Below, piece by piece: positions 1-64,000 of a stretch of DNA of 64,000 nt. A program made the position numbers and the translations under genes. Position 1 is the stretch's first letter; every line of letters begins with the position of its first letter. Under the pieces are notes generated by a model. The model saw nothing but the letters and a program-made list of their open reading frames with translations, ran no database searches and was not told the DNA's origin. Source of the stretch: Chloroflexota bacterium. Its GTDB lineage: Bacteria > Chloroflexota > Anaerolineae > Anaerolineales > UBA4823. The DNA is taken from the NCBI GenBank assembly GCA_012516075.1, contig JAAYXE010000180.1, positions 1-64,000 of the forward strand, read 5' to 3'.

Positions 1-26
1 CGGCCGGCGACCATGCTCGCCGGCCG
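1..26. other. hairpin at window edge
   Basis: Bases 1-10 and 17-26 are perfect inverse complements (10 bp, GC-only apart from the loop end) around a 6-base loop. It lies 44 bp beyond the stop of the first minus-strand gene and could be its transcription terminator, but there is no clear U-tract and the window edge may cut it. Confidence 0.3.
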
Positions 27-69
27 GTTGCTGTTAATCGCTGCCCGGCAGGTGGATTTTTCCTTACCA

Positions 70-426
70 CTACCGCTCGTTCATGGCCGCTGCGGCCCGG
101 ATGAGGTCTTTGAGCGCCCCTTCGTCGATCGTATCTCCCTGGTACAGGTCGATCGAGCGGGTCTTCTTCGCATCCAGCCCGGCGTTGAACAATCCTTTGG
201 GATCGGGCAGTTCAGCCCCCTTGAAAAAGTTAATCTTGATGTGGTCTTTAAAGGCACCGAATGCAGCTGCGTTGCCGTTGTATGTCCAGGTGGGGCTGTT
301 CCACTTCCATTCTTCGTTCAGCCTCGGTTCCGCCTCACGGATCAGTTCGCGCAGCCTGGCGAGGATCTGTCCCTGCCATTCGGGCAGCTCTGCGATCCGC
401 CTGTCGATCTGTTGCGCCGCTTCCAC
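70..426 (-). CDS. DUF1801 family protein (YdhG/frataxin-like fold)
   Basis: This 118-residue protein has the DUF1801 pattern: an N-terminal helix ending in LPEWQ, the central EEWKWNSPTW stretch, then AFGAFKDHIKINFFKGA with a small C-terminal helix. Members are small soluble proteins, some described as iron-binding or putative iron chaperones; the substrate here is unknown. I place the start at the GTG at 424-426 because a perfect GGAGG lies seven bases upstream; a longer reading from a TTG at 456 would run through that ribosome binding site. It is the last minus-strand gene before the window edge and stands alone, separated by about 400 bp from the next gene upstream. Confidence 0.75.
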   Translation of the reverse strand: MEAAQQIDRRIAELPEWQGQILARLRELIREAEPRLNEEWKWNSPTWTYNGNAAAFGAFKDHIKINFFKGAELPDPKGLFNAGLDAKKTRSIDLYQGDTIDEGALKDLIRAAAAMNER

Positions 427-834
427 TGGTTTACCTCCCTTCACTGGCCCCCGCAATGCACCTGTATTCCCCGATTGAGATTATATCAAACAGGCCCACC
501 GGTGGTTTCCAGGCCTCTTACTTATGTTCGGGGAGGCGTCCTGAGCGGCGGTCAAAGAACGACTGCCTGGTCGAAGGGTGCCTCCCCGAATTTCTGCGGC
601 CTGCGTGCAGCGACGGACCTCCCTGCCGTGGCACATGGGGACACGGATCGACGCCGGTCACGCAGACGAAGATGGATAATTTACTTATCGTTCGATCCCC
701 GAATCCTCGACCATCCCACAGAAGGGCAAAACGGCCTTCTGCGCATACCCGGTCGAGGACTGCATGGCTTCCAGGTGCTCAACCTCTCGCTGCCGCGTGC
801 GAACGGCCCCACGCCGGCGGTTGGCATTCATCGA
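427..834. other. intergenic stretch with one long inverted repeat
   Basis: No convincing gene was found in these 408 bases between two minus-strand genes. Bases 527-537 and 580-590 form a perfect 11-bp inverted repeat separated by 42 bases. It has no U-tract, so it is not a classic terminator; it may be a processing hairpin or the remnant of a small repeat element. Confidence 0.4.
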
Positions 835-1623
835 TCACTGCGGATCTCGGGCGGATAACGCCTTTTCCACCTGTTCACGGATAGCCTGAGCGATGACCGC
901 TTCCACATCGAAATGCTGCTCCAGAAAGGCCAGAATAGCGAGCGCCGACTGCGGCGTGCGGTTGTACCCCTGCTGGAAGTCCGCCAGGCGGGCAGCCAGC
1001 AGCGGGAAGCGCTGCTCCACGCGCCGTTCGCCTGCAAAGTGGTCGACGAAAGCCGGCTGCTCTGCTTCTGTCTTTGCCGCCAGAGCCAGCACGTGATCGA
1101 GTGCGTACACCTGGACAAAACGCAGCGCAGACAGCTTCTCCCCGCGCCGGTAACGCAGCATTCCGACATATAAGTTGGTCAGCGCCTCCCCCAGGTGCCA
1201 CGCCTGCCCGTCACCTGCGGGCTCCTGATGCGGGCTGGTCGGAGCGAGCAGTTCATCGTCCAGGCGGGGATCCCTCCAGATTACCCGCCCGGCGCTGAAG
1301 GGGATGCGCGCCAGCTCCGCAGGCTCGAACACGGCAAACTCGGCGAACACCTGATCGGCGAAGAGCACCTTATACCCATCCGGCGTGTTGCGGAACGTGT
1401 AGGCCAGGGGCTGGACGGCATGCAGCCAGGATAGATCGTCGATGTAGGCCTGTTTGTAGCCCGGCTCCACGATGGCGAAGAAGTCGAGGTCGGAGAATTC
1501 ATCCAGCCGTGCTGTCTCCTGCCCGGAGGAGCCCAGGCCCAGCAGCGCCAGCGCATGCCCGCTGAGGGAGAGCGAGCGGCCGATCTCGTCCAGCCGCTGG
1601 AGTAGCAGCGCCGCCCGGTTCAT
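835..1623 (-). CDS. nucleotidyltransferase-fold protein
   Basis: The 262-residue protein carries a nucleotidyltransferase (Pol beta-like/MNT) signature near residues 30-50: GLGSSGQE, then a spacer and SDLDFF, which supplies the two metal-binding aspartates. The rest resembles family members that adenylylate small molecules or proteins, with a helical C-terminal part; the acceptor cannot be named. Its ATG overlaps the proS stop codon (ATGA-type overlap at 1620-1623), so it is translationally coupled to proS and probably belongs to the same transcript. The operon partnership with a tRNA synthetase is noted but no functional link is known to me. Confidence 0.7.
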   Translation of the reverse strand: MNRAALLLQRLDEIGRSLSLSGHALALLGLGSSGQETARLDEFSDLDFFAIVEPGYKQAYIDDLSWLHAVQPLAYTFRNTPDGYKVLFADQVFAEFAVFEPAELARIPFSAGRVIWRDPRLDDELLAPTSPHQEPAGDGQAWHLGEALTNLYVGMLRYRRGEKLSALRFVQVYALDHVLALAAKTEAEQPAFVDHFAGERRVEQRFPLLAARLADFQQGYNRTPQSALAILAFLEQHFDVEAVIAQAIREQVEKALSARDPQ

Positions 1624-3413
1624 GTGTAAGGCACCGGGTGGACCTGCCCCTCGATCGCCGCGAACAGGTCTGCGATCTGTTCCTGTACGAAGGGGATGAT
1701 CTCATCCAGCGGGAGGACGCGCCGTTCTGCGGATGTGCGCAGGCGGAACTCCACGCCGCCCTCCCCCAGTGCCCTCGGGCTGATGGTCAGGCGGATGGGC
1801 AGGCCGATCAGGTCGGCATCGTTGAACTTTACGCCCGGCGTTTCGTCGCGGTCGTCATACAGCACCTCGACGCCCGCCGCCTGCAGATCGCGGTACAGAT
1901 TCTCCGCCGCTTCAACCGCCCCGGGATCCTTACCCTTCCCGCTGAGCAGGACGAGATGCACCTGGTAGGGGGCTACGCTGACCGGCCATGTCAGGCCGTG
2001 CTCATCGTGCCATTCCTCGGCAATGCAGGCGATCAGACGCCCGACGCCGATGCCGTACGAGCCCATGATCACCGGCCGGGAATCCCCTTCCGGGCTGAGG
2101 AAGTAACAGCCCATCGGTTCGCTGTAGCGCGTGCCAAGCTGGAAGATATTGCCCACTTCGACTCCGCGGCGGGCGTTCATGGGCTGTCCGCACTGCGGGC
2201 AGGGATCGTCCTGACCGGCCGCAGCGATATCGGTCACGATCTGGGCCTGAAAATCTCTGCCGTAGTTGACGTTGCGCAGGTGGTACCCTTCCTCGTTGGC
2301 GCCTGCGACCAGGTTGGGGGAACTGACTACGGCGTCGTCGACCACTACGAGCACACCGCTGAGTCCGACCGGCGAGGCGTAGCCCGGCACCGCACCGGCT
2401 GCCCGGATCTCCTCTTCGGTGGCCGGCCGCAGCGACCTCGCTCTGACCGCATTTGCCAGCTTGTTTTCGTTGACCTCCATATCGCCGCGCACGATGGCGA
2501 ACACCAGCCGTTCCCGGCTGCCGCCTTCTGAATTCCCGTCTGATCCGGACTCATGGATGGAGGCCATCAGAAAGACGGCTTTGGCTGTGCGTGCTTTTGA
2601 AATACCCAGAAAAGCGGCCAGGTCTTCAATCGTCTTCGCGCCCGGGGTGGCCACCCGCTCCAGCTCCAGGGGGGCTTCTACGGGGGCGGACGGCTTGCGA
2701 AAGGTGGCAACCTGGCGGTTGGCGGCGTAGCCGCAGTGGTTGCAGATCAGCAGCGTGTCCTCGCCAACCGGCGTCAGATACATGAACTCGTGTGCCGTCC
2801 TGCCGCCCATCATACCCGTATCGGCCCTCACGGCGATCATCGGCAGCCCGCAGCGCTGGAAGATCCTGAAATAGGCCTTGTAGTGGGCCTGATACTGGCG
2901 CTCCAGGCCCTCCCAGTCTGCATCCAGGCTGTAGCTGTCTTTCATGGTGAACTCGCGCACGCGGATCAAGCCCGCGCGGGGGCGCGGATCGTCGCGCCAC
3001 TTGGTCTGGATGTGGTAGAGCAGGGCCGGAAGCTGGCGGTACGAGCGGATCTCCCGGCGGACCAGGTCAGCCAGGGCTTCTTCGTGGGTCATCGCCAGGG
3101 CCAGTTCGCGGCCGGAGCGGTCCTTCAGGCGTCCCATCTCGGCGTCGATGCTTTCCCAGCGGCCGGTTTCCTTCCAGATCTCGGCTGGCTGGACCACAGG
3201 CATGCTGATTTCCTGGCCCCCGATGGCGTCCATCTCCTGGCGCAGGATGGCCTCGATCTTTGATTTCGTTCGCTGACCCAGCGGCAGGTAGCTGAAAATA
3301 CCGGCGGCATGCTGGCGGATGAACCCGGCGCGCAGCAGCAGCCGGTGGCTGGCGATTTCGGCTTCCGCTGGCGCTTCGCGCAGGGTCTGGCTGAAAAGCC
3401 TGGACATTCGCAT
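1620..3413 (-). CDS. proS: prolyl-tRNA synthetase (bacterial type)
   Basis: ProS charges tRNA-Pro with proline in the cytoplasm. The 597-residue product starts with the usual MRMSRLFSQTLREAP segment, followed by the class II motif 1 to 3 core (GFIRQHAAGIFSYLPLG, then the RPRAGLIRVREFTMKDSYS stretch). An editing (INS/YbaK) domain follows at about residues 225-380 and an anticodon-binding domain at the C-terminus. This is the bacterial layout with the editing insertion. I chose the ATG at 3413 because GGAGGAG lies just upstream and homology begins there; an in-frame longer reading to 3515 would translate a terminator hairpin. The adjacent nucleotidyltransferase gene overlaps its stop. Confidence 0.95.
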   Translation of the reverse strand: MRMSRLFSQTLREAPAEAEIASHRLLLRAGFIRQHAAGIFSYLPLGQRTKSKIEAILRQEMDAIGGQEISMPVVQPAEIWKETGRWESIDAEMGRLKDRSGRELALAMTHEEALADLVRREIRSYRQLPALLYHIQTKWRDDPRPRAGLIRVREFTMKDSYSLDADWEGLERQYQAHYKAYFRIFQRCGLPMIAVRADTGMMGGRTAHEFMYLTPVGEDTLLICNHCGYAANRQVATFRKPSAPVEAPLELERVATPGAKTIEDLAAFLGISKARTAKAVFLMASIHESGSDGNSEGGSRERLVFAIVRGDMEVNENKLANAVRARSLRPATEEEIRAAGAVPGYASPVGLSGVLVVVDDAVVSSPNLVAGANEEGYHLRNVNYGRDFQAQIVTDIAAAGQDDPCPQCGQPMNARRGVEVGNIFQLGTRYSEPMGCYFLSPEGDSRPVIMGSYGIGVGRLIACIAEEWHDEHGLTWPVSVAPYQVHLVLLSGKGKDPGAVEAAENLYRDLQAAGVEVLYDDRDETPGVKFNDADLIGLPIRLTISPRALGEGGVEFRLRTSAERRVLPLDEIIPFVQEQIADLFAAIEGQVHPVPYT

Positions 3414-3438
3414 CGCGACTCCTCCTGGTGCAGTCTGG

Positions 3439-3477
3439 AATAAAACAAAAACCCTCTGGGCTTTCTGTCCAGAGGGT
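3439..3477 (-). terminator. intrinsic terminator in the proS leader
   Basis: On the minus strand a perfect 9-bp stem (ACCCTCTGG with CCAGAGGGT, nine-base loop) is followed directly by TTTTTGTTTT. The U-tract ends about 25 bases before the proS ATG, leaving only the ribosome binding site between them. It may end transcription of the upstream glycerate kinase operon, but because a separate proS promoter hardly fits downstream, control of proS by attenuation or readthrough is likely. No canonical T-box sequence was found upstream. Confidence 0.75.
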
Positions 3478-3642
3478 GGGAGTGGATAAGAGGTTTGCCT
3501 ACCAGCCCACAGCAAAAGGACCAGAAGCCCGGGAAGGGTTTCGGGTGGCAGGGACTGGGGAAGGCAGGCAGATTCGAAGCATATGAAAAGTGTACCAGAG
3601 AACGGCTGTTTTTTCCAGCCTGTGAATCGCCGGGAGATGGGA

Positions 3643-5010
3643 TCAGGCGAAGGTGAACAGGAAGGTCAGGTCGTTGACGTTGGTCTGGGTGGGACCGGGC
3701 TTGAGCAGGTCGCCCAGGCGTTCAAAGAAGTGATACGAATCGTTGCGCCGCAGAAAATCGGCGGGGTTGAGCTCCAACTGGCGGGCACGGTGCAGGGTTT
3801 CTCCCGTGACGACCGCACCGGCCGCATCGGTTGGCCCGTCGCCGCCGTCTGTGGCCAGCGTGACCAGTGCGACGTTCTTCAGACCGGCCAGCTCGCCGGC
3901 CGCTGCCAGAGCCAGTTCCTGGTTGCGGCCTCCCAGCCCGCCGCCGCGCAGCGTGACGGTAGTTTCGCCGCCGGCAACGATGCAGCCCGGTCGCGGCACG
4001 GGCTGCCCGCTGACGGCAGCTTGACGCAGGATCGAGCTCAGAAAGCGCCCCGCCTGGCGCGCTTCACCCTGTAAATACGTGGTCAGCAGGAGCGGCTGAA
4101 ACCCTTCTTCGGCCGCCTGCTTGATGGCGGCCTGGGCTGCCAGCCGGTTGCTGCCGATGATCTGATTATGAACCAGCTGGAACACGGGATCGCCGGGTTT
4201 GGGAGTTTCTTCGATCAGACCCAGCCGGCCCTGCTCCAGGTGGTTCAGGATGGGCGCAGGGGCCCGGTCCAGCAGGTCGTAGCGCTGCAGCACACCATAA
4301 GCGGTATCGAAGGTCGTTGTATCGGGGACGGTCGGCCCGGAGGCGATGGTGTCCAGCGGGTCGCCGACCACGTCGGAGAGAATCAGGGCGACGATCTGGG
4401 CAGGGGCGGCAAGGCGGGCCAGCCCGCCGCCTTTCAGCAGGTCCAGGTGCTTGCGCAGGGCATTGATCTCCTCGATGCGCGCTCCGCTGGCCAGCAGGGC
4501 AGAGGTGAGACTTTGCAGATCTTCCAGGGTGATATCCGGGAGCGGCGCGGTGAGCAGTGCCGAACCGCCGCCGGAGATCAGGCACAGGATCAGGTCATCC
4601 GCCTGAGATGCGGCCAGCAGGTCCATCATGCGCCGCGCCGCTCGCAGGCCGCGTTCGTCGGGCAGCGGGTGCCCGGCCTCCACGATCTGGACCGGGCCAA
4701 TTTGATCGCTCGATGTATATCCTTCTTTGACGATGACGATGCCGTCGGTCACCAGCGGTCCCATGATTTCGACCACTGCCCTTGTCATGGGTGCGCCCGC
4801 TTTTCCGGCTCCGACCACGCGCACGCGCCGGAACCGGCGCAGGTCAAGGCTGACCGATCCCACTTTAAGGGCCGAACCGCTGCAGCTCAGCTGCCTTCTC
4901 ACGGCTTCCGCAGGGTCAACAGCCTGCAGGGCTGCTTCCAGAATGCGGGCTACCTGGCCTCCCCAGGGGGCGGAAGCCAGAGAATGGGCATTCCAGCGTG
5001 TCAGATCCAT
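3643..5010 (-). CDS. glycerate 2-kinase (type II, MOFRL family)
   Basis: This enzyme phosphorylates D-glycerate to 2-phosphoglycerate using ATP, in glyoxylate, serine or sugar-acid breakdown. The 455-residue product shows the family pattern: VVGAGKAGAPM near residue 75, EAGHPLPDE, the ISGGGSALL loop, NALRKHLDLLKGGG, LSDVVGDPLDTIASGPT, then the C-terminal MOFRL domain with GGETTVTLRG, GGRNQELALAAA and ATDGGDGPTDAAG. The ATG at 5010 has GGAG seven bases upstream, while the ATG at 5022 has none, so the shorter start is preferred. It is third in a minus-strand group after the HMCES and YihY genes, 25 bp from the latter. Confidence 0.92.
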   Translation of the reverse strand: MDLTRWNAHSLASAPWGGQVARILEAALQAVDPAEAVRRQLSCSGSALKVGSVSLDLRRFRRVRVVGAGKAGAPMTRAVVEIMGPLVTDGIVIVKEGYTSSDQIGPVQIVEAGHPLPDERGLRAARRMMDLLAASQADDLILCLISGGGSALLTAPLPDITLEDLQSLTSALLASGARIEEINALRKHLDLLKGGGLARLAAPAQIVALILSDVVGDPLDTIASGPTVPDTTTFDTAYGVLQRYDLLDRAPAPILNHLEQGRLGLIEETPKPGDPVFQLVHNQIIGSNRLAAQAAIKQAAEEGFQPLLLTTYLQGEARQAGRFLSSILRQAAVSGQPVPRPGCIVAGGETTVTLRGGGLGGRNQELALAAAGELAGLKNVALVTLATDGGDGPTDAAGAVVTGETLHRARQLELNPADFLRRNDSYHFFERLGDLLKPGPTQTNVNDLTFLFTFA

Positions 5011-5035
5011 GGTCAACTCCATTCGACAGCGATAC

Positions 5036-5947
5036 TCAGTCCTGCGAGGTGCTCGCTTCCCGCAGGCGGGTGGTGTAAGCGACGGCGGAGCTGATATGCG
5101 CCCCCAGCAGTGTGATCAGTGCGGTCAGATAAATCCAGATGAGAAGCAGGATGATCGTTGCCAGAGAACCGTAAAGGATCTCCAGCCGCACCAGGCCGCT
5201 GTTGATATACCACCGGAAAAGGAACACCGACAGGCGCCAGGCAAGCGCAGCAAAAAGCGCGCCCCAGAAGGCTTCCATCCAGTTCACACGGATATTGGGG
5301 ATCCAGCGGTACATAGCCAGAAAGACCAGAAAAGAGAGCAGCAGGGGGATCAGGGCCGAGAAGATGCTGCCCAGCATACTTTCGAACAGCGCGGCGCGGC
5401 TGGCCTCCTCCGCCGGGGTGACCGGCAGCAGGGTGAAAACGGTTGCGCCCAGCACGGAGAGCACGAACAGGAAGGCGATGACGGCGAGCATCGCCATGCC
5501 GATCAGCCGCCCCTGGATGGGGTTGCGGGAGACCGCCCCCGGCCAGGCCAGGTTGATGTTGCGCGCCAGGGTGATGAACACGGCCGACGCTGCCCAGATC
5601 AGGCCCACAAGGCCGAAGATACCAACCGTGCCGCGCTGCTCCAGGATCTGCACCAGGTTGGTGCGGATGAAATCTTCCGATATCGGGATGACCGTGGTGA
5701 CAAAATCCACCACCTGTTCGGGCTCGGGCGTGCTGACCAGCACGAAGCCCAGAACGCCCGCCAGAACCAGCAGCAGGGGAAACAGAGAGAAGATGGCATA
5801 GTAAGCAATGCTGGCAGCTCCCTCCGCCGCGCGCACGTACTGAAAACGCTTCAGCGCCAGCAGCAGAATATTCGGAGCGCCACCGGTGTGTTCGTTGGTC
5901 CAGTTATAGGCATCTCTCAGCTTCGGCTGCAGTTCATCGAATACCAT
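5036..5947 (-). CDS. YihY/BrkB family inner-membrane protein
   Basis: The 303-residue protein has about six hydrophobic segments and the YihY/virulence factor BrkB pattern, including SIAYYAIFSLFPLLLVLAGVL near residue 65 and a GALFAALAW segment late in the protein. The family was once called RNase BN by mistake; its true role is unknown and it probably acts in the membrane. It starts 6 bp after the stop of the HMCES-like gene, without an obvious ribosome binding site, which suggests translational coupling. It would therefore share the SOS-like promoter upstream of that gene. Confidence 0.85.
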   Translation of the reverse strand: MVFDELQPKLRDAYNWTNEHTGGAPNILLLALKRFQYVRAAEGAASIAYYAIFSLFPLLLVLAGVLGFVLVSTPEPEQVVDFVTTVIPISEDFIRTNLVQILEQRGTVGIFGLVGLIWAASAVFITLARNINLAWPGAVSRNPIQGRLIGMAMLAVIAFLFVLSVLGATVFTLLPVTPAEEASRAALFESMLGSIFSALIPLLLSFLVFLAMYRWIPNIRVNWMEAFWGALFAALAWRLSVFLFRWYINSGLVRLEILYGSLATIILLLIWIYLTALITLLGAHISSAVAYTTRLREASTSQD

Positions 5948-5953
5948 GGGCGG

Positions 5954-6622
5954 TTAGAGCGGGACAATACACTCCGGTGACTCATTCGCCGGTGAATTCA
6001 CCATTGTCGATACGGGATAGGCCATCATTTCCTCGTGCGGGTAGGGCCGCAGCAGCTCGCTCAGCATCTGGGGATCTTCTTCATCGGGTGAGAGCCACAG
6101 GGAATACCCTTCCTTCGGCAGGATCACCGGCATGCGGTTGTGGATCTCCTCCATCAGCGGGTTCGGTGAGGTGGTGATGATGGTGCACGAAAGGATGTGC
6201 GACCCGTCCGGGGCGTTCCAATGCTCCCACAGGCCCGCAAAGGCAAACAGCTCGCGATCCTTCATCTGGATGTACATGGGGACTTTACCCTTCTGTCCCG
6301 GGATCTGGCGCCACTCGTAGAACCCGTCGGCCAGCACCAGGCAGCGGCGGCGGCGGAATGCGCTGCGGAAGGAAGGTTTTTCGGTCAGGGTTTCTGCCCG
6401 GGCGTTGATCAGCCGGTTCCCTATGCTCGGGTCTTTAGCCCAGGATGGGATCAATCCCCAGGTAAAGAAATCCAGGCGGTTTCTTCCATCGTTCGGGACC
6501 ACCGCCACCGGCTGGGTGGGGGCGATGTTGTAGCGCGGTTCGACCCCCTCCGGTACGGTCAACCAGGGGAAAGTTTTCTGGATCTGGGTGGAATCGAGGG
6601 TTAATGTGTATCTACCGCACAT
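5954..6622 (-). CDS. yedK: SOS response-associated peptidase, YedK/HMCES family
   Basis: YedK/HMCES proteins cross-link covalently to abasic sites in single-stranded DNA through Cys2 and so protect forks. The 222-residue product begins MCGRYTLT, giving the catalytic Cys2 after methionine removal. It also has RYNIAPTQPVAVV, WGLIPSWAKD, NARAETLTEKPSFR (with the conserved Asn and Glu), GFYEW and a late NRMPVIL containing the family region for the active-site histidine. AGGAGG lies seven bases upstream of the ATG. Promoter and operator signals at 6850-6880 fit damage-inducible expression, which matches the family's name and known biology. Confidence 0.93.
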   Translation of the reverse strand: MCGRYTLTLDSTQIQKTFPWLTVPEGVEPRYNIAPTQPVAVVPNDGRNRLDFFTWGLIPSWAKDPSIGNRLINARAETLTEKPSFRSAFRRRRCLVLADGFYEWRQIPGQKGKVPMYIQMKDRELFAFAGLWEHWNAPDGSHILSCTIITTSPNPLMEEIHNRMPVILPKEGYSLWLSPDEEDPQMLSELLRPYPHEEMMAYPVSTMVNSPANESPECIVPL

Positions 6623-6849
6623 TGATGACCTCCTGAACCATGCGTTCTGTCCATCTCCCCGCTGAGAAGCATCGAGGTCTGTCTGGCCTGATGAGTTCCA
6701 TTTGACTGATGGGCAGTATTGTTTCCCGGAGCTTCTCCAGGGGGGCTGGTACGCAGGCCCGTCCCTAATTATAAATCGTATACCGCAGGCCTGCGCAGCT
6801 GTGAACGAGCCGTTGGGACAGTGCGCTCACTATCAGCGGCTCGTAGTAA

Positions 6850-6880
6850 CAATTATAGAACATAAGTTCTATAATTGCAA
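6850..6880 (-). promoter_or_regulatory. promoter with overlapping LexA-like palindrome
   Basis: Bases 6850-6861 and 6866-6877 form a perfect 12-bp inverted repeat with a four-base centre. The minus-strand core reads GAACTTATGTTC and matches the Gram-positive type SOS box GAAC-N4-GTTC. On the minus strand the palindrome overlaps a good promoter: TTGCAA at 6880-6875, a 17-base spacer, then TATAAT at 6857-6852. Transcription would run into the HMCES-like gene after a leader of about 220 bases. The seen part is the palindrome and promoter; LexA control is inferred. Confidence 0.7.
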
Positions 6881-6927
6881 TCACAGTATCGCAGACCCTT
6901 TCCTGGATTCAGGATGTTGGGGCAGTT

Positions 6928-7314
6928 CTATGCATTCTCTTCTCCGGCCGGTGGAATGCTGCTTTCACCACCATCTCGCTGCATCAGGCGCTGCACAAAG
7001 CGCATGCCGGCCAGGATTTGCTCCACACGCTTCCTGGACAGCGATCCGATATACTCCCCCAGGCGGCTCTTTTCCACCGTGTACTGGCGCGACACTTCGA
7101 CAACGCTGTAGCGAGGCAGGTTGCCTTCACCAGGCTCCAGCAGCAGGTTCCCCGGCAGGCTGATCCGCTTTCGGTTGGTGGTCAGCGCGCACACGCTCAC
7201 GGTCGTCAGGCTGCGGTTGAGGTCATCGGCCTGAACGACGACATACGGGTGAGGTATACCCTGCTCCAGCCCCGGCGGATCCATCCAGAAAATATCTCCT
7301 TGCCGGATTTCCAT
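6928..7314 (-). CDS. PemK/MazF family toxin-like protein
   Basis: The 128-residue protein has the PemK/MazF fold pattern: RQGDIFWMD at the start, PHPYVVVQADDLN, a VSVCALTTN strand, the NLLLEPGEGNLPRYSVV segment and RLGEYIGSLS. Family members are ribosome-independent mRNA endonucleases. AGGAGG six bases before the ATG supports the start. No antitoxin gene is visible on either side: the upstream 185 bp is divergent intergenic DNA and downstream is the HMCES leader. It may be a solitary toxin-like nuclease, or its antitoxin may lie elsewhere. The C-terminal 20 residues are polar and not part of the core fold. Confidence 0.8.
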   Translation of the reverse strand: MEIRQGDIFWMDPPGLEQGIPHPYVVVQADDLNRSLTTVSVCALTTNRKRISLPGNLLLEPGEGNLPRYSVVEVSRQYTVEKSRLGEYIGSLSRKRVEQILAGMRFVQRLMQRDGGESSIPPAGEENA

Positions 7315-7465
7315 TTCACCTCCTGGTATTCTGCCCGGCTGCAGCCGTCCATTATACCCCCCTGTGATAAGGCTGCCAGCGTCTGATGTGCTGGAATGCC
7401 TGCTCAGGCTGGCGAAACTCTCAACTTTATGAGAGATGGCTTACATACCCGTGACAAACATCCAT

Positions 7466-7494
7466 TGACCCTTCTCCCCGGACGTGTTAAAACG
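7466..7494 (+). promoter_or_regulatory. candidate promoter for the siroheme gene run
   Basis: TTGACC at 7466-7471 is separated by 17 bases from TAAAAC at 7489-7494. The expected start of transcription, about seven bases on, coincides with the GTG start codon at 7500, and no ribosome binding site precedes that codon. The arrangement suggests a leaderless transcript. The call rests on pattern only. Confidence 0.45.
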
Positions 7495-7499
7495 GTTTT

Positions 7500-8192
7500 G
7501 TGAAAACTTACACCATTTGCCTGGTTGGTCTGGAAAAACAAAAAGCGGCTGTGATCGGTGGAGGCAGTGTGGCGCTGCGTAAGGTTTCTGGACTGCGTGA
7601 AGCCGGCTGCCAGGTAACCGTGATCAGCCCTGAACTTACCGGTGGCCTGTACGATCTGCAGTCGAGCGGACAGATCCACTGGGTCGAGAAAAGCTACCAG
7701 CCAGGCGATCTGCGCACGCTGGGATTAGGGCCCAACAGCCTGGTGATTGCCGCCACCGACCGCCCTGAGATCAACCGGCAGGCCTGGGAAGAAGCGCTGC
7801 AGCTTGGCTGCCTGATCAACGTGGCCGATGATCCGGAACACAGTAATTTTATCTTACCCGCTGTCGTGCGGCGAGGCGAGCTGACACTGGCCGTCTCTAC
7901 CGGGGGGGCCAGTCCGGCCATGGCGCGCTGGCTGCGCCAGGAGCTGGAAGCACAGTATGGCGAGGAGTTCGGGATGCTGGCCAGTGTGCTGGGTGATCTG
8001 CGCCCAGACCTGATCGCCATGTTCGAATCGGAAGAAGAACGCCGTAAAGCGGCCTTCCAGATCATAGAATCCGGTATCCTGGATGTGATCCGCCGCCAGG
8101 GTGAGGGTCCGGCGCGCGCATACGCAGCCTCTTTCCTGAAAAACCTGCAGGCATCCCACCGGAATGAAAGGGATCACCGGACCGGGTTTTGA
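7500..8192 (+). CDS. precorrin-2 dehydrogenase (siroheme synthase N-terminal type)
   Basis: The enzyme oxidises precorrin-2 to sirohydrochlorin with NAD and, in bifunctional members, inserts iron to give siroheme. The 230-residue protein has the Met8/SirC pattern: an NAD-binding VIGGGSVALRKV at residues 18-29, IAATDRPEIN, then NVADDPEHSNFILPAVVRRGEL and the STGGASPAMARWLRQ dimer-domain segment. The start is a GTG without a visible ribosome binding site, possibly leaderless. The CobA-HemD gene follows after 63 bp on the same strand. Siroheme is the cofactor of the DsrAB encoded in this window, so the two regions probably serve one process. Confidence 0.92.
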   Translation: MKTYTICLVGLEKQKAAVIGGGSVALRKVSGLREAGCQVTVISPELTGGLYDLQSSGQIHWVEKSYQPGDLRTLGLGPNSLVIAATDRPEINRQAWEEALQLGCLINVADDPEHSNFILPAVVRRGELTLAVSTGGASPAMARWLRQELEAQYGEEFGMLASVLGDLRPDLIAMFESEEERRKAAFQIIESGILDVIRRQGEGPARAYAASFLKNLQASHRNERDHRTGF

Positions 8193-8255
8193 TGCAGAAC
8201 CATAGGTGAGAATAACGGGCCGGATGTATCTGGATCCGGATCGAGAAGGTGTGCA

Positions 8256-9833
8256 ATGAGCGGAATTGTATATCTGGTGGGAGGGGGCCCGGGCGATCCG
8301 GAATTGATCACCCTGCGCGGCGTGGAATGTCTGCGCCAGGCCGATGTCGTCATTTACGACCGGCTGGTCAGCCAGGCGCTGCACAGCTATGCCCCCCAGG
8401 CAGAGTGGATTGATGTGGGCAAGCAGCCAGACCACCATCCCATCCCACAGCACGAGATCAACCGCCTGCTGGTGGAAAAGGGTAAAGAGGGCAAGGTCGT
8501 TGTGCGCCTGAAAGGCGGCGACCCCTTCGTGTTTGGCCGGGGCGGAGAGGAGGCGCAGGCCCTGCTGGAGGCCGGCATTCCTTTTGAAGTCGTCCCCGGC
8601 GTCACCAGCGCTATTGCTGGGCCAGCTTACGCCGGTATACCGGTGACCCAGCGCAATATGGCCTGCAGCGCAGCTTTCATCACCGGGCACCGGGCGCAGA
8701 GCGGCTGCAGTCCGACCGGCGACTGGCAGCGGGCAGCCCGCGGCGTGGATACGCTGGTTTTCATGATGGGCGTCGCCAGCCTGCCCCAGATTGTGGAACA
8801 GATGCGCCTGGCCGGTCGCCCGGCCAGCACTCCGGTGGCGCTGGTCGAAAGAGCCACCACCCCCCTGCAAAAGGTCGTCACCGGCACGCTGGAGAATATC
8901 CTTGAGCGTGCTGCCGGCGTTTGCCCCCCGGCGTTGATTGTGGTTGGCGATGTAGCCAGCCTGCACGAAGAACTGCAGTGGTTCAAGCGCGACGAGCGGC
9001 GGCCGCTGTTTGGACTGCGGGTGGTTAACACCAGGCCGCGCGTGCAGCGCTGGTCTGGGACGGACGAAATCCCCGGACCGGATGAGTTCACCATGCGGCT
9101 GTATGCGCTTGGCGCCCAGGCGATCTCGCTGCCGTCCTGCCTGATCACACCCCCGCTGGATTCAGCACCGCTGGACTGCGCCATTCATCACCTGTCGGAC
9201 CCGGAGGGCCTGGGGTACAACTGGATTATCTTCACCAGCCGGAATGCAGTGCAGTTTTTCGGCGACCGCCTGTTTGCACAGGGCTGCGACGCGCGCAGTC
9301 TTTCGTCGGTTCGCCTGGCGGCTGTCGGGCCGCGCACCGCAGCAGCGCTGCGCCCTTACGGACTGAAGGCCGACTTCATCCCCAGTTATGCCCACGGGAA
9401 GTCTCTGGCAAAGGAAATGACCGCCCTCAGCGGCCGGGTGGTGCTGGTGCCGCACGCAGAAGGTTCACCTCCACTCACCGTGCCCGACCTGCTTTCTCAG
9501 GGTTACCAGGTTGAGGCAGTGCCTGCTTACCGGGTGTGCACTGAAATTGAACCCCCTGACAGCCTGACGGAGCTGATTGCTGGTGAGGCCGATGTGGTGA
9601 CATTTTTCAGCCCTGCGGCGGTGCGTGGACTGACGAATATGCTGGCCCAGCAGGGCTGTGACCCGGTGAGAACCCTGAACTCATTTACCACGGCCTGCGT
9701 CGGCCCGACCACCGCGCAGGCGGCCAGAACTGCCGGCCTGCGGGTGGATATCGTCGCCGCAGAACAGAGTGTAGAAGGCATGTGCCAGGCGCTGGCGCAG
9801 TGGGTGGCTGAGAAGCAGCCGGCGCTGGGCTGA
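8256..9833 (+). CDS. cobA-hemD: uroporphyrinogen-III C-methyltransferase / uroporphyrinogen-III synthase fusion
   Basis: One 525-residue chain joins two steps of siroheme and corrinoid synthesis. Residues 1-245 are the SAM-dependent methyltransferase that makes precorrin-2: VYLVGGGPGDPELITLRG at the N-terminus, YDRLV, VRLKGGDPFVFGRGGEE, EVVPGVTSAIAGPAYAGIP. Residues from about 255 to 520 match HemD, which closes hydroxymethylbilane to uroporphyrinogen III: IIFTSRNAVQFF, AAVGPRTAAALR and VTFFSPAAVRGL. The methyltransferase-HemD order is the common fusion. It sits between the precorrin-2 dehydrogenase and an epimerase-like gene, all on the plus strand. Confidence 0.93.
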   Translation: MSGIVYLVGGGPGDPELITLRGVECLRQADVVIYDRLVSQALHSYAPQAEWIDVGKQPDHHPIPQHEINRLLVEKGKEGKVVVRLKGGDPFVFGRGGEEAQALLEAGIPFEVVPGVTSAIAGPAYAGIPVTQRNMACSAAFITGHRAQSGCSPTGDWQRAARGVDTLVFMMGVASLPQIVEQMRLAGRPASTPVALVERATTPLQKVVTGTLENILERAAGVCPPALIVVGDVASLHEELQWFKRDERRPLFGLRVVNTRPRVQRWSGTDEIPGPDEFTMRLYALGAQAISLPSCLITPPLDSAPLDCAIHHLSDPEGLGYNWIIFTSRNAVQFFGDRLFAQGCDARSLSSVRLAAVGPRTAAALRPYGLKADFIPSYAHGKSLAKEMTALSGRVVLVPHAEGSPPLTVPDLLSQGYQVEAVPAYRVCTEIEPPDSLTELIAGEADVVTFFSPAAVRGLTNMLAQQGCDPVRTLNSFTTACVGPTTAQAARTAGLRVDIVAAEQSVEGMCQALAQWVAEKQPALG

Positions 9834-9857
9834 GCCCCACCCGCCACGGAGAAGGTA

Positions 9858-10955
9858 ATGAAGGCTCTGGTTACAGGTGGAACAGGCTTTATCGGTTCCA
9901 ACATCGCCCTGCGGCTGGTTGAGCGCGGCTGGCAGGTGCGCATACTCGAACGACCGGGCGCGTCTCGCATCCTCCTGGAAGACGGCCCGTTTGAATTTGT
10001 GACCGGAGACGTGCTGCAGCCGGAAACCCTGCCCCCGGCGATGGAAGGCGTCGATGTGGTCATCCATGCAGCCGGCGTGGTCGACTACTGGCGGCAGGGG
10101 GTTGAACGCATGTACGCTGTGAACGTGGAAGGGACACGCAATGTGATGCGTGCTGCGCTTAAAAGGCGCATCCCGCGCGTGGTGCACACCAGTTCTACAG
10201 CGGCCATGGGAATTCACCCCAACGAAGTGGTCGATGAAACCTTCACGTTTAATGTCAGGCCCGAGCGCTTTGTGTACGGTCACAGCAAATATCTGGCAGA
10301 GCAGGTGGTGTACGAGTATATCCGCCAGGGACTGCCGGCTGTGATCGTCAACCCGACTACCGTATTAGGCCCTCGAGATATTCGTAAAGTATCCAGCGGC
10401 GTCGTTGTGGAAGTTGTAAAGCACTGTGTTCCCCCGCTGATTCCGCCAGGGGGTGTCAATATCGCGCCGATCTGTGATGTCGCTCACGGCGTCATCGAGG
10501 CAGCCCTCAAAGGCAAAGTCGGCGAACGCTACATCCTGGGCGGTGAGAACATGACGCACCTGCATCTGTATCAGACCATCGCCAACGTCGTGGGCTGCGG
10601 CATGAAATTGAAAGTGATGCCTCGCTGGCAGGTCAGGATTATCGCCATGCTCACCGATATGCTGCAGCCCGAAACCAGCGGACCTGTCCCGCTGACCGGC
10701 GACCGCCTGCGTCTGGAAGCTCAGATGTTTTATTTTGACTCTTCCAAAGCACGACGTGAATTCAATATGCCCAGCACGCCGCTGCGTGTGACCATCGGCC
10801 GCACCTTTGAGTGGTATGAAGAGATGGGTGAATTTGAAGGTCTGGCGGAGAAGCTTGAGAAAGAGGGCGCCTGTAAATACTGCGGCCGGAAGCGCACCCT
10901 GTCCTGGCCCCGTCAGGCAGCCGCAGCTGGTTCTGAGGAGAATGCACTGCAATGA
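9858..10955 (+). CDS. NAD-dependent epimerase/dehydratase, HpnA/DFR-like
   Basis: This 365-residue extended short-chain dehydrogenase has the nucleotide-binding VTGGTGFIGSNIA at residues 5-17, DVVIHAAGVVDYW, the catalytic STAAMG serine region and the YGHSKYLAE motif that supplies Tyr and Lys. The overall pattern is closest to HpnA/dihydroflavonol 4-reductase-like proteins; the substrate is unknown. An unusual C-terminal tail of about 30 residues contains CKYCGRKRTLSW, a CxxC that could bind metal. GGAGAAGG precedes the ATG. Its stop overlaps the start of the sensor kinase (ATGA), so the two are coupled. Confidence 0.8.
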   Translation: MKALVTGGTGFIGSNIALRLVERGWQVRILERPGASRILLEDGPFEFVTGDVLQPETLPPAMEGVDVVIHAAGVVDYWRQGVERMYAVNVEGTRNVMRAALKRRIPRVVHTSSTAAMGIHPNEVVDETFTFNVRPERFVYGHSKYLAEQVVYEYIRQGLPAVIVNPTTVLGPRDIRKVSSGVVVEVVKHCVPPLIPPGGVNIAPICDVAHGVIEAALKGKVGERYILGGENMTHLHLYQTIANVVGCGMKLKVMPRWQVRIIAMLTDMLQPETSGPVPLTGDRLRLEAQMFYFDSSKARREFNMPSTPLRVTIGRTFEWYEEMGEFEGLAEKLEKEGACKYCGRKRTLSWPRQAAAAGSEENALQ

Positions 10956-13837
10956 GTTTCTGGAAGAACGCCTGGGCGCATATTTCAGAATGGTTTTTCC
11001 GCAGGTGGCAGGCCATCCTGGGGCAGCGCTGGATTAACCTGGGCCTGCGCGCCAAAATGTCTGCCATGGTGATCATTGGGCTGCTGGGGCTGCTGACCAC
11101 TTTCTCTCTATTAGGGATCAGCACCACTCGCCAGGTGACCCGTCAGGTGCTGAGCGAGCGCGTGATGCTGGCGCGCTTGAGTGCAAACAGCCTGGACTCA
11201 AAGCTCGACCACGGGAAAGCCATTCTCACTCTGCTGGCGAACCAGGCAGCGCTGCGCAAACAGGACATCGACGCCTCAGAAGTCGCCGGCGCTCTGGGTG
11301 AAAGCATCGATTTCGAAGAAGGTATCTTTCTGATCGATCAAAGCGGCCGGGTGCTGGCAGCGCGTAATCACCAGAGGCCGGACATCAACTGGCTGATGAT
11401 ACCGGCGGTGAACGATGCTCTGCGAGGGGAAGCGTTCAATATTTCCATCCTGGAAAAGGATGTAAGCACCTCTTCCCTGGCCCTGATCGCCATCCCGGTG
11501 CGGAACGAGCAGGGGCAGGTGCATGCTGCACTGACCGGCCTGATCAACCTGAGCTCGACGAACCTGTTCACACCCGATCATGCCATCAATCTGGGTCAGA
11601 CAGGCTCTATCGAACTGATTGACAGCAGCGGGCAGGTGCTGGTCAGCGCGCATCCAGAACGGAGACTGCAGAACCCTGAGCGTGAAGCGCTGCTCGAACG
11701 CCTTTTCCGGGGTGGGGAGACAGGGATCGAAACCTGCTGGGGATGTTATGAAACTGACGACCTCGAAGCGAAGGATGAAGTGATTGCCTTCTCCCCCCTG
11801 CAGCAGGTGCCCTGGGGCATCGTCGTGCGGCAGAAAGCGGACGAGGTCTTCTCCCCGGTGAGACGCCTGACCATGCTGACTCTGATTCTGGGGGCTGCAA
11901 CCGTGGTTGGGGCGATGGGCCTGGTGTGGGTGACGACGAACAGCGTCATCCGCCCGGTGCAGATGCTGACCGCTGCTGCCCAGCGTATTGCTGAAGGCGA
12001 CCTGACGACCCCGGTGCAGATTTCCTCAGCGGACAGCCGGCCGGAAGTAAGGCGCGGCGATGAAATCGGCGCGCTGGCGGCGAGCTTCCAGATCATGCGC
12101 CGCCGGCTTAAGGAGTCTATGGACGAGGTCTATGACCTCAACCGTGACCTGGATAAACGCGTTCAGGAGCGTACGCAGGAGGCCCGGCAGGCCCAGCTCG
12201 AGGCACAGGCGGCCCGTGATGACCTGCGCGCGATCATCGACGCCCTGGATGATGAGCTGATCGTCGTGGGGGTGGAAGATCACCGTGTCCAGCTCGCCAA
12301 CCGCAAGGTGCTGGAGCGCCTGAAAGACCCCAGCGCCCTCCAGGAGCTGGACTGCCAGCAAATCCTGCGCAACGAGTTGAAATGCTGTTCGGAAAAAGAC
12401 TGTAATAATCGGTGCGGGTCGCTGTCCTGCAACTGCCCGATCCCGAAGATCATCGAAACCGGTAAGTCCGTGCGTGTGACCCAGATTCACCGCTGCACTG
12501 ACCGGAGTCAAAACTGTTACATCGACGTTGTGGCATCGCCGATGAAGGATGCCAACGGGAACATCACGCGGGTGGTGGAACTGATCCGTGATGTGACCGA
12601 GGAGCGCAAGATCCGCGAATCCCTGGAACGCAAGAACCAGCAGCTGTCGATCCTGAACGCCATCGCCATGACCACCAACCAGTCTCTGGATCTGGGGGAG
12701 ATCCTGGGACGAGCCCTGGACCAGCTGCTCAAACTGACGTCCATCGATGCAGGGGCCGTGTTTCTGCAGGAGGATCTGCTGAAGGAATTAAGCCTGGTAG
12801 CGTACCGGGGCCTTTCTGAAGAGACCGCCAACCTGGCCTCCAGGATGGGAATGCTGGACGGTGCCTGCGGCGGCGTGATGGAGAAGGGGCACCTGGTGAT
12901 TGTCCCCGATCTGAGCCGCTACCGGGGTAAACGCGCCCGTTCCCTGCGCGGCGAGCAGTTGAAAACGCTCGTCCACGTGCCGCTGGTCGCCAAGGGATCG
13001 GTGCTGGGGAGCATGTGCGTGGCCACCCGCAACCGGCATGAATTCTCCACCGAGGAACAGGAACTGCTCTCGGTTATCGGCAGCCAGATCGCAGTGGCTG
13101 TGGAAAACGCCCGCCTGTATGCCGAAGTACAGCGCAAGGAGCAGCTGCGCGGCGAGCTGTTCAAAAAAGCGATCTTCGCCCAGGAAGAGGAACGCAAGCG
13201 CATCGCCCGCGAGCTGCACGACGACACCAGCCAGGCGCTCGCAGCCATGATGTTCGCCGCCGAAGAGAGCCAGGAGATGGATGACCTGACGGCCATCAAG
13301 CAGCGCCTGGAAGGGATCCGTGACCTGGCGCAGCACACCCTCGACAACGTGCATAAAATCATCTTCGATCTGCGCCCGTCCATGCTCGACCATCTCGGGC
13401 TGGTGCCCGCGCTGCGCTGGCTGGCCGCCTCCCGCCTCGAATCGAAAGGGATCCGGGTCACCATCGAAGAGATCTCACCGCAGAAGCGCCTGCCGGCCGA
13501 GCTGGAGACCGCCCTCTTCCGTGTGGTTCAGGAGGCGATCACCAACATCGCCCGCCATGCAGCCGCACGTACAGTGGCGATCCTGCTGTACTTTGACGAG
13601 AAGCAGGCAACCATCAGCATCGAGGATGACGGCATCGGTTTCGATCTGGAGGAATTAACCATCACCCCAGACAGCTCGCGCGGCCTGGGCCTGCTGGGTA
13701 TGCAGGAACGCGTCGAACTGATGGGCGGGGAGCTGGAGATAAACTCCACGCCGAACTTTGGAACACAGGTCCACATCCGCGTTCCGCTGAACGGCCATGA
13801 GAGCGAGGTCCCTGAAAAAGATCTGGAAATGGTTTGA
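10952..13837 (+). CDS. membrane sensor histidine kinase with Cys-rich PAS and GAF domains
   Basis: The 961-residue kinase has an N-terminal transmembrane helix (about 35-55), an extracytoplasmic dCache-like sensor, a second helix (about 308-330) and a HAMP domain to about 390. Then come a coiled segment, a PAS domain at about 425-560, a GAF domain at about 575-725 and a HisKA_3/HATPase module. The phosphoacceptor is His756 in RIARELHDD. The ATP-binding part shows EAITNIARHA, DDGIGFD and GLGLLGMQER. The PAS domain contains a tight group of cysteines (Cys478, 479, 484, 488, 493, 495), suggesting a metal or Fe-S redox sensor. The response regulator gene follows after 35 bp, indicating a NarX/NarL-type pair. 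Confidence 0.9.
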   Translation: MSFWKNAWAHISEWFFRRWQAILGQRWINLGLRAKMSAMVIIGLLGLLTTFSLLGISTTRQVTRQVLSERVMLARLSANSLDSKLDHGKAILTLLANQAALRKQDIDASEVAGALGESIDFEEGIFLIDQSGRVLAARNHQRPDINWLMIPAVNDALRGEAFNISILEKDVSTSSLALIAIPVRNEQGQVHAALTGLINLSSTNLFTPDHAINLGQTGSIELIDSSGQVLVSAHPERRLQNPEREALLERLFRGGETGIETCWGCYETDDLEAKDEVIAFSPLQQVPWGIVVRQKADEVFSPVRRLTMLTLILGAATVVGAMGLVWVTTNSVIRPVQMLTAAAQRIAEGDLTTPVQISSADSRPEVRRGDEIGALAASFQIMRRRLKESMDEVYDLNRDLDKRVQERTQEARQAQLEAQAARDDLRAIIDALDDELIVVGVEDHRVQLANRKVLERLKDPSALQELDCQQILRNELKCCSEKDCNNRCGSLSCNCPIPKIIETGKSVRVTQIHRCTDRSQNCYIDVVASPMKDANGNITRVVELIRDVTEERKIRESLERKNQQLSILNAIAMTTNQSLDLGEILGRALDQLLKLTSIDAGAVFLQEDLLKELSLVAYRGLSEETANLASRMGMLDGACGGVMEKGHLVIVPDLSRYRGKRARSLRGEQLKTLVHVPLVAKGSVLGSMCVATRNRHEFSTEEQELLSVIGSQIAVAVENARLYAEVQRKEQLRGELFKKAIFAQEEERKRIARELHDDTSQALAAMMFAAEESQEMDDLTAIKQRLEGIRDLAQHTLDNVHKIIFDLRPSMLDHLGLVPALRWLAASRLESKGIRVTIEEISPQKRLPAELETALFRVVQEAITNIARHAAARTVAILLYFDEKQATISIEDDGIGFDLEELTITPDSSRGLGLLGMQERVELMGGELEINSTPNFGTQVHIRVPLNGHESEVPEKDLEMV

Positions 13838-13872
13838 GAAGCACCGGGCTGTGTTGAAAGGAGCAGTTGTAA

Positions 13873-14562
13873 ATGACCGATATTCGCGTGTTGATCGTCG
13901 ATGATCACGCAATCCTGCGCGATGGGATTCGATCTCTGCTGGAACGCCAGGAGGGCATCGTCGTCGTCGGTGAAGCCTCGAACGGGCGTGAGGCGCTCTC
14001 CTGCGTCAGTGATTTACACCCCGACATTGTTCTCATGGATGTGGCCATGCCGGAGATGAACGGTCTCGAGGCCACCCAGTTGATTAAATCCTATTACCCC
14101 CAGGTCAAAGTGCTGATCCTCACACAGCATGACAATCGCGAATACGTCCTGCCGCTGCTGCAGTCCGGCGCTTCGGGTTATGTGCTCAAGCGTTCCGGCG
14201 GGCGCGAGGTCGTGGCTGCAATTCGCCAGGTCTACGAGCAGGGGGCGTTCCTGGAGGGCAGCGTTGCCCAGCAGGTGCTGCAGGATTATGCTCATGGAGA
14301 TGACGAGAGCCACCGCACCGCTCAGGAAGGCGCAGGCGACCCTGTACCCTCTCTGACCGATCGCGAGAAAGAGGTGCTGCGCCTGATCGTGGAAGGAAAG
14401 AGTAACAAAGAAATCGGGAGCCTGCTGGGGATCAGCCCGAAAACCGTCTCGGTGCACCGCAGCAACCTGATGACCAAACTGGACGTGCACAACACGGTGG
14501 AGCTGATCCACTACGTCACTAAAAATAAATTGTTCGATTTTTCGCTCGATAACCTCGGTTAA
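13873..14562 (+). CDS. NarL/FixJ-family response regulator
   Basis: The 229-residue regulator has a receiver domain with acidic residues at Asp10-Asp11, the phosphoacceptor Asp56 in LMDVAMPEMNG, and Lys near residue 106 in GYVLKRSGG. A linker leads to a C-terminal LuxR helix-turn-helix at about residues 160-220 (LTDREKEVLRLIVEGKSNKEIG). AAAGGAG lies upstream of the ATG. It is the obvious partner of the kinase encoded just before it. The target genes are unknown; the siroheme genes upstream and the dsr operon are reasonable candidates by position and by the cysteine-rich sensor. Confidence 0.92.
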   Translation: MTDIRVLIVDDHAILRDGIRSLLERQEGIVVVGEASNGREALSCVSDLHPDIVLMDVAMPEMNGLEATQLIKSYYPQVKVLILTQHDNREYVLPLLQSGASGYVLKRSGGREVVAAIRQVYEQGAFLEGSVAQQVLQDYAHGDDESHRTAQEGAGDPVPSLTDREKEVLRLIVEGKSNKEIGSLLGISPKTVSVHRSNLMTKLDVHNTVELIHYVTKNKLFDFSLDNLG

Positions 14563-14617
14563 CAGTGCCGCCGGGACGAACGCCGGCCTTCTCGATATTC
14601 TTTACAGGAGATACTCC

Positions 14618-15418
14618 ATGCCAGATTCGCTTGATTTACAATTCGTCCTTATCCCCGATGCCGAGTTTATTATCGGCAGCGACCTGAGCAGAGATAAGCT
14701 GACCCAGGATGATGAAAAGCCAGAGCACCGCCTGCGGGTGACGGATTTCTATATCATGAAGTATCCGGTGACCAATGCGCAGTACCGGCAGTTTATCGAA
14801 GCGACCGGGCACCGCCCCCCCTTTTTTGGATGGCCCGACGGAGCCTTCCCGGAAGATAAGGCCGATCATCCCGTTGTTGGGGTGACCTTCCACGACGCTG
14901 TCGCTTTCTGCGAATGGGCCTCACAGGTCACCGGTTTACCGCTGCGACTGCCTTCCGAACCCGAATGGGAGAAAGCAGCGCGCGGCACAGACGGCAGGAT
15001 TTACCCATGGGGCAACGAATGGAAAGAAGGGCACTGCAACAGCTACGAAGCCAGAATAGGCGGAACCAGCCCGGTTGGCGCATTTTCGCCTCAGGGCGAC
15101 AGTCCATACGGCGTGGCCGATATGGGCGGAAACGTGCAGGAGTGGTGCTCTTCTCTCTTCAACATCTACCCTTATGATCCCACCGACGGCCGCGAGATCC
15201 TGGTGAACAACCCCAACGCGCGCGGGTTGATGCCGAACATCCGTGAGACGGGATGTGTCGCCAATGCGCTGGCGATTGAGGCCTCGATCGATAAATCCGT
15301 GATTCGCGGCGGTTCATGGCGCGAGGCGAAGGTCAAGAGCCGCTGCGCCTACCGGGGCTGGGCAGCGCCCATGCACCGCAGCGACGACACCGGTTTTCGC
15401 TGTGTATACGAACCCTAA
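14618..15418 (+). CDS. SUMF1/formylglycine-generating-enzyme-like protein
   Basis: The 266-residue protein has the FGE-sulfatase fold signatures: MKYPVTNAQYRQFIEATGH, HPVVGVTFHDAVAFCEWAS, LRLPSEPEWEKAARG, YPWGNEW, the GVADMGGNVQEWC core and a C-terminal RGGSW with CAYRGW and GFRC. Family members convert sulfatase Cys to formylglycine, hydroxylate, or build sulfur-containing compounds such as ergothioneine. The exact reaction here cannot be read from sequence, and no sulfatase gene is nearby. AGGAGA precedes the ATG. It is the last gene before a strong terminator, so it probably ends the siroheme/two-component transcript. Confidence 0.82.
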   Translation: MPDSLDLQFVLIPDAEFIIGSDLSRDKLTQDDEKPEHRLRVTDFYIMKYPVTNAQYRQFIEATGHRPPFFGWPDGAFPEDKADHPVVGVTFHDAVAFCEWASQVTGLPLRLPSEPEWEKAARGTDGRIYPWGNEWKEGHCNSYEARIGGTSPVGAFSPQGDSPYGVADMGGNVQEWCSSLFNIYPYDPTDGREILVNNPNARGLMPNIRETGCVANALAIEASIDKSVIRGGSWREAKVKSRCAYRGWAAPMHRSDDTGFRCVYEP

Positions 15419-15435
15419 TGTGTGGTAGGGAACAT

Positions 15436-15470
15436 AAAAAGGCGGCGCCTGGCGGGCGCCGCCTTTTTGT
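15436..15470. terminator. bidirectional intrinsic terminator
   Basis: A perfect 9-bp GC-only stem (15441-15449 with 15455-15463) has five A bases before it and five T bases after it, so it can stop transcripts from both sides. It lies between the convergent SUMF1-like gene (plus) and the SRPBCC gene (minus). Confidence 0.92.
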
Positions 15471-15483
15471 TAATGAGGGAATT

Positions 15484-16077
15484 CTAAACCAGATAAGCGA
15501 TTCCCAGTGCAATGGCTGCCATCAGAAAAGCGATCATTCCCACGGCATGCATGAACAGCACCGTCTGCACAACTCTGCGCTGGTCGTGGCGCATGCGCAG
15601 GTAGAAGCGGTCGAGCAGCCATTTGATAATGCGCTGGTAGCCAGCCGGGCGCAGCTCGGAATAGCGCTTGATGTTGCCCAGCCACTGCTGGATCACCTGG
15701 CGCACAGCCGGCACCACGGTATCCTGGTTCTCATCGGGAACGGAGAAAACCTCCTCGTACATTACCCGGGTGCCTGAGGCTGCTTCCTGCACCGACCAGG
15801 TGATCTGCGACGGCTCTGGCAGGTCCAGCCGGTAGGCGAACTTGCGCAGCGGTAAATACTCGGTGATGATCGTGTCGTATTCGATTTCTTTTCCCTGGGT
15901 CACTCGCACCCGGTAGCGGCTGCCGGGCTGTGGGAAATCCTCGCTTTTGCCCAGAATTTGGGCCACCCCGTAGAGCGGGCTGAGCTGGATGCGGCGTTCG
16001 AGATTGAGGATCAGATCAAAAACCTGGGAGCGTGGAGCATCAATGTCAACCCACTCCACAACTCTGTGCGTGTGCAT
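15484..16077 (-). CDS. SRPBCC (polyketide-cyclase-like) protein with C-terminal membrane helix
   Basis: The 197-residue protein has a START/SRPBCC-type N-terminal domain (VVEWVDIDAPRSQVFDLI, a ligand-binding helix-grip pattern through about residue 135), followed by a basic linker and a C-terminal hydrophobic segment at about 172-195 that should anchor it in the membrane. The ligand is unknown. I prefer the ATG at 16077, preceded by GGCAGG and coinciding with the start of the conserved domain, over an upstream in-frame start at 16128. It is preceded by a gene-free stretch of about 700 bp and seems to be its own unit. Confidence 0.72.
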   Translation of the reverse strand: MHTHRVVEWVDIDAPRSQVFDLILNLERRIQLSPLYGVAQILGKSEDFPQPGSRYRVRVTQGKEIEYDTIITEYLPLRKFAYRLDLPEPSQITWSVQEAASGTRVMYEEVFSVPDENQDTVVPAVRQVIQQWLGNIKRYSELRPAGYQRIIKWLLDRFYLRMRHDQRRVVQTVLFMHAVGMIAFLMAAIALGIAYLV

Positions 16078-16776
16078 ACGTTTACCTGCCTTCTTTTCAT
16101 AACCACTGCCCGTGGGGCATGATATCAACTATATCCCCTTGTTAAATATATTCTACACCAAAATAGGGTGAAATTGTACCAGGATGCTTGCTGTGGAGGG
16201 CCGGTGTGGGGAGATTGGAAGGCGGGATTAATAAATGTTGGGTGTATCGCCTGTTCCATCCAGCAGTAAGGCATGAGGAGCATCTTCGGGTCGTCTGAGC
16301 GGTTTGGACATGGCGCGTATTTCAGGCATGTTATGCATGACATGCATGCCCGGTCGAAAACAGCCTGCCGGGTGGTCCTGGTTTTATTCTTAACAGAGAC
16401 AGGTTTCCCCTGACCAGTGTCTCCCGCCCACTTTCATCCACCTGTAAAGGCACGGCATTGTCAGGCCCCTGACCTTTCCTTTAAAGTAGTTATCCAGAGC
16501 CCAGGTAGACTGTTTCAATAGCAGCCGTGCCCGCTGGCCTTACCTTACTCGATCCACTGAGCGGGCATGACCAATTTCTCACATAGTAGATCTTGCGGCT
16601 GGCATACTATTACGACCAGGCAAATTTCCCCTCATCGTCGTGTCTCTACCCGCCGGGAGGTAAGGTATCGGTGTAAAGCTTAGCACACAGGTTGAAGGGT
16701 TATTCGGGCAAAGCTAAGGAAGAGAAAAGGCAGGATTAATTACGATCGGTGATCAGTATGCCCCTGCTTTTTGGGC
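16078..16776. other. gene-free stretch with inverted repeats
   Basis: Between the SRPBCC start and the radical SAM stop no convincing coding sequence is visible. Several inverted repeats occur. One is GGCATG...CATGCC around a region at about 16327-16352 rich in ATGCATG. Another is an 8-bp pair TGCCCGCT/AGCGGGCA near 16528-16566. A third is a distant CCTTACCT/AGGTAAGG pair near 16537 and 16660. The stretch probably carries the SRPBCC promoter and the 3' end of the long dsr transcript. No cobalamin riboswitch box was recognised. Confidence 0.4.
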
Positions 16777-17895
16777 TCACACCCCGTACATCTTGTAGCA
16801 GTGCCGGCAGGGCAGGGGCGGGTCGGGCAGCAGCTCCTCTTCCTGATCCCCCGAGAGGTAAGCAAATGCTGCCAGCGGGTCGCTGGATATATTGCGGCGT
16901 TGAAAGATTTCGATGAACTCCTGGCGGGCCTTACCGTTCATCACCTTCTCCAATCCCTGGCGCACATCCCCGAAGCGAACCGCTGGCGTCGGGTGCGGCT
17001 GACCGAGGAAATCACGCGGGATATCGCCGTCCAGCGTCAGGCCCATTAATACGCAGGGCGCGACCTCGCCGCGGTGGTTGATGAACACGGTGTCCAGCGG
17101 GTTCGCGTCGCACACCAGCACCTGGCTTTCCATGACCAGCGGGTAGATGTTGAGCCGGATTCCCGTGCGCTGGGCTGTGCGGCGGGCTCGGGACAGGATG
17201 GCCTCTTTGTGTGCATCCATCCGGTCGGAGAAAGCACGCATCTGGTCCAGGGCAAGGTTCGGTGTATAGGTGAGATTTGTGGCCACCGCTTCGTCAGCGC
17301 CCAGTTCGGCAGACAGGCGCACGAACTCGGGCAGTTCGTGCAGGTTGTCGGCCATCATCAGGTAGTGGATTTCGATCCACAGGTCCGTGTACCCCCCTTT
17401 TGCCTTCAAGTCTGCCAGGCGTTCCACATTCCTGCGCAGCAGGTCCCAATCCGAGTTCACACGCGTGGACTGGTGCGTGGCGCGGGTGGCACCGGAGAAA
17501 GAAATGGAGATCAGGTTCAGGCCCGATTCGAGGATCTGATGGGCGGCTTTCTCGTCGAGCAGCTTGCCGTTGGTCGTAAAGCCGGTGCGGCAGCCCTTTT
17601 CCTTCGCCAGGCGCACCATCTCCCACAGGTCGGGGGGCAGGATGGGCTCGCCCCAGCCCTGCAGGTAGACGAGTTCGAATTCACTCAGGCAGGGGACAAT
17701 GTATTCCCGGTAAAGGCTGAGGGGCATTTCACCGCGCTGCAGCGAGCCGGCGAGCTGGGTTTGCACACAAAAGATGCAGTCCATGTGGCAGAGCGTGGTG
17801 GTTTCGATCTGTGCCACACGGAACGGCCGCTGTGCCGGCTGCGTCTGCTCTTTTTTATGCGGAAAGAAGCGGGGGATCAGGTCAGTGAGCTTCAT
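16777..17895 (-). CDS. radical SAM/SPASM-type protein
   Basis: The 372-residue protein carries the radical SAM CxxxCxxC in TTLCHMDCIFC, a GWGEPILPP glycine-rich SAM-binding stretch, FTTNGKLLD, and C-terminal cysteines (VAPCVLMG, CRHCYK) typical of SPASM/twitch auxiliary clusters. I chose the ATG at 17895, which overlaps the hemA stop by 14 bases, giving tight coupling. It ends the dsr/siroheme run. The family resembles AhbC/AhbD/NirJ-like haem enzymes in layout, and position after hemA and the siroheme amidase fits tetrapyrrole work, but the substrate is inferred from context only. Confidence 0.78.
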   Translation of the reverse strand: MKLTDLIPRFFPHKKEQTQPAQRPFRVAQIETTTLCHMDCIFCVQTQLAGSLQRGEMPLSLYREYIVPCLSEFELVYLQGWGEPILPPDLWEMVRLAKEKGCRTGFTTNGKLLDEKAAHQILESGLNLISISFSGATRATHQSTRVNSDWDLLRRNVERLADLKAKGGYTDLWIEIHYLMMADNLHELPEFVRLSAELGADEAVATNLTYTPNLALDQMRAFSDRMDAHKEAILSRARRTAQRTGIRLNIYPLVMESQVLVCDANPLDTVFINHRGEVAPCVLMGLTLDGDIPRDFLGQPHPTPAVRFGDVRQGLEKVMNGKARQEFIEIFQRRNISSDPLAAFAYLSGDQEEELLPDPPLPCRHCYKMYGV

Positions 17896-19204
17896 CGCCG
17901 GCGTTTGAGAGATCAAACAACTGCCGCACCATCTCTGCGTACTCTTCCCAGGGAACCTGTGCCGGGGGGTGCTTTAGACCCTGGATCGGTGCGTGCAGCA
18001 TTTTACCGACAATTGCAGCCCCCATCGCCTTCACCAGTCGTTCCTGGCGGGGAGTCAGATCGCCCATGCGGCGCAGGGTCTGCTCCACCTGCTGGCAGCA
18101 GATGGCATCGGCCTGCTCGCGCAGCTCCTGGATCAACGGAACGGCGCGGCGCGAGATGAGCCATTCGTTGAATGCGCTGGCCTCCTCATGGACGATGTCC
18201 TCGGCGGCCTGGCGTGCTTCCTGTGTGAACGGGATCTCGGCGCAGGCGGTATCCTCCAGCCCGTCGATATCGACCAGACAGACGCCCGGAAGGTTACCAA
18301 TCTCGGGGTCGGCGTCGCGCGGCACGGCCAGGTCGGCAATCAGGAGCGGGCGCTGCGGCCGGGCGGCCATCGCTTTACTCACCGCGTCGGTGTGCAGCAC
18401 GGTGTGCGGGGCTCCGGTGGAGCAGATGACGATATCGGCTGCGGTCAGAACTTCATTTAGCGCGTCGAAGTGGACGGCCCTGGCCTGAGCTCTGCTGCCC
18501 AGAGACCGGGCTACCGATACCGCCCGGTCGTAGGTGCGGTTGGCCACCAGGATGCAGGTCAGGCCGGCCTGCACCAGCGCACGAGCTGTGAGGGAACTGA
18601 TTTTTCCGGCCCCGACGATGAGCGCTGTATGCTTCGAAAGGCAGCCCAGATACCTCTCGGCGAGCTGCACCACCACGGTAGCCACCGAGCGGCCGGCGCG
18701 CCCGATCTCGGTTTCTGATCGCACGCGCTTGCCGGCCTGCACGGCGAGGCGGAACAGCGTGCTCAGGATGTGGCCGCTGCTGCCAGCCTCCTGAGCGATC
18801 TCGCCCGCCTGGCGCACCTGCCCGAGGATCTCGTTTTCGCCCAGGATCAGGGATTCCAGGCCGGCTGCGACTCGCAGCAGGTGTTCGACGGCCTGCTGGT
18901 CTGTGTAAACGTACAGCAGGTCGGCCAGCGCGGCCGGCGACAGGCCGGTCGAGCGGGCCAGGCAGCCGCGGATCCAGCTTTCGGCAGCGGCAAGATCCTT
19001 CGCCGCGGCGTAAACTTCGGTGCGGTTGCAGGTGGAGAGCAGCACGGCCTCGCTGAGCGGGCTGCTGTCTGCGGCAGCCTCATCCGGTTGACCGGTGAGG
19101 GCCCGCAAAAGGTGAGGGATGCGCTCGCGGCTGAAGGCCAGCCGCTCGCGCACACTCAGGGCGGCGAACTGGTGGCTGACTCCCACAACCAGCAAACGGG
19201 TCAT
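17882..19204 (-). CDS. hemA: glutamyl-tRNA reductase
   Basis: HemA reduces glutamyl-tRNA to glutamate-1-semialdehyde, the first committed step of tetrapyrrole synthesis. The 440-residue protein has VVGVSHQFAALSVRERLAF at the start, the catalytic Cys59 in LLSTCNRTEVYA, LILGENEILGQVRQA, a NADPH-binding VGAGKISSLTARAL and the C-terminal dimerisation helices. The ATG at 19204 overlaps the stop of the CbiA-family gene (ATGA); an in-frame longer reading has no homology and would run deep into that gene. Its place directly after the siroheme amidase, inside the dsr run, indicates a dedicated supply of siroheme for DsrAB. Confidence 0.95.
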   Translation of the reverse strand: MTRLLVVGVSHQFAALSVRERLAFSRERIPHLLRALTGQPDEAAADSSPLSEAVLLSTCNRTEVYAAAKDLAAAESWIRGCLARSTGLSPAALADLLYVYTDQQAVEHLLRVAAGLESLILGENEILGQVRQAGEIAQEAGSSGHILSTLFRLAVQAGKRVRSETEIGRAGRSVATVVVQLAERYLGCLSKHTALIVGAGKISSLTARALVQAGLTCILVANRTYDRAVSVARSLGSRAQARAVHFDALNEVLTAADIVICSTGAPHTVLHTDAVSKAMAARPQRPLLIADLAVPRDADPEIGNLPGVCLVDIDGLEDTACAEIPFTQEARQAAEDIVHEEASAFNEWLISRRAVPLIQELREQADAICCQQVEQTLRRMGDLTPRQERLVKAMGAAIVGKMLHAPIQGLKHPPAQVPWEEYAEMVRQLFDLSNAGDEAH

Positions 19205-20763
19205 TGCCGGACCTCCCCGGGCAGTGCGGTAGAATATACCGCCTGGCCGCTGGCGAAAGCGCGGGCGCGCTGCACAAACCCGGGCGCCCAATCGGAGGCG
19301 CCTGCGGCATGCAGGTGCGTATAGCCTGCCAGTACGTTGTGCACCGTCAGTCCGTCTTTCGCCGCGCCCAGCCCTTTGCCCTTCAGCAGGTTGTAGGCTG
19401 CCGGAGTGTCGGGATCGAAGTCCACCAGGCGCGACTGGTGGAACTCGTGACCGCGCACCAGCGTACCCTGGGGCAGGAACGGGTTGTCTGCGGCTACCTG
19501 CGCCAGGATGTAGCCGTGCCCCTGCGGGCGAGAGGTCATTTCGACCTCGAAAGGCAGCACGCCCACCATTGCACTCGAGCGGCCTTTCCAGTGCAGCCTG
19601 CGCGTCAGGTACATCATCCCGCCGCACTCGGCGTACACCGGCAGCCCGTCTTCCACGGCGCGGCGCACATCTAGCATCAGCGTGCGGTTCGCGGAAAGCT
19701 CATCCATGAACATCTCCGGAAAGCCGCCGCCGATGTAGAGCGCCGAGATATCGGGCAGTTGAGGCGTGTGCATTGAATCGATGTAGACCAGACGTGCTCC
19801 GGCCTCTTCCAGCGCTTCCAGGTTTTCGGGGTAATAGAAGGAGAAAGCCCGGTCGCGAATCACGCCGATCGTCACCGGAGAGGTGTTCCCGGCCTGTATC
19901 GAAGCCGTCTCCCCGGCACTCAGGGCGGGTGCCCGGCGTGCAATGGTGAGGATCTGGTCCAGATCCAGATATTGTTCGGCGGCCTGACGGCAGGCTTCCA
20001 GGACGGGCAGCAGGCCTTCGTCTTCATCGCGCGGCACCAGGCCCAGGTGGCGGTCCGGGATGGTCAGGTTTTCCCGGCGCGGCAGGGCGCCCACGACGGG
20101 GATACCGCACGCGCTCTCCACTGCCTGTCGCAGCCTGGCTTCGTGCTTGCTGTGGGCGACGTTGTTCAGAATGACGCCCGCAACCGGCGTATCCGGCTCA
20201 AAGGTCTGATAACCGTGGACCATGGCGGCAGTGCTGCGCGTCATGCGCGCTGTGTTGACCACCAGCAGGACCGGCGCCTGAAGCACGCGCGCCACCGCTG
20301 CTGTTGACCCACCGCCCAGTGGATCAGCATGAAATGGAGTCTGGCCCTCTTCGACTGCAGCAGCCCCGTCGGGCAGTTCGGGCATGCTGCTGTCGTACAG
20401 GCCGTGATTGCCTTCAATCAGGCAAATGTCAGCCTCACGAGCGCCTTTGAGGAACTCGGATCGCAGGCGCTCGTGAGTGGCATGGAAAAATGGATCCAGT
20501 GACCGGCAGAGACGACCGGCAGCCGCGCTCAACCAGGATGGATCAATATAGTCGGGCCCTTTTTTGAACGGCTGTACCTTCAGGCCGCGTACAGCCAGCG
20601 CTGCGCACAGGCCCAGGGAGACGGTCGTTTTGCCGCTTCGCCCCTGAGGTGCAGTGAGCACAATGCGGGGCACAGGGGCAGGAGATGAGGAGCCCATAGG
20701 AGAAACAGTGGTGTGTGCGAGGGAACCTTCTGCCGGAAACTCAGGCTCGCCTCGTGCTGTCAT
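19201..20763 (-). CDS. dsrN: CbiA/CobB-family amidase, probable siroheme amide synthase DsrN
   Basis: The 520-residue protein matches cobyrinic acid a,c-diamide synthase. It has a P-loop-like APQGRSGKTTVSLGL near residue 38, PFKKGPDYIDPSWL, LIEGNHGLYD, an NVAHSKHEARLR stretch, and a C-terminal class I glutamine amidotransferase domain with catalytic Cys in YAECGGMMYL and a late GYTHLH histidine. In organisms with DsrAB the same family (DsrN) is known to amidate siroheme. The position between a ferredoxin and hemA in the dsr run, with no other cobalamin genes in sight, makes DsrN the better reading than cobalamin CbiA. The first 22 residues are atypical, so the start could be later (ATG at 20697). 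Confidence 0.82.
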   Translation of the reverse strand: MTARGEPEFPAEGSLAHTTVSPMGSSSPAPVPRIVLTAPQGRSGKTTVSLGLCAALAVRGLKVQPFKKGPDYIDPSWLSAAAGRLCRSLDPFFHATHERLRSEFLKGAREADICLIEGNHGLYDSSMPELPDGAAAVEEGQTPFHADPLGGGSTAAVARVLQAPVLLVVNTARMTRSTAAMVHGYQTFEPDTPVAGVILNNVAHSKHEARLRQAVESACGIPVVGALPRRENLTIPDRHLGLVPRDEDEGLLPVLEACRQAAEQYLDLDQILTIARRAPALSAGETASIQAGNTSPVTIGVIRDRAFSFYYPENLEALEEAGARLVYIDSMHTPQLPDISALYIGGGFPEMFMDELSANRTLMLDVRRAVEDGLPVYAECGGMMYLTRRLHWKGRSSAMVGVLPFEVEMTSRPQGHGYILAQVAADNPFLPQGTLVRGHEFHQSRLVDFDPDTPAAYNLLKGKGLGAAKDGLTVHNVLAGYTHLHAAGASDWAPGFVQRARAFASGQAVYSTALPGEVRQ

Positions 20764-20964
20764 TTAATATTCGGTAACAGTAATTGCGCCCTCAGGGCAG
20801 CTCGCTTCACAGGAGAGGCAGCCGATGCAGTCGTTGGGGTCGCCGGTATACATGGCGATCTTCTTACCGTCCTCCTCAACGAGCGACAGCCCTTCCACAG
20901 AGCAGTTCTCCACACAGTCGCCACAGCCCTGGCAAAGGTCAGTGTCCACGGTTACGATATACAT
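20764..20964 (-). CDS. 2[4Fe-4S] ferredoxin
   Basis: This 66-residue protein has two clusters' worth of cysteines: CQGCGDCVENC near residues 11-21 and CIGCLSCEASCP near 46-57, the classic bacterial dicluster arrangement. It should be a small cytoplasmic electron carrier. A strong GGAGGT precedes the ATG, and its stop is immediately followed by the start of the CbiA-family gene. In dsr clusters such ferredoxins can pass electrons to or from sulfite reductase or radical SAM enzymes; which partner it serves here is not shown. Confidence 0.9.
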   Translation of the reverse strand: MYIVTVDTDLCQGCGDCVENCSVEGLSLVEEDGKKIAMYTGDPNDCIGCLSCEASCPEGAITVTEY

Positions 20965-21077
20965 GGGAGTACCTCCGTTTTTCTTTCGATTCTAAGTCTG
21001 GAGCGCATACCATGCGCTTACTTTATTGCAAACAGGCAGTTTGTGCCCGATTTCACAAGTATTTTACCCTATTTTCT

Positions 21078-21455
21078 CTAAAATGTAAGGACCAGATCGG
21101 CATCCAATCCCGCAGTGATGAGATAGTTCGGGCCGACCAGGTTATCGACCTCGTCGATCAAATCATCGGCGGTCATGTCGTTCATTTTCATCGCGGCATC
21201 GCAGACATTCAGGCTCACGCCTGAAGCAACGGCACGCTCCAGGAAGCTGCGCACCGTGCGCCCGCCTTCTGTGGGGCAGATCTGCTCGGCCACGCCCTGC
21301 TTGACGAGTAGTGCGCCGTGCAGGATGAAACATATGCTCACCTCTGCCCCCAGCCGGGCGGCTTTTTCCGCAAAGAAGAACGGTGCCGAGCAGCGCTCCG
21401 GGGCTTCGGGGCCGTGCGTGGCAACAATCAATACTTTCTTACCTTTCGGGTCCAT
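21078..21455 (-). CDS. DsrE/DsrF-family protein
   Basis: The 125-residue protein has the DsrE-like fold signature: KKVLIVATHGPEAPERCSAPFFFAEKAARLGAEV at the start, a long central helix, and a conserved cysteine in LNVCDAAMKMNDM near residue 84. DsrE family proteins carry persulfides or act as subunits near the membrane complexes of sulfur metabolism. It is a single copy, not a DsrEFH trio, so it is not evidence of sulfur oxidation. It starts directly after the stop of the second HdrD-like gene, indicating co-expression with that membrane module. Confidence 0.78.
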   Translation of the reverse strand: MDPKGKKVLIVATHGPEAPERCSAPFFFAEKAARLGAEVSICFILHGALLVKQGVAEQICPTEGGRTVRSFLERAVASGVSLNVCDAAMKMNDMTADDLIDEVDNLVGPNYLITAGLDADLVLTF

Positions 21456-21456
21456 T

Positions 21457-22782
21457 TTATTGCTTCTTCCACACGATCGCCGCTGAAGTCAGCTCGCTGA
21501 GGTTCTGGATCTTTACATCGAGCTTGTAGTGGCGTTTGATTTCATCCAGCTGGTCCAGGCAGTTGTGGCAGGAGGTGGCCACGATTTTGGCGCCGGTGGC
21601 TGCGATCTGATCGGCTTTTGCCTTTGCCGCTGCCATGCGCTCTTTGGCGAAGTCGGTCATCGAAAGCATGCCGCCCCCGCCGCCGCAGCAGTAGTTTTCG
21701 ACGCCGTGCGGGGTCATCTCAACAAAGTCGGTGCAGACATGGCGCAGCACGTAGCGCGGCTCATCGACAATGCCGCCGTTCCTGGCCTGGTTGCAGGGGT
21801 CATGGAAGGTAACCCGCTGGCTGTTCACGGTGGGATCCAGCTCGAAGCGCTTTTCGTAAATGTACTGCGCCTGCAGTTCGACAAAGCTCATCACCCGGAA
21901 CGGATAGCCGTGACCGACCCAGTTCTCGCCTTCCCAGCGCTGGGAGCGGTAGCCGTGACCACATTCCGCCATCACGAGCACATCGGCGCGCAGATGGTTG
22001 ACGGCTCTCTCCAGGTTCTGGGCGAGCTTCTTTGCAGCGGCGTCATCGCCGTTGAAGAGGGCGTAGTTGGTGGCGTCCCAGCTCTCAGTGCTCAGTGTCC
22101 AGTTCTCGCCGGCGGCGTTGAAAATCTTTGCGGCTGCCTGAAGCAGGTAAGGGAAGTACTTCACTTCGCGCGGGTTCAGGGTGTATACAACCCGGGCGCC
22201 TTTCTTGTCGAGGGGAATTTTAACGCTGGGGTCATCCAGCTCGGCCTGCAGCTCTTCTTCCATCCACTCGACGGTCTCCACGAAATCTTCCGTGGTGACG
22301 CCCATGTTGTTGCCCGTCTCCAGGTGTACGTTGACGGTCGCTTTCAGCCCTTCGGGGGTCATGTCCATGGCGGTGAGCATAGCGCGTGCCGTGCGCATGA
22401 TCAGGCGGGTGTCCACACCCATGGGGCAGTTGATCACGCAGCGCCCGCACATGGTGCAGCTGCCATAGGCGGTGAGCAGCAGCATCTCCACCATCTCCTG
22501 GTCCAGGTCCGCGGCGGCGATCCAGCCAGGAGCGGATTTGCCCAGCGGGTCCTCCAGGCGGCGGTAAATTTTGCGCAGCTGCTCAGCGCGGAAAGCGGGG
22601 ACGTGTTCCGGTTTGGGGTTGGAAACGTAATAATGGCAGGATTCGGCGCACAGTCCGCAGCGCACGCACACCTCTAATGAGGCCTTGAGCTGGCGGTTCA
22701 TGCGTTTGCGCAGCACTTCCAGCCCGGCAGCCATTTTTTCGGGGGTCAGTTGAAAGCGTTCAGCAGTAAATCGTTCGTCCAT
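21457..22782 (-). CDS. second DsrK/TmcB-like (HdrD family) iron-sulfur protein
   Basis: The 441-residue protein repeats the DsrK plan. It has a first [4Fe-4S] motif CVRCGLCAESC (Cys39, 42, 45, 49), a second CTMCGRCVINCP near residue 120, and a C-terminal CCG domain (DPCNQAR, YCCGGGGG, SCHNC) able to bind the noncubane cluster of heterodisulfide reductase HdrD. It is a clear paralogue of the dsrK product encoded at 31.5-32.9 kb but belongs to a different module, being paired with the cytochrome b-like gene 7 bp upstream. TmcB of the Tmc complex is the nearest named analogue. GAGGT lies before the ATG. Confidence 0.88.
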   Translation of the reverse strand: MDERFTAERFQLTPEKMAAGLEVLRKRMNRQLKASLEVCVRCGLCAESCHYYVSNPKPEHVPAFRAEQLRKIYRRLEDPLGKSAPGWIAAADLDQEMVEMLLLTAYGSCTMCGRCVINCPMGVDTRLIMRTARAMLTAMDMTPEGLKATVNVHLETGNNMGVTTEDFVETVEWMEEELQAELDDPSVKIPLDKKGARVVYTLNPREVKYFPYLLQAAAKIFNAAGENWTLSTESWDATNYALFNGDDAAAKKLAQNLERAVNHLRADVLVMAECGHGYRSQRWEGENWVGHGYPFRVMSFVELQAQYIYEKRFELDPTVNSQRVTFHDPCNQARNGGIVDEPRYVLRHVCTDFVEMTPHGVENYCCGGGGGMLSMTDFAKERMAAAKAKADQIAATGAKIVATSCHNCLDQLDEIKRHYKLDVKIQNLSELTSAAIVWKKQ

Positions 22783-22789
22783 GGATACC

Positions 22790-23431
22790 TCACTCCGCGT
22801 ATTTGCTGCGAGACTGTCCGATCACACCGCGGTGTCCAAAATGAGCGCCGAAAAAGAATTTCGAGTAGAAGAAATACACGCAGTGACGGATTTTGCTGAG
22901 TGGGATGTACGCGCCCATGAACGCCGTCACCAGGTAGAAGAAGGGCAGCGCGGCAGGCGCAAGCAGACTGACAAAAGCCCCGGTGATAAACAGGGAGCAG
23001 ACGAAAACCGAGAAATAATCGTCCGGGATGCTCAGGGCACGTTCGTTGGCGCCGTGCAGGCGAATGGCAATTCCGGCGAAGCCAGCCAGTGCGCCGGCCC
23101 CGGTGACCAGCACCAGAACGACCTTCAGAGCCTGATGAAACTGGTCGATCCACGGGCTGGCAAAGAGCACGCCAAATGCCGTGAAGATACCGACATGGAA
23201 CAGGATACCCCGGATGTACAGTAACCAGTGCAGGCGGGTGCTTTCCTTTTCCCAGGGCGCCATACCCAGCGTGAAGGCGTAAAGGATCCCGCGCCCGGCC
23301 CTGCCGCGCTCGCGCGAAAGGTCCTTTTTAAAGGGGCGGTTCATGATGTCACCGAGCCGCATGAGGATGCCGATCAACCCCAGAACCAGGCCGGCAGCGG
23401 CGATCCATCGAGTGGTAACAATCCAATCCAT
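22790..23431 (-). CDS. cytochrome b-type membrane subunit (TmcC/DsrM-like)
   Basis: The 213-residue protein has about five membrane helices and histidines within them (for example RLHWLLYIRGILFHVG and the C-terminal KIRHCVYFF), as in NarI/DsrM-like b-type cytochromes that exchange electrons with menaquinone. The start at 23431 is preceded by AAGGAG; an in-frame reading to 23497 adds unlikely sequence. Seven bases separate it from the HdrD-like gene downstream, so the pair forms a DsrMK-like quinone/Fe-S module. Which haem ligands are used cannot be settled from sequence alone. Confidence 0.82.
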   Translation of the reverse strand: MDWIVTTRWIAAAGLVLGLIGILMRLGDIMNRPFKKDLSRERGRAGRGILYAFTLGMAPWEKESTRLHWLLYIRGILFHVGIFTAFGVLFASPWIDQFHQALKVVLVLVTGAGALAGFAGIAIRLHGANERALSIPDDYFSVFVCSLFITGAFVSLLAPAALPFFYLVTAFMGAYIPLSKIRHCVYFFYSKFFFGAHFGHRGVIGQSRSKYAE

Positions 23432-23506
23432 TAACCTTTCTCCTTGTTCAAGTATCCTGTGGAGTCTGACGCTTCTGTAACAAAGGCCAGACTCCACAGG
23501 GAAGGT

Positions 23507-25660
23507 TTATTTCACAGAAATGCTTTCGGCAGCCTCAAATGCCTGCTGCACAGCAAGCTGGACGTATTCGGCGCCCAGGTTTTCGACTTCTTGAGCCAGC
23601 GCAAGCGAGGCTTCCGCCGGGGCAAGGGTATCGCCGCGTACGCGGGCGGCCAGGGCCATTCCCAGAGCACGGTCAAACAACTCCGGATCACCCGTCGCGC
23701 GTGCCAGCGCTGCCAGCACCGGGGCTTTATCGGCCTCGCTGTCCAGTTCATCCAGCACCAGCATGGCTTTCTGCGGGTCGCTGTCGGCCAGCGCCAGGGC
23801 CAGGTCTTTCAGCGGGGATGTCTCGCTCAACTTCACGCCCTCCCCAGCCTGAACGACCTGCCAGGCAGCCTCATAACTGCCCAGAGCGATCAGCGCGCTC
23901 ACTCGCTCGTAAGGCGATTCGATCTGCAGGGCCAGGTTTTCATCGCCTCTGCTGACGGCGATACGGCGCAGGGCGCGGTCGCGCAGCGCGGGGACCTGGA
24001 TCTGCGCGGCGCGGTCTGCGTCGCCCCAGGAAGCGGCGATGGCTTCCTGCGCCCGGGCCCGCTCATAGGGATCTGTAATGCGCAGCGCTTCCTGCCAGGC
24101 GGCCTCGTACTGCCCGGTGTAGAGCAGGGCAGCTGTGCGCGCCCCGGGATAAGCAGCGCTGATCGAAGCGGCAGCATCGGGGTCTCCGGCAGCGGCAGCC
24201 AGATCAGCCAGGGCGTATGCCTGAGCAGCCCCTTCCACACCCTGCAGGACTTCCCGCGCCTGGTTGAAATAGCTCTTATCTTTCGCGGCCGCACCGATCT
24301 CGCGCAGCAGGCGGGCCTGCTGAACCGGGTCGCTAACATCTGCGGCGGCTTCCGCAGCTTCTTGGAACAAGCCCGGGTCGCCGGCGATCACAGCGATCTC
24401 ACGCAGGCCCCAGGAGCGCAGCGCCGGGTCTTTCACCAGGGAAAGGACTTCCAGGCCTTTCTCCACGTCGATCTCGGCCCAGACGACGGCCAGCGCGCGC
24501 CGGTCCAGATCGCGGTACGGCTGCTCTTCCGCCTGGCTCTGGATCAGGGCTTTCTCGAGCAGCGCGACAGCCTGCTGTGGATCGACGTCCAGCCATTCAT
24601 AGGCAGCCAGGCGCAGGCCCCAGGTGCGGGCAACCGCTGCTTTGAGCTCAGAAGAGAGCAGGTTCGCCTTCTCCAGGCTGACATCCGAACCAGTGCTGAT
24701 CTCATAGGCCGCGGCCGCAGCGCCCCATACCGCAGCGCTGTTCTGATAGGTGTAATCGGCCATCGCCAGGCTGGATTCCAGCGCCCGTGCGGCAAAGTCG
24801 GGGTCATCCGAGGCGCGAAGGGCACCGATGCGGGCGCTTTCCCAGATGCGCGCCTGGGCGCGTCCCTCTGTGTCTGCGGCGCGCCCGCCTTCATCCAGCA
24901 CGGCCTGCACAGCCTGCTCCTCTTCCGTAGAGACGTCCTCCACAGATGGTACCCGGAAGATCGGCATGGCGAAAAGGGCGAAGATGACCAGTAGACTCAG
25001 GATGGCCGGCGCGCTGACCAGACCGCGCAGCTCACGGGTGGAATACTTCACCATCTTATGGGTGTTGATGAAGCCCCAGGCCAGGGAAGCGACCACCACA
25101 AGGGTCACGGCGATGCCGCCGATCAGCACCCAGCGGCTCTGCTGGCTGTCGACCAGCCCGCTGTACTGGTTATAGACTTTGCCCAGGCTGTAGCGCACGA
25201 CCTGAGCCTGCGATGCAAAGGCCTCCTGGCTGTCCACCGGCAGATCGAGCAGGCGGTTGTAACCCTGCAGCGTGGAGGCATAGCGGGTGTTTACCTTTGC
25301 GACTGCCTCTGAAGCTGGCAGCCCGGCGGCGATCCGGTCGATGCCCAGCAGCACCCGCTCGGTGTAATACACTTCTTCGTGGATGTTATTGATGGCCGGG
25401 CAGGGGTTCACGGCCTCGCGGTCGATGGTACCTGTCCAGCGAGCGGCGTCCGCCAGGCGTTCATCGCCGGGCGTGTGGCATTCAACACAGTAGTTCCCCG
25501 GGGGCAGGGCTGCCCCGGGCCCGGATGCGGCAGCCGAACCGGTTACGGGGCCGGCAGCCTGCACCGTCTGTCCCTGTGCCAGCGCCATTAGGCCAAGGCT
25601 GGCAAATAATCCGACCACCACGATAAATGAGAGGCTAAAGAGTGCTTTCGATAATTTCAT
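23507..25660 (-). CDS. membrane c-type cytochrome with long helical-repeat tail
   Basis: This 717-residue protein is unlike any named subunit I recognise. It has an N-terminal hydrophobic segment (about 8-28) that may be a signal anchor, one haem-binding CVECH (residues 58-62), then a charged helical part. Two membrane helices follow at about 177-198 and 216-234. The last 470 residues are Ala/Leu-rich helical repeats of TPR/HEAT style, with DP/GDP turns recurring every 25-35 residues. If the first segment is a signal anchor, the haem is outside and the repeat tail, after two more helices, is also outside. It lies between the NrfD-like module and the second DsrMK-like pair, so it may be a scaffold. 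Confidence 0.75.
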   Translation of the reverse strand: MKLSKALFSLSFIVVVGLFASLGLMALAQGQTVQAAGPVTGSAAASGPGAALPPGNYCVECHTPGDERLADAARWTGTIDREAVNPCPAINNIHEEVYYTERVLLGIDRIAAGLPASEAVAKVNTRYASTLQGYNRLLDLPVDSQEAFASQAQVVRYSLGKVYNQYSGLVDSQQSRWVLIGGIAVTLVVVASLAWGFINTHKMVKYSTRELRGLVSAPAILSLLVIFALFAMPIFRVPSVEDVSTEEEQAVQAVLDEGGRAADTEGRAQARIWESARIGALRASDDPDFAARALESSLAMADYTYQNSAAVWGAAAAAYEISTGSDVSLEKANLLSSELKAAVARTWGLRLAAYEWLDVDPQQAVALLEKALIQSQAEEQPYRDLDRRALAVVWAEIDVEKGLEVLSLVKDPALRSWGLREIAVIAGDPGLFQEAAEAAADVSDPVQQARLLREIGAAAKDKSYFNQAREVLQGVEGAAQAYALADLAAAAGDPDAAASISAAYPGARTAALLYTGQYEAAWQEALRITDPYERARAQEAIAASWGDADRAAQIQVPALRDRALRRIAVSRGDENLALQIESPYERVSALIALGSYEAAWQVVQAGEGVKLSETSPLKDLALALADSDPQKAMLVLDELDSEADKAPVLAALARATGDPELFDRALGMALAARVRGDTLAPAEASLALAQEVENLGAEYVQLAVQQAFEAAESISVK

Positions 25661-25671
25661 CATCCGGCCTC

Positions 25672-25812
25672 TTATTTTCCTTTTCCGCCGTTGACAATCC
25701 AGCGGGTGAGGAAGTAGTAGATAACGCATGCCAGACCAAGGACGGTGACGACAACAACTCCGCCCGGCCCCGGGTTATTGAAGAAAGCGTAGACCAGGTT
25801 ACCGATATCCAT
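25672..25812 (-). CDS. 46-residue single-helix membrane protein
   Basis: A short reading frame begins MDIGNLVYAFFNNP and ends WIVNGGKGK, with one clear membrane helix from about residue 17 to 41. AGAAGGAG precedes the ATG at a good distance. It lies 12 bp after the NrfD-like stop and 11 bp before the large cytochrome gene, exactly where a gene would be expected in this tight run. Small one-helix subunits are common in quinone/cytochrome complexes. No family is recognised, and the function is inferred only from position. Confidence 0.72.
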   Translation of the reverse strand: MDIGNLVYAFFNNPGPGGVVVVTVLGLACVIYYFLTRWIVNGGKGK

Positions 25813-25824
25813 TCCAGGCTCCTT

Positions 25825-27147
25825 CTATCCCTGCGTGGTCGCCGGCTGGTGCGAGAGCTCACCGGTGGGCAGTTCTTCCGCCGTTTCCCAGAGGGGGATG
25901 ATCGGGAAGAAGCGCGTGAACACCGTGTAGAGCAGGGCCATACCGGCGAAGAGTGCTACGGTGATCATGATCTCGACAATGGAGGGGAAATATTTCGCAT
26001 GAGCCATCTCGTGGAACAGCCGGGGGCTGACCTGGGTCGGGACCAGGACGATGTAGCGCTCGATCCACATGCCGATGTTGATCAGCACGCTGGCGAACAC
26101 CATCCAGCCGATGTTATTCTTGCCCTTGAAGATGAAGATGAGCAGCGGGAGGATGAACACCAGCACCACCATGCCCCAGAAGAGCAGCGCGTAATCGCCG
26201 GTGAACTTGTCCTGCACCACGTGCATCTCTTCAGTCATGTTCCCGTAGCCGGCGGTCAGGTATTCGGCGATGATCATGTAAATCCAGCCCAGGGTAAAGG
26301 TGATCAACAGCTTGCGCAGGGAGTTGAACAACTTGACCGGCAGGGCCTTCTCCAGGTTGTACACCTTGCGCAGGATGGAGAGCACGATCACCACCGCAGC
26401 GGTCCCTGACAGGATGGCGCCCAGCAGGAAGAATGGACCGATCAGCGCCGTGTGCCAGCCAGGCTGGACGGTCATGCCGAACACCCACGAGACCACGGTG
26501 TGAACGGTGACCACCAGCATGGTCATAAAGATCGCCATGCCGTCCAGCACGCGCTCCAGGCGGTGGAATTGCTCCGGAGTGCCCTGCCAGCCGAGGGCCA
26601 GGACCCTGTACATCTTCTGCTGCCACTGGGGCACGTCCGTCAGACGATCGCGGCACAGGGCGATGTCGGGGAGCAGGGACAGGTAGAAGAAGACCATGCT
26701 GGAGAGCAGGTACAGACCGACGGCCGTGAAGTCCCAGAGCAGGGGCGACTGGTAGCGACCGAAGAAGAGCACATTGAAAATGCGCTCCGGGCGGCCCATG
26801 TCGGCCAGGATGGCGGCCACACCGAACGGCAGGCTGAACAGCGTGATGGCTTCCGCGGCGCGGGTGAGGGGGGCGCGCCAGCTCTGCCCGGCCACACGCA
26901 GGATCGCGGAGATGAAGGTGCCGGAGTGTGCCAGGCCGATGAAGAACACAAAGTTGGTGAGGTATGTTGCCCAGTACACCGGCCGGTTCAGACCCGTCAC
27001 TCCCAGGCCCTCAATGAACTGATAAACCCACAGGGCGATGCCCGTCAGGAGCAGGCCGGCGAGGATCGACCACAGGATGCGGTCACCGGTGGTCACCCGG
27101 TGGATGGGCGCGAGGATGATTTTCTCGTGTTTATTTTCCGGATGCAT
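25825..27147 (-). CDS. NrfD/PsrC-family membrane subunit (QrcD/ActC/DsrP-like)
   Basis: The 440-residue protein has about ten membrane helices and the NrfD/PsrC family pattern, including the NFVFFIGLAHSGTFISAILR helix and a GRPERIFNVLFFGR loop typical of QrcD and ActC. These subunits exchange electrons with menaquinone at the outer side and may move protons. It directly follows the four-cluster ferredoxin and molybdopterin-family genes, so a BCD-type complex like Qrc (or the O/P part of DsrMKJOP) is likely. The long form (about 440 residues, two bundle halves) is closer to QrcD/ActC than to the short NrfD. Confidence 0.88.
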   Translation of the reverse strand: MHPENKHEKIILAPIHRVTTGDRILWSILAGLLLTGIALWVYQFIEGLGVTGLNRPVYWATYLTNFVFFIGLAHSGTFISAILRVAGQSWRAPLTRAAEAITLFSLPFGVAAILADMGRPERIFNVLFFGRYQSPLLWDFTAVGLYLLSSMVFFYLSLLPDIALCRDRLTDVPQWQQKMYRVLALGWQGTPEQFHRLERVLDGMAIFMTMLVVTVHTVVSWVFGMTVQPGWHTALIGPFFLLGAILSGTAAVVIVLSILRKVYNLEKALPVKLFNSLRKLLITFTLGWIYMIIAEYLTAGYGNMTEEMHVVQDKFTGDYALLFWGMVVLVFILPLLIFIFKGKNNIGWMVFASVLINIGMWIERYIVLVPTQVSPRLFHEMAHAKYFPSIVEIMITVALFAGMALLYTVFTRFFPIIPLWETAEELPTGELSHQPATTQG

Positions 27148-27171
27148 AATTTCTACCTTTCGACCGCCGTA

Positions 27172-27858
27172 TTAACCCTGCTTGAGATAGTAAACCTTGG
27201 GCTGCGTGCCGAGCTCTTCCATCAAACGATACGCGCGCGGGCTGCTCGCCAGCTCCGATACCAGGCTGTTCGGATCGTCCAGATCTCCGAAATAGCGGGC
27301 GTGAGCGGGGCAGGTCTGCACACAGGCGGGGATGTAGTCCGTAGCCTGGAAAGCGCGCCCCTCGGCTTCGGCCTTCTCGCGCGCTTTGCGCAGCCGGTGC
27401 GCGCAGAAGGTGCACTTCTCCACCACACCGACCGGGCGGGGAGCCACTTCGGGATCGGGGTTGAGGTGATCTTTGAGCTCCTCAGGCCACTGGGGAGCGA
27501 ACCAGTTGAAGTAGCGCACGGTATACGGGCAGGCCACCGTGCAGAAGCGGCAGCCGATGCAGCGATCGTAATCGATCAGCACGATCCCTTCTTCGTTCTT
27601 GTACGTAGCCTGTACCGGGCAGACCTTGATGCAGGCTGGTTCGTCGCAGTGCATGCAGGGGCGAGGGATGAGCGTCACATTGACATTGGGATACTCGCCC
27701 TCGATAAAGGGGAGCACTTCGTTCCACAGAATCGTCCTGCCGGCTGCAGCCTGATCGGGGCCGGCCACCGGTGTATTGTTCTCCATGCGGCAGGCTGCCG
27801 TGCAGCTCTGACAGGCAGAACATTTATCCAGATCGATTACCATTCCCCAACGGGGCAT
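27172..27858 (-). CDS. four-cluster ferredoxin subunit (QrcC/DsrO-like)
   Basis: The 228-residue protein has four cysteine groups: CSACQSCTAAC near the N-terminus, CMHCDEPACIKVCP, CIGCRFCTVACP and a split CTFC...CVQTCP, as in PsrB/NrfC/DsrO-type electron-transfer subunits. It has no signal peptide, unlike DsrO, so export together with the Tat-signal-bearing molybdopterin-family partner is likely, as for QrcC. The ATG at 27858 is chosen over the GTG three bases upstream because GGAGG is better spaced. It lies 10 bp from the neighbouring gene upstream and 25 bp from the NrfD-like gene downstream. Confidence 0.9.
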   Translation of the reverse strand: MPRWGMVIDLDKCSACQSCTAACRMENNTPVAGPDQAAAGRTILWNEVLPFIEGEYPNVNVTLIPRPCMHCDEPACIKVCPVQATYKNEEGIVLIDYDRCIGCRFCTVACPYTVRYFNWFAPQWPEELKDHLNPDPEVAPRPVGVVEKCTFCAHRLRKAREKAEAEGRAFQATDYIPACVQTCPAHARYFGDLDDPNSLVSELASSPRAYRLMEELGTQPKVYYLKQG

Positions 27859-27868
27859 CACATACCTC

Positions 27869-30262
27869 CTACGCTTTGTAAATCCGGACCCGGGTTGGGT
27901 TCGTCACAGCTGCGCCTGTCAGAGGTTCCGTGGCGCTGGTGATCAACTGCTGCGGATTGGCGCCGATAACCTGATTGGCAGCTGATCCGCGTCCCCAGCT
28001 TATCAGGGTGCGGTGACCCTGGCCGGGCGGAAGATAGATGGCGTTGGGCCAGATACCAGGATACAGGCGCACCGTGGCCTGCACGCGGCCGGTCTCCGAC
28101 TCTACCCACACCAGATCTCCGTTCTGCAGCCCCAGGCGTTTTCCGGCCTGCGGGTTGATCTCCACCCAGCTCGTCCAGGAGGCGCGGCTCTGCAGGCCGT
28201 AGCACTCCTGCAGGGTGGGGATGATGCCCTGCCAGTTTGGAGAAGAGGTGATGATCGCCTGCGTGACCAGCAGGAAGGGGTACTCGCCTGCCAGCTCATC
28301 GCCGGTCTGCCCCAGCGCAGCCGGGAGCTCGAAGTGCGGCAGGCAGGCCAGATCGGCGAGCTGCTGTTCGGCCGGGCCGGTGGGACGGTGGAGGATGTTG
28401 AAGAGCTCGCGCGAGAACAGGTCGAAGCGCCCGTCTTTCGGAGCGTGCAGCCGGTCACGGCCGACCACCTGCCCCCAGGCGGGGCTGGCTGGTTCAGCGT
28501 TGAAGTACACCATCTCCGACCAGCAGCCGTTCTCGACGAACTTATTCCAGTCCATATCGATCGCCGACAGGCGGTAGCGCACCAGCTCGGCATACGTATC
28601 GAAGGGCAGGGCGGCGGACAGCGGGCCGCCGACCAGCCGGGCGAGCTGCAGCAGCACGTCGCCGGGATCGCGCGTGTCGTACAGCGGCTCGACGACCGGC
28701 TGGCGCAGGGAGACGCCCGCATAACCCGTCCCGCTCAGGTAGTCATCGCCCCATACCTCCAGGAAAGTGCTGGCTGGCAGAATCAGGTCGGCGTGGGCAG
28801 CGGTCTCATCCAGCGTGGAGGCGAAGCTGACCACGAAGGGGACCTTCATCAGCGCCTGCACGAAGCGCCCGCTGTCGGGGATTTCATAAACGGGGTTGGC
28901 GTTGAGGATGAAGAGAGCGTTGATCGGGTAAGGTTTATCCTGGAGGATGCGGCTGGCAACGTTCTGATACACGGACGTGGCCAGGGGCAGTTCTCGGGTT
29001 CCTGCGCCATCCAGTCTGGGCTGGCTCAAACCGGCCTGAGCTGCAGCGTCGAAGTCCACCGCGGGCCAGTCGGCCACGGTCGGGAAGCGCTGCACCAGCA
29101 CGCCCCCCTTAACGTCGATGGAGCCGACCAGGGCGTTGAGAGCGTGTACAGCCATGGCGGAGTACAGGCTGTTGCCGTAGCTCATCTCGCCGGGTTCCTC
29201 GGGCAGGACCGCCACCGCCGGGCGGTTCGTGGCGAACTCTCCGGCCAGGCGGGCAATGTCCTCCGTGGCGACCCCGGTGATGCGCGACACCCGCTCAAGC
29301 GTGTAGTGCTGCAGGACCATATTCTTGAAGCCCATGTGGGTTCGCCCGTCTTCGTCTTCGAAATCTTCGAAGCCGAAGCAGAATTTTTCGACGAACTCCT
29401 GGTCGTAAAGCTGGCTGTTGATGATGACGTTTGCCATCCCCAGGGCCAGCGCACCGTAGGTGCCCGGGCGGATGGGGATCCATTCATCGGCTTTGATACC
29501 GGTTAAGGAAAGACGGGGGTGAGCAACCACCAGTTTGCCGCGCTGCGGCCGGCCGCGGCGCATGAAGGCCAGCGTACCCAGGTTGCCCATCACGCTGCGG
29601 CTGGATTCGAGCAGATTGCCGCCGAAGGCGAACACGTAGCTGGCGTTGTTCAGATCGTAAACCGGCAGTCCGTTGATCCCCTGGGTGACCAGCATCGCCA
29701 GGCGCGCCGGTCCCTCTCCCAGGCTGTCGCGGGAGATGACATTCGGCGAGCCGTAATACGCCATAAAGCGGTTGACCGTGGAGCGCATCTGGCCGCGCAG
29801 CTCTCCATGCATCAGTGCGACGGTGTGCGGCTGGCCGATCTGGCGCAGCTCGCGCAGCTTTTTGGCGACGATCTCCAGGGCTTCGTCCCACGAGATTTCT
29901 TTCCAGTCACCTCCACCACGCGGCCCGGTCTGGATGCGGGGGCGTTGAATGCGCTCGGGGCTGTAGAGGACCTCCAGCGCTGTCTGCCCGCGCAGGCAGC
30001 AGGCGCCCTGGTTGAGGGGGTGCAGGGCATTGCCTTCCACTTTGACCGCTTTACCATTGACCACACGGACTTCCAGACCGCAGCCAGAGGGACAGAGCGC
30101 ACAGGTGGTTTTGACCAGTTTTTCTTCCATACCGGCGCTGGCAGAGGCCGGGGAGACCGCCTGGGGCAGGGTATCCGCCTGCCGTGCGGCCAGGAACGCT
30201 GCCCCAGCTGCGGCTGCAGTTCCACCTACTTTGATGAAATCACGGCGAGAAATTTTACTCAT
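27869..30262 (-). CDS. molybdopterin-oxidoreductase-family subunit (QrcB/ActB-like)
   Basis: The 797-residue protein starts with a Tat signal (SRRDFIKVGG), so it acts outside the cytoplasmic membrane. It has the N-terminal [4Fe-4S] motif (Cys54, 57, 61 and 88/89) and the full-length DMSO-reductase-family fold through a C-terminal cofactor-binding domain (DLVWVESETGRVQATVRLYPG). At the place where active members carry Cys, Sec or Ser for molybdenum, the sequence reads SRDSLGEG (177-184) with no clear ligand; this is as in QrcB and ActB, which lost the metal. With the next two genes it forms a menaquinone-reacting BCD module. Confidence 0.87.
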   Translation of the reverse strand: MSKISRRDFIKVGGTAAAAGAAFLAARQADTLPQAVSPASASAGMEEKLVKTTCALCPSGCGLEVRVVNGKAVKVEGNALHPLNQGACCLRGQTALEVLYSPERIQRPRIQTGPRGGGDWKEISWDEALEIVAKKLRELRQIGQPHTVALMHGELRGQMRSTVNRFMAYYGSPNVISRDSLGEGPARLAMLVTQGINGLPVYDLNNASYVFAFGGNLLESSRSVMGNLGTLAFMRRGRPQRGKLVVAHPRLSLTGIKADEWIPIRPGTYGALALGMANVIINSQLYDQEFVEKFCFGFEDFEDEDGRTHMGFKNMVLQHYTLERVSRITGVATEDIARLAGEFATNRPAVAVLPEEPGEMSYGNSLYSAMAVHALNALVGSIDVKGGVLVQRFPTVADWPAVDFDAAAQAGLSQPRLDGAGTRELPLATSVYQNVASRILQDKPYPINALFILNANPVYEIPDSGRFVQALMKVPFVVSFASTLDETAAHADLILPASTFLEVWGDDYLSGTGYAGVSLRQPVVEPLYDTRDPGDVLLQLARLVGGPLSAALPFDTYAELVRYRLSAIDMDWNKFVENGCWSEMVYFNAEPASPAWGQVVGRDRLHAPKDGRFDLFSRELFNILHRPTGPAEQQLADLACLPHFELPAALGQTGDELAGEYPFLLVTQAIITSSPNWQGIIPTLQECYGLQSRASWTSWVEINPQAGKRLGLQNGDLVWVESETGRVQATVRLYPGIWPNAIYLPPGQGHRTLISWGRGSAANQVIGANPQQLITSATEPLTGAAVTNPTRVRIYKA

Positions 30263-30285
30263 GCACTTATCTCCGCTTGGGCGGG

Positions 30286-30663
30286 TCAGTTCCCGGGATA
30301 CTCCTGCAGCCAGCGCTGCAGGGCTTCCAGCTCTACCGGCTCAACACTCAGCGGTGGCGCTTCTGGCAGAGGGTCCGGGGAGGCCTTGAACTGGCTTTCA
30401 TCGACGTCCAGGTGCACCCCGAGAATATCCAGCGATTGAATCAGATCCGGCACGGTGCCCGGTTTGCTGCTGGCCACCCAGGCCTGCCCGCGCGGGCCGC
30501 GCGAGCCGCCGCCCGACGGGCTGATGTGGCAGGTAGCGCAGGGCTCACCGGTCTGGGCGGAATATTCCGGGAGGGCGCTGGCCGTCGTCACCGGATGCAG
30601 CACAGCCAGCAGGATGGCCAGCCCGGCGATCAGGGTCAGGAGCGTACAGATAGTTTTCTTCAT
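30286..30663 (-). CDS. exported monohaem c-type cytochrome
   Basis: The 125-residue product has a cleavable-looking signal peptide (residues 1-30, MKKTICTLLT then a hydrophobic run ending TASA) and one CATCH motif (Cys42, Cys45, His46) followed by a glycine-rich RGPRGQAW segment. No methionine occurs after the haem motif, so a His/Met axial pair is unlikely; His near residue 88 may serve. The ATG at 30663 is favoured by GAGAGGA upstream and sits directly behind the Rieske stop (TGAGATG). It probably carries electrons between the Rieske protein and other haem subunits. Confidence 0.82.
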   Translation of the reverse strand: MKKTICTLLTLIAGLAILLAVLHPVTTASALPEYSAQTGEPCATCHISPSGGGSRGPRGQAWVASSKPGTVPDLIQSLDILGVHLDVDESQFKASPDPLPEAPPLSVEPVELEALQRWLQEYPGN

Positions 30664-30664
30664 C

Positions 30665-31117
30665 TCAGGCTTCCTCTCCAACGATCACGGTCTCACCTTC
30701 CACGCGCACCGGGAACTGCTCCAGGGGTACCGGCGGCGGACCGCCGGTGACCTCGCCAAACTGATCAAAGCGGCCGTCATGGCAGGGGCAGTAAAACGAT
30801 TTGTCGGCTTCCTGCCACTGCACCAGGCAGCCCAGATGCGTACAGACCATCGAGAAGGCGCGAATGCTCTCCGGCGTGCGCACGACGATGGTCTGCGTGC
30901 CGCCGTAGGTGATGGTCTTTGTGCCGCCCACAGGCAGTTCGGAGAGCGGGAAGGTAACCGGGGCCGCTTCCTGAGATGTCGTCTGGGCAGGGAATAGTTT
31001 TGTCTGGAGCAGCGTGCCGGCCCATGCGGCGCCTACGGCACCGGCTGCAAACTGGATAAACTGGCGCCGGGAAAGGAAGTTGGAAGGGCCGGCGGGTGTT
31101 GTTACAGTTTCACTCAT
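30665..31117 (-). CDS. Rieske [2Fe-2S] protein with Tat signal
   Basis: The 150-residue protein begins with a Tat-type signal anchor (SRRQFIQFAAGAVGAAWAG, residues 16-34) and has a complete Rieske site: CTHLGC (Cys92, His94) and CPCHDG (Cys110-Cys112, His113). The extra disulfide cysteines Cys97 and Cys112 are present. Rieske proteins of this kind take electrons from quinol in bc-type complexes, yet no di-haem cytochrome b of the bc type is encoded in the run. GGAGTG precedes the ATG. The gene lies between the DsrJ-like and monohaem cytochrome genes, so it seems to belong to the dsr membrane assembly. Confidence 0.93.
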   Translation of the reverse strand: MSETVTTPAGPSNFLSRRQFIQFAAGAVGAAWAGTLLQTKLFPAQTTSQEAAPVTFPLSELPVGGTKTITYGGTQTIVVRTPESIRAFSMVCTHLGCLVQWQEADKSFYCPCHDGRFDQFGEVTGGPPPVPLEQFPVRVEGETVIVGEEA

Positions 31118-31141
31118 AACATCACTCCATCGAGGATGATT

Positions 31142-31471
31142 TCATTCGCTGGCTGAAATCCGCTCGACCTCAGGGATCTCTTCAATCGGATCAACTCCAA
31201 CGTAACCGTGGCAGTTGTTGCAGGATGTTTCGGGTACGTGGCAGTACAGGCAGTCGGCTTTCTCAAAGTCACCGCGGTTGACCGCATCAAAATGATGGGT
31301 CTGCCACCAGTCCAGCGGGCTGTGATACTCGGGTGCTGTGAACTGCGGGTCCAACCGTACGGCCAGCGGTCCGGTGCCGTCTTTCTCCGGCTTCTGTACA
31401 TAGGTGGGGTAGAAAGCGACGACCAGGATCAGGATGCCGGCCGCGATGATCAGAAGAGCAACTTTACGCAT
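31142..31471 (-). CDS. dsrJ: DsrJ-like dihaem cytochrome c
   Basis: The 109-residue protein has an N-terminal membrane anchor (residues 4-23) and two haem motifs, CLYCH (74-78) and CNNCH (84-88), with further histidines at 50, 59 and 60 as possible axial ligands. It follows dsrK after 25 bp with a strong AAGGAGAT site, which is the usual place of dsrJ. Typical DsrJ has three haems, one with unusual His/Cys ligation; here only two are visible, so the name is given by position and general design. It should face the outside of the membrane. Confidence 0.7.
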   Translation of the reverse strand: MRKVALLIIAAGILILVVAFYPTYVQKPEKDGTGPLAVRLDPQFTAPEYHSPLDWWQTHHFDAVNRGDFEKADCLYCHVPETSCNNCHGYVGVDPIEEIPEVERISASE

Positions 31472-31496
31472 GGTGATCTCCTTCGACTCCGTTGGC

Positions 31497-32945
31497 CTAC
31501 ATCTTGAGCGCGTTGGTCAGGAGCTGCAGCACACCGCCAACCTGTACCGGAACATCCCAGTAACCCATCACTTCGGGAAGCTGCGCTTTGCAGATGGCAC
31601 AGATGGTCGCCAGGTAGTTCGCTTTAACATGCTTCACGGCCATGGCGCGCGGCTTACCTCCAGCCATGCGGATGGGCATAATCTCATCCGTCAGCAGACC
31701 GCCGCCGCCCCCGCAGCAGAAGGTTTTCTCGCGGATGGTGTCGGCAGGCATCTCCACAAAGTGGTTGCAGGCGGCCCGGATGATCTCGCGCGGTTCTTCA
31801 AGGAGCTGGCCAGCGCGGGCCGTGTTGCAGGGGTCGTGATAGGTGACGATCAGATCGTCGTTAGCGCTCTTATCGATCTTGCCCTCGAAGGCGCCCTTTT
31901 TCATCATATCCACGACGAACTGGCTGATGTGATAGGGGTACGGCGGGTCGAACATATCCATTGGGCCGTGCAGGGTGGGCGGCAGGACGGCCGCGCGCCA
32001 GGCATGCCCGCACTCGCCCCAGATGATGGTCTTGACGCCCAGCATGCGGGCGGCGTCGACGATGCGCTTGTTGACCTGCTTGAGGTTTTTGTAGTTCAGG
32101 AACAGGCCGAAGTTACCGCCTTCGTTGCAGTAGGTGCTGGTGGTCCAGCGGATGCCCAGGAAGTGGAAGAGCTTCCCGTAGGCGATCATGGTGTCCACAT
32201 TGGCAAAGTTATCGGCCGAGGGCGGCACCAGCAGGATATCGGCGCCTTCGTCATCCACCGGGAAGCGAATGGGCAGCCCCGTTTCCTCCTGCACATCTTC
32301 TTCGAGGAATTCGCAGTTGTCCTTCCAGGCAGCGCTGGGGATGCCCAGGTTGTTGCCGGTCTCATACACCTTCGCGACCACCTCGGTCACGTACTTGGTG
32401 GCCACACCAATGCTGCTCATGATCTCGCGGGCAGCCATGGTGATCTCGGCGGTGTCGATACCGTAAGGGCAGAAGACGGAGCAGCGGCGGCACTCTGAAC
32501 ACTGGTAGAAATAGGTGTACCATTTCTGCAGCATTTCCTCGTCGAAGTCTGCGGCATCGTTCAGCTGCGGAAAGGCGCGCCCACCGGGGGTGAAGTAGCG
32601 CCGGTACACCTTGCGCATCAGCTCGGCGCGTGCGACGGGGAAGTTCTGCGGATCGCCGGTGCCCAGGAAGAACTGGCATTTGTCGGTGCAGGCGCCGCAG
32701 CGCACGCAGATGTCCATGTAGACGCGCAGAGCTTTGTTTTTCTCCAGCAGCTCGCCGAATTTTTCGATCGCTTTCTCCTGCCAGTTGGCTACACGTTCCG
32801 GGGGCAGCCCGATGGCTGTAAAGTCCTTCTCTTTCCCCGGCCAGCAGTGCACGCCGGCGGTGGCATGCTCGCGCAGCTCAGGTGCGGTGACGATGCCGTC
32901 GCGGGCAGGATCTTTAATGATCGGGGTTTCGTCAAACTTGGCCAT
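31497..32945 (-). CDS. dsrK: DsrK, HdrD-like subunit of the Dsr membrane complex
   Basis: DsrK is the cytoplasmic Fe-S catalytic subunit thought to reduce the DsrC trisulfide. The 482-residue protein has CVRCGACTDKC (Cys80, 83, 86, 90), CSECRRCSVFCPYGID near 160, and the C-terminal CCG domain: YHDPCNTAR, FCCGGGGG and CAIC. It starts 32 bp after the dsrM stop with GAGAGG upstream. The N-terminal 60 residues precede the first cluster and are typical of DsrK. A second, shorter paralogue lies ten genes further on, at 21.5 kb. Confidence 0.93.
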   Translation of the reverse strand: MAKFDETPIIKDPARDGIVTAPELREHATAGVHCWPGKEKDFTAIGLPPERVANWQEKAIEKFGELLEKNKALRVYMDICVRCGACTDKCQFFLGTGDPQNFPVARAELMRKVYRRYFTPGGRAFPQLNDAADFDEEMLQKWYTYFYQCSECRRCSVFCPYGIDTAEITMAAREIMSSIGVATKYVTEVVAKVYETGNNLGIPSAAWKDNCEFLEEDVQEETGLPIRFPVDDEGADILLVPPSADNFANVDTMIAYGKLFHFLGIRWTTSTYCNEGGNFGLFLNYKNLKQVNKRIVDAARMLGVKTIIWGECGHAWRAAVLPPTLHGPMDMFDPPYPYHISQFVVDMMKKGAFEGKIDKSANDDLIVTYHDPCNTARAGQLLEEPREIIRAACNHFVEMPADTIREKTFCCGGGGGLLTDEIMPIRMAGGKPRAMAVKHVKANYLATICAICKAQLPEVMGYWDVPVQVGGVLQLLTNALKM

Positions 32946-32977
32946 ACTACCTCTCGTCCATCAGATAACCGGGACGC

Positions 32978-33730
32978 TCAGCTCTCCGGAGTATCCCAGG
33001 GGTTGACATAGCGTTTGCCTGCCTCCTGCACCTGGAAGGGCTGGTTGCGGGCCGGGCTGAAGAAGATCCCACCGGCGTGCAGCAGCTTGCTGAAGGGGAA
33101 GTAAATCATCAGCAAGAGCACCAGCATGAAATGGAGCAGGAAGAGCGGGTGGTTGGGCGGTGGGGTGGGGTGCAGCGTGAGCAGCCCGATCACAAAGGCC
33201 TTGACGTCTACCAGGTTGACGTGAGTCCAGTAGGAGACGATGATCCCGGTCGCGGCGATGCCGCCCAGCAGGGCCAGGGCAAAATAGTCGGGCAGGTTGG
33301 AGACGTACAGCGTGCGCGGCAGGGCCAGCCGGCGCCAGAACAGGTACAGGATGGTAATCCCGAAAATATAGCCGATGGTGAGGGCAACCGGCTGCAGCTT
33401 GAGGACCAGTGAAGGGACGGGGTAGGTGAAATAGCGCAGGTGGCGGAACAGGACCAGCGCCAGGGTGACATGGAACAGCCATGACCCCGCCCACAGGAAT
33501 TTATCGGCCTTCCACAGGCTGGGGAAGATGAGCACGTCTTTGGCGACACGGACAGCCGCCCCCGCGTTCGATGTAGGCGCCGGCGTAACGGCTCCGGGCA
33601 AGGGCTGTGGGGTGCGCAGATACTCCCAGAGCCGGCTGAGCAGGCCAAAAACGAAGACAATGATCGCGAAGTAAGACAGCCCGATGATAACCAGTGAAAC
33701 CAGAGTCCAGAGCAGGTCAGTTTCTTGCAT
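32978..33730 (-). CDS. dsrM: DsrM, cytochrome b subunit of the Dsr membrane complex
   Basis: The 250-residue protein has about six membrane helices and a NarI-like core with histidines in helices (SWLFHVTLALVLFRHLRYF, FLLHFMLVLLL, KLLHAGG), as needed for b haems that oxidise menaquinol. The ATG at 33730 (AAGAG upstream) is preferred to a GTG at 33748. It lies directly before dsrK, so the two form the conserved DsrMK core. A 298-bp gap with secondary structure separates it from dsrC upstream. Confidence 0.9.
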   Translation of the reverse strand: MQETDLLWTLVSLVIIGLSYFAIIVFVFGLLSRLWEYLRTPQPLPGAVTPAPTSNAGAAVRVAKDVLIFPSLWKADKFLWAGSWLFHVTLALVLFRHLRYFTYPVPSLVLKLQPVALTIGYIFGITILYLFWRRLALPRTLYVSNLPDYFALALLGGIAATGIIVSYWTHVNLVDVKAFVIGLLTLHPTPPPNHPLFLLHFMLVLLLMIYFPFSKLLHAGGIFFSPARNQPFQVQEAGKRYVNPWDTPES

Positions 33731-34028
33731 AACGTTTCTCTTCAGCACACCACTTCTTCTGGCAGTTCCCTGCCGCCGATCGCGCTGAGAACTACCGTGG
33801 ACGATGTATCCAAACTGGCAACATTAAGGAGCGGGTTCTCCCGGTTTTACACGGGCCTGATTTTCCCGTATAACGTACGAGGAGCCCCCGCTCCTTCTGG
33901 TCAAAAGGCAGTGAATGAGACGGGGCGCTAAGCCTGGATTTACCAGTGAGAAGCTGTTACAAAGGGAACTTCCTTTGCGTTTATCCTCGCTTCCTGCTCC
34001 ATCCATTCCTTTGACCGGTCCCCTGCCG
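33731..34028 (-). promoter_or_regulatory. structured dsrC-dsrM intergenic region
   Basis: No gene is seen in this 298-bp gap. A 10-bp stem pairs 33826-33835 with 33887-33896 and encloses an inner ACGGG/CCCGT hairpin near 33851-33870. A small 6-bp hairpin lies near 33958-33976, shortly after the dsrC stop. None has a U-tract. They may stabilise or process the mRNA so that dsrC is made in excess over dsrMK, a known feature of dsrC, or hide a promoter for dsrM. Confidence 0.4.
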
Positions 34029-34346
34029 TTACACGCAGCCGGTAGGCTTGGGGAGGCCGGCGATTTTGCAGGCGCCTTTTGCCGGGCCGCTGGGGAACAG
34101 CTCGTAGATGTATTTGAGCTGAAAGCCGGTTTCCTTGCACAGCTTGCGGATCATGGGCGCAATGCCGTACTGCTGGTAGTATTCGCGCAGGTAGTTGATC
34201 ACCTTCCAGTGATCTTCGGTCAATTCATGAACATCCTCGGTCTCAGCGATTGCACGTGCAATTTCTTCATTCCAGCAAGAGGGATCCTGGATGAAGCCAT
34301 CTTCATCAACGTCAATCTCGATTCCCTTTAGGTTAACAATTGGCAT
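34029..34346 (-). CDS. dsrC: DsrC, sulfur-carrier protein of sulfite reduction
   Basis: DsrC carries the sulfite-derived sulfur as a trisulfide between its two C-terminal cysteines, linking DsrAB to the DsrMK membrane complex. The 105-residue protein shows the full family pattern (WNEEIARAIA, LTEDHWKVINYLREYY, IRKLCKETG, LKYIYELFPSGPAKGAC). Both redox cysteines are present: Cys104 is the penultimate residue and Cys93 lies ten residues before it, so it is a true DsrC and not TusE. A perfect GGAGGT precedes the ATG. Confidence 0.97.
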   Translation of the reverse strand: MPIVNLKGIEIDVDEDGFIQDPSCWNEEIARAIAETEDVHELTEDHWKVINYLREYYQQYGIAPMIRKLCKETGFQLKYIYELFPSGPAKGACKIAGLPKPTGCV

Positions 34347-34426
34347 CTGGTTACCTCCGTGTGATCTAGAAACAGGTTCGGTTGGATCTCGCCAGGTCAG
34401 GACGGCGCCGCCGTCAATGACAGTTA

Positions 34427-34642
34427 TCAGCCGGCGCTTTCAACCAGTTTGATAAAGGTGGCTCCGCCGTACGATGTGAATTCAAGGATCCCCGCGTTGA
34501 CCAGTTCGGTCAGCACTTTCTTGGCAGTGCGGTTGTCAAGGTCAAGGGCCTTGGCCACATCGCGGGAGGTCATCATCTTGTTCTTCGTCTGGAAGAGCTC
34601 AACCACTTTATCCTTCAATTCAGTGCTAATTTCTTCAGCCAT
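34427..34642 (-). CDS. dsrD: DsrD, winged-helix partner of DsrAB
   Basis: The 71-residue protein has a winged-helix pattern (LKDKVVELFQTKNKMMTSRDVAKALDLD, then VLTELVNAGILEF and a short wing). DsrD is known as an activator of DsrAB and is found almost only in organisms that use the pathway reductively, so it is a useful marker of direction. It lies between dsrB and dsrC, as in classic dsrABD clusters, with a ribosome binding site (AAAGGAG) just before the ATG. Confidence 0.93.
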   Translation of the reverse strand: MAEEISTELKDKVVELFQTKNKMMTSRDVAKALDLDNRTAKKVLTELVNAGILEFTSYGGATFIKLVESAG

Positions 34643-34729
34643 TCTGGTACTCCTTTCGAACTGCAGCCTTTGGTCCGCTCTGGTGGGGGCGGACGGTGCC
34701 GCCCCCGGCGTTGAGACGGAATGGGAGGC

Positions 34730-35788
34730 TTACCACTTGAAGGCTGGGGTTGAGCGGTGAGTCTCCGATGCGAGGGTGAAGTCGTCGATGAGCTGGGCTT
34801 TGAACTCGATGTTGGTCAGCTCGAAGAAGCGTTCCCAACCGATGCGTTCGATCCACTCACCCATGCGCTCGTGCTTGCGGGCGTGGGTTGCCCAGGTTTC
34901 GACGATGTTCTTGACCGCGTCGGTCACTTCTGGCCAGCGCGGCGGGTTGTTGGGCAGGTAAGGGATAACCAGCCGGGAGAATTTCGGTGGAGTGCGGGCG
35001 CTGGAGATCTTGCCGCCGACCCAGATGGATACGCCGTCGCCGATGGGGTCTGCGAGGGGCATGCCGGGGCACATGGTGTAGCAGTTGCCGCAGTACATGC
35101 AGCGATCCTCATTGACGATCAGCGACTTGTTCTTGGGATCCGGGCGGATAGCGCCGGTGGGGCAGGCTGCGATCACGTTGGGGACTTCGCATTTGGTGCG
35201 GACGGTCTCGTGATCGATCTTCGGCGGCTTGCGGTGGATGCCCAGGATAGCAACGTCGGAGCAGTGCACAGCGCCGCACATGTTCAGACAGCAGGCCAGG
35301 GAGATGCGGCAGTAGGCGGGGAGCTTCATATCGACGAAATATTCGTAGAGCTCATCCATAACCGCCTTAACGATGCCGGATGCATCCGTCGCGGGGGTGT
35401 GGCAGTGGATCCAGCCCTGGGTGTGGACAGGATTGGTGATGGAGTGCCCGGTTCCGCCCACCGGATAGCCGTTGGCCTTCAGGTGCTCGATCAGCGGCTC
35501 AACCTTCGATTTGTCGGAGACCAGGAATTCCAGGTTGTGGCGGCTGGTGAAGCGTACGTAGCCGTCGCAGTACTGATCAGCGATAGCGCAGATATCGCGG
35601 ATCCAGTCCGTGCTCACCAGGCGGCTGGAACCCACACGCACCGTGTAGATTTCATCGCCCGATTCGGCAACATGCCGCAGCAGTCCGGGTTTCACCCTTT
35701 CGTGATACTTCCACTTGCCGTAGTTTTTCGTGATGACGGGCGGGAGCATTTCCCTGTAATCGGGAGGCCCAAAATCTGTCCTTGACAT
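34730..35788 (-). CDS. dsrB: dissimilatory sulfite reductase beta subunit
   Basis: DsrB forms the alpha2beta2 enzyme with DsrA and holds the catalytic sirohaem. The 352-residue protein shows [12 protein letters not shown] (Cys129), [17 protein letters not shown] (Cys166/167, 171, 176) for the sirohaem-linked [4Fe-4S] cluster, and an inserted ferredoxin domain with CPTGAI and [12 protein letters not shown]. The N-terminal TDFGPPDY and a C-terminal WERFFELT region are as usual. Its ATG overlaps the dsrA stop (TAATG), so translation is coupled, which suits a 1:1 complex. Confidence 0.97.
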
Positions 35789-36972
35789 TACTTTACCTCC
35801 TCCGGATCCCAGAAGTAGTAGGGGTTCGCGCGCGGGGCGAAGACCAGCTGCGGTGAGGGCGGCAGATCCAGCGCCTTCAGGAAGTTGCGCATACCGAGGC
35901 GGTTGATCAGTTCGCCCAGCCGTTCGCGCATCTTACCGTTCTCATCCCACCACTCCCAGATATTTTCAATCAGCTCTTTCAACTCGGTGTAAGGTGGCTC
36001 CATCTTCATGAAGGGCACGATGACGTGAGAGAGCAGCGCGCCGTGGACGATCGGGGCTTTGCCGCCGACCAGGATGGTGGCGCCGCGTTCCTTACCCGGT
36101 CTCAGAGCACGCGGCATCTGGTTGATGCAGTGCATGCAGCGGTTGCATTCTTTGTTGTTGATGGTCAGCGTGCGGGTTTCAGGGTTCCAGTGGATGGCCT
36201 CGGTGGGGCACAGATCGACAACCTCGCACTGAATATCGAACCCGGTTGCGGCGTAGTATTCAACGCCTTCGGGGTCGATCTGGATCTCATCGCGCCAGGT
36301 GCCGATAATGGCGATGTCTGAGCGGGGAACGGCTGCTACGCAGTCATTCGGGCAGCCGGAGATTTTGATCTTGGATTTGTAGGGGAACATCGGGCGATGC
36401 AGCTCGTCCTGATATTCCATGGTGATGTCGTACAGCAGATCGAGCGTGTCGATGCAGGCGTACTCACAGCGGGCGGGGCCAACGCAGCAGCTGGGGGTGC
36501 GCATATCGCTGCCGGAACCGCCCAGGTCGAAGTTGATCTCAGCCAGATCGTCGAAGCAGGGCTGAAGCGCGTCCGTGGGGGCGCCGAGCAGAATGATGTC
36601 ACCGGTAGCCCCGTGCATGTTGGTCAGGCCAGAGCCGTGCTTGTCCCAAACATCGCAGAGCTCGCGCAGCTTCTTGGTGTTGTAGAACCAGCCGGAGGGC
36701 TGGTTTACGCGCAGGGTGTGGAATTCGGCTACCGCAGGAAATTCTTCCGGCAGGTCTGAATAGCGGCCGATCACACCACCACCGTAACCCCTCACACCGA
36801 CGATGCCGCCGTGCTTCCAGTGGCCGATTTTATCTACATAGGACCGTTCGAGCTGGCGCAGGAGATCTTTTGCCGATTCTTTCTTCTCTCCGGCTCGTTT
36901 GATCTCCGTTACAAAGCTCGGCCATGGCCCCTTTTCCAGATCGTCCAACAAGGGGGTTTCCGAATCCGACAT
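35788..36972 (-). CDS. dsrA: dissimilatory sulfite reductase alpha subunit
   Basis: DsrA with DsrB reduces sulfite with electrons and DsrC in the cytoplasm. The 394-residue protein has [22 protein letters not shown], the sirohaem-side cysteines in [15 protein letters not shown] (Cys163, Cys169, Cys173) and SGCPNDC (Cys207, Cys211), then an inserted ferredoxin domain with CPTEAIHW and [12 protein letters not shown]. The ATG at 36972 has GGAGGT seven bases upstream; the ATG at 36987 would overlap that site. Its stop overlaps the dsrB start. It is the first enzyme gene after the YeiH-type transporter. Confidence 0.97.
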
Positions 36973-37021
36973 GTGAAGTACCTCCATACAAGGATTTGAT
37001 CAGGTTATTCAGGTCTCAGCG

Positions 37022-37051
37022 CCTGGGGGGCCTGGGTACCGGCCCCCCAGG
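37022..37051. other. perfect 11-bp hairpin before dsrA
   Basis: Bases 37022-37032 pair perfectly with 37041-37051 (CCTGGGGGGCC and its complement) around an 8-base loop. It lies between the transporter stop and dsrA, 50 bp upstream of the dsrA ATG. There is no U-tract on either strand, so it is more likely an mRNA-stability or processing hairpin at the 5' end of a dsrAB message than a terminator. Confidence 0.6.
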
Positions 37052-37090
37052 TGTTTGATCTGAAACCGTGATCCTGTGAAAGGATCAGCC

Positions 37091-38197
37091 TTACAGAGCG
37101 CCAGCCGGGATCGGCAGCAGGTATCCGAAGATGATCCAGGAGACTGCCAGGGCAAGCACCGTGTTGAAGAGGGTCACGATCAGGTAAACGATGACCGGAG
37201 ACCAGCCCATCTTCTTGAACTCGCCAGCGGAGAGTTCAAGGCCCATGCAGACGAAGGCCAGGCAGAAGGCCCAGTCTTTCATAGCGGAGATGGCCGAAGC
37301 AGCATCCGAACCCTTTTCGATCACGCCGAAGGTGAAGAGCAGGGAAGCAAAGATGAAGCCCAGGACGAACTTGGGGAAGCGCTTCCAGATCACCGAAGCG
37401 CTGGGGCGTTCCTTCTTTCCTTCCACCACAGTGCTGAAGTAGAGGGCCAGACCGAAGGCTACGAAGCCGATAAGTGCGTTCTGAGTCTGCTTGACGATCG
37501 AGGCAATCTGCTGGGCCTGTTCGCCGTACATGGTGCCAGCGCCGACCACCGCAGCGGTGGTGTCGACGTTGCCGCCGAACCAGGCGCCTGCAACCGGCTC
37601 AGGCAGGCCGAGCGCACCAGCGATCAGGGGAGCGATCACCATCAGGGGCAGAGCGGTGACGATCACCAGGGCGGTGATGTAGGTGATCTCTTCCTTCTTG
37701 GCCAGCACGGAACCGGCAGCAGCAATGGCCGCGGACACACCGCAGATGGACACAGCGGTGGACATGACAGCGCGCAGGGTATCGGACAGGCCGAACTTAC
37801 CACCCAGCCACCAGGAGAAGAAGTAAACCGCGGTGACCATGATGACGCCCTGAACGATGGCGCCGGCAGCAGCGGTGACGATGGTCTTGAAGCTGATGGT
37901 CGTACCGAGCAGGACCAGGCCGACTTTCAGGAAGAGCTCCGTGCGGAAGCCGGATTTAATCGATTCGTAGGTGCCAGTGGCTTTCAGGATGCCGTTAGCG
38001 ACCAGGCCGATGAGCGCTGCCCAGAGCGGGTATTCCAGAGCTTTCCCGGGGATGCCCAGGGGCAGTTCGAGCCCGTAAACGGCCAGTTTAGCCCAGCGCG
38101 CCAGGAAAGCGAGGATAACGACGACGATAACACCGGCGATGAAACCGGCGGTCGAGCTTTTATTCTCTGCGGGTTGGCTAACACTAGATGTAGTCAT
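37091..38197 (-). CDS. YeiH-family (PF03601) putative sulfate exporter-type transporter
   Basis: The 368-residue protein has about ten membrane helices and family features such as GLVLLGTTISFK, the SICGVSAAIAA helix and GAWFGGNVDTTAAVVGAGTMYG. The family is annotated as putative sulfate or organosulfur exporters; the true substrate is rarely tested. GGAGAAAC precedes the ATG. A 32-codon membrane micro-ORF lies 33 bp upstream and dsrA 118 bp downstream on the same strand, so it likely moves a sulfur oxyanion (sulfite, sulfate or similar) for the sulfite-reducing system. Confidence 0.85.
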   Translation of the reverse strand: MTTSSVSQPAENKSSTAGFIAGVIVVVILAFLARWAKLAVYGLELPLGIPGKALEYPLWAALIGLVANGILKATGTYESIKSGFRTELFLKVGLVLLGTTISFKTIVTAAAGAIVQGVIMVTAVYFFSWWLGGKFGLSDTLRAVMSTAVSICGVSAAIAAAGSVLAKKEEITYITALVIVTALPLMVIAPLIAGALGLPEPVAGAWFGGNVDTTAAVVGAGTMYGEQAQQIASIVKQTQNALIGFVAFGLALYFSTVVEGKKERPSASVIWKRFPKFVLGFIFASLLFTFGVIEKGSDAASAISAMKDWAFCLAFVCMGLELSAGEFKKMGWSPVIVYLIVTLFNTVLALAVSWIIFGYLLPIPAGAL

Positions 38198-38230
38198 TTC
38201 TGTTTCTCCTTACTTGCTTTTTGCCTTTCT

Positions 38231-38329
38231 TTAGAAAATCATCCACGCAGGAGAGATCAGCCCGATCATCGCTAGGGCTATGAGCGCGAAGGCTACAATG
38301 ACAGAGAGCCAGTCCTCATTGATTTTCAT
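38231..38329 (-). CDS. 32-residue membrane micro-protein upstream of the transporter
   Basis: A short frame begins MKINEDWLSVIV and ends ISPAWMIF, almost wholly one membrane helix after six polar residues. A strong AAGGAG lies at a proper distance from the ATG. It is the first gene of the dsr run, 33 bp before the YeiH-type transporter. The context suggests a small partner subunit of the transporter. No family is recognised; its size makes a chance frame possible, but the ribosome binding site and hydrophobic pattern argue for a gene. Confidence 0.65.
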   Translation of the reverse strand: MKINEDWLSVIVAFALIALAMIGLISPAWMIF

Positions 38330-38697
38330 TCTTGTTTCTCCTTACTGCAGAACTTTGAAAATATGAGTGAGACGTACAAAAGTGGATAGAGACGATCAGT
38401 GGTACAGAAATGTATAATCGCACCTCCTTGGCTGTCCCTGTGAAGGGTGGTGAGGAACCCCGGGACAGGCGGCGTAACGTAATGTAAAGGCCCTGCGAAC
38501 AGGCCTGACTATTCAATTCGTCCTTTTACTGGCTCAACTTGCTCTCATTGTACATAGCTTCACAATCCAGGGAAATAGGATGAGTTCTTATTTTCTTCTA
38601 AGAAAAGGCTTAAGTTTTAGTAAGCCGGTTGGGTGAATGCCTGTATATGGGGGTGGGATGCCTCTGCTGGCCTGTATCTGGCGTGTGAGCGGTGCTT
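38330..38697 (-). promoter_or_regulatory. leader and promoter region of the dsr run
   Basis: This 368-bp stretch must hold the main promoter of the dsr operon, since a terminator lies just upstream at 38698-38734. I see no convincing -35/-10 pair. A 7-bp inverted repeat CTGTCCC/GGGACAG (38432-38438 and 38462-38468) and a shorter AGGCC-type palindrome near 38486-38505 lie within it. They could be an operator or a leader fold. Confidence 0.4.
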
Positions 38698-38734
38698 AAA
38701 TAAAAAGAGACCGGAAGTCTCATTCCGGTCTCTT
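38698..38734 (-). terminator. intrinsic terminator after the membrane protein gene
   Basis: A perfect 12-bp stem (38705-38716 with 38723-38734, 6-base loop) is followed on the minus strand by TTTTTATTT. It lies 21 bp past the stop of the gene at 38756-39184 and insulates the dsr operon from transcription of the tal-pgi unit. Confidence 0.92.
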
Positions 38735-38755
38735 AATAACGGATTAAGTTCTGGG

Positions 38756-39184
38756 TTACTGTTTGGTCCGGGACGGGTCTGGCTGCCTGCGGATGCCGCG
38801 AACGTAATGCGCGCCCACCAGGATCACGCCCAGGGCGGCGGCGATAAAGCCCACGATCTGCAGCGCGACGCTCTGACCGGACAGGATCATCCAGTCGGCC
38901 ACCATCAGCAGGGCCCAGCCCGCGGTCAGCGACCATTTTTCCTGCAGGGCATTCGAAGCCGCGAAGCTGAACAGCAGAAAGAGGGTGCCGACAACGATCT
39001 GGTTCTCCATCGAACCAAACAAATCGATATCCAGGGCCCAGGCGCCAATGAGCATCACGCCGATGAGCAGCGGCACGAGAGTCAGACTGAGCAGGAAGCG
39101 CCTCCAGCGCGGCCACTGCGACGGGTTTTGCTGGCGCCTGGCAGCAGCTTTTGATTGTGTTTTTTGTGAGCGTTTAGCGGTCAT
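38756..39184 (-). CDS. small membrane protein of unknown function
   Basis: The 142-residue protein has a basic N-terminal 30 residues and four hydrophobic segments (about 30-50, 62-80, 86-102, 107-127), then a basic tail. I do not recognise a family. It starts 6 bp after the stop of the tal-pgi fusion and precedes a strong terminator, so it is probably cotranscribed with that gene. The basic ends suggest that both termini stay in the cytoplasm. Confidence 0.65.
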   Translation of the reverse strand: MTAKRSQKTQSKAAARRQQNPSQWPRWRRFLLSLTLVPLLIGVMLIGAWALDIDLFGSMENQIVVGTLFLLFSFAASNALQEKWSLTAGWALLMVADWMILSGQSVALQIVGFIAAALGVILVGAHYVRGIRRQPDPSRTKQ

Positions 39185-39190
39185 GCCTGA

Positions 39191-42061
39191 TCATTCCTTG
39201 TTACCCTGGACATATTCGGTCAGTTTTCGTATAGCCGTGACCGGGTCGCCGGCGATGTGCACGCGCAGCACCTTCCGGCCGGCGTCGAGCAGCGCCTGAC
39301 GGTCGCCCAGAGCCTGGGCCAGCTCGAGGACGCCGAAGGTCATGGGGCTTTCCGCCCGGCCGGCTTCTTCGGGGATGCCGATATCCCGGGCCGGGTCGAT
39401 GGTAAGCTGCAGGAACAACCCCCGGCCGGCATCTCCTTTATGGAGCTGTCCGGTGGAGTGGAGGAAGCGGGGGCCAAACCCCACGGTGGCCGCCAGGTGA
39501 TAGCGGTCGCGGATCTGGGCACGCAGCGCCTGCAGTGCTGCTTCGCTTTCTTCCGTGGCCGGGATAAAGGCCTGGATGGCCACGTAGGCGTCTGGTCCGC
39601 CCTGGCTCAGGAAGGCCGTCAGGGCCTCGTGAGTGGTCTGGGGGAGGCTGTCTGTACTCGATGGCAGATCCTCCGGGCGGGCGTATACACGCAGGCTGTC
39701 CTGGCTGATGAGTGGAGAATCCTCAGGCAGGCGGCCGGCCTGGCGGTAGGCGGCCATCATCTCGCGGGCGCGCACTTTTGCACTCTCCACATCCGGCTGG
39801 TCGAAGGGATTGATCCCCAGCCGCCAGCCGGCGACGGCGGTAGCCAGCTCCCAGAGCAGGAACTGGCCGCCCAGGTCGTAGCGGTCGTTCAGGTACAGGC
39901 GCACGACCGGGTAGCTGCTGTCCTCCAGGCGCTTCAAGCCGATCAGATCAGCAGCAGGGTCATCCTGGAGCTGGATGGAGACAAACAGGCGGTCTTGCCC
40001 GTACACGGCCGGCCTGCCGAGGGGCTCGCCTACCACAGGTAGGATGCCCCGGCCAGCTTTGCCAGTGCTCTCGGCGATCAACTGCTCCACCCAGTCTCCA
40101 AAGCTGGCGATGGAGGGAGAGAGCACGAAAGTCAGTTTGTCCCTCCCGTTCAGAGCGCCGGCTCCCATGATCACCCCAAGCTGCAGAGCGGGGTTCTCCT
40201 GAGGCGGGACCTGCGGGCTGCAGGCAGCGGCCATGCGGCGGGCGCTGGCGATCAGACGGTCGATGTCCACTCCTGCCAGGGCAGCCGGCACCAGGCCGAA
40301 GTAAGAAAGGGCCGAGTAGCGCCCGCCGATATCCGGGTCATTCAGGAAGATCTCCCGGAAGCCGTACTCCCGGGCCATTTTTTCGAGACCGCTGCCGGGG
40401 TCGGTGATGGCCACAAAATGCCGGCCCACCTCCGAAGGTGTTCCTTTCCCGTCCTCATGTTTCAACACGGCTGCGGTTACGTTGTAGTAGTATTTGAACA
40501 GGGAAAGCGTCTCTACCGTGCCGCCCGATTTGGTGGAAACGATGAACAGGGTGCGCGCCGGGTGGATGCGCTCGCTGATCGCTCCGATCGCGGTGGGGTC
40601 TGTAGTGTCAACGACCGTCAGCGGCAGACCGGCGCCGGTGAAGGTGCGTGCGAACAGCTCGGGCGCCAGGCTGGACCCGCCCATACCCAGCAGCAGGACC
40701 TGTTCGAACCCCTCCTGTTTAATTTGATCTGCGAAGCGGGTGATCAGGCTGGTGTCCACGCGATCGTAAATATCCAGCCATCCCAGGCGGTTGGTGATTT
40801 CACGCGGGCTGTCGCTCCAGACGGTGTGGTCACGCTCCCAGATGCGCCTCATAATGTTCTGGGAAGCGGCATCTTCCAGGGTGCGCGACACTTCGGGGGT
40901 CTCGCTGTAGGAGCCCAGGGTCTTCGCCAACGGGCGCCATCCGGGCTGCAGCCGGCGGCGCTTGTCGATAATGCTCTCGATCAGCGCTTCAAAGGATTTC
41001 GCAAATGCGGCCACGCCCTCTTCCTCGAGTTCCCAGGTGACCTGTTCCATCGAGATCCCCAGGCTTTTCAGCGACTGGAGCACAGAACGCTGGCCATCGT
41101 AATCCTCCGCCCGGATGGTGCGTACCACCTCGCCGTGGTCTTCAAAGGCTTCCAGCGTATCCGTGGGCAGGGTGTTTACGGTGTGGGGGGCAATCAGCTC
41201 TTGGACGTAGAGGATATCCGAGTACTGCGGGTTCTTGGTGCTGGTCGAGGCCCACAGCGGCCGCTGCGGGCGGGCGCCTTTAGCCCGCAGACCAGCGAAC
41301 CGGGGGCCGTTGAAGACGGATTCGAACTGCTGGTAGGCAAGACGCGCATTCGCCACCGCCGCCTGCCCGCGCAGGCTGGCTGCCAGCTCCGCCTGCGGGC
41401 CCTCGCGGCGCATGATCTCCTCCAGCAGGCGGTCCACTTTGGTGTCCACCCGGGAGACGAAGAAGGACGCCACCGAGGCGATCGAATCCAGCGGCAGTCC
41501 CTCCCCGGCGCGTATTTCCAGGCCTTTCAGGTAGGCTTCGATCACTTCCGCATAGCGGTTGAGGGAGAAGATCAGGGTGACATTGACATTGATGCCCTCA
41601 GCAATGGCCTGCGTGATGGCCGGCAGCCCTTCCCTGGTGGCCGGAATTTTGATCATCAGGTTCGGCCGGTCCACCTGCTTCCACAGGCGGCGCGCTTCCG
41701 CCAGCGTCCCTGCGGTATCGCGGGCCAGCAGCGGGTTGACCTCCAGGCTGACATAACCGTCCTCGCCGGCGGTCTTTTCGTACACCGGGAAGAATAAATC
41801 GGCCGCGCTGCGAATATCTTCCACGACCAGAGCGTTATAGATTTCATCGATGGAGGCATCCGCGGCGATCAGGTCTTTCATCGCCTCGTCATAGTCTTCG
41901 CTCTGCCCGATGGCTTTTTCAAAAATCGAAGGGTTCGAAGTCAGTCCCCGCAGGCCCCGGTCGATCAGGCGCTGCAGGCCGCCGCTGGTGATGAAGGAGC
42001 GGCGGATGTAATCGAGCCAGACAGCCTGGCCCAGACTGGCAAGTTCTTCCATCTTACTCAT
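39191..42061 (-). CDS. tal-pgi: transaldolase / glucose-6-phosphate isomerase fusion
   Basis: A 956-residue bifunctional enzyme linking the non-oxidative pentose phosphate path and glycolysis. Residues 1 to about 370 are transaldolase: LTSNPSIFEKAI, the Schiff-base lysine in LMIKIPAT, and RPLWASTSTKNP. From about 400 on it is a phosphoglucose isomerase with two SIS subdomains (LLGMGGSSLAPEL, VSTKSGGTVETLS, FVAITDPGS). Such fusions occur in several bacterial groups, including Chloroflexota and cyanobacteria. The ATG at 42061 is preferred to the TTG before it. The decayed debranching enzyme gene lies directly upstream. Confidence 0.93.
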   Translation of the reverse strand: MSKMEELASLGQAVWLDYIRRSFITSGGLQRLIDRGLRGLTSNPSIFEKAIGQSEDYDEAMKDLIAADASIDEIYNALVVEDIRSAADLFFPVYEKTAGEDGYVSLEVNPLLARDTAGTLAEARRLWKQVDRPNLMIKIPATREGLPAITQAIAEGINVNVTLIFSLNRYAEVIEAYLKGLEIRAGEGLPLDSIASVASFFVSRVDTKVDRLLEEIMRREGPQAELAASLRGQAAVANARLAYQQFESVFNGPRFAGLRAKGARPQRPLWASTSTKNPQYSDILYVQELIAPHTVNTLPTDTLEAFEDHGEVVRTIRAEDYDGQRSVLQSLKSLGISMEQVTWELEEEGVAAFAKSFEALIESIIDKRRRLQPGWRPLAKTLGSYSETPEVSRTLEDAASQNIMRRIWERDHTVWSDSPREITNRLGWLDIYDRVDTSLITRFADQIKQEGFEQVLLLGMGGSSLAPELFARTFTGAGLPLTVVDTTDPTAIGAISERIHPARTLFIVSTKSGGTVETLSLFKYYYNVTAAVLKHEDGKGTPSEVGRHFVAITDPGSGLEKMAREYGFREIFLNDPDIGGRYSALSYFGLVPAALAGVDIDRLIASARRMAAACSPQVPPQENPALQLGVIMGAGALNGRDKLTFVLSPSIASFGDWVEQLIAESTGKAGRGILPVVGEPLGRPAVYGQDRLFVSIQLQDDPAADLIGLKRLEDSSYPVVRLYLNDRYDLGGQFLLWELATAVAGWRLGINPFDQPDVESAKVRAREMMAAYRQAGRLPEDSPLISQDSLRVYARPEDLPSSTDSLPQTTHEALTAFLSQGGPDAYVAIQAFIPATEESEAALQALRAQIRDRYHLAATVGFGPRFLHSTGQLHKGDAGRGLFLQLTIDPARDIGIPEEAGRAESPMTFGVLELAQALGDRQALLDAGRKVLRVHIAGDPVTAIRKLTEYVQGNKE

Positions 42062-42160
42062 CAATAATCATCTCCATCATTTTCAGAATACCCGCAGCGG
42101 TGTATTGGTTATGAAAATCTGGACCTGCTGCGGACGGTAATTTGCAATGCCAGCTCGCGC

Positions 42161-43266
42161 TCAGCCCGTCCTGCTCTGAGAGGCGGCCTGGATTTCGGCC
42201 AGCGCCTGTCGTACTTCAGCCGCGCTCCAGGCCTGTGCAAAACAGCCCTCCGGCGCATGGGATGGGTCGGCGTTAAAGACTTCGTCCAGTGTCCCCAGTC
42301 CGGCTTCCTCCAGGTGACCCAGCAGGGGCTGGAGCAGAGCACAGGCTGCCTGGGGATCGTTGTGAACCCGCAGGTAAGCGCTGATGAAGGGGCCGGTCAG
42401 CCAGGCCCAGACAGTGCCCTGGTGGTAGGCGCTGTCGCGCTGCTTCAAATCACCGCGATAGCGGCCCTGGTACCCGGGCTCGCCCGGCGCCAGGCTGCGC
42501 AGGCCGAAGGGGGTGAGCAGGTGACGGGCGCAGATGTCCACCACGCCGCGCTGGCAGTCCGCGTTCAGCGGGCTGTGCGGCAGTGAGACCGCGAAGATCT
42601 GGTTGGGGCGCAGCAGGGATCGCAGCCTGCAGGGCCGTCGATCACATCGTAACAGCAGCCCCTTTCTGCGTTCCAGAAGCGCGCAAACCCCTGGCGGGCT
42701 TTCTTTGCGGCCTGCTCAAACGGCTCGTCCGGCTGGTTCAACCAGCGGGAAAAAGCCGCCAGAATTTTTAAAGCGTTCTACCACAGCGCGTTGATCTCAA
42801 CCGGTTTTCCGGTGCGCGGTGTGACGACCCAGCTCTCGTACCTGGCGTCCAACCAGGTGCGCTGCAGCTCCTCTTCTCCAGCGTAGAGCAGCCCATCGCC
42901 GGAATCCACATGAATGTTGCAACGCGTGCCGCGCTGGTAATTGTGGCAGATCTCCAGCAGCAGAGGGGACGGCTCTTCCAGCAGCGAGGGGTCGTGGACA
43001 GCGCTCAATTACCGGCGCAGCGCTTCAAAAAACAACAGCGAAGCATCTACCGTATTATATTCCGGAACCTGCCCTTCGTCGGCAAACCGGTTGGGAAGCA
43101 TGTCTATGTCGATAAAGCTGGCGAAGGTGCTCAGGATGCGCCGGGCAGTCTCCGGGCGTCCAGCGACCGTTCCACTGGCGCAGCCCATGGCCCCATTGGT
43201 GACCAGCCACTCCCTGCGTCCGGAGGCCTCCAGATCGGTGCACCCTGCCCGGTCCAGATCGATCAT
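42161..43266 (-). pseudogene. glycogen debranching enzyme remnant (deleted, two stops, frameshift)
   Basis: Pieces of one glycogen debranching/amylo-alpha-1,6-glucosidase gene can be followed along the minus strand. The first 35-40 residues (MIDLDRAGCTDLEASG...) jump straight to a C-terminal part (RRILSTFASFIDI...PEYNTVDASL), so several hundred codons are missing. In-frame TAA at 43009-43011 and TAG at 42778-42780 each replace a tyrosine expected in FEALRRY and NALWYNAL. Near 42615-42640 the frame shifts, and the end (QRDSAYHQGTVWAWL) is read in another frame to 42161. This is a broken gene; assembly error is the alternative for the point defects but not for the deletion. Confidence 0.88.
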
Positions 43267-43333
43267 CGCGCTGCTGCTCCCGGCGTTCGAACAGGCTAAT
43301 GATACTCTACTTTATACGGCCGCCGGCGGAGGC

Positions 43334-43810
43334 TCAATCTATCTCCCGGTTCAGTTCATCCAGCAGCGCCAGCAGCTCTTCGTTGGGCGGGATGTCGCTC
43401 ATATACTGGCCGTAGTGGACATACCGTGTCATACCCTGGCGGTCCACCAGGACCTGGGCGGGCATGCGGCCGAATTTGAACAGCTTGATCTCCTGGCCGT
43501 AAAGTTTGACCACATGGTGTCCGGGATCCGGAAGGCCGGGAAAGGGCAGGTCGTTCTTCTCCCAGTAGGCGGCGAAGGCCGACCGGTTTTCCGGGCCGAC
43601 GACGAGGATTTCGGCCCCTTTTTCGAGGAACAGGTGGTAGTCCTGGCGCAACTGCGCCATATGCCTGCGGCAGAACGGTCAGCGGAAACCGCGGTTGAAC
43701 ACCAGAAATACGTGCTTCTGGCCTTTGTAGTCGGACAGGCGGATGGTGCGGCCGCGGAAATCCTGCAGCTCGAAGTCCGGTGCGGGCTGTTGGATGGCGA
43801 CTTTTGGCAT
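43334..43810 (-). CDS. peroxiredoxin (AhpC/TSA-like), candidate selenoprotein with in-frame UGA
   Basis: From the ATG at 43810 (AGGAGG upstream) the frame reads MPKVAIQQPAPDFEL, the usual redoxin start, through FNRGFR. It then meets TGA at 43679-43681 (codon 44) and continues PFCRRHMAQLRQD to a stop at 43334, for 158 residues. The TGA stands exactly where family members have the peroxidatic cysteine of CPFC, giving a UxxC motif. A hairpin fitting bacterial SECIS spacing follows at 43645-43658. The rest of the reading frame is intact. Sec genes are not in the window, and the decayed neighbour leaves mutation of TGC to TGA as an alternative. Confidence 0.68.
43645..43658 (-). promoter_or_regulatory. 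candidate bacterial SECIS stem-loop
   Basis: Downstream of the in-frame UGA the mRNA can form GGCGC-AGUU-GCGCC, a 5-bp perfect stem with an AGUU loop that has G as second base. The loop begins 25 nt after the UGA, inside the 16-37 nt range known for bacterial SECIS elements. The stem is short, so the call is tentative. Confidence 0.45.
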
Positions 43811-44116
43811 TGTTCCTCCTGTGGTGAGTGGATTCGAACACAACTCGAACTGGCGGTCTGGTTTCTTACCCCCTGACCGGAGGAAAGGATGCGGGCGTGT
43901 ATGGAATACTCAGAGTTTTATCTACTATCCATATATAACATGAGAAAGTAACCATATACCAGCGGTTCAGATGTTTGATCCACTGAGGCATTGATATCCG
44001 CTGAGACGCTGAACTTCCGTCAGCGTTTCAACCGGTTCAGTGTTTCAGCGGTTCAAATTGCAGCTGGTACCCCCCTTTATTGTATAAATCATCTGCGCCC
44101 GTCCGCGTCCCCCGAG
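43811..44116. other. gene-free stretch
   Basis: No gene is seen in 306 bases between the peroxiredoxin start and the GT39-like stop. AT-rich sequence near 43915-43950 may hold the peroxiredoxin promoter. The motif CGGTTCA recurs three times between 43961 and 44055, without clear meaning. Confidence 0.35.
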
Positions 44117-45505
44117 TCAGCGGCCGGGTTTTCCTGCCTGTGCTGCGGAAGGCGGGCGTGCTTTCAGCTTCAGTATACCTGCAGCTTCTGCCAGAACGCT
44201 GCCCAGATCCGCGCCGGCATAACCGGCCCACCAGCAGGCCAGCGGCAGAATGGCGATCGCATAGCGCTGCCAGGAGAGCGGGACCAGGATCAGTTGAAAC
44301 CCTACCTGAAATATTGTGGCGAGCAGGAGCAGTACCAGCATTCGCCGGTCGGCTGGTCCGGCACGGCGCAGGTGCAGGCAGGCCAGGACCATACCCAGTA
44401 GAGTCAGGAACAACAGCAGGCCCCCGCCAGCCAGGCTGCGCAGGATTTGATGCCCGGGCTGCTGCAGGTAAGCCTTTTCGGCGGCTGCGGTGTGATCCCG
44501 GTAGTTGGCGACCTCGGCAAAGGCGGGCGGGGTGAAATACAGATTGGCCAGCAGGGCGGCGGCACGCTGCGCTTTTGTCTCCAGGTACTGTCCGTTGCCC
44601 AGACGCTGCGCGTCAGCGGTCTGCCGCTCCAGCAGCGCGGAGCGCTCGGCCAGGGAGGCGCGCAGGGCGGGCAGCGGGCTGCTCCACCAGACCGGGTTGA
44701 GGGCGGCAATGAGCAGGCAGAAAGCGGCGGTGTATATTACGGCGCCCCGTATGGCTCTGGCTTTATCCTGAAGAAGGCCACCTTCCAGCCAGGCGGCTGC
44801 CAGCAGGCCCACAGGAAACAGTGCCGCGGCAGACTGCTTGGCGTTGAAGGCCAGGGCTGCGGCCAGGCCGGTCAGCCAGGGGCGCCGGCCGGAACCGGGG
44901 AGCGTGCTCAGGAACAGGGTGACTCCGAAGAGCAGCGGCCCTTCAGCCATGGCGCGGCGGGCGTGAAGGAGAGTGAGGGCGCTCGTGCCGAGCAGGGCTG
45001 CGGCAATCAGGCCGGCCAGCGGGTAGGCGCTCTTTCTTCCCAGTAAATAGGTGAACAGCAGGCTGAAGGGGAGCAGCAGGGTGATGGTCATCCGGCCGGT
45101 CTGCAGCAGGTCGGGAGCCGGCAGTGCGCCGGCGAGGCGGTTCGCCTCCCAGTCCTTCCCCCAATCCCAATCGGCGGGCAGGGGCGCCAGACCTGCAGTC
45201 ATCCGGCCCAGACCGAGCAGGTAACGGGTGAGCGGGGCGTCGATCAGGCGGTAGTGCTGGCGCAGCGGGTCCTGCGGCAGCGGCGACCAGGCCAGGGAGC
45301 CCGGAGCGGCCAGCGCCTCGAAATCGCTGCTCATAAACAGCTGCGTGCTTTCATCCGGGTGAAAGGGAACGCCGGCTGTACCGATCAGGGCAAACCCGCT
45401 CAACAGGACGAGCAGCAGCGCGAACAGCAGGTCGTAAATGGCCTGGTGTGGGGGAGAAGATCCCTTCTCGATACCCTTCGATCGTCCCGTGGTTGCTCGA
45501 TCCAT
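44117..45505 (-). CDS. GT39/ArnT-like membrane glycosyltransferase
   Basis: The 462-residue protein has about eleven membrane helices and the PMT/ArnT-type first loop with HPDEST near residue 50, where the acidic residue serves catalysis in this superfamily. A long loop between helices (about residues 275-345) and a basic, Pro-rich C-terminus follow. Such enzymes transfer a sugar from a polyprenyl-phosphate carrier to protein or lipid outside the membrane; donor and acceptor are unknown. It stands alone, divergent from the alpha/beta hydrolase gene at 45600. Confidence 0.72.
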   Translation of the reverse strand: MDRATTGRSKGIEKGSSPPHQAIYDLLFALLLVLLSGFALIGTAGVPFHPDESTQLFMSSDFEALAAPGSLAWSPLPQDPLRQHYRLIDAPLTRYLLGLGRMTAGLAPLPADWDWGKDWEANRLAGALPAPDLLQTGRMTITLLLPFSLLFTYLLGRKSAYPLAGLIAAALLGTSALTLLHARRAMAEGPLLFGVTLFLSTLPGSGRRPWLTGLAAALAFNAKQSAAALFPVGLLAAAWLEGGLLQDKARAIRGAVIYTAAFCLLIAALNPVWWSSPLPALRASLAERSALLERQTADAQRLGNGQYLETKAQRAAALLANLYFTPPAFAEVANYRDHTAAAEKAYLQQPGHQILRSLAGGGLLLFLTLLGMVLACLHLRRAGPADRRMLVLLLLATIFQVGFQLILVPLSWQRYAIAILPLACWWAGYAGADLGSVLAEAAGILKLKARPPSAAQAGKPGR

Positions 45506-45599
45506 CGATGATCATTATAATTGACGGCTGACTCAAAACGGGTGGACATACCTTACGAAGCTGTCCGCTGAACAATCTGCTTTCATTGAGGAGGGCTGC

Positions 45600-46412
45600 A
45601 TGAAGGTTGGGGATTTTGAGTTCAATGTTCAGATCAGGGGGGAAGGGAAGCCGTTCCTCTGGGCCCATGGTTTGAACGCAAGTATCGAAGCCGAGGATAT
45701 TCTCGACTGGTTCGAATGGGAAAAATTCCCTCCCACTGTGAAGCTGGTGCGCTATGATGCCCGCGGGCACGGGAAGAGCCAGTTTTCACCCGATGTCGCA
45801 GACTATCACTGGCGCCGCCTGGGGGAGGATATGCTCAAGATCGGTGCAGCTGTTTCCGCAGAGCCTTTTATCGCCGGGGGCGATTCGATGGGCTGCGCCA
45901 CGGCGATCTATGCTGCGCTGCTGGCGCCGGAACGCGTGCGCGGGCTGGTGCTGGCACTGCCGCCGGCGTTCTGGGAGCGCCGTGCTGCTCAGGGGAAGAG
46001 CCAGCGCCGGGCGGCGGCGATCGTGCGCCTGCTGGGCCGCTTCGGGGACGGGCTGCTCAAACGTATGCTGAGCAGCAGCGCCGGGAGCGCACTGCCGGGC
46101 TGGCTGGTCCAGGCGGAACCGGAAATGGCGCAGCGCATGGCCGCGATGACGCGCCTGTTAAACCCCAGGACGATGGCGATCACCATGCAGGGCGCTGCCG
46201 AGACCGACCTGCCGCCAAGGGAGGAACTGCGGGCGCTGGCCAACATTCCGGCCCTGATCCTGGCCTGGGTAGATGATCCCACCCATCCGGTCGAATCAGC
46301 TGAAGAACTGCACCGCCTGCTGCCGGCGTCTGAGCTCTTTATCATCCGCAGTTATGATGATTATAAAAAAATGCCGGGCTGCATACGCGATTTTGTCGTC
46401 TCATTGAACTGA
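45600..46412 (+). CDS. alpha/beta hydrolase
   Basis: The 270-residue protein shows the alpha/beta hydrolase order: oxyanion-hole loop WAHGLNAS (residues 21-28), YDARGHGKS, the nucleophile serine in AGGDSMGCA near residue 95, an acid in AWVDDPTHPV and a conserved-region tail where the usual catalytic histidine is not clearly seen: the end reads SYDDYKKMPGC instead of the common H-containing motif. It may be an esterase-like enzyme of unknown substrate, or a variant with lower activity. GGAGGG lies before the ATG. It is a single gene facing a convergent minus-strand unit. Confidence 0.78.
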   Translation: MKVGDFEFNVQIRGEGKPFLWAHGLNASIEAEDILDWFEWEKFPPTVKLVRYDARGHGKSQFSPDVADYHWRRLGEDMLKIGAAVSAEPFIAGGDSMGCATAIYAALLAPERVRGLVLALPPAFWERRAAQGKSQRRAAAIVRLLGRFGDGLLKRMLSSSAGSALPGWLVQAEPEMAQRMAAMTRLLNPRTMAITMQGAAETDLPPREELRALANIPALILAWVDDPTHPVESAEELHRLLPASELFIIRSYDDYKKMPGCIRDFVVSLN

Positions 46413-46457
46413 GATATCCAATCCTCACCAGCCGGGGCTGGAGAGAATGACAGCCGG

Positions 46458-46492
46458 CATAAAACCGCCCGTTGACTATTTCAACGGGCGGT
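46458..46492 (-). terminator. intrinsic terminator between convergent genes
   Basis: A perfect 12-bp stem (46464-46475 with 46481-46492, 5-base loop) is followed on the minus strand by TTTTAT. It lies about 250 bp after the patatin stop and 50 bp after the plus-strand hydrolase stop, and can serve both. Confidence 0.8.
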
Positions 46493-46738
46493 CGTATTCT
46501 TCAATCCAGCCAGTATTAAGGTCAATCCGGCTGGCAAGGGCAGGTGTTTTTTTATCCAGGCGACAACCGCTTTCTTCACCTGTGTTGGCACGACTGTTTG
46601 AGCCCGGAGATGCTTCCAGGAGCAGCTGCTTGCCTTCCTGATGCGATATCTCCTCCTGGCCCTGCCGTGTCCAGTGAGAGTGCAGGGAAGTATAGATACG
46701 CACAGGGGGCCGAATGAAAACCTGCCCTTGAAAGATGT

Positions 46739-47641
46739 TCAGGCAGTCGGCCAGTATCCTGGTCGATCGGGATATTTCTCGCGCTGCCGGTATTCTGGGC
46801 GTGGCGGCAGGTTCCATTTCGCAATCTGCTCGGAGGCGATATCGTAACCTACCTTCATCAGATCCCGGCAGTTGCGGAAATCCCAGATCGGTGCCGGTGT
46901 GGGGCAGGTTAACTGGATGGTGCGCACAGGAATACCCCGTTCCCGGGCAAGCGCCATCTCCAGGCGGATCTGGCGCCGGCCGATGGCAAATATCAGTTTT
47001 TCGACGTACGTACTGATCGAAAGGCCCTCCTGCGGTACCGGTGTGGAATTGCCCAGGGGCATGCTGATAATCTCCGTCGCCCCCAGGCTCATAGCCGGCT
47101 CAATGGGCAGGTTGCTGAGGGCGCCGCCGTCGACGATCAGATGCCCGTCTTTCACCAGCGGGGCAAACCAGGGGTGCAGTGCCATGGACGCCATCAGCCC
47201 TTCGAGGACGGAATCGCCGGGATTCTGGCCGTAAATCACCGGTTCTCCGGACGCCAGATCGGCGCTGACCAGTGCCAGACGGACGCCAGGTATGTGCTCG
47301 AATTTCAGATCCCCGGTGATCCCTTTGGAGACCAGGAAATCCATCACCCGCCGGCTGGCGTGGTGGTTGGGACGCCCGAACAGCGCGCGCAGGGTCAGGC
47401 GTGAGACGCGCGGGTCCATCAGGTTCATGTCGGCCACTTCCTGGTAAACGCTTTCCAGCTTTCGAATGCCCTCCAGGTTCAACCCAAAAACAGCAAGGCC
47501 TGTGGCGTTGACAGCCCCGATGGAAGTGCCAATTAATAAATCGGGTTTGATACCGGCCTCAAGCAGGGCTCGCATCGCGCCGACCTGCATGGCGCCGCGC
47601 GCTCCCCCGCCTCCTAATACGAATGCCAGACACTTCTTCAT
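46739..47641 (-). CDS. patatin-like phospholipase
   Basis: The 300-residue protein has the complete patatin dyad frame: the oxyanion GGGGARGAM near residue 10, the nucleophile serine in GTSIGA at about residue 39-43, and the aspartate in VDGGALSNLP near residue 170. Such proteins are cytoplasmic or membrane-associated acyl hydrolases; the closest bacterial group includes RssA-like proteins. A 55-bp element repeated upstream of the BON gene lies 79 bp before its ATG. The C-terminal 40 residues are rich in Arg, Pro and Tyr. Confidence 0.88.
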   Translation of the reverse strand: MKKCLAFVLGGGGARGAMQVGAMRALLEAGIKPDLLIGTSIGAVNATGLAVFGLNLEGIRKLESVYQEVADMNLMDPRVSRLTLRALFGRPNHHASRRVMDFLVSKGITGDLKFEHIPGVRLALVSADLASGEPVIYGQNPGDSVLEGLMASMALHPWFAPLVKDGHLIVDGGALSNLPIEPAMSLGATEIISMPLGNSTPVPQEGLSISTYVEKLIFAIGRRQIRLEMALARERGIPVRTIQLTCPTPAPIWDFRNCRDLMKVGYDIASEQIAKWNLPPRPEYRQREKYPDRPGYWPTA

Positions 47642-47719
47642 TGTTCACCTCACCGGTAATTTACATGGTTTTGCTGCATTTTAGGTTTTTCACAGTTTTT
47701 CAGGCTGCAACATTCGAGG

Positions 47720-47774
47720 ATACCAGCCAGCGGACCGGCTGTCATGCATCGAAAGTGGTATTAAAGTGTCATCT
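47720..47774. repeat. 55-bp intergenic element, copy 1
   Basis: This stretch matches 49543-49597 over 55 bases without gaps, with 43 identities; the last 34 bases match at 29. The core is TCATG-N-ATC-N-AAAGTG, five or six bases, then AAAGTGTCATCT. It lies 79-133 bp upstream of the patatin ATG. It is probably a shared regulatory site, or a remnant of a duplicated promoter region. Confidence 0.65.
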
Positions 47775-47903
47775 CGTTTCAGAGTTAGCTGGTTCTGATA
47801 ACCAGGCGATCGTATTCAACCGCTCTATCTGGCCGGTCAGCATGGTCAGGTATCCGTACTCGATCACGGGCTGAGATTCCGGTGACAGTGCGGCGATAGA
47901 GAA

Positions 47904-47938
47904 CTGCGCCCGCAGAGTTTTCTCCTCTGCAGGCGCAG
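47904..47938 (-). terminator. hairpin after the CrtO-like gene
   Basis: A 7-bp plus 6-bp stem with one mismatch (47904-47917 with 47925-47938) lies about 50 bp after the stop of the gene at 47987-48523. The U-tract on the minus strand is poor (TTCTCTAT), so the terminator role is uncertain. Confidence 0.4.
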
Positions 47939-47986
47939 ATTTTCAGACTCCAGGATGGTATACTGCCCGGTTCACCCCGGCCGGGC

Positions 47987-48523
47987 TTATTGAACGGCAG
48001 CCGCTTGCTGCTCGAAGATGACCGGCTGGCGGTGCTGGTCTCTGCGCGCCAGCTCCAGGTAGCGGCGGATGCGCGGGCGGTTGTAGCGCTGGGCGACGAT
48101 GGGGAAGAAGTTGTTGGCCACCGCGTACAGCACCATTAACCAGCCGACCTCTACGCTGTTCCACAGGAAGAAGAGAAATCCCGGCAGGATCATCATCCAA
48201 TGACAGAACTCGGCGCGGATGCTCTCCCGCAGCCAGAGCTCCAGGTACTCCGGATCGAGTGACTTCAGCTTCTGCAGAGAAAAGGTGTTCGGATAGAGCT
48301 TCGAACCCTGGGGAATAAAGCGCTTCCAGGAGCGGACACGAAAGAGGTCCTGGTAGATCTGTCCGCCCTTTTCCCAGTCAAAGGTCTGAAAAAACCAGTG
48401 GTCGGGATCAAATTTCTCGACCGGGATCTGGGAAGCCCAGAAGCCGATCCCCAGGTGGAAACAGATCCAGACAATAACGTCAATAATCAGCGTTTCAACG
48501 GCACTGAAAAAGAAAATCTGCAT
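47987..48523 (-). CDS. CrtO-like (glycosyl-diaponeurosporenoate acyltransferase family) membrane protein
   Basis: The 178-residue protein has an N-terminal hydrophobic helix pair, FRVRSWKRFIPQG, a LESIRAEFCHWMMILP-like helix with His, a further membrane helix and NFFPIVAQRYNRPRI near the end. This is the pattern of the small acyltransferase family that includes staphylococcal CrtO. No carotenoid genes are nearby, so the native acceptor is likely another lipid or glycolipid. It lies 11 bp after the BON-domain gene and is presumably cotranscribed with it. Confidence 0.72.
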   Translation of the reverse strand: MQIFFFSAVETLIIDVIVWICFHLGIGFWASQIPVEKFDPDHWFFQTFDWEKGGQIYQDLFRVRSWKRFIPQGSKLYPNTFSLQKLKSLDPEYLELWLRESIRAEFCHWMMILPGFLFFLWNSVEVGWLMVLYAVANNFFPIVAQRYNRPRIRRYLELARRDQHRQPVIFEQQAAAVQ

Positions 48524-48534
48524 TGAGCCAGTCC

Positions 48535-49437
48535 CTACCGATCCAGGCTGCCGGCGACCCCGGCCGTCTCTTTCTTCTCCTGCCTGTGTTCTTCCTGAAC
48601 TTTAACCTGCGAAGCTTCCTGCACGCTCCAGAGAATTTCATCGCGTGTGTACGGGAAAGGAGGCTGCCAGCCGGCCGGAGGCTGGATGTAATCCTTCTCT
48701 TTGTAGACCGGGTATGTGCGCAGTTCGGGTGAGCGATCTTCAATAAAGATGTTGCCATCCCGGACGCCCCCGGCGCTGGTGACTTCGATTTTTTCGACCG
48801 GAACGACGACAACCGGAGCCGAACTGTCGTTCACGCTCCGGGCAGTGTCGACGATCATATGGGTGACCATGCGGCTGCGTGGGGAGATGACCACACTCCT
48901 GACAATGCCGGCGAAATTGTTGTTGAGATACACCGTGGCTCCCGGGGCCGGCTGCAGGGCGCGGCGCGCCGGAAAGGGTTTTTCCCCGGTGATGTACGGC
49001 AGGGCGGTCACGCCGCGCACGGACGGTACGCTGGCAGCCACCTCTTCCACGGCGCACTGCAGATCACGATTCGGAACCGAACCACCCAGAGTGATCCAGC
49101 CGTGTCTGGCGCTCACCGGGATAATCAGCGGGCGGGTGCGTTCATCGCGATACAGCGCCCCGGATACTTCGACGACCAGATCACGGTCGATGACCAGGTT
49201 GTTCTGCACCGCCTTCACGCCGGGGACCTCGCGCACGATTTTTTCAATCAGCGCGTAGTTGTTTTCCGCGGAGATGTGACCGTAGATGAGCGCCTCACCG
49301 TCCTTCACCTCCACGATAAATTGATTGATATCCAGCCAGCGGACCATCCGCTCACGCCACAGGCGCTCGTTAATTTCATCCTTAATGGCTTCATCCGGAC
49401 GGCTGACCACTTCTGGGTCTACATGGTTGGAATTCAT
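48535..49437 (-). CDS. BON-domain protein
   Basis: The 300-residue protein has two BON-type units: one at about residues 17-85 (EVKDGEALIYGHISAENN...GVKAVQNNLV) and one at about 95-155 (ITLGGSVPNRDLQCAVEEVAASVPSVRGV). It then has a PRC-barrel-like segment (GIVRSVVISPRSRMVTHMIVD, about 170-235) and a polar tail. BON domains bind phospholipid or other surfaces; no signal peptide is visible, so a cytoplasmic or membrane-face role is likely. GGAGGCGAGGAG precedes the ATG. A copy of the 55-bp element lies 106 bp upstream. Confidence 0.8.
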   Translation of the reverse strand: MNSNHVDPEVVSRPDEAIKDEINERLWRERMVRWLDINQFIVEVKDGEALIYGHISAENNYALIEKIVREVPGVKAVQNNLVIDRDLVVEVSGALYRDERTRPLIIPVSARHGWITLGGSVPNRDLQCAVEEVAASVPSVRGVTALPYITGEKPFPARRALQPAPGATVYLNNNFAGIVRSVVISPRSRMVTHMIVDTARSVNDSSAPVVVVPVEKIEVTSAGGVRDGNIFIEDRSPELRTYPVYKEKDYIQPPAGWQPPFPYTRDEILWSVQEASQVKVQEEHRQEKKETAGVAGSLDR

Positions 49438-49542
49438 GACTCCTCGCCTCCATAAGAGAATGAAATATCACCCCACAGCAGCGTTTGGGATCCATCGTTG
49501 GAGTGATTTCGCTGGAAGAACCGGTTGATTGCAGTTGAAAGC

Positions 49543-49597
49543 ATATCAGCGAGGGTCACGGGTGTCATGAATCCAAAGTGCTAAAAAAGTGTCATCT
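49543..49597. repeat. 55-bp intergenic element, copy 2
   Basis: Second copy of the element at 47720-47774, in the same orientation. It lies 106-160 bp upstream of the minus-strand BON gene and 131 bp before the plus-strand LuxR-DUF805 gene, so it could control either. The twin AAAGTG units and the GTCATCT end are fully conserved. Confidence 0.65.
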
Positions 49598-49727
49598 GAT
49601 CTTTTCCACAGGGTGACATTCGCAGCATACTGATCCCTTCAGCAGGGCTGGTTCTGGGGGCGAAGAAGTGCCTGCAGGCAGGAAAAAAGGTTTCTCACCC
49701 TGCGCACCCGGAGGATGAGGCATCGTA

Positions 49728-50402
49728 ATGGAATCATTCGAAAAATTGAGCACACGCGAACGGGACGTCGTAGACCTTCTGCTCGAAGGCAATAGCAATA
49801 AGCAAATTGCTCGCGCACTGCACATCTCTGAGCGCACGGTTGAGTTCCACCTGACGAACATCTACGCCAGGCTGGGCGTCAGCTCCAGGACGGAATTAAT
49901 TCTCAAACTGCGGGAATCCACAGTTGCAGAACAGGAGCAGTTCCCTCAGAATAGCGTCAGGCAAAATCTACGCAGTTTGATCGATGCGCTGAGGCAGACC
50001 GTCTCCCGCATCGGCAAGGAGTTGAAAATGGAAAATTCTCTGGAAGCCCGGCCAGACGGTTCAGGAACTGCGATGACCTTTTTTGACGCAGTTCGTGCCT
50101 GCCTTACGCAGTACGCAGAATTTAACGGTCGAGCGTCACGGTCTGAGTTCTGGTGGTTTGTGCTGTTTGTGGTTCTGGTCACGGCGATGCTGTCGTACCT
50201 GCACGAAGCTGCTGGCAGCATGTTCCTGATCGCGGTGCTGCTGCCCCTGCTGGCTGCGGGCTCACGCCGCCTGCACGACACGGGCCGGAGCGGGTGGTGG
50301 CAGTTGTTTTTACTGGTTCCGGTGGGGGGAATTGTGGTGCTGGGATTTCTTTGGGCACAGCCGCCAGTTGAACCGCTGACAGATGAACTGCTCGCGATGT
50401 AA
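49728..50402 (+). CDS. LuxR-type DNA-binding domain fused to DUF805 membrane domain
   Basis: The 224-residue protein starts with a complete LuxR/GerE helix-turn-helix (LSTRERDVVDLLLEGNSN, then RALHISERTVEFHLTNIYARLG, residues 7-58). A linker of about 45 residues follows, then a DUF805 domain (SRSEFWWFVLF, two or three helices, GSRRLHDTGRSGWWQL, residues 115-215). The layout makes a membrane-tethered one-component transcription regulator. The signal read by DUF805 is unknown. It stands alone on the plus strand beside the repeated 55-bp element, which could be its binding site. Confidence 0.82.
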   Translation: MESFEKLSTRERDVVDLLLEGNSNKQIARALHISERTVEFHLTNIYARLGVSSRTELILKLRESTVAEQEQFPQNSVRQNLRSLIDALRQTVSRIGKELKMENSLEARPDGSGTAMTFFDAVRACLTQYAEFNGRASRSEFWWFVLFVVLVTAMLSYLHEAAGSMFLIAVLLPLLAAGSRRLHDTGRSGWWQLFLLVPVGGIVVLGFLWAQPPVEPLTDELLAM

Positions 50403-50405
50403 ATA

Positions 50406-50516
50406 GGGACGCGGAGGGACGCTGAGCGCCTGGATGGACGCGGATTTTATGTCCGAAAAAACTTCGAGGTCTCTGGTTAAAATCCGGGACTTCGGCTCTT
50501 GTCCGCGTCCCCCTGA
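50406..50516. repeat. GGACGCGGA-type short repeats
   Basis: Between the LuxR-DUF805 stop and the MalT-like stop the unit GGACGCGGA occurs at about 50407 and 50434, and its complement TCCGCGTCC at about 50504-50512, so the ends can form a 10-bp stem with a long loop. A similar TCCGCGTCCCCC is found near 44103. It may act as a terminator between convergent genes or be a dispersed repeat. Confidence 0.35.
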
Positions 50517-50527
50517 TCAATCTGTTT

Positions 50528-53326
50528 TCAACGCAGCAGCCCCAGCTGCCGGGCGCGCTGTACGGCCTGGGTGCGGTTATTGACGCCGATTTTCGTAAAG
50601 ATATTGTATGCGTGGCGCTTTACGGTGTTGAGCGCCAGGTTCAACTGCAGCGAGATCTCTTTATTCGTCTTGCCTTCGGCTATCAGCTTCAGCACCTCGA
50701 GCTCGCGTGCCGAGAGCGATATCAGCAGCCCGTCTTCGGTGCGCACTTCCACCCCCGCGGCGGTATCGAGCTCTGCCGGTGTGTCCTCCGCCTCCACGGA
50801 CGGACACGCGGCCAGCAGACTGTCGATAAACGCCAGGGTGGGCAGGAAGTCCCTGGTTTTCTCTCTGGCGCTGCGGCAGAGCCTGAGCAGCCTGCTGATT
50901 GGAACGCACAGGTCCACAAAAACGCGCCGCAGGTTCTCAGGCTCGGCGAGCAGCAGGGCATGCAGCAGAGTCTTCACAGCCCGGTCCGTGTGCCCGAGCG
51001 CATGGTCGGCGATGGCCTGCAGGGTCAGGATTTCGATCTTCGACGTCAGGCGCTGGAAGCGCTCGGCTTGCGGCAGGATCGTCTCCAGCATTTCGAGCGC
51101 CTGCTCCAGCCTGCCGGTATCCCCTGTGGCCAGGCCGGCCTGGATATAGAAGCGCGCCTGGGTGAGCAGAAGAAACTCAAAAACGTGATACGGGAAGTTG
51201 GAATATGAAATAAACCCCGGGGTATCGGAGACGCCGCTGCGCTGCCACCACTGCACTGCATCCGCCAGGTCGCCGCGCTGCAGCGCCAGGCGGGCGGCAA
51301 AGGCGGCCACCAGCAGGTCATCCCACTGGCTGGATTCGGTGCTCAATGCCATCCTGGCGGCCTGCTCCACCAGCGCCTGAGCAGCCTCGATTTCTCCCTG
51401 GCACTGCAGCACGCGCGCCAGAGTCTGGATGCCTTCGATGCTGCTCAGCAGCCACAGGGGGCGCGCCAGTTCCAGCCCTTTTTCCAGGTGTTCACGTGCC
51501 TCCGGGAGATGATCGCGCTCGAACAGGACCTTACCGATGCCGATTTCTACGATTCCGGTCACCGGATGCGGACTGCCATCCGATTTGCGCGCCATGAGCC
51601 GGGCTTTCTCGAGGGTCACCAGCGCGCGGCTCAAATGGCCCTGCAGGAAGAACATTTCCGCCAGTTCACGGCTGGCCAGCACCAGGACCAGCAGGTGATT
51701 CGCTGCCAGTGCGGTGCGGATGGTCTCCTGCAGCGCCTCAACAGCGCGCGCGGTGTCTCCCAACAGCACGAGCTGCATGCTCTTTTCCAGCGAAACCGCG
51801 CTGCGGATGAACGGGTTGTCCTCGCGAATGAGCGCCAGACTCTGGCGGGAATATTCCTCCGCCTGGCGGATATCCCCACTGATCATTGCCAGCATGGAGC
51901 GGCAGATCGCAAGCTGTCCCTGCAGGTTTTCCAGTACAGCCGGATCGGGCACATCCTGAGCCGCATTCAACTGCGCATCGATGCGGTCAAGCCAGTAGCG
52001 GGCGCTGTCGATCTGATAGGTGGCGATCAGTCCCCAGGAATAGGTCAGCGCGAGTGCAGGGTGCCGGTCGAGGGCTTCGGCAGGCAGTTTTTCAACCAGG
52101 CGGTTGAGGGATTCAAACTCGCCGGTTTTCAAAAAATCGATCCTCCGGCGCTCGATTAAACCGGCCGCCCAGATCGTGTCGCCGCTCGCCAGCGCATGTT
52201 TAAAGGCCTCGTCCAGGTCATTCTGCGCTTCGAACCAGACGGCGGCGCGCTTGTGCAGCAGGGGAATTTCTTCCGGGCAGGTGGTTTCCAGCATGTGCCG
52301 CAGAAAATCGGCGAACAGCTGGTGGTAGCGGAACCACTCGTGCTTCGGGTCGACAGGCAGCAGGAACAGGTTGCTGCGTTCCAGGCGCTGCAGCATGCGA
52401 GCGCCGTAACCCGGCGGCGCATCCGGATCGACGACCGCCTCGCAGACTGGGGCGGAGAGGATATCCAGAATGGAGCTGCGCAGCAGAAACAGGCGCACTT
52501 CTTCGGGCTGCTCGGAAAGCACTTCTTCGTTCAGGAAATCGACCAGGTAGTGCGCGTCACCCTGAATGTGCGCCAGCAGGGCGTCCGGGTCGCTGCGGCC
52601 TCGCTGGGAGATGGCTGCCAGCTGCAGGGCCGTCACCCAGCCGCCGGTGCGCTCCTCCAGCGCCTGGACGGTCTCCTCTGAAAGCTCCTGCCCCATCATC
52701 TGCCGGCCCAGGCGGTCGATCTCCCCTCTGGAAAAGCGCAGATCCTCGATACCCAGCTCCATGACCCATCCTTTTGAGCGGAACAGGGGGAGATCAAGAG
52801 CTGGTTCGCCGCGGCCGGCGATGACCAGGTGCAGGTGGCGCGGCATGTGCTGGATGAGGAAGTTGAGGCTGTGCAGGACGGCAGGATCGTCGATCAGGTG
52901 GAACTCATCCAGGATGAGAGCGACGTCCTCCGGCAGGGCTGCGATTTCGTTGATCAGGATGGTCAGCGCGGCCTCCAGGCCGCTGCTGCGGGTGGAACGA
53001 ATAAAGTCGAAGGCTTCTTCCCCGATGCCCGGAGCCACATCCCGCAGTGCGCGCACGAAGTAGCGGAAAAACCGCACCAGATGGTTGTCCTCACGGCTCA
53101 GCGTCAGCCAGGCCGTGGGCAGCGAACTCTGCTGGGCCCATTCGGCCAGCAGGTGAGTCTTCCCGTAGCCGGCCGGCGCAGTCACCAGGGTGAGCGGTTT
53201 GCGGATCCCCTGATCGATGAGCGCCACCAGGCGCGGGCGGCTGACGTACTCCTGGGAGAGCAGGGGGACCGAGATCTTGGTGCTGAGAAGGGGCAGTTCC
53301 AGCTCTTCGTCAAATCCGGGCTGCAT
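50528..53326 (-). CDS. MalT-like STAND-family LuxR transcription regulator
   Basis: The 932-residue protein has the LuxR-MalT plan. An N-terminal P-loop ATPase starts at about residue 20 with TAPAGYGKTHLLAEW (near 57) and LILDEFHLID (Walker B, near 138). A winged-helix and TPR-like sensor part of about 500 residues follows, then a C-terminal LuxR helix-turn-helix (LSARELEVLKLIAEGKTNKEIS, about 865-930). Such regulators bind a small inducer through the TPR part and need ATP. The ligand is unknown. It is last in a minus-strand row after the SDR gene, 27 bp away. Confidence 0.92.
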   Translation of the reverse strand: MQPGFDEELELPLLSTKISVPLLSQEYVSRPRLVALIDQGIRKPLTLVTAPAGYGKTHLLAEWAQQSSLPTAWLTLSREDNHLVRFFRYFVRALRDVAPGIGEEAFDFIRSTRSSGLEAALTILINEIAALPEDVALILDEFHLIDDPAVLHSLNFLIQHMPRHLHLVIAGRGEPALDLPLFRSKGWVMELGIEDLRFSRGEIDRLGRQMMGQELSEETVQALEERTGGWVTALQLAAISQRGRSDPDALLAHIQGDAHYLVDFLNEEVLSEQPEEVRLFLLRSSILDILSAPVCEAVVDPDAPPGYGARMLQRLERSNLFLLPVDPKHEWFRYHQLFADFLRHMLETTCPEEIPLLHKRAAVWFEAQNDLDEAFKHALASGDTIWAAGLIERRRIDFLKTGEFESLNRLVEKLPAEALDRHPALALTYSWGLIATYQIDSARYWLDRIDAQLNAAQDVPDPAVLENLQGQLAICRSMLAMISGDIRQAEEYSRQSLALIREDNPFIRSAVSLEKSMQLVLLGDTARAVEALQETIRTALAANHLLVLVLASRELAEMFFLQGHLSRALVTLEKARLMARKSDGSPHPVTGIVEIGIGKVLFERDHLPEAREHLEKGLELARPLWLLSSIEGIQTLARVLQCQGEIEAAQALVEQAARMALSTESSQWDDLLVAAFAARLALQRGDLADAVQWWQRSGVSDTPGFISYSNFPYHVFEFLLLTQARFYIQAGLATGDTGRLEQALEMLETILPQAERFQRLTSKIEILTLQAIADHALGHTDRAVKTLLHALLLAEPENLRRVFVDLCVPISRLLRLCRSAREKTRDFLPTLAFIDSLLAACPSVEAEDTPAELDTAAGVEVRTEDGLLISLSARELEVLKLIAEGKTNKEISLQLNLALNTVKRHAYNIFTKIGVNNRTQAVQRARQLGLLR

Positions 53327-53353
53327 TCTGTTTCTTGCTCCCTGAGGGGTTGA

Positions 53354-54208
53354 CTACGGATCGTAGGGCGGTACGCTGCTGACGTGCAGCTCGCGCGCAG
53401 GGGCCGGCCTGCGGGCCAGCACGCGCAGCCCTTCACGTACCACGCCGCGCAGAATCTGCAGCGGGCCGAGCTCTCTCACATACAGTCCGGTGCGTCCGTC
53501 GGTGGCCGCAGATGCCAGCCAGGCTACCCGCCGGGCAGGCACTTCCGGTGGGTTTGCCCACATACGCATCACGGTTTGCAGCGGCGCCACACGCGCTTCG
53601 TACCCTGCCACGGCTTCGACCTCCTGCATCATATCCGTATCCATCAGGCCCGGGTTGTAGCAGAACACCCCCACGCCGCTTTGCTCGTATTCCTTCGCCA
53701 GCGCCAGGGTGAAGCTGCGCATCCAGGCTTTGCTGGAAGCATAGGCGTTCTGCAGCGGGACCGGCTCCCGGTCGCCCCGGCCGAGAATATTGATCAGCTT
53801 ACCCTGCCGGCGCGGTAGGAAATGGCGCATGGCAGCGACCGAGCCGTAGTACACGCCCAGGATATTAGTCTTCACCGTGCGCACAAAGACTTCCGGGTCC
53901 TGTGCCACCGTGGGACCGTACGGCGCGGAAACACCGGCGTTGTTGATCCAGACATCGAAACCGCCAAACTGGTCGATGGCAAACTGGGCCAGGTGCTCGA
54001 CCTGCTCGCGTTCGCCAACATCGCAGGACGTCCCCTGGACCCTGGCGCCGCGAGCCTGCAGCGCCGCGACGGCCTGCTGGACGGACGCCTGACTGCGCGA
54101 AGCGATTACCACGCAGGCTCCCTGCTGTACAAAGGCTTCGGCAATCGCCAGGCCCAGGCCCCGCGATCCACCTGTAATGACTGCAACTTTTCCCTTTAAT
54201 GGTTCCAT
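53354..54208 (-). CDS. short-chain dehydrogenase/reductase
   Basis: The 284-residue protein has the classic SDR marks: cofactor loop VITGGSRGLGLAIA (residues 10-23), NNAGV near 90 and the YASSK catalytic Tyr-Lys near 159. The usual catalytic serine segment is odd: where most members read NISS, this reads NILGRGD, so the serine seems missing or shifted. C-terminal residues extend past the core with an Arg-rich RPAPARELHV tail. The substrate is unknown. The gene lies between the MalT-like and AttH-like genes on the same strand. Confidence 0.82.
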   Translation of the reverse strand: MEPLKGKVAVITGGSRGLGLAIAEAFVQQGACVVIASRSQASVQQAVAALQARGARVQGTSCDVGEREQVEHLAQFAIDQFGGFDVWINNAGVSAPYGPTVAQDPEVFVRTVKTNILGVYYGSVAAMRHFLPRRQGKLINILGRGDREPVPLQNAYASSKAWMRSFTLALAKEYEQSGVGVFCYNPGLMDTDMMQEVEAVAGYEARVAPLQTVMRMWANPPEVPARRVAWLASAATDGRTGLYVRELGPLQILRGVVREGLRVLARRPAPARELHVSSVPPYDP

Positions 54209-54242
54209 TTTTCCTCTCTAAACCTGCTTGCTTACACCGGTA

Positions 54243-55394
54243 TTAGAATTCTCCGCCCATAGAGCCGGAGTAACCGGTAAGTTCGACATAGCCACTGCCG
54301 CTGACGGCCTGAGACTCAACCTGACCGTCAATCTGAACGGCGCCCTCCCAGTAAGAATAAGAGACATTCAACTCCTGGTCCGGCAGATAGGGCCGGATGT
54401 GCAGCTCGAGCTGCTGCGAGGGCACCGTCACCGTCCAGCGCGAGGGGTATTCGGCCCCTGAATGCGGGCTCTTCCAGGTATCGTGCACCCGGATGGTGAA
54501 ATCCTGCGCGCTGAGGATCCGGGGCTCTCCCTCACGGGGGACCCAGACCCCGCTGGAAAACGGGTCGACGCTGCCGTCGGTGCGGCGGATCTGGAACACC
54601 ATCAGCTCGCGCCCGTAGGCGAGCTGCAGCGCGAACCAGTCCCAGCCCACCTGGTCCTGAGAAAGCGCGCTGGTGCTGTACTCGTGATCCATCCAGCTCA
54701 GCCCCTGGACGGTATGACTGCGGCCGTTTACAGTCACCTGGCCGGAGGATGCCAGACGGGTGAGACTGTAATAAAAGGAGGCCTGGCCATCTCCGGCGCC
54801 TTTGCGGCTGTAACCCTGTTCGCCCTGCAGTACGGGCGCTTTTTCTTCACGCAGGGTCAGGTCAAGGGACATCCCTTCATTTTCTGCCGCAAGGCTGTAA
54901 ACCCCCGGTTCGAGCTCTTCAACCGACCAGTTTTCGAGCCAGACACGGAAAGGGCCGGCCTGCGCCCCGGCCAGGCCGGCGGCGCCGCGCGCCAGCCGTT
55001 CCGAGGCCTGGAACGTGCCTGTGCTTACATCGCTGATGGTGAAATGAGCCATAAATGCCTGGTCCGCTGCCCAGTTTGAAGCGCGTTCGGCCGGTCGATG
55101 GGTCAGCGCCCGGCGGAAGAAGGTGAGCTGGTAGCCAAAGTGCTGTCCATCCTGGGTTTCCAGATTGCCCGTATAGTACCACCATTCGGTCTGGAAGGAT
55201 GGGTGGGGGCCGTGGTCGCGTGGAAACCGGATGTCTGCCGGGGGTTCTGCGAGGGTAAACCCGCGCGTGTCGATACTGGCAGCCGACACGACGCCAGCCT
55301 GGAGCGGCGTCTGGGGCGGTGCAGCCAGCCGGGCGACCAGGAAAAGCAGGCCGGCGAGCAGCAAACCTGCAATCAACAGGGTTATTTTTCGCAT
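54243..55394 (-). CDS. AttH/CrtC-like lipocalin-type exported protein
   Basis: The 383-residue protein begins with a signal anchor (residues 3-25) and has the AttH family pattern: PRDHGPHPSFQTEWWYYTGNL near 60, FGYQLTFFRRAL, then the second half with LSWMDHEYSTSAL and DWFALQLAYGRELMVFQIR. The family has a two-domain lipocalin fold and is often mislabelled carotenoid 1,2-hydratase. It typically accompanies a MacB/FtsX-type ABC exporter, as here: the permease gene lies 28 bp upstream. It should act outside the membrane as the binding partner of that exporter. Confidence 0.88.
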   Translation of the reverse strand: MRKITLLIAGLLLAGLLFLVARLAAPPQTPLQAGVVSAASIDTRGFTLAEPPADIRFPRDHGPHPSFQTEWWYYTGNLETQDGQHFGYQLTFFRRALTHRPAERASNWAADQAFMAHFTISDVSTGTFQASERLARGAAGLAGAQAGPFRVWLENWSVEELEPGVYSLAAENEGMSLDLTLREEKAPVLQGEQGYSRKGAGDGQASFYYSLTRLASSGQVTVNGRSHTVQGLSWMDHEYSTSALSQDQVGWDWFALQLAYGRELMVFQIRRTDGSVDPFSSGVWVPREGEPRILSAQDFTIRVHDTWKSPHSGAEYPSRWTVTVPSQQLELHIRPYLPDQELNVSYSYWEGAVQIDGQVESQAVSGSGYVELTGYSGSMGGEF

Positions 55395-55422
55395 AGTTAT
55401 ATTCTAAACCAAATGGAGAGCA

Positions 55423-57999
55423 TCAGTCAAAGCGGATGCTGTCGGAGGCCGTCCGGCGGCTCATCCGCCAGGCGGGGTAGATGCCGGCCAGCAGAGCGGC
55501 GGTCGTGGCAATCAGCAGGGCCGTCAGAAACGGCTGCGGGACGACCTGCATCTGCAGCGTCCAGCCGAAGGAACGCTTGTTGATGATATAGATCAATATG
55601 ACGGCCAGCGCGTATCCGGTGGGCATGGCCAGCAGGCCGGCCGCGCCGCCCAGCAGGCCGGTTTCGAGCATAATCAGACTCCAGACCTGGCGGATGGTGA
55701 GACCGATCGCCCGCAGGATGCCCAGCTCTCGCTGGCGCTCGAGCTCCAGAGAGAGCAGTGCGCTGAGCACGCCGATAAAAGCCACCACCGTCGCCAGGAG
55801 CTGCAGGGCGCCGGTGATGGCAAAGGTGCGGTCGAAAACCACCAGCACAGCCTGGCGCAGACTGCGGTTGGCGCGGATCACCAGGGTCTGGCCGCCGCTG
55901 AAGTGCTCCTGGAGCTGGCGCACCATGCTGTCGGCGTCCTGACCCGGCTCCAGCCGCAGCGAGACCGATGTCACGGTCGTGTCGTCCCAGAGCTGCCGGT
56001 ACAGATCGAGCGACATCAGTACTGTGCCCTGCGTGGAGGCATAATCATAGTAAACCGCTGCGATGGGAAAGTCCCGCTCCCCCTGCGGGGTGAACAGGTG
56101 GATCGAATCGCCGGGCTGCAGTCCCAGGCGGCTGGAGAGTGGTTCGGACACCAGCACGGCACCGGTCTGCATGCGTTCCCAGAGATTCTCGAGCGGTACG
56201 GTGCTGGACTTGAAGAGGCGTTCCGCGTGGACACGGGAGTTATTGATGGCGGCAACCTGGAGCGGCCCGTATCCGGACTCGACGGTGGTGGCGCGCTGCA
56301 GGAGCACGCTTTCCACGCCGGGCCATGCTTCGAGGTCCGCGATCACCGCCGGGTCCACCGGGGTGGTGGGCGTTGTGGCGGCGATGCCCGGAGCCGAAAT
56401 ATAGACATCGCCCTGCAGTGTCTGGTCGAGCCAGGCGATCACCGTCTGGCGGAAGCTGCCGACCATCAGGCTGACGCCGATGGTGACGGAGACGGCCACC
56501 ATCAGGGCGGCCACGGCGATCGAGGTGCGGCTGAGCGAGTTGATCGCCTCTCTGGGCGCCAGACGGCCCAGCACACCGCCCAGGCGTCCCAGCACAGGCA
56601 CCACCAGGCGCATAAACACGCGGGTGAGCAGCGGGGCGACCATGGCGAAGCCGATGACCACGGAAAAGGTGCCGGCAAAACTGACCACCAGCGACTGCGT
56701 GGGGATGAGCAGGATGGCCGTCCCGACTATGGCGAGGGCCAGTCCGCCGGCTGCGGCCAGGGTGACCCCGCGGCGGGCCTTGCTCTCCAGGTTGGCGCGC
56801 GAAAGGGCCTGGCGTGGGGGTGCCGAAGCCGCTTCCCAGGCGGGCGCTGCCGCGCTCAGCAGTGTGGCCGCCAGTCCGATCAGCGCCCCTTTTACCAGGC
56901 TCGAAGCCGGCACCTGCACGCCGGTTACGGTGACCACAAAGAACAGGTCGTTGATGGTGCGGGTGACCATTTTCACGGCGCCCTGCCCCATAATGACGCC
57001 CAGCAGCAGGCCGAGGAGCGATCCCAGCAGCCCGGCGCCCAGTGCTTCGATTAAAACCAGCAGAAAGATCTGCCGGCGGGTTGCTCCCAGGCAGCGCAGC
57101 GTGCCGAAGAGCGGGCGGCGCTGCACGACCGAGAAGGTCATGGTGTTATAGATCAGGAACATGCCCACCACGAGGGCTAACAGGCTCAGCGCGGTAAGGT
57201 TCACGTTGAAGGCGCGTGTCATCTCGGCAACCGTACCGGTGCGCGCCTCGACTGTGGAGAGGTGAACACCGGCCGGAAGGAAATCCTGCAGCGCACGCTC
57301 GACAGCGGCGCCTGCGTCTCCTCCCGGCAGGATCAGATCGATGCGGTCGATCCGGCCGCTGCGCCCCAGGATTTCCTGTGCGGTGGCGACGTCGGCCAGG
57401 ATCAGGCCCTCCAGGGCGCGGCTGCTGAGGGAGTCGGCCGGTACGAGCAGCCCGGCGATCCAGGCCGGCTGCGGCTTTCCGGCGGCCATCAGGGTGATCT
57501 CCTGCCCCTGCTCAAGGCCGTAGCGCTCCGCCAGATCGGTCGAAATGAACACCGCTCCGGGCTCGGTGAGGAAGGCGATCAGGTCTCCAGTGGTGGGCGC
57601 CGGGCGAGCAGTGCTGACCCCCCCGTCGATATCCCCCAGGTAGCTGCGGAACGGCGGTTCTGCAAAGGGATCCACACCGAAGAGCTGCAGGGGGATATCG
57701 CCCAGCTGCGGCGAGGTGACATATTCGCTGACGACCGGCGCCGCAGCGTCCACCAGTCCGGCCAGGCGCAGACGGGTGTACAGTGTCTCGTCGATCCCCC
57801 GGGCGCCGGCCGTGATCTGGTGGGTGGCGCGCCCGGATACCGCCTCAGTACTCAGGTCAAATGCCCGGCTGGCAGAGGCGTTCGCCAGGTCGATGGCCAC
57901 CATCACCGCCACCCCCAGCGTAATGCCCAGGACCATTAACAGGGTTTGCCAGGGGCGGCGCAGCAAATAGCGCCACCCCTGACGGATCAGCGTCTTCAT
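55423..57999 (-). CDS. ABC transporter permease with two FtsX/MacB units
   Basis: The 858-residue protein has an N-terminal helix (RRPWQTLLMVLGITLGVAVMVAI), a large outer domain, and three helices with an FtsX core at about 270-400 (LALVVGMFLIYNTMTFSVVQRR). A second unit with its own outer domain ends in an FtsX core at about 735-845. Such permeases usually extract lipids or proteins from the outer leaflet. The ATPase gene at 59308-59997 is on the same strand but separated by a GNAT-like gene. The AttH-like partner follows directly. Confidence 0.9.
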   Translation of the reverse strand: MKTLIRQGWRYLLRRPWQTLLMVLGITLGVAVMVAIDLANASASRAFDLSTEAVSGRATHQITAGARGIDETLYTRLRLAGLVDAAAPVVSEYVTSPQLGDIPLQLFGVDPFAEPPFRSYLGDIDGGVSTARPAPTTGDLIAFLTEPGAVFISTDLAERYGLEQGQEITLMAAGKPQPAWIAGLLVPADSLSSRALEGLILADVATAQEILGRSGRIDRIDLILPGGDAGAAVERALQDFLPAGVHLSTVEARTGTVAEMTRAFNVNLTALSLLALVVGMFLIYNTMTFSVVQRRPLFGTLRCLGATRRQIFLLVLIEALGAGLLGSLLGLLLGVIMGQGAVKMVTRTINDLFFVVTVTGVQVPASSLVKGALIGLAATLLSAAAPAWEAASAPPRQALSRANLESKARRGVTLAAAGGLALAIVGTAILLIPTQSLVVSFAGTFSVVIGFAMVAPLLTRVFMRLVVPVLGRLGGVLGRLAPREAINSLSRTSIAVAALMVAVSVTIGVSLMVGSFRQTVIAWLDQTLQGDVYISAPGIAATTPTTPVDPAVIADLEAWPGVESVLLQRATTVESGYGPLQVAAINNSRVHAERLFKSSTVPLENLWERMQTGAVLVSEPLSSRLGLQPGDSIHLFTPQGERDFPIAAVYYDYASTQGTVLMSLDLYRQLWDDTTVTSVSLRLEPGQDADSMVRQLQEHFSGGQTLVIRANRSLRQAVLVVFDRTFAITGALQLLATVVAFIGVLSALLSLELERQRELGILRAIGLTIRQVWSLIMLETGLLGGAAGLLAMPTGYALAVILIYIINKRSFGWTLQMQVVPQPFLTALLIATTAALLAGIYPAWRMSRRTASDSIRFD

Positions 58000-58035
58000 C
58001 TATTCCTTCTTCTCAGGACCACCACCGCTCGCGGC

Positions 58036-59163
58036 TCAGATCTTCCTGCGGTAGACGCGGTGGTTCTTGTACGGCTTTCCCCCTAAGTTGATCAGGTCGG
58101 CCCGCATTTCCTTGGCGGTCTCCGCCACCTGGGTCAGATCAGCGTGCTCAAAATGGGAATCGTGCACGGTCTTTTCCATTTCGGAGTACAGCAGCGCGTT
58201 GCCGCCGCGCCCCTGAAATTCGGGCAGGATCCCCGCACCGTTAAGGGCGATCCAGCGCGTGCGGCGCATCTCCAGCAGCAGGTCGATAATGCCGAAGGGC
58301 AGCAGCCGCCCGCGCGAGCGCTGGATGGCGGCAGAGACGTCGGGGAAACCAAAGAGGAATCCCACCGCTTCGTCTTCGTGGGCGATGATCTTGATCAGGC
58401 GCGGAACAGCAATGGTGACGATGTTGTCGACCACGAAAGAGATCTCGCGTTCCGAGAGAGGATAATATTCCCAGTTGTTGACGAAGGCCTTGTTGTATGC
58501 TTTTCCGATGCGCGGCGCCCATTTGAGCAGTTCGCGTTTGGAGGAAAAGCGCTGGACGCGCAAAGTGCCGCGTTTCTGCACCCGTTCGGCGATGCTGTGG
58601 ATGCGCTCGGGCAGGTGAAAATCGGCCGCACGGATATAGCAGGAGATGAAATCAACTTCCTTCTCAAAACCCAGGTTTTCCACCAGGCGAGGGTAATACG
58701 GGAAGTTGTAGTTCATCATGGTCATCATCTGGCGGTGCTCAAAACCCTCCACCAGCAGCCCGTACCCATCCAGCGGCCCCAGCCCTTTCGGACCGACGAT
58801 GGTATCCAGCCCGCGCTCATGAGCCCATTCGAAGGCCCGGTTGAACAGAGCGTTTGCCACTTCCTGGTCGTAAATCGATTCAAAAAAGTAGAACTGGGCC
58901 TGTCTGGTGTCGTGGTAACGGTTGAACACCTTGTTTTCCAGAGCAGCAATGCGGCCTACATCTTCCCCATCCATCACCGCGATGAAGAAGTCGCCATCGG
59001 AGTGTTCAAAAAACGGATGCTTTTCTTTATTGAGCTGTGTTTTGGCATCAATGCGGATGGGAGGGACCCACTGCGGGTGCCGTCCGTAGATTTTGAACGG
59101 CACATCAAGAAAACGGTTCACCTGGCTTTTGTTGCGCGTGTCGACCTTCTCTATGGTTAACAT
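58036..59163 (-). CDS. GNAT-superfamily acyltransferase-like protein
   Basis: The 375-residue protein has a GNAT-like first half (PFKIYGRHPQWVPP, then DGDFFIAVMDGEDVGRIAALENK). A middle part contains GPKGLGPLDGYGLLVEGF and a second GNAT-like core, with GAGILPEFQGRGGNALLYSEM near residue 310 resembling an acetyl-CoA-binding loop. The substrate is unknown. It sits inside the ABC exporter gene set, between the ATPase and the permease, which suggests it may modify the exported lipid or compound, but this is positional inference. Confidence 0.72.
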   Translation of the reverse strand: MLTIEKVDTRNKSQVNRFLDVPFKIYGRHPQWVPPIRIDAKTQLNKEKHPFFEHSDGDFFIAVMDGEDVGRIAALENKVFNRYHDTRQAQFYFFESIYDQEVANALFNRAFEWAHERGLDTIVGPKGLGPLDGYGLLVEGFEHRQMMTMMNYNFPYYPRLVENLGFEKEVDFISCYIRAADFHLPERIHSIAERVQKRGTLRVQRFSSKRELLKWAPRIGKAYNKAFVNNWEYYPLSEREISFVVDNIVTIAVPRLIKIIAHEDEAVGFLFGFPDVSAAIQRSRGRLLPFGIIDLLLEMRRTRWIALNGAGILPEFQGRGGNALLYSEMEKTVHDSHFEHADLTQVAETAKEMRADLINLGGKPYKNHRVYRRKI

Positions 59164-59307
59164 GATGACTCCAGAAGAAAACGTGAATGATAGCCTGGTT
59201 TTTGGATTGAAAGAACGTCGCTAAGTATAACCTTGAACGGACCTGCAAACGGACCCGTTTACTCACATTAGAAACACCCGGGGACGGGGCTGAGTTACGC
59301 GCACGGC

Positions 59308-59997
59308 TCAGGCCGGCACCAGCTTGCCCTGGCGCAGCAGCAGCACCCGGTCGGCGTAGCCAGCCGCCTCGCGGCTGTGGGTCACCATGATCAGGTTGCG
59401 CCCAGCCTGACGGGTGAGGCGGTCGAGCATCTCCAGGATCTGCCGGCCGGTATCCGCATCCAGGTTTCCGGTGGGTTCGTCGGCCAGCACCAGCAGGGGA
59501 TTGTTGACCAGCGCGCGGGCAATGGCCACGCGCTGCTGTTCCCCGCCGGAAAGCCGGTCGGGGAAGGTGTTCATGCGCTCCTCCAGGCCCACCTCCTGCA
59601 GAAGCGCCGCGGCCGGCGTCCTGCCGGCGCCGTTGCTCCTGCCGCTCAACTCGAGCGGCAGGGTAACGTTTTCCCACACGGTAAGGGTGGGGATGAGGTT
59701 GAAAAACTGAAAAATAAATCCAATATGGTCACGCCGGAACAGCGTGCGGCGGTTGTCATCCAGCGCGGTCAGGTTCTCGCCGTTGAGCCAGACTGAGCCT
59801 TCATCGGCAAGATCGATCCCGCTGATCAGGTTGAGCAGCGTGCTTTTGCCGCTGCCGCTGCGCCCCAGGATAGCGACAAACTCCCCTTTCGAAAAACTGG
59901 CGCTGGCCTGCTGGAGGACGACGCGCTTGCGGTCCCCTTCCTGATACGTTTTACTGAGGTTTTCGATGCGGATGAACGGATCTTGATGAGACTGCAT
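59308..59997 (-). CDS. ABC transporter ATP-binding protein (LolD/MacB type)
   Basis: The 229-residue ATPase has all key motifs: Walker [11 protein letters not shown]-loop in [10 protein letters not shown], signature [15 protein letters not shown], Walker [12 protein letters not shown] and the H-loop histidine in MVTHSREAA. The pattern is that of LolD/FtsE-type subunits which drive FtsX-like permeases, so it should pair with the permease at 55423-57999. The ATG at 59997 is chosen because homology begins just after it; an AAGGAG lies too far upstream (about 26 bases) to decide the start. Confidence 0.93.
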
Positions 59998-60034
59998 GAT
60001 ATCGAGGCTGCTCGACGCTGCTCCTTTCCAGTGA

Positions 60035-60997
60035 TTAAAAACGGGGCCGGACGTGGGCCTGGAATCGGTCTGCAGCCTGCTCCAGGGCCTGGATTTCATC
60101 CGGCGTGAGGGACCATCCCAGCGCACCGGCATTCTCCTCCGCCTGGCGGGCGTTTTTGGCGCCGGGGATCGGAAAGGTGCCCTTGCAGATTGTCCAGTTC
60201 AGCGCCACCTGGGGAGGCGTCTTTCCGCCGTGACCCTGGCCAATTTCGCGCAGCAGGCCGGTGAGTTCCTGCAGCTTCTCCAGCCCCTGGCGGCTGTAGC
60301 GTTTGCCGCGGATTCCCGGGGGCGGATTCTGGGCAGTGTATTTCCCGGTCAGCAGGCCCATGCCCAGGGGGCTGTATGCAATCAGGGTGATGCCCATATC
60401 CTGACAGAGGCGCAGCAGTCCGTTCTTCTCCACTTTTCGCTGCAGCAGGCTGTATTCGACCTGATTGGAAGCCAGGGGAATGCCATAACGCCCCAGCACA
60501 TCGGCTGCTCGGCGCATCTGCTCTTCGTTGTAATTAGACACCCCCACCGCGCGGGTCAGGCCGGCTTTTACGGCCTCAGCGAGCGCCTGCGCCCAGACCT
60601 CGACACGCCGGGGAGGCAGGGGCTGGTGAATCTGGTAGAGGTCCACCTGCTCCATCTGCAGGCGCTTCAGGCTGTTCTGCAGTGCGGTCAGCAGGGAGTT
60701 CTGGCGGATGCGCCAGGGATACGGCATGAATTTGGTGGCTGTGATCACCTGTGCGCCGGTTTCCTGAACGAAGCGGCCCAGGATGCGCTCGGAAAGTCCG
60801 TTTCCGTAAAGTTCGGCGGTGTCGAAGAAGTTCAGTCCGGCTTTGATCAGGCAGTCGAAAGCCTGGCGCACGTCCGCTTCCTGGTAGCTGCGCCCATACC
60901 CCCAGTAGGTGCGGTCGCCCCAGGCCCAGACGCCGGTTCCCATCGGGGGAACCTGCAGACCGGTTTTACCGAGCGGAATCCTGTCCCCTGCGTTCAT
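60035..60997 (-). CDS. aldo/keto reductase
   Basis: The 320-residue protein has the AKR barrel pattern: LGKTGLQVPPMGTGVWAWG at the start, the catalytic Asp and Tyr in FFDTAELYGNG near residue 58-68, Lys in ITATKFMP, and His in VDLYQIHQP. The NADPH-binding C-terminal part includes GVSNYN and IPGAKN. The substrate is unknown. GGAGGAAAT lies before the ATG. It lies 16 bp after the lactate dehydrogenase gene on the same strand, so both may form a small redox operon. Confidence 0.92.
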   Translation of the reverse strand: MNAGDRIPLGKTGLQVPPMGTGVWAWGDRTYWGYGRSYQEADVRQAFDCLIKAGLNFFDTAELYGNGLSERILGRFVQETGAQVITATKFMPYPWRIRQNSLLTALQNSLKRLQMEQVDLYQIHQPLPPRRVEVWAQALAEAVKAGLTRAVGVSNYNEEQMRRAADVLGRYGIPLASNQVEYSLLQRKVEKNGLLRLCQDMGITLIAYSPLGMGLLTGKYTAQNPPPGIRGKRYSRQGLEKLQELTGLLREIGQGHGGKTPPQVALNWTICKGTFPIPGAKNARQAEENAGALGWSLTPDEIQALEQAADRFQAHVRPRF

Positions 60998-61013
60998 ATG
61001 AAATTTCCTCCGT

Positions 61014-61967
61014 TCAGCCGGAAAGCTGGGGGATTAACTCATCGATCAGACTGCGGATAATCTGTGCGCTGGCGCGCAGATCACGGGTCTCCTGTTCGTT
61101 CAACGTCGGCTCGAGTGTCGCGATAACGCCCTGGCCGCCGACCAGGCGCGGCAGCGCCACGGTGACGTCCTTCACCCCGACGACGTCCTCCTCCGGTGTA
61201 CAGACGGTGAGGATGGCACGCTGGTCGCGCAGGATGACTTCCACAATGCGGGCAATGGCGCTGCCGACGCCGTAATAGTTGGCGCCTTTGCCCTCGATGA
61301 TGTGGTAGGCCGCCCGGCGGACCTGCTCGTCGATGACCTGGCGGTCCTCTTCGCAGATCTGCGAATTGCGCAGGCGGCAGAAATCTTCCAGCGGGATACC
61401 GCCCACGGCGACCAGCGACCAGGTCAACACCTCCGAGTCGCCGTGTTCACCGAGCACATAGGCGTGGATATGCGCCGAGTCGACCCCCAGGCTGCGCCCC
61501 AGCAGTGCGCGGAAGCGGGCGGTATCCAGCGTGGTGCCGGTGCCGATCACCCGGCTGGAAGGAACCCCCTGCTGGGCGGCGTAATAGGCGGTGATATGGG
61601 TCATCACATCCACCGGATTGGTCGCCACGACCAGTACCGCCTCGGGGGCATATTTGAGCACCTGCGGGATCACCTGCTGGAACACCTGGGCATTGCGGCC
61701 CAGCAGCTCGATGCGCGTCTCGCCGGGTTTCTGGTTCACACCGGCTGTGATCACCACCACTCGCGACCCTTCCAGGTCGGAATAGTCTCCGGCGCGCACC
61801 TCGTGCGCGCTGGCAAAAGGCACGGCGTGCAGGATATCATCGGCTTCTGCCTGTGCCCGCTTTTGATTGAGGTCCACAAGAACAACCTCGCGACCGACGC
61901 CGCGCATCACCATGGCATAGGCGGCTGTAGAGCCGACCAGCCCACTACCAACCACTCCAACTTTCAT
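61014..61967 (-). CDS. ldh: L-lactate dehydrogenase
   Basis: The enzyme interconverts pyruvate and L-lactate with NAD. The 317-residue protein has the Rossmann start [16 protein letters not shown], the substrate loop QKPGETR with Gln (rather than the Arg of malate dehydrogenase), [10 protein letters not shown] and the active-site His in [18 protein letters not shown] precedes the ATG at 61967; a longer in-frame reading lacks homology. The Gln in the loop is the main reason for calling lactate and not malate dehydrogenase. It points to lactate fermentation or use as an electron donor. Confidence 0.93.
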
Positions 61968-62094
61968 TTTTCCCTCTCCTGAGCTGATAAAACTGGTTTT
62001 TTTTACCTTTAATTCACCCCCAGCCGCTGTCGTACTTCCTAAGTGTACTACAGACGGCTGCGATCGGGTGCGCCTGCCCGGAGGCTGCACGGGC

Positions 62095-62862
62095 TCAGGC
62101 GGTCGGGCCTTCTGTGCCGCCCTCCTTCAGGTAAGGCCGCCGCAGGTGGACCGGTTCCGCCTTGCGGGAGCCGGAGCGCAGGTTAAGCATCTCCACAAAG
62201 ACGGAGAAACCCATGGCAAAGTAGATGTAGCCCTTGGGAATGTGGAACTCGAGGGCTTCCACCACCAGCGAAAAGCCGATCAGCAGCAGAAAGCTCAGGG
62301 CGAGCATCTTCACAGTCGGGTGGCGGTTGACGAAATCGCTGATGGCCCCGGAGGCGAACATCATGATGCCGACGGCGACCACCACCGCGGCGATCATTAC
62401 CCAGAGCTGGTTCGCCATGCCGACCGCGGTAATCACCGAGTCGAGCGAGAAGATGATATCCAGCATGGCGATCTGGAAGATGACAGATGCGAAGGAGGGG
62501 GCCGCTTTTACGATGCGGTGTGCTTCTTCCCCTTCCAGGCGTTCGTGGATTTCGTGCGTGCTCTTGGCCAGCAGGAAGAGACCGCCGGCGATGAGGATCA
62601 GATCCCGCCCGGAGATGTCCTGTCCGAACACATGGAAGAGCGGCGCGGTCAGGCGGATGATCCAGGCGATCGAGAAGAGGAGCAGGATGCGGGTGATCAT
62701 CGCTGCAGCCAGGCCGACGGTGCGGGCGCGCGGGGCCTGCTGGTCCGGCAGCTTACTCGCCAGGATCGAGATAAAAACCACGTTGTCAATCCCCAGAACG
62801 ATCTCCAGGGCCGTAAGGGTAAGCAGGGCGATCAGGACCTGTGGATCCAGTATGGCGTCCAA
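62095..62862 (-). CDS. TerC-family membrane protein
   Basis: The 255-residue protein has about seven membrane helices and the two acidic motifs of the TerC family, [13 protein letters not shown] near residue 18 and [16 protein letters not shown] near 132. TerC proteins are linked to metal (often manganese) efflux during metalation of exported proteins, or to tellurite resistance. The start is a TTG with AGGAG eight bases upstream, which is an unusual start codon but well supported. A strong sigma-70 promoter at 62993-63022 serves it after a leader of about 125 bases. Confidence 0.88.
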
Positions 62863-62992
62863 TATTGTCTCTCCTGTAAATTTAAGTCCCCGTGATGAGC
62901 CGGCAGTTCTCCCCCAGCTGTGCGTACCGCCAGACGGAAGGCCTTGAATACCGGTTCGGAGCGGCGTTATTTCGGGTTTTGATCAGGTAAAG

Positions 62993-63022
62993 ATTATACA
63001 AATTGACGGGCGGAGATGTCAA
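62993..63022 (-). promoter_or_regulatory. sigma-70-type promoter of the TerC gene
   Basis: On the minus strand TTGACA (63022-63017) and TATAAT (62998-62993) are both perfect consensus boxes with an 18-base spacer. The next gene in that direction is TerC. The promoter lies just behind the terminator of the CPBP gene. Confidence 0.85.
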
Positions 63023-63034
63023 ACAATTGTATAC

Positions 63035-63074
63035 GAAAAAGGGTGCTGCTCGTTGGAACGAACGCAGCACCCTT
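63035..63074 (-). terminator. intrinsic terminator after the CPBP protease gene
   Basis: An 11-bp stem (63039-63049 with 63064-63074), extended by an inner CGTT/AACG hairpin, is followed on the minus strand by TTTTTC. It lies 18 bp past the stop of the CPBP gene. Confidence 0.92.
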
Positions 63075-63091
63075 AATTGAGGTGATGTGGT

Positions 63092-63997
63092 TCAGTTTGA
63101 TGCAGTCTCAGCTCCCGGATGTTGCGCCGCGGCCGGAGCCGGAAACCTTTCCTCCGGCGTGTACAGGGCGATCTCGTCCTTGAGCTCCACCCGGCGGTAG
63201 CGGGACCGCACCCACAGGAAGGTGAGCAGGCTGCCCAGGGCCATGGCCAGCAGGCCGGTCCGCCCGGTCTCCGGGCCGAACGCGCCGCCTGTCCACAGCT
63301 CCGGACCGCCCTGTTCGATGCCGATCAAGGTCACCCCTGATGTTGTACCGCTGACCGGAAACCCGAACACATTGCCCTGGAAGAAGTTCCAGGAGATGTG
63401 CAGTCCGATGGGGATGGCGAGCTGACCGGTGAGCACGTATCCCAGGCCCAGGAACAGTCCGGCCAGGATGAGGTTGACCGTACTCGTCCAGCTGGCGTTG
63501 GGGTTGAAGAAATGCAGGAAGCCAAAGATCGAGGAGGTGATCAGATAGGCCAGCAGCAGAGCCGCACGCGGGTTGAGAAAGCGGAAGTTGAGTCCCTCGG
63601 CCAGGTTGTGAAGCTGGTAGCCGCGTGAGAGCAGCTCTTCTACGATGCCGACCACGATGAACGTGAAGAGAGCGGCGATGATGCGCAGGCCAAAGGGGCC
63701 CGATGATGACAGGAACGAACCACTCACCGTCACCCAGCCCATGGCGAGCTCGAAGAGGAAGATGAGCAGCATGAGCACCGCCCCCAGGCCGAGGCCAAAA
63801 GCGAAATCAGCCCACCAGGCTGCGTTGAACTGCAGCCCGAAGGCGCTGATCCGGCGGCGGTCCAGGAAACGGGCCGCCAGCCAGATGGCCAGCAGCATGC
63901 TGGTCAGATAGGCCGCCCGGCTGAAGACATCCACAAGCGGGTCAGACATCACGGCATTGAGAAGCTGCGCCTGGTCCAGTGAAGCGCCGGTTGCCAT
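63092..63997 (-). CDS. CPBP-family intramembrane metalloprotease (Abi), perhaps cut by the window edge
   Basis: The protein has about seven membrane helices and the CPBP motifs: EELLSRGY (the EExxxR motif, near residue 120), FGFLHFFNP and GLHISWNF, which give the metal-binding Glu and His residues. Members are CAAX-type proteases or of unknown activity. The C-terminal tail is polar and Pro/Ala-rich. The first visible ATG is at 63997, three bases from the window end, so the true start may lie outside; no ribosome binding site can be checked. Confidence 0.8.
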   Translation of the reverse strand: MATGASLDQAQLLNAVMSDPLVDVFSRAAYLTSMLLAIWLAARFLDRRRISAFGLQFNAAWWADFAFGLGLGAVLMLLIFLFELAMGWVTVSGSFLSSSGPFGLRIIAALFTFIVVGIVEELLSRGYQLHNLAEGLNFRFLNPRAALLLAYLITSSIFGFLHFFNPNASWTSTVNLILAGLFLGLGYVLTGQLAIPIGLHISWNFFQGNVFGFPVSGTTSGVTLIGIEQGGPELWTGGAFGPETGRTGLLAMALGSLLTFLWVRSRYRRVELKDEIALYTPEERFPAPAAAQHPGAETASN

Positions 63998-64000
63998 ATA

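Follow-up and report, generated by a model that had tools for sequence, protein, structure and literature searches.

How does the DsrMKJOP complex conserve energy, and what is the role of the outer half formed by J, O and P? These are long-standing questions in sulfate and sulfite respiration. The locus described here lies in a 64,000-nucleotide stretch of an Anaerolineales genome of the phylum Chloroflexota (GCA_012516075.1, contig JAAYXE010000180.1), here called the window. Downstream of dsrABDC, a block of twelve genes (21457-33748, minus strand as are all genes described here) comprises dsrM, dsrK, a two-haem dsrJ, and genes for a Rieske protein, a monohaem cytochrome c, a QrcB-like and a QrcC-like protein, an NrfD-family protein, a 46-residue helix, a haem/solenoid protein, a TmcC/HmcE-like and an HmcF/TmcB-like protein. 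All reading frames are open and on one strand. The unbroken run and its order had been predicted from the DNA alone and were confirmed with refined family calls. What kind of respiratory machine is encoded? We consider it rather probable that it is a lineage-specific form of DsrMKJOP, used for sulfite respiration by Chloroflexota, mainly Anaerolineae, in which the outer half was swapped for a Qrc-like module.

The cluster begins with a YeiH-like transporter gene (37091..38197, PF03601), also located upstream of dsrA in most relatives. Then follow dsrA (35788..36987; TIGR02064, 572 bits, cut-off 393), dsrB (34730..35788; TIGR02066, 533 bits, cut-off 341), dsrD (34427..34642; PF08679, 33.4 bits, cut-off 24.2) and dsrC (34029..34346, PF04358). 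DsrAB, DsrC, DsrD and DsrK are intact. DsrC has both C-terminal cysteines (CKIAGLPKPTGCV), and this ending is kept in 14 loci. The NCBIfam equivalog cut-offs are passed by DsrA, DsrB and DsrK, and Pfam cut-offs by DsrD, the Rieske protein (PF00355), the three MopB domains of the QrcB-like protein and NrfD (PF03916). A search for AprA as a sign of sulfate reduction gave no match exceeding the cut-off, neither in the window genome nor in 17 relatives; two relatives carry sub-threshold AprA-like genes. The gap between dsrC and dsrM is 280 bp, and from dsrM to dsrE the gaps range from -17 to 75 bp. Promoter and terminator scans gave nothing informative.

DsrM (32978..33748, with an alternative ATG start at 33730) is a di-haem cytochrome b with 159 bits against NF038037, below the cut-off of 300, and a PF02665 match; His 93, 103, 206 and 224 are kept in 15 of 15 sequences. 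DsrK (31497..32945; NF045796, 526 bits, cut-off 400) has two [4Fe-4S] clusters and a CCG domain with intact motif. The third protein (31142..31471) has a membrane anchor and two haem motifs, CLYCH and CNNCH; the third CxxCH of canonical DsrJ is missing. The profile NF038038 matched its C-terminus only marginally (E 0.016), and the assignment as DsrJ is made because it matches the three-haem DsrJ of other Chloroflexota classes (hhalign, 97%). To judge from these alignments, the DsrJ-like protein of the original prediction is a homologous DsrJ which lost its third haem.

The genes that follow depart from this scheme. The Rieske [2Fe-2S] protein (30665..31117, 54.5 bits, with orthologues) has a Tat signal and the box II sequence CPCHDGRFD; it lacks the Ser and Tyr which raise the potential in bc1 and b6f complexes. 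The monohaem cytochrome c (30286..30681, GEPCATCHISPSGGG) has its CxxCH at residue 48 and is kept in relatives. A MopB protein with Tat signal resembling QrcB, PhsA and ArrA (27869..30262) precedes a four-cluster ferredoxin without a signal of its own (27172..27861), which scores 275 bits as QrcC (NF041782, cut-off 400) versus 190 bits as DsrO (cut-off 200), both below cut-off. Next are the NrfD-family membrane subunit (25825..27147) and the single-helix protein of 46 residues (25672..25812, orthologues with MDIG..AFF..). The last protein of this series (23507..25663) is membrane-anchored, carries one CxxCH and ends in a TPR-like α-solenoid (AlphaFold2 pLDDT 85); it has no specific PDB match, and a fold search returned generic helical-repeat proteins at TM around 0.2. 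The Rieske and haem subunits of the original prediction are the Rieske protein, DsrJ with two haems, the monohaem cytochrome and the solenoid protein with one haem. Within the run there is no multihaem cytochrome, no QrcA, no second NrfD gene and no cytochrome b with a Qo motif. NrfD aligns with ActC (6f0k_C, 1.2e-65). Residue mapping shows 13/13 N-side and 4/6 P-side channel residues and the gate Arg retained, where DsrP has Lys; the DsrP profile yields 109 bits (cut-off 350). The quinone site differs from ActC at His139 and Asp253 and is the Tyr-Asp-Ser-Asp of the DsrP1 type. NrfD is best described as a predicted ActC-like proton channel with a DsrP1-like quinone site.

Where does the inserted module come from? 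The ferredoxin is 55-63% and NrfD up to 77% identical to proteins of dsr-free complexes; against canonical DsrO and DsrP from other Chloroflexota the values are 37-39% and 22-24%. In dsr-free relatives the MopB-ferredoxin-NrfD-helix block, including orthologues of the 46-residue helix, stands alone with tetrahaem and dihaem cytochromes. In a MopB tree the dsr-linked proteins form one clade (100/100) with the dsr-free ones as sister group. These comparisons argue that a Qrc-like complex present in Anaerolineae without dsr gave rise to the block.

The arrangement is stable. The order from dsrM through dsrK, dsrJ, Rieske, cytochrome c, MopB, ferredoxin, NrfD and helix to the solenoid gene is found in 13 genomes including the window, and partial loci agree. 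The 12 further genomes are Chloroflexota with sufficiently long contigs, one of which carries a toxin-antitoxin insert; they are independent assemblies from different habitats. The gene order is far beyond chance because it is repeated in these 12 genomes. Across 396 genomes of the class, DsrA and the MopB of the dsr type are found together (16/17 versus 1/379; p about 2e-26 by Fisher test, uncorrected for phylogeny), and the exceptions are explained. In complete data the dsr-linked MopB clade never occurs without dsr, and in the phylum sample the solenoid protein is confined to dsr-positive genomes. The refuting case named with the original prediction, dsrMKJ and the MopB-ferredoxin-NrfD part always in separate loci, does not hold. 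The sole apparent split among loci on sufficiently long contigs, in the supposedly closed chromosome CP070811.1, is rejected: all breaks are scaffold runs of N, and the gene ends overlap, the halves of the solenoid gene by 631 bp with 96% identity.

The module occupies the DsrO/DsrP position exactly, directly behind DsrJ. Other Chloroflexota keep canonical DsrMKJOP; in the genomes G530 and G537 this slot holds canonical DsrO/DsrP. A single genome of another class (G475) has a cytochrome b6 and subunit IV there, the cytochrome b with a PEWY motif. Since an NrfD/MopB module and a cytochrome b6/subunit IV pair are found in one and the same slot, the DsrOP half was exchanged at least once and probably twice. 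The original prediction of a hybrid of DsrMKJOP, Qrc, Tmc and alternative complex III holds insofar as a single conserved cluster, linked to dsrABDC, unites the parts; the core is better understood as a DsrOP half replaced by a Qrc-like module than as the sum of four complexes.

How might such an assembly operate? We infer that the products form one physical complex, which probably serves sulfite respiration as a menaquinol:DsrC oxidoreductase. As in known DsrMKJOP, DsrM and DsrK would pass electrons from menaquinol to the trisulfide of DsrC that DsrAB produces. In place of DsrO and DsrP the Anaerolineae Qrc-like module would supply a QrcB-like relay that lacks the customary Mo ligand, the QrcC-like ferredoxin, the NrfD proton-channel subunit and the small helix, joined with the haem-reduced DsrJ, the Rieske protein, the monohaem cytochrome and the haem-bearing α-solenoid as scaffold. 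The outer NrfD site would couple quinone chemistry to ion translocation. Electrons may run from the ferredoxin clusters via the [4Fe-4S] cluster of MopB to the Rieske and c-haem proteins, which would communicate with DsrJ and DsrM; this direction and the underlying redox potentials are presumed. The HmcF/TmcB-like pair may provide a second cytoplasmic contact. A more specific proposal, that DsrMKJ is wired to an exchangeable quinone module by a low-potential Rieske protein without cytochrome b and by the haem-solenoid scaffold, is tentative, its chances being somewhat short of even. In this reading the exchangeable module would take the form of NrfD/MopB in Anaerolineae, of a cytochrome b6/subunit IV pair in another class and of DsrOP elsewhere.

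One operon may also encode two separate complexes. One would be a minimal DsrMKJ acting as menaquinol:DsrC reductase, the other a Qrc-like complex in its own right, equipped with Rieske protein and c-haems, that shuttles electrons between periplasm and menaquinone; co-transcription would then serve to balance the two. This agrees with the genome G216, which has a minimal dsrABC-MK-J set without the module, with the free-standing block of the dsr-free relatives and with the changing place of the second DsrMK-like pair. Yet the strict tie of the MopB clade and of the solenoid protein to dsr and the exact occupation of the DsrO/DsrP position render this unlikely, although it fares best among the alternatives.

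Somewhat less likely still is an inward flow of electrons from periplasmic hydrogenases or formate dehydrogenases through c-haems and Rieske protein to NrfD and menaquinone, with DsrMK using the menaquinol. Qrc works in this manner in Desulfovibrio (PMC8076601), and QrcB (322 bits) and QrcC are among the closest profiles. However, the multihaem input subunit QrcA is missing, the Rieske protein and the PEWY cytochrome b of G475 point to quinol oxidation, and the similarity to QrcD is poor; at 27 bits NrfD as a plain QrcD was rejected.

Improbable is a catalytic MopB of the Psr/Phs/Arr type, which would equip the operon with a periplasmic reductase for sulfur compounds besides sulfite reduction. 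PhsA is its top profile (335 bits), and the best-matching folds are those of ArrA and PsrA (TM 0.8). Enzymes of the AioA type are active without a protein ligand to Mo. Nevertheless, all profile scores are below cut-off (QrcB 440). The four [4Fe-4S] cysteines are kept; the column of the PsrA Mo-ligand Cys is either deleted or occupied by G, D or A, and the surrounding loop is unconserved. An active Psr/Phs-type reductase is unlikely because this loop is lost. A TorD-like chaperone gene was noted in sister clusters, not in dsr clusters. MopB presumably lacks Mo; it may still hold the pterin, as the PxGQGH motif is partly kept. An assembly or annotation artefact, suggested by the 6% contamination of the window genome (like all genomes used, a MAG) and by the seeming split in CP070811.1, has a negligible chance and is rejected on account of the synteny in 12 independent genomes and the N-gaps.

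No published description of a Rieske-bearing or other such dsr locus was found, nor of a complex with this gene set, in line with the original prediction. The locus shares with DsrMKJOP dsrM, dsrK and dsrJ in order beside dsrABDC, the DsrP1-type quinone site and the predicted partner DsrC; it differs by two instead of three haems in DsrJ, by non-orthologous QrcC-like and NrfD proteins for DsrO and DsrP, and by the added Rieske, monohaem, MopB, small-helix and haem-solenoid proteins. With QrcABCD it has in common a MopB without the usual Mo ligand, a four-cluster ferredoxin and a ten-helix NrfD subunit, yet it has no hexahaem QrcA, its NrfD is not QrcD-like, and it is operon-joined to DsrMKJ, Rieske and solenoid proteins. 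As regards alternative complex III (ActABCDEF), NrfD is closest to ActC with a full N-side channel, and monohaem protein and small helix recall ActE and ActD; however, ActB is a MopB-FeS fusion, here two genes, and pentahaem ActA and ActF are absent. Unlike Rieske/cytochrome b complexes, with which it shares the Rieske protein and G475 the b6/subunit IV pair, the window has no such cytochrome b, and its Rieske protein no bc1/b6f Ser and Tyr. In cable bacteria DsrOP-like proteins are encoded apart from dsrMKJ in a dsrOhPh-tetrahaem locus, therefore the OP half is detachable (PMC13047784); those are other proteins at a distal site, and neither MopB nor Rieske shares an operon with dsrMKJ (PMC13047784).

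What is new is a DsrMKJOP variant with a swapped quinone module in uncultured Chloroflexota, which gives a monoderm phylum a distinct sulfite-respiring machine. It points to an exchangeable energy-conserving half in a major respiratory complex: evolution exchanged the outer half while DsrMK and DsrC stayed. The swap between NrfD proton channel and Rieske/cytochrome b module offers a comparative test of the functions of the slot, i.e., quinone chemistry, charge translocation and periplasmic haem contact. If the more specific proposal on the Rieske protein and the scaffold is true, an NrfD proton-channel module could stand in for a Q-cycle module, and vice versa, within one complex.

Two DsrMK-like modules had been predicted. 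The second pair is no true DsrMK but is TmcC/HmcE- and HmcF/TmcB-like. The order ferredoxin, NrfD, small helix, haem protein, cytochrome b and HdrD-like protein resembles hmcBCDEF, in which ferredoxin, NrfD and small helix precede a cytochrome b and an HdrD-like protein; multihaem HmcA/TmcA are absent here, and all family scores are below cut-off. The cytochrome b (22790..23431; Met start internal to the frame originally predicted) has a weak TmcC score of 23.5 bits and orthologues at 47-69%. The iron-sulfur protein (21457..22782, CCG domain intact) scores 332 and 315 bits as HmcF and TmcB (cut-offs 750 and 735) and 273 bits as DsrK. In several genomes this pair has a different position, is inverted or belongs to another subfamily; it is a looser companion, less constant than the core block. 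Downstream are genes for a DsrE-like protein (21078..21455; PF02635, 46 bits), missing in one genome (G028), for a small 2[4Fe-4S] ferredoxin (20764..20964), a conserved neighbour, and for a cobyrinate a,c-diamide synthase homologue (19201..20763; CobB-type equivalog, 445 bits, cut-off 254), DsrN-like and associated with sirohaem amidation.

The dsr genes of the window form a single co-oriented run on the minus strand, from 38197 down to about 16777. It begins with YeiH, dsrA, dsrB, dsrD, dsrC, dsrM, dsrK, a two-haem protein (31142..31471), a Rieske protein and a monohaem cytochrome. There follow a Tat-signal QrcB/PhsA/ArrA-like protein (MopB, 27869..30262), a QrcC-like ferredoxin subunit (FeS, 27172..27861), NrfD (25825..27147), a 46-residue helix (25672..25812), a membrane-anchored haem/solenoid protein (23507..25663), a cytochrome b (22790..23431) and an HdrD-like protein (21457..22782); DsrE, a ferredoxin, a CobB/DsrN-like amidase and hemA end the run. 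From dsrM to dsrE the intergenic gaps measure -17 to 75 bp, and the 280 bp between dsrC and dsrM is the sole larger gap nearby. In profile searches DsrA, DsrB and DsrK exceeded equivalog cut-offs and DsrD the Pfam cut-off. The gene run was accurately described in the original prediction. Upstream of the cluster a transaldolase/glucose-6-phosphate isomerase fusion protein is encoded (39191-42064). Two plus-strand genes at 7500-9833 resemble, as judged by eye, sirohaem biosynthesis enzymes, which fits the need of DsrAB for sirohaem.

The same order occurs in two further genera of the same GTDB family at 40-85% identity. Scanning the MopB alignment against 84,980 species genomes yielded 22 Chloroflexota loci with MopB identities of 51-69%, a count which includes genomes already found; 'Candidatus Desulfolinea nitratireducens' (Black Sea) and Lake Tanganyika genomes are among them. 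Beyond Chloroflexota identity falls sharply to 38% or less, and none of these matches in other phyla has dsr or Rieske neighbours. All loci of sufficient length carry dsrABDC-MK-J-Rieske-c-MopB-FeS-NrfD-solenoid, i.e., the window, its relatives G011 and G028, and loci L018, L019, L022, L023, L026, L027, L030, L036 and L037; shorter contigs are consistent with it. With L124, which has an insert, the order is present in 12 loci besides the window. In L124 (genome G184) a toxin-antitoxin-like pair on the opposite strand (4241-5016) separates MopB from FeS, and no monohaem gene was detected.

A permanent separation of the dsrMKJ part from the MopB-FeS-NrfD part is contradicted by these loci. The sole apparent exception is CP070811.1, a 'closed' Anaerolineales chromosome with the dsr cluster in three places (L021, L097, L099). 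Each break coincides with about 100 consecutive N, the flanking ends overlap, and the two solenoid gene parts share 631 bp at 96% identity. A true split is therefore rejected in favor of a scaffolding error.

Within the class, DsrA is present in 17 of 396 genomes, 16 of which possess the dsr-type MopB (Fisher p about 2e-26, not corrected for phylogeny). In the remaining one, G216, DsrA is divergent (39%) and the cluster minimal, dsrABC-MK-J. The two-haem DsrJ of this genome (L114, 5560-6354) is extended at the C-terminus by a domain whose CxxxCH motif resembles another haem site. A single, incomplete genome, G243, is MopB-positive and DsrA-negative; its MopB contig, identical in coordinates to L017, starts at dsrK. 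The solenoid protein was found in two of 400 genomes of the phylum, both dsr-positive.

That Chloroflexota possess dsr genes is known (PMC4959651, PMC10591310, PMC10504309, PMC8359478), e.g., dsrABDNCMK without JOP in DEH-C11 (PMC4959651) and the Caldilineae case J123 (PMC10504309). In the available text of these four papers, no module of Rieske, MopB or NrfD type is reported next to dsrMK. A literature search covering mainly open-access main texts retrieved no description of dsrMK combined with Rieske/MopB/NrfD.

Different pictures emerge in other Chloroflexota classes. G530 and G537 have a canonical dsrMKJOP with a three-haem DsrJ. In contrast, G475 has one tight operon, dsrABDC-MK-J-Rieske-cytochrome b6-subunit IV-haem/solenoid-second cytochrome b-second HdrD-like. 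Here, cytochrome b6 and subunit IV (L131, contig C36, 8217-12001; PF00033 3.9e-53, PF00032 5.4e-22; PEWY motif in subunit IV) lie between the Rieske and the haem/solenoid protein, the latter divided into a haem gene and a repeat gene. The closest MopB of G475 (33% identity) is about 20 kb off on the opposite strand. Thus, the position directly behind DsrJ holds DsrOP, a cytochrome b module (one genome) or a Qrc-like module, while DsrMKJ is constant. Rieske and solenoid proteins are constant across the latter two versions. At loci L132 and L133, in other classes of the phylum, the canonical dsrMKJOP is accompanied by a second dsrMK-like pair a short distance away.

Where did the Qrc-like module come from? 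Related MopBs (42-50% identity) exist in about two dozen dsr-free Anaerolineae genomes, in clusters that also encode a tetrahaem lipoprotein, a dihaem cytochrome, FeS, NrfD and a TorD/ferredoxin-like protein; some of the clusters include the 46 aa helix as well. Their best profile is QrcB, at 350-364 bits (cut-off 440). The dsr-linked MopBs form one clade (support 100/100) adjoining them. FeS of the dsr-free complexes is 55-63% identical to that of the window and NrfD, in some, 69-77%. For the canonical DsrO and DsrP (G530 and G537) the values are 37-39% and 22-24%. By tree and identities, the source of the OP part is a Qrc-like complex rather than DsrOP. Otherwise similar dsr loci contain two kinds of NrfD (68-77% vs 42-49% identity), which suggests that this subunit was exchanged between dsr and dsr-free complexes. 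Both kinds (about 70% and 45%) also occur in dsr-free complexes. The dsr-free complex (L105-L121), in whose MopB the Mo-ligand loop carries a conserved 'SLN', is perhaps a quinol:cytochrome c oxidoreductase.

The predicted fold of the dsr-type MopB is closest to ArrA and PsrA (TM about 0.8). All four [4Fe-4S] cysteines are kept. Where PsrA has its Mo-binding Cys, the dsr-type proteins have G, D or A or a deletion, and their Mo-ligand loop is not conserved; hence MopB is likely a relay protein without catalytic Mo. NrfD retains the channel residues of ActC (table of PMC8076601) at 13/13 N-side and 4/6 P-side positions, the gate Arg (R364) among them. At its quinone site, Y62, D116, S134 and D139 match Y52, D106, S124 and D129 of DsrP1, offset by exactly ten; ActC differs by a His at the second position. 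Every dsr-linked NrfD has these mapped residues, as do nearly all of the sister NrfDs. In the Rieske proteins of bc1/b6f a Ser and a Tyr raise the potential. The window Rieske (box II CPCHDGRFD) lacks both; among its orthologues Ser is absent in all and Tyr is replaced by Phe in most. Both C-terminal cysteines of DsrC and the CCG motif of DsrK are kept in all loci. Over CLxCH...CxxCHxYxGV the two-haem protein aligns with DsrJ proteins from other Chloroflexota that carry three haems (hhalign 97%), yet it lacks the third CxxCH.

Gene content, conservation, residues and the replacement behind DsrJ are seen directly in the sequences; from these we infer a single complex, its electron direction and its redox potentials. 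DsrM and DsrK would, as in known DsrMKJOP, pass menaquinol electrons to the DsrC trisulfide, and the outer module would, by analogy with NrfD-family complexes, carry out quinone chemistry and ion translocation. AprA above cut-off is absent in most of these genomes, subject to some MAG incompleteness; the acceptor is therefore likely sulfite rather than sulfate.

Of the two DsrMK-like modules originally predicted, the second is present as a cytochrome b/HdrD-like pair, yet it is HmcF/TmcB- and TmcC/HmcE-like and variably positioned. Its place is behind the solenoid gene in the window, G011, G028, L018, L020, L023 and L032, behind hemA in L027 and behind the radical SAM gene in L031. In L030 and L036 another DsrMK subfamily is encoded close by, likewise on the cluster's strand. 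L022 and L026 have no further DsrK homologue in the vicinity except a different one, encoded on the opposite strand at least 9 kb away. The second pair is accessory, not a fixed core. The second HdrD-like gene of G028 (L013, 17001-18328) extends over two overlapping frames, which probably reflects a sequencing error, the assembly being of low coverage.
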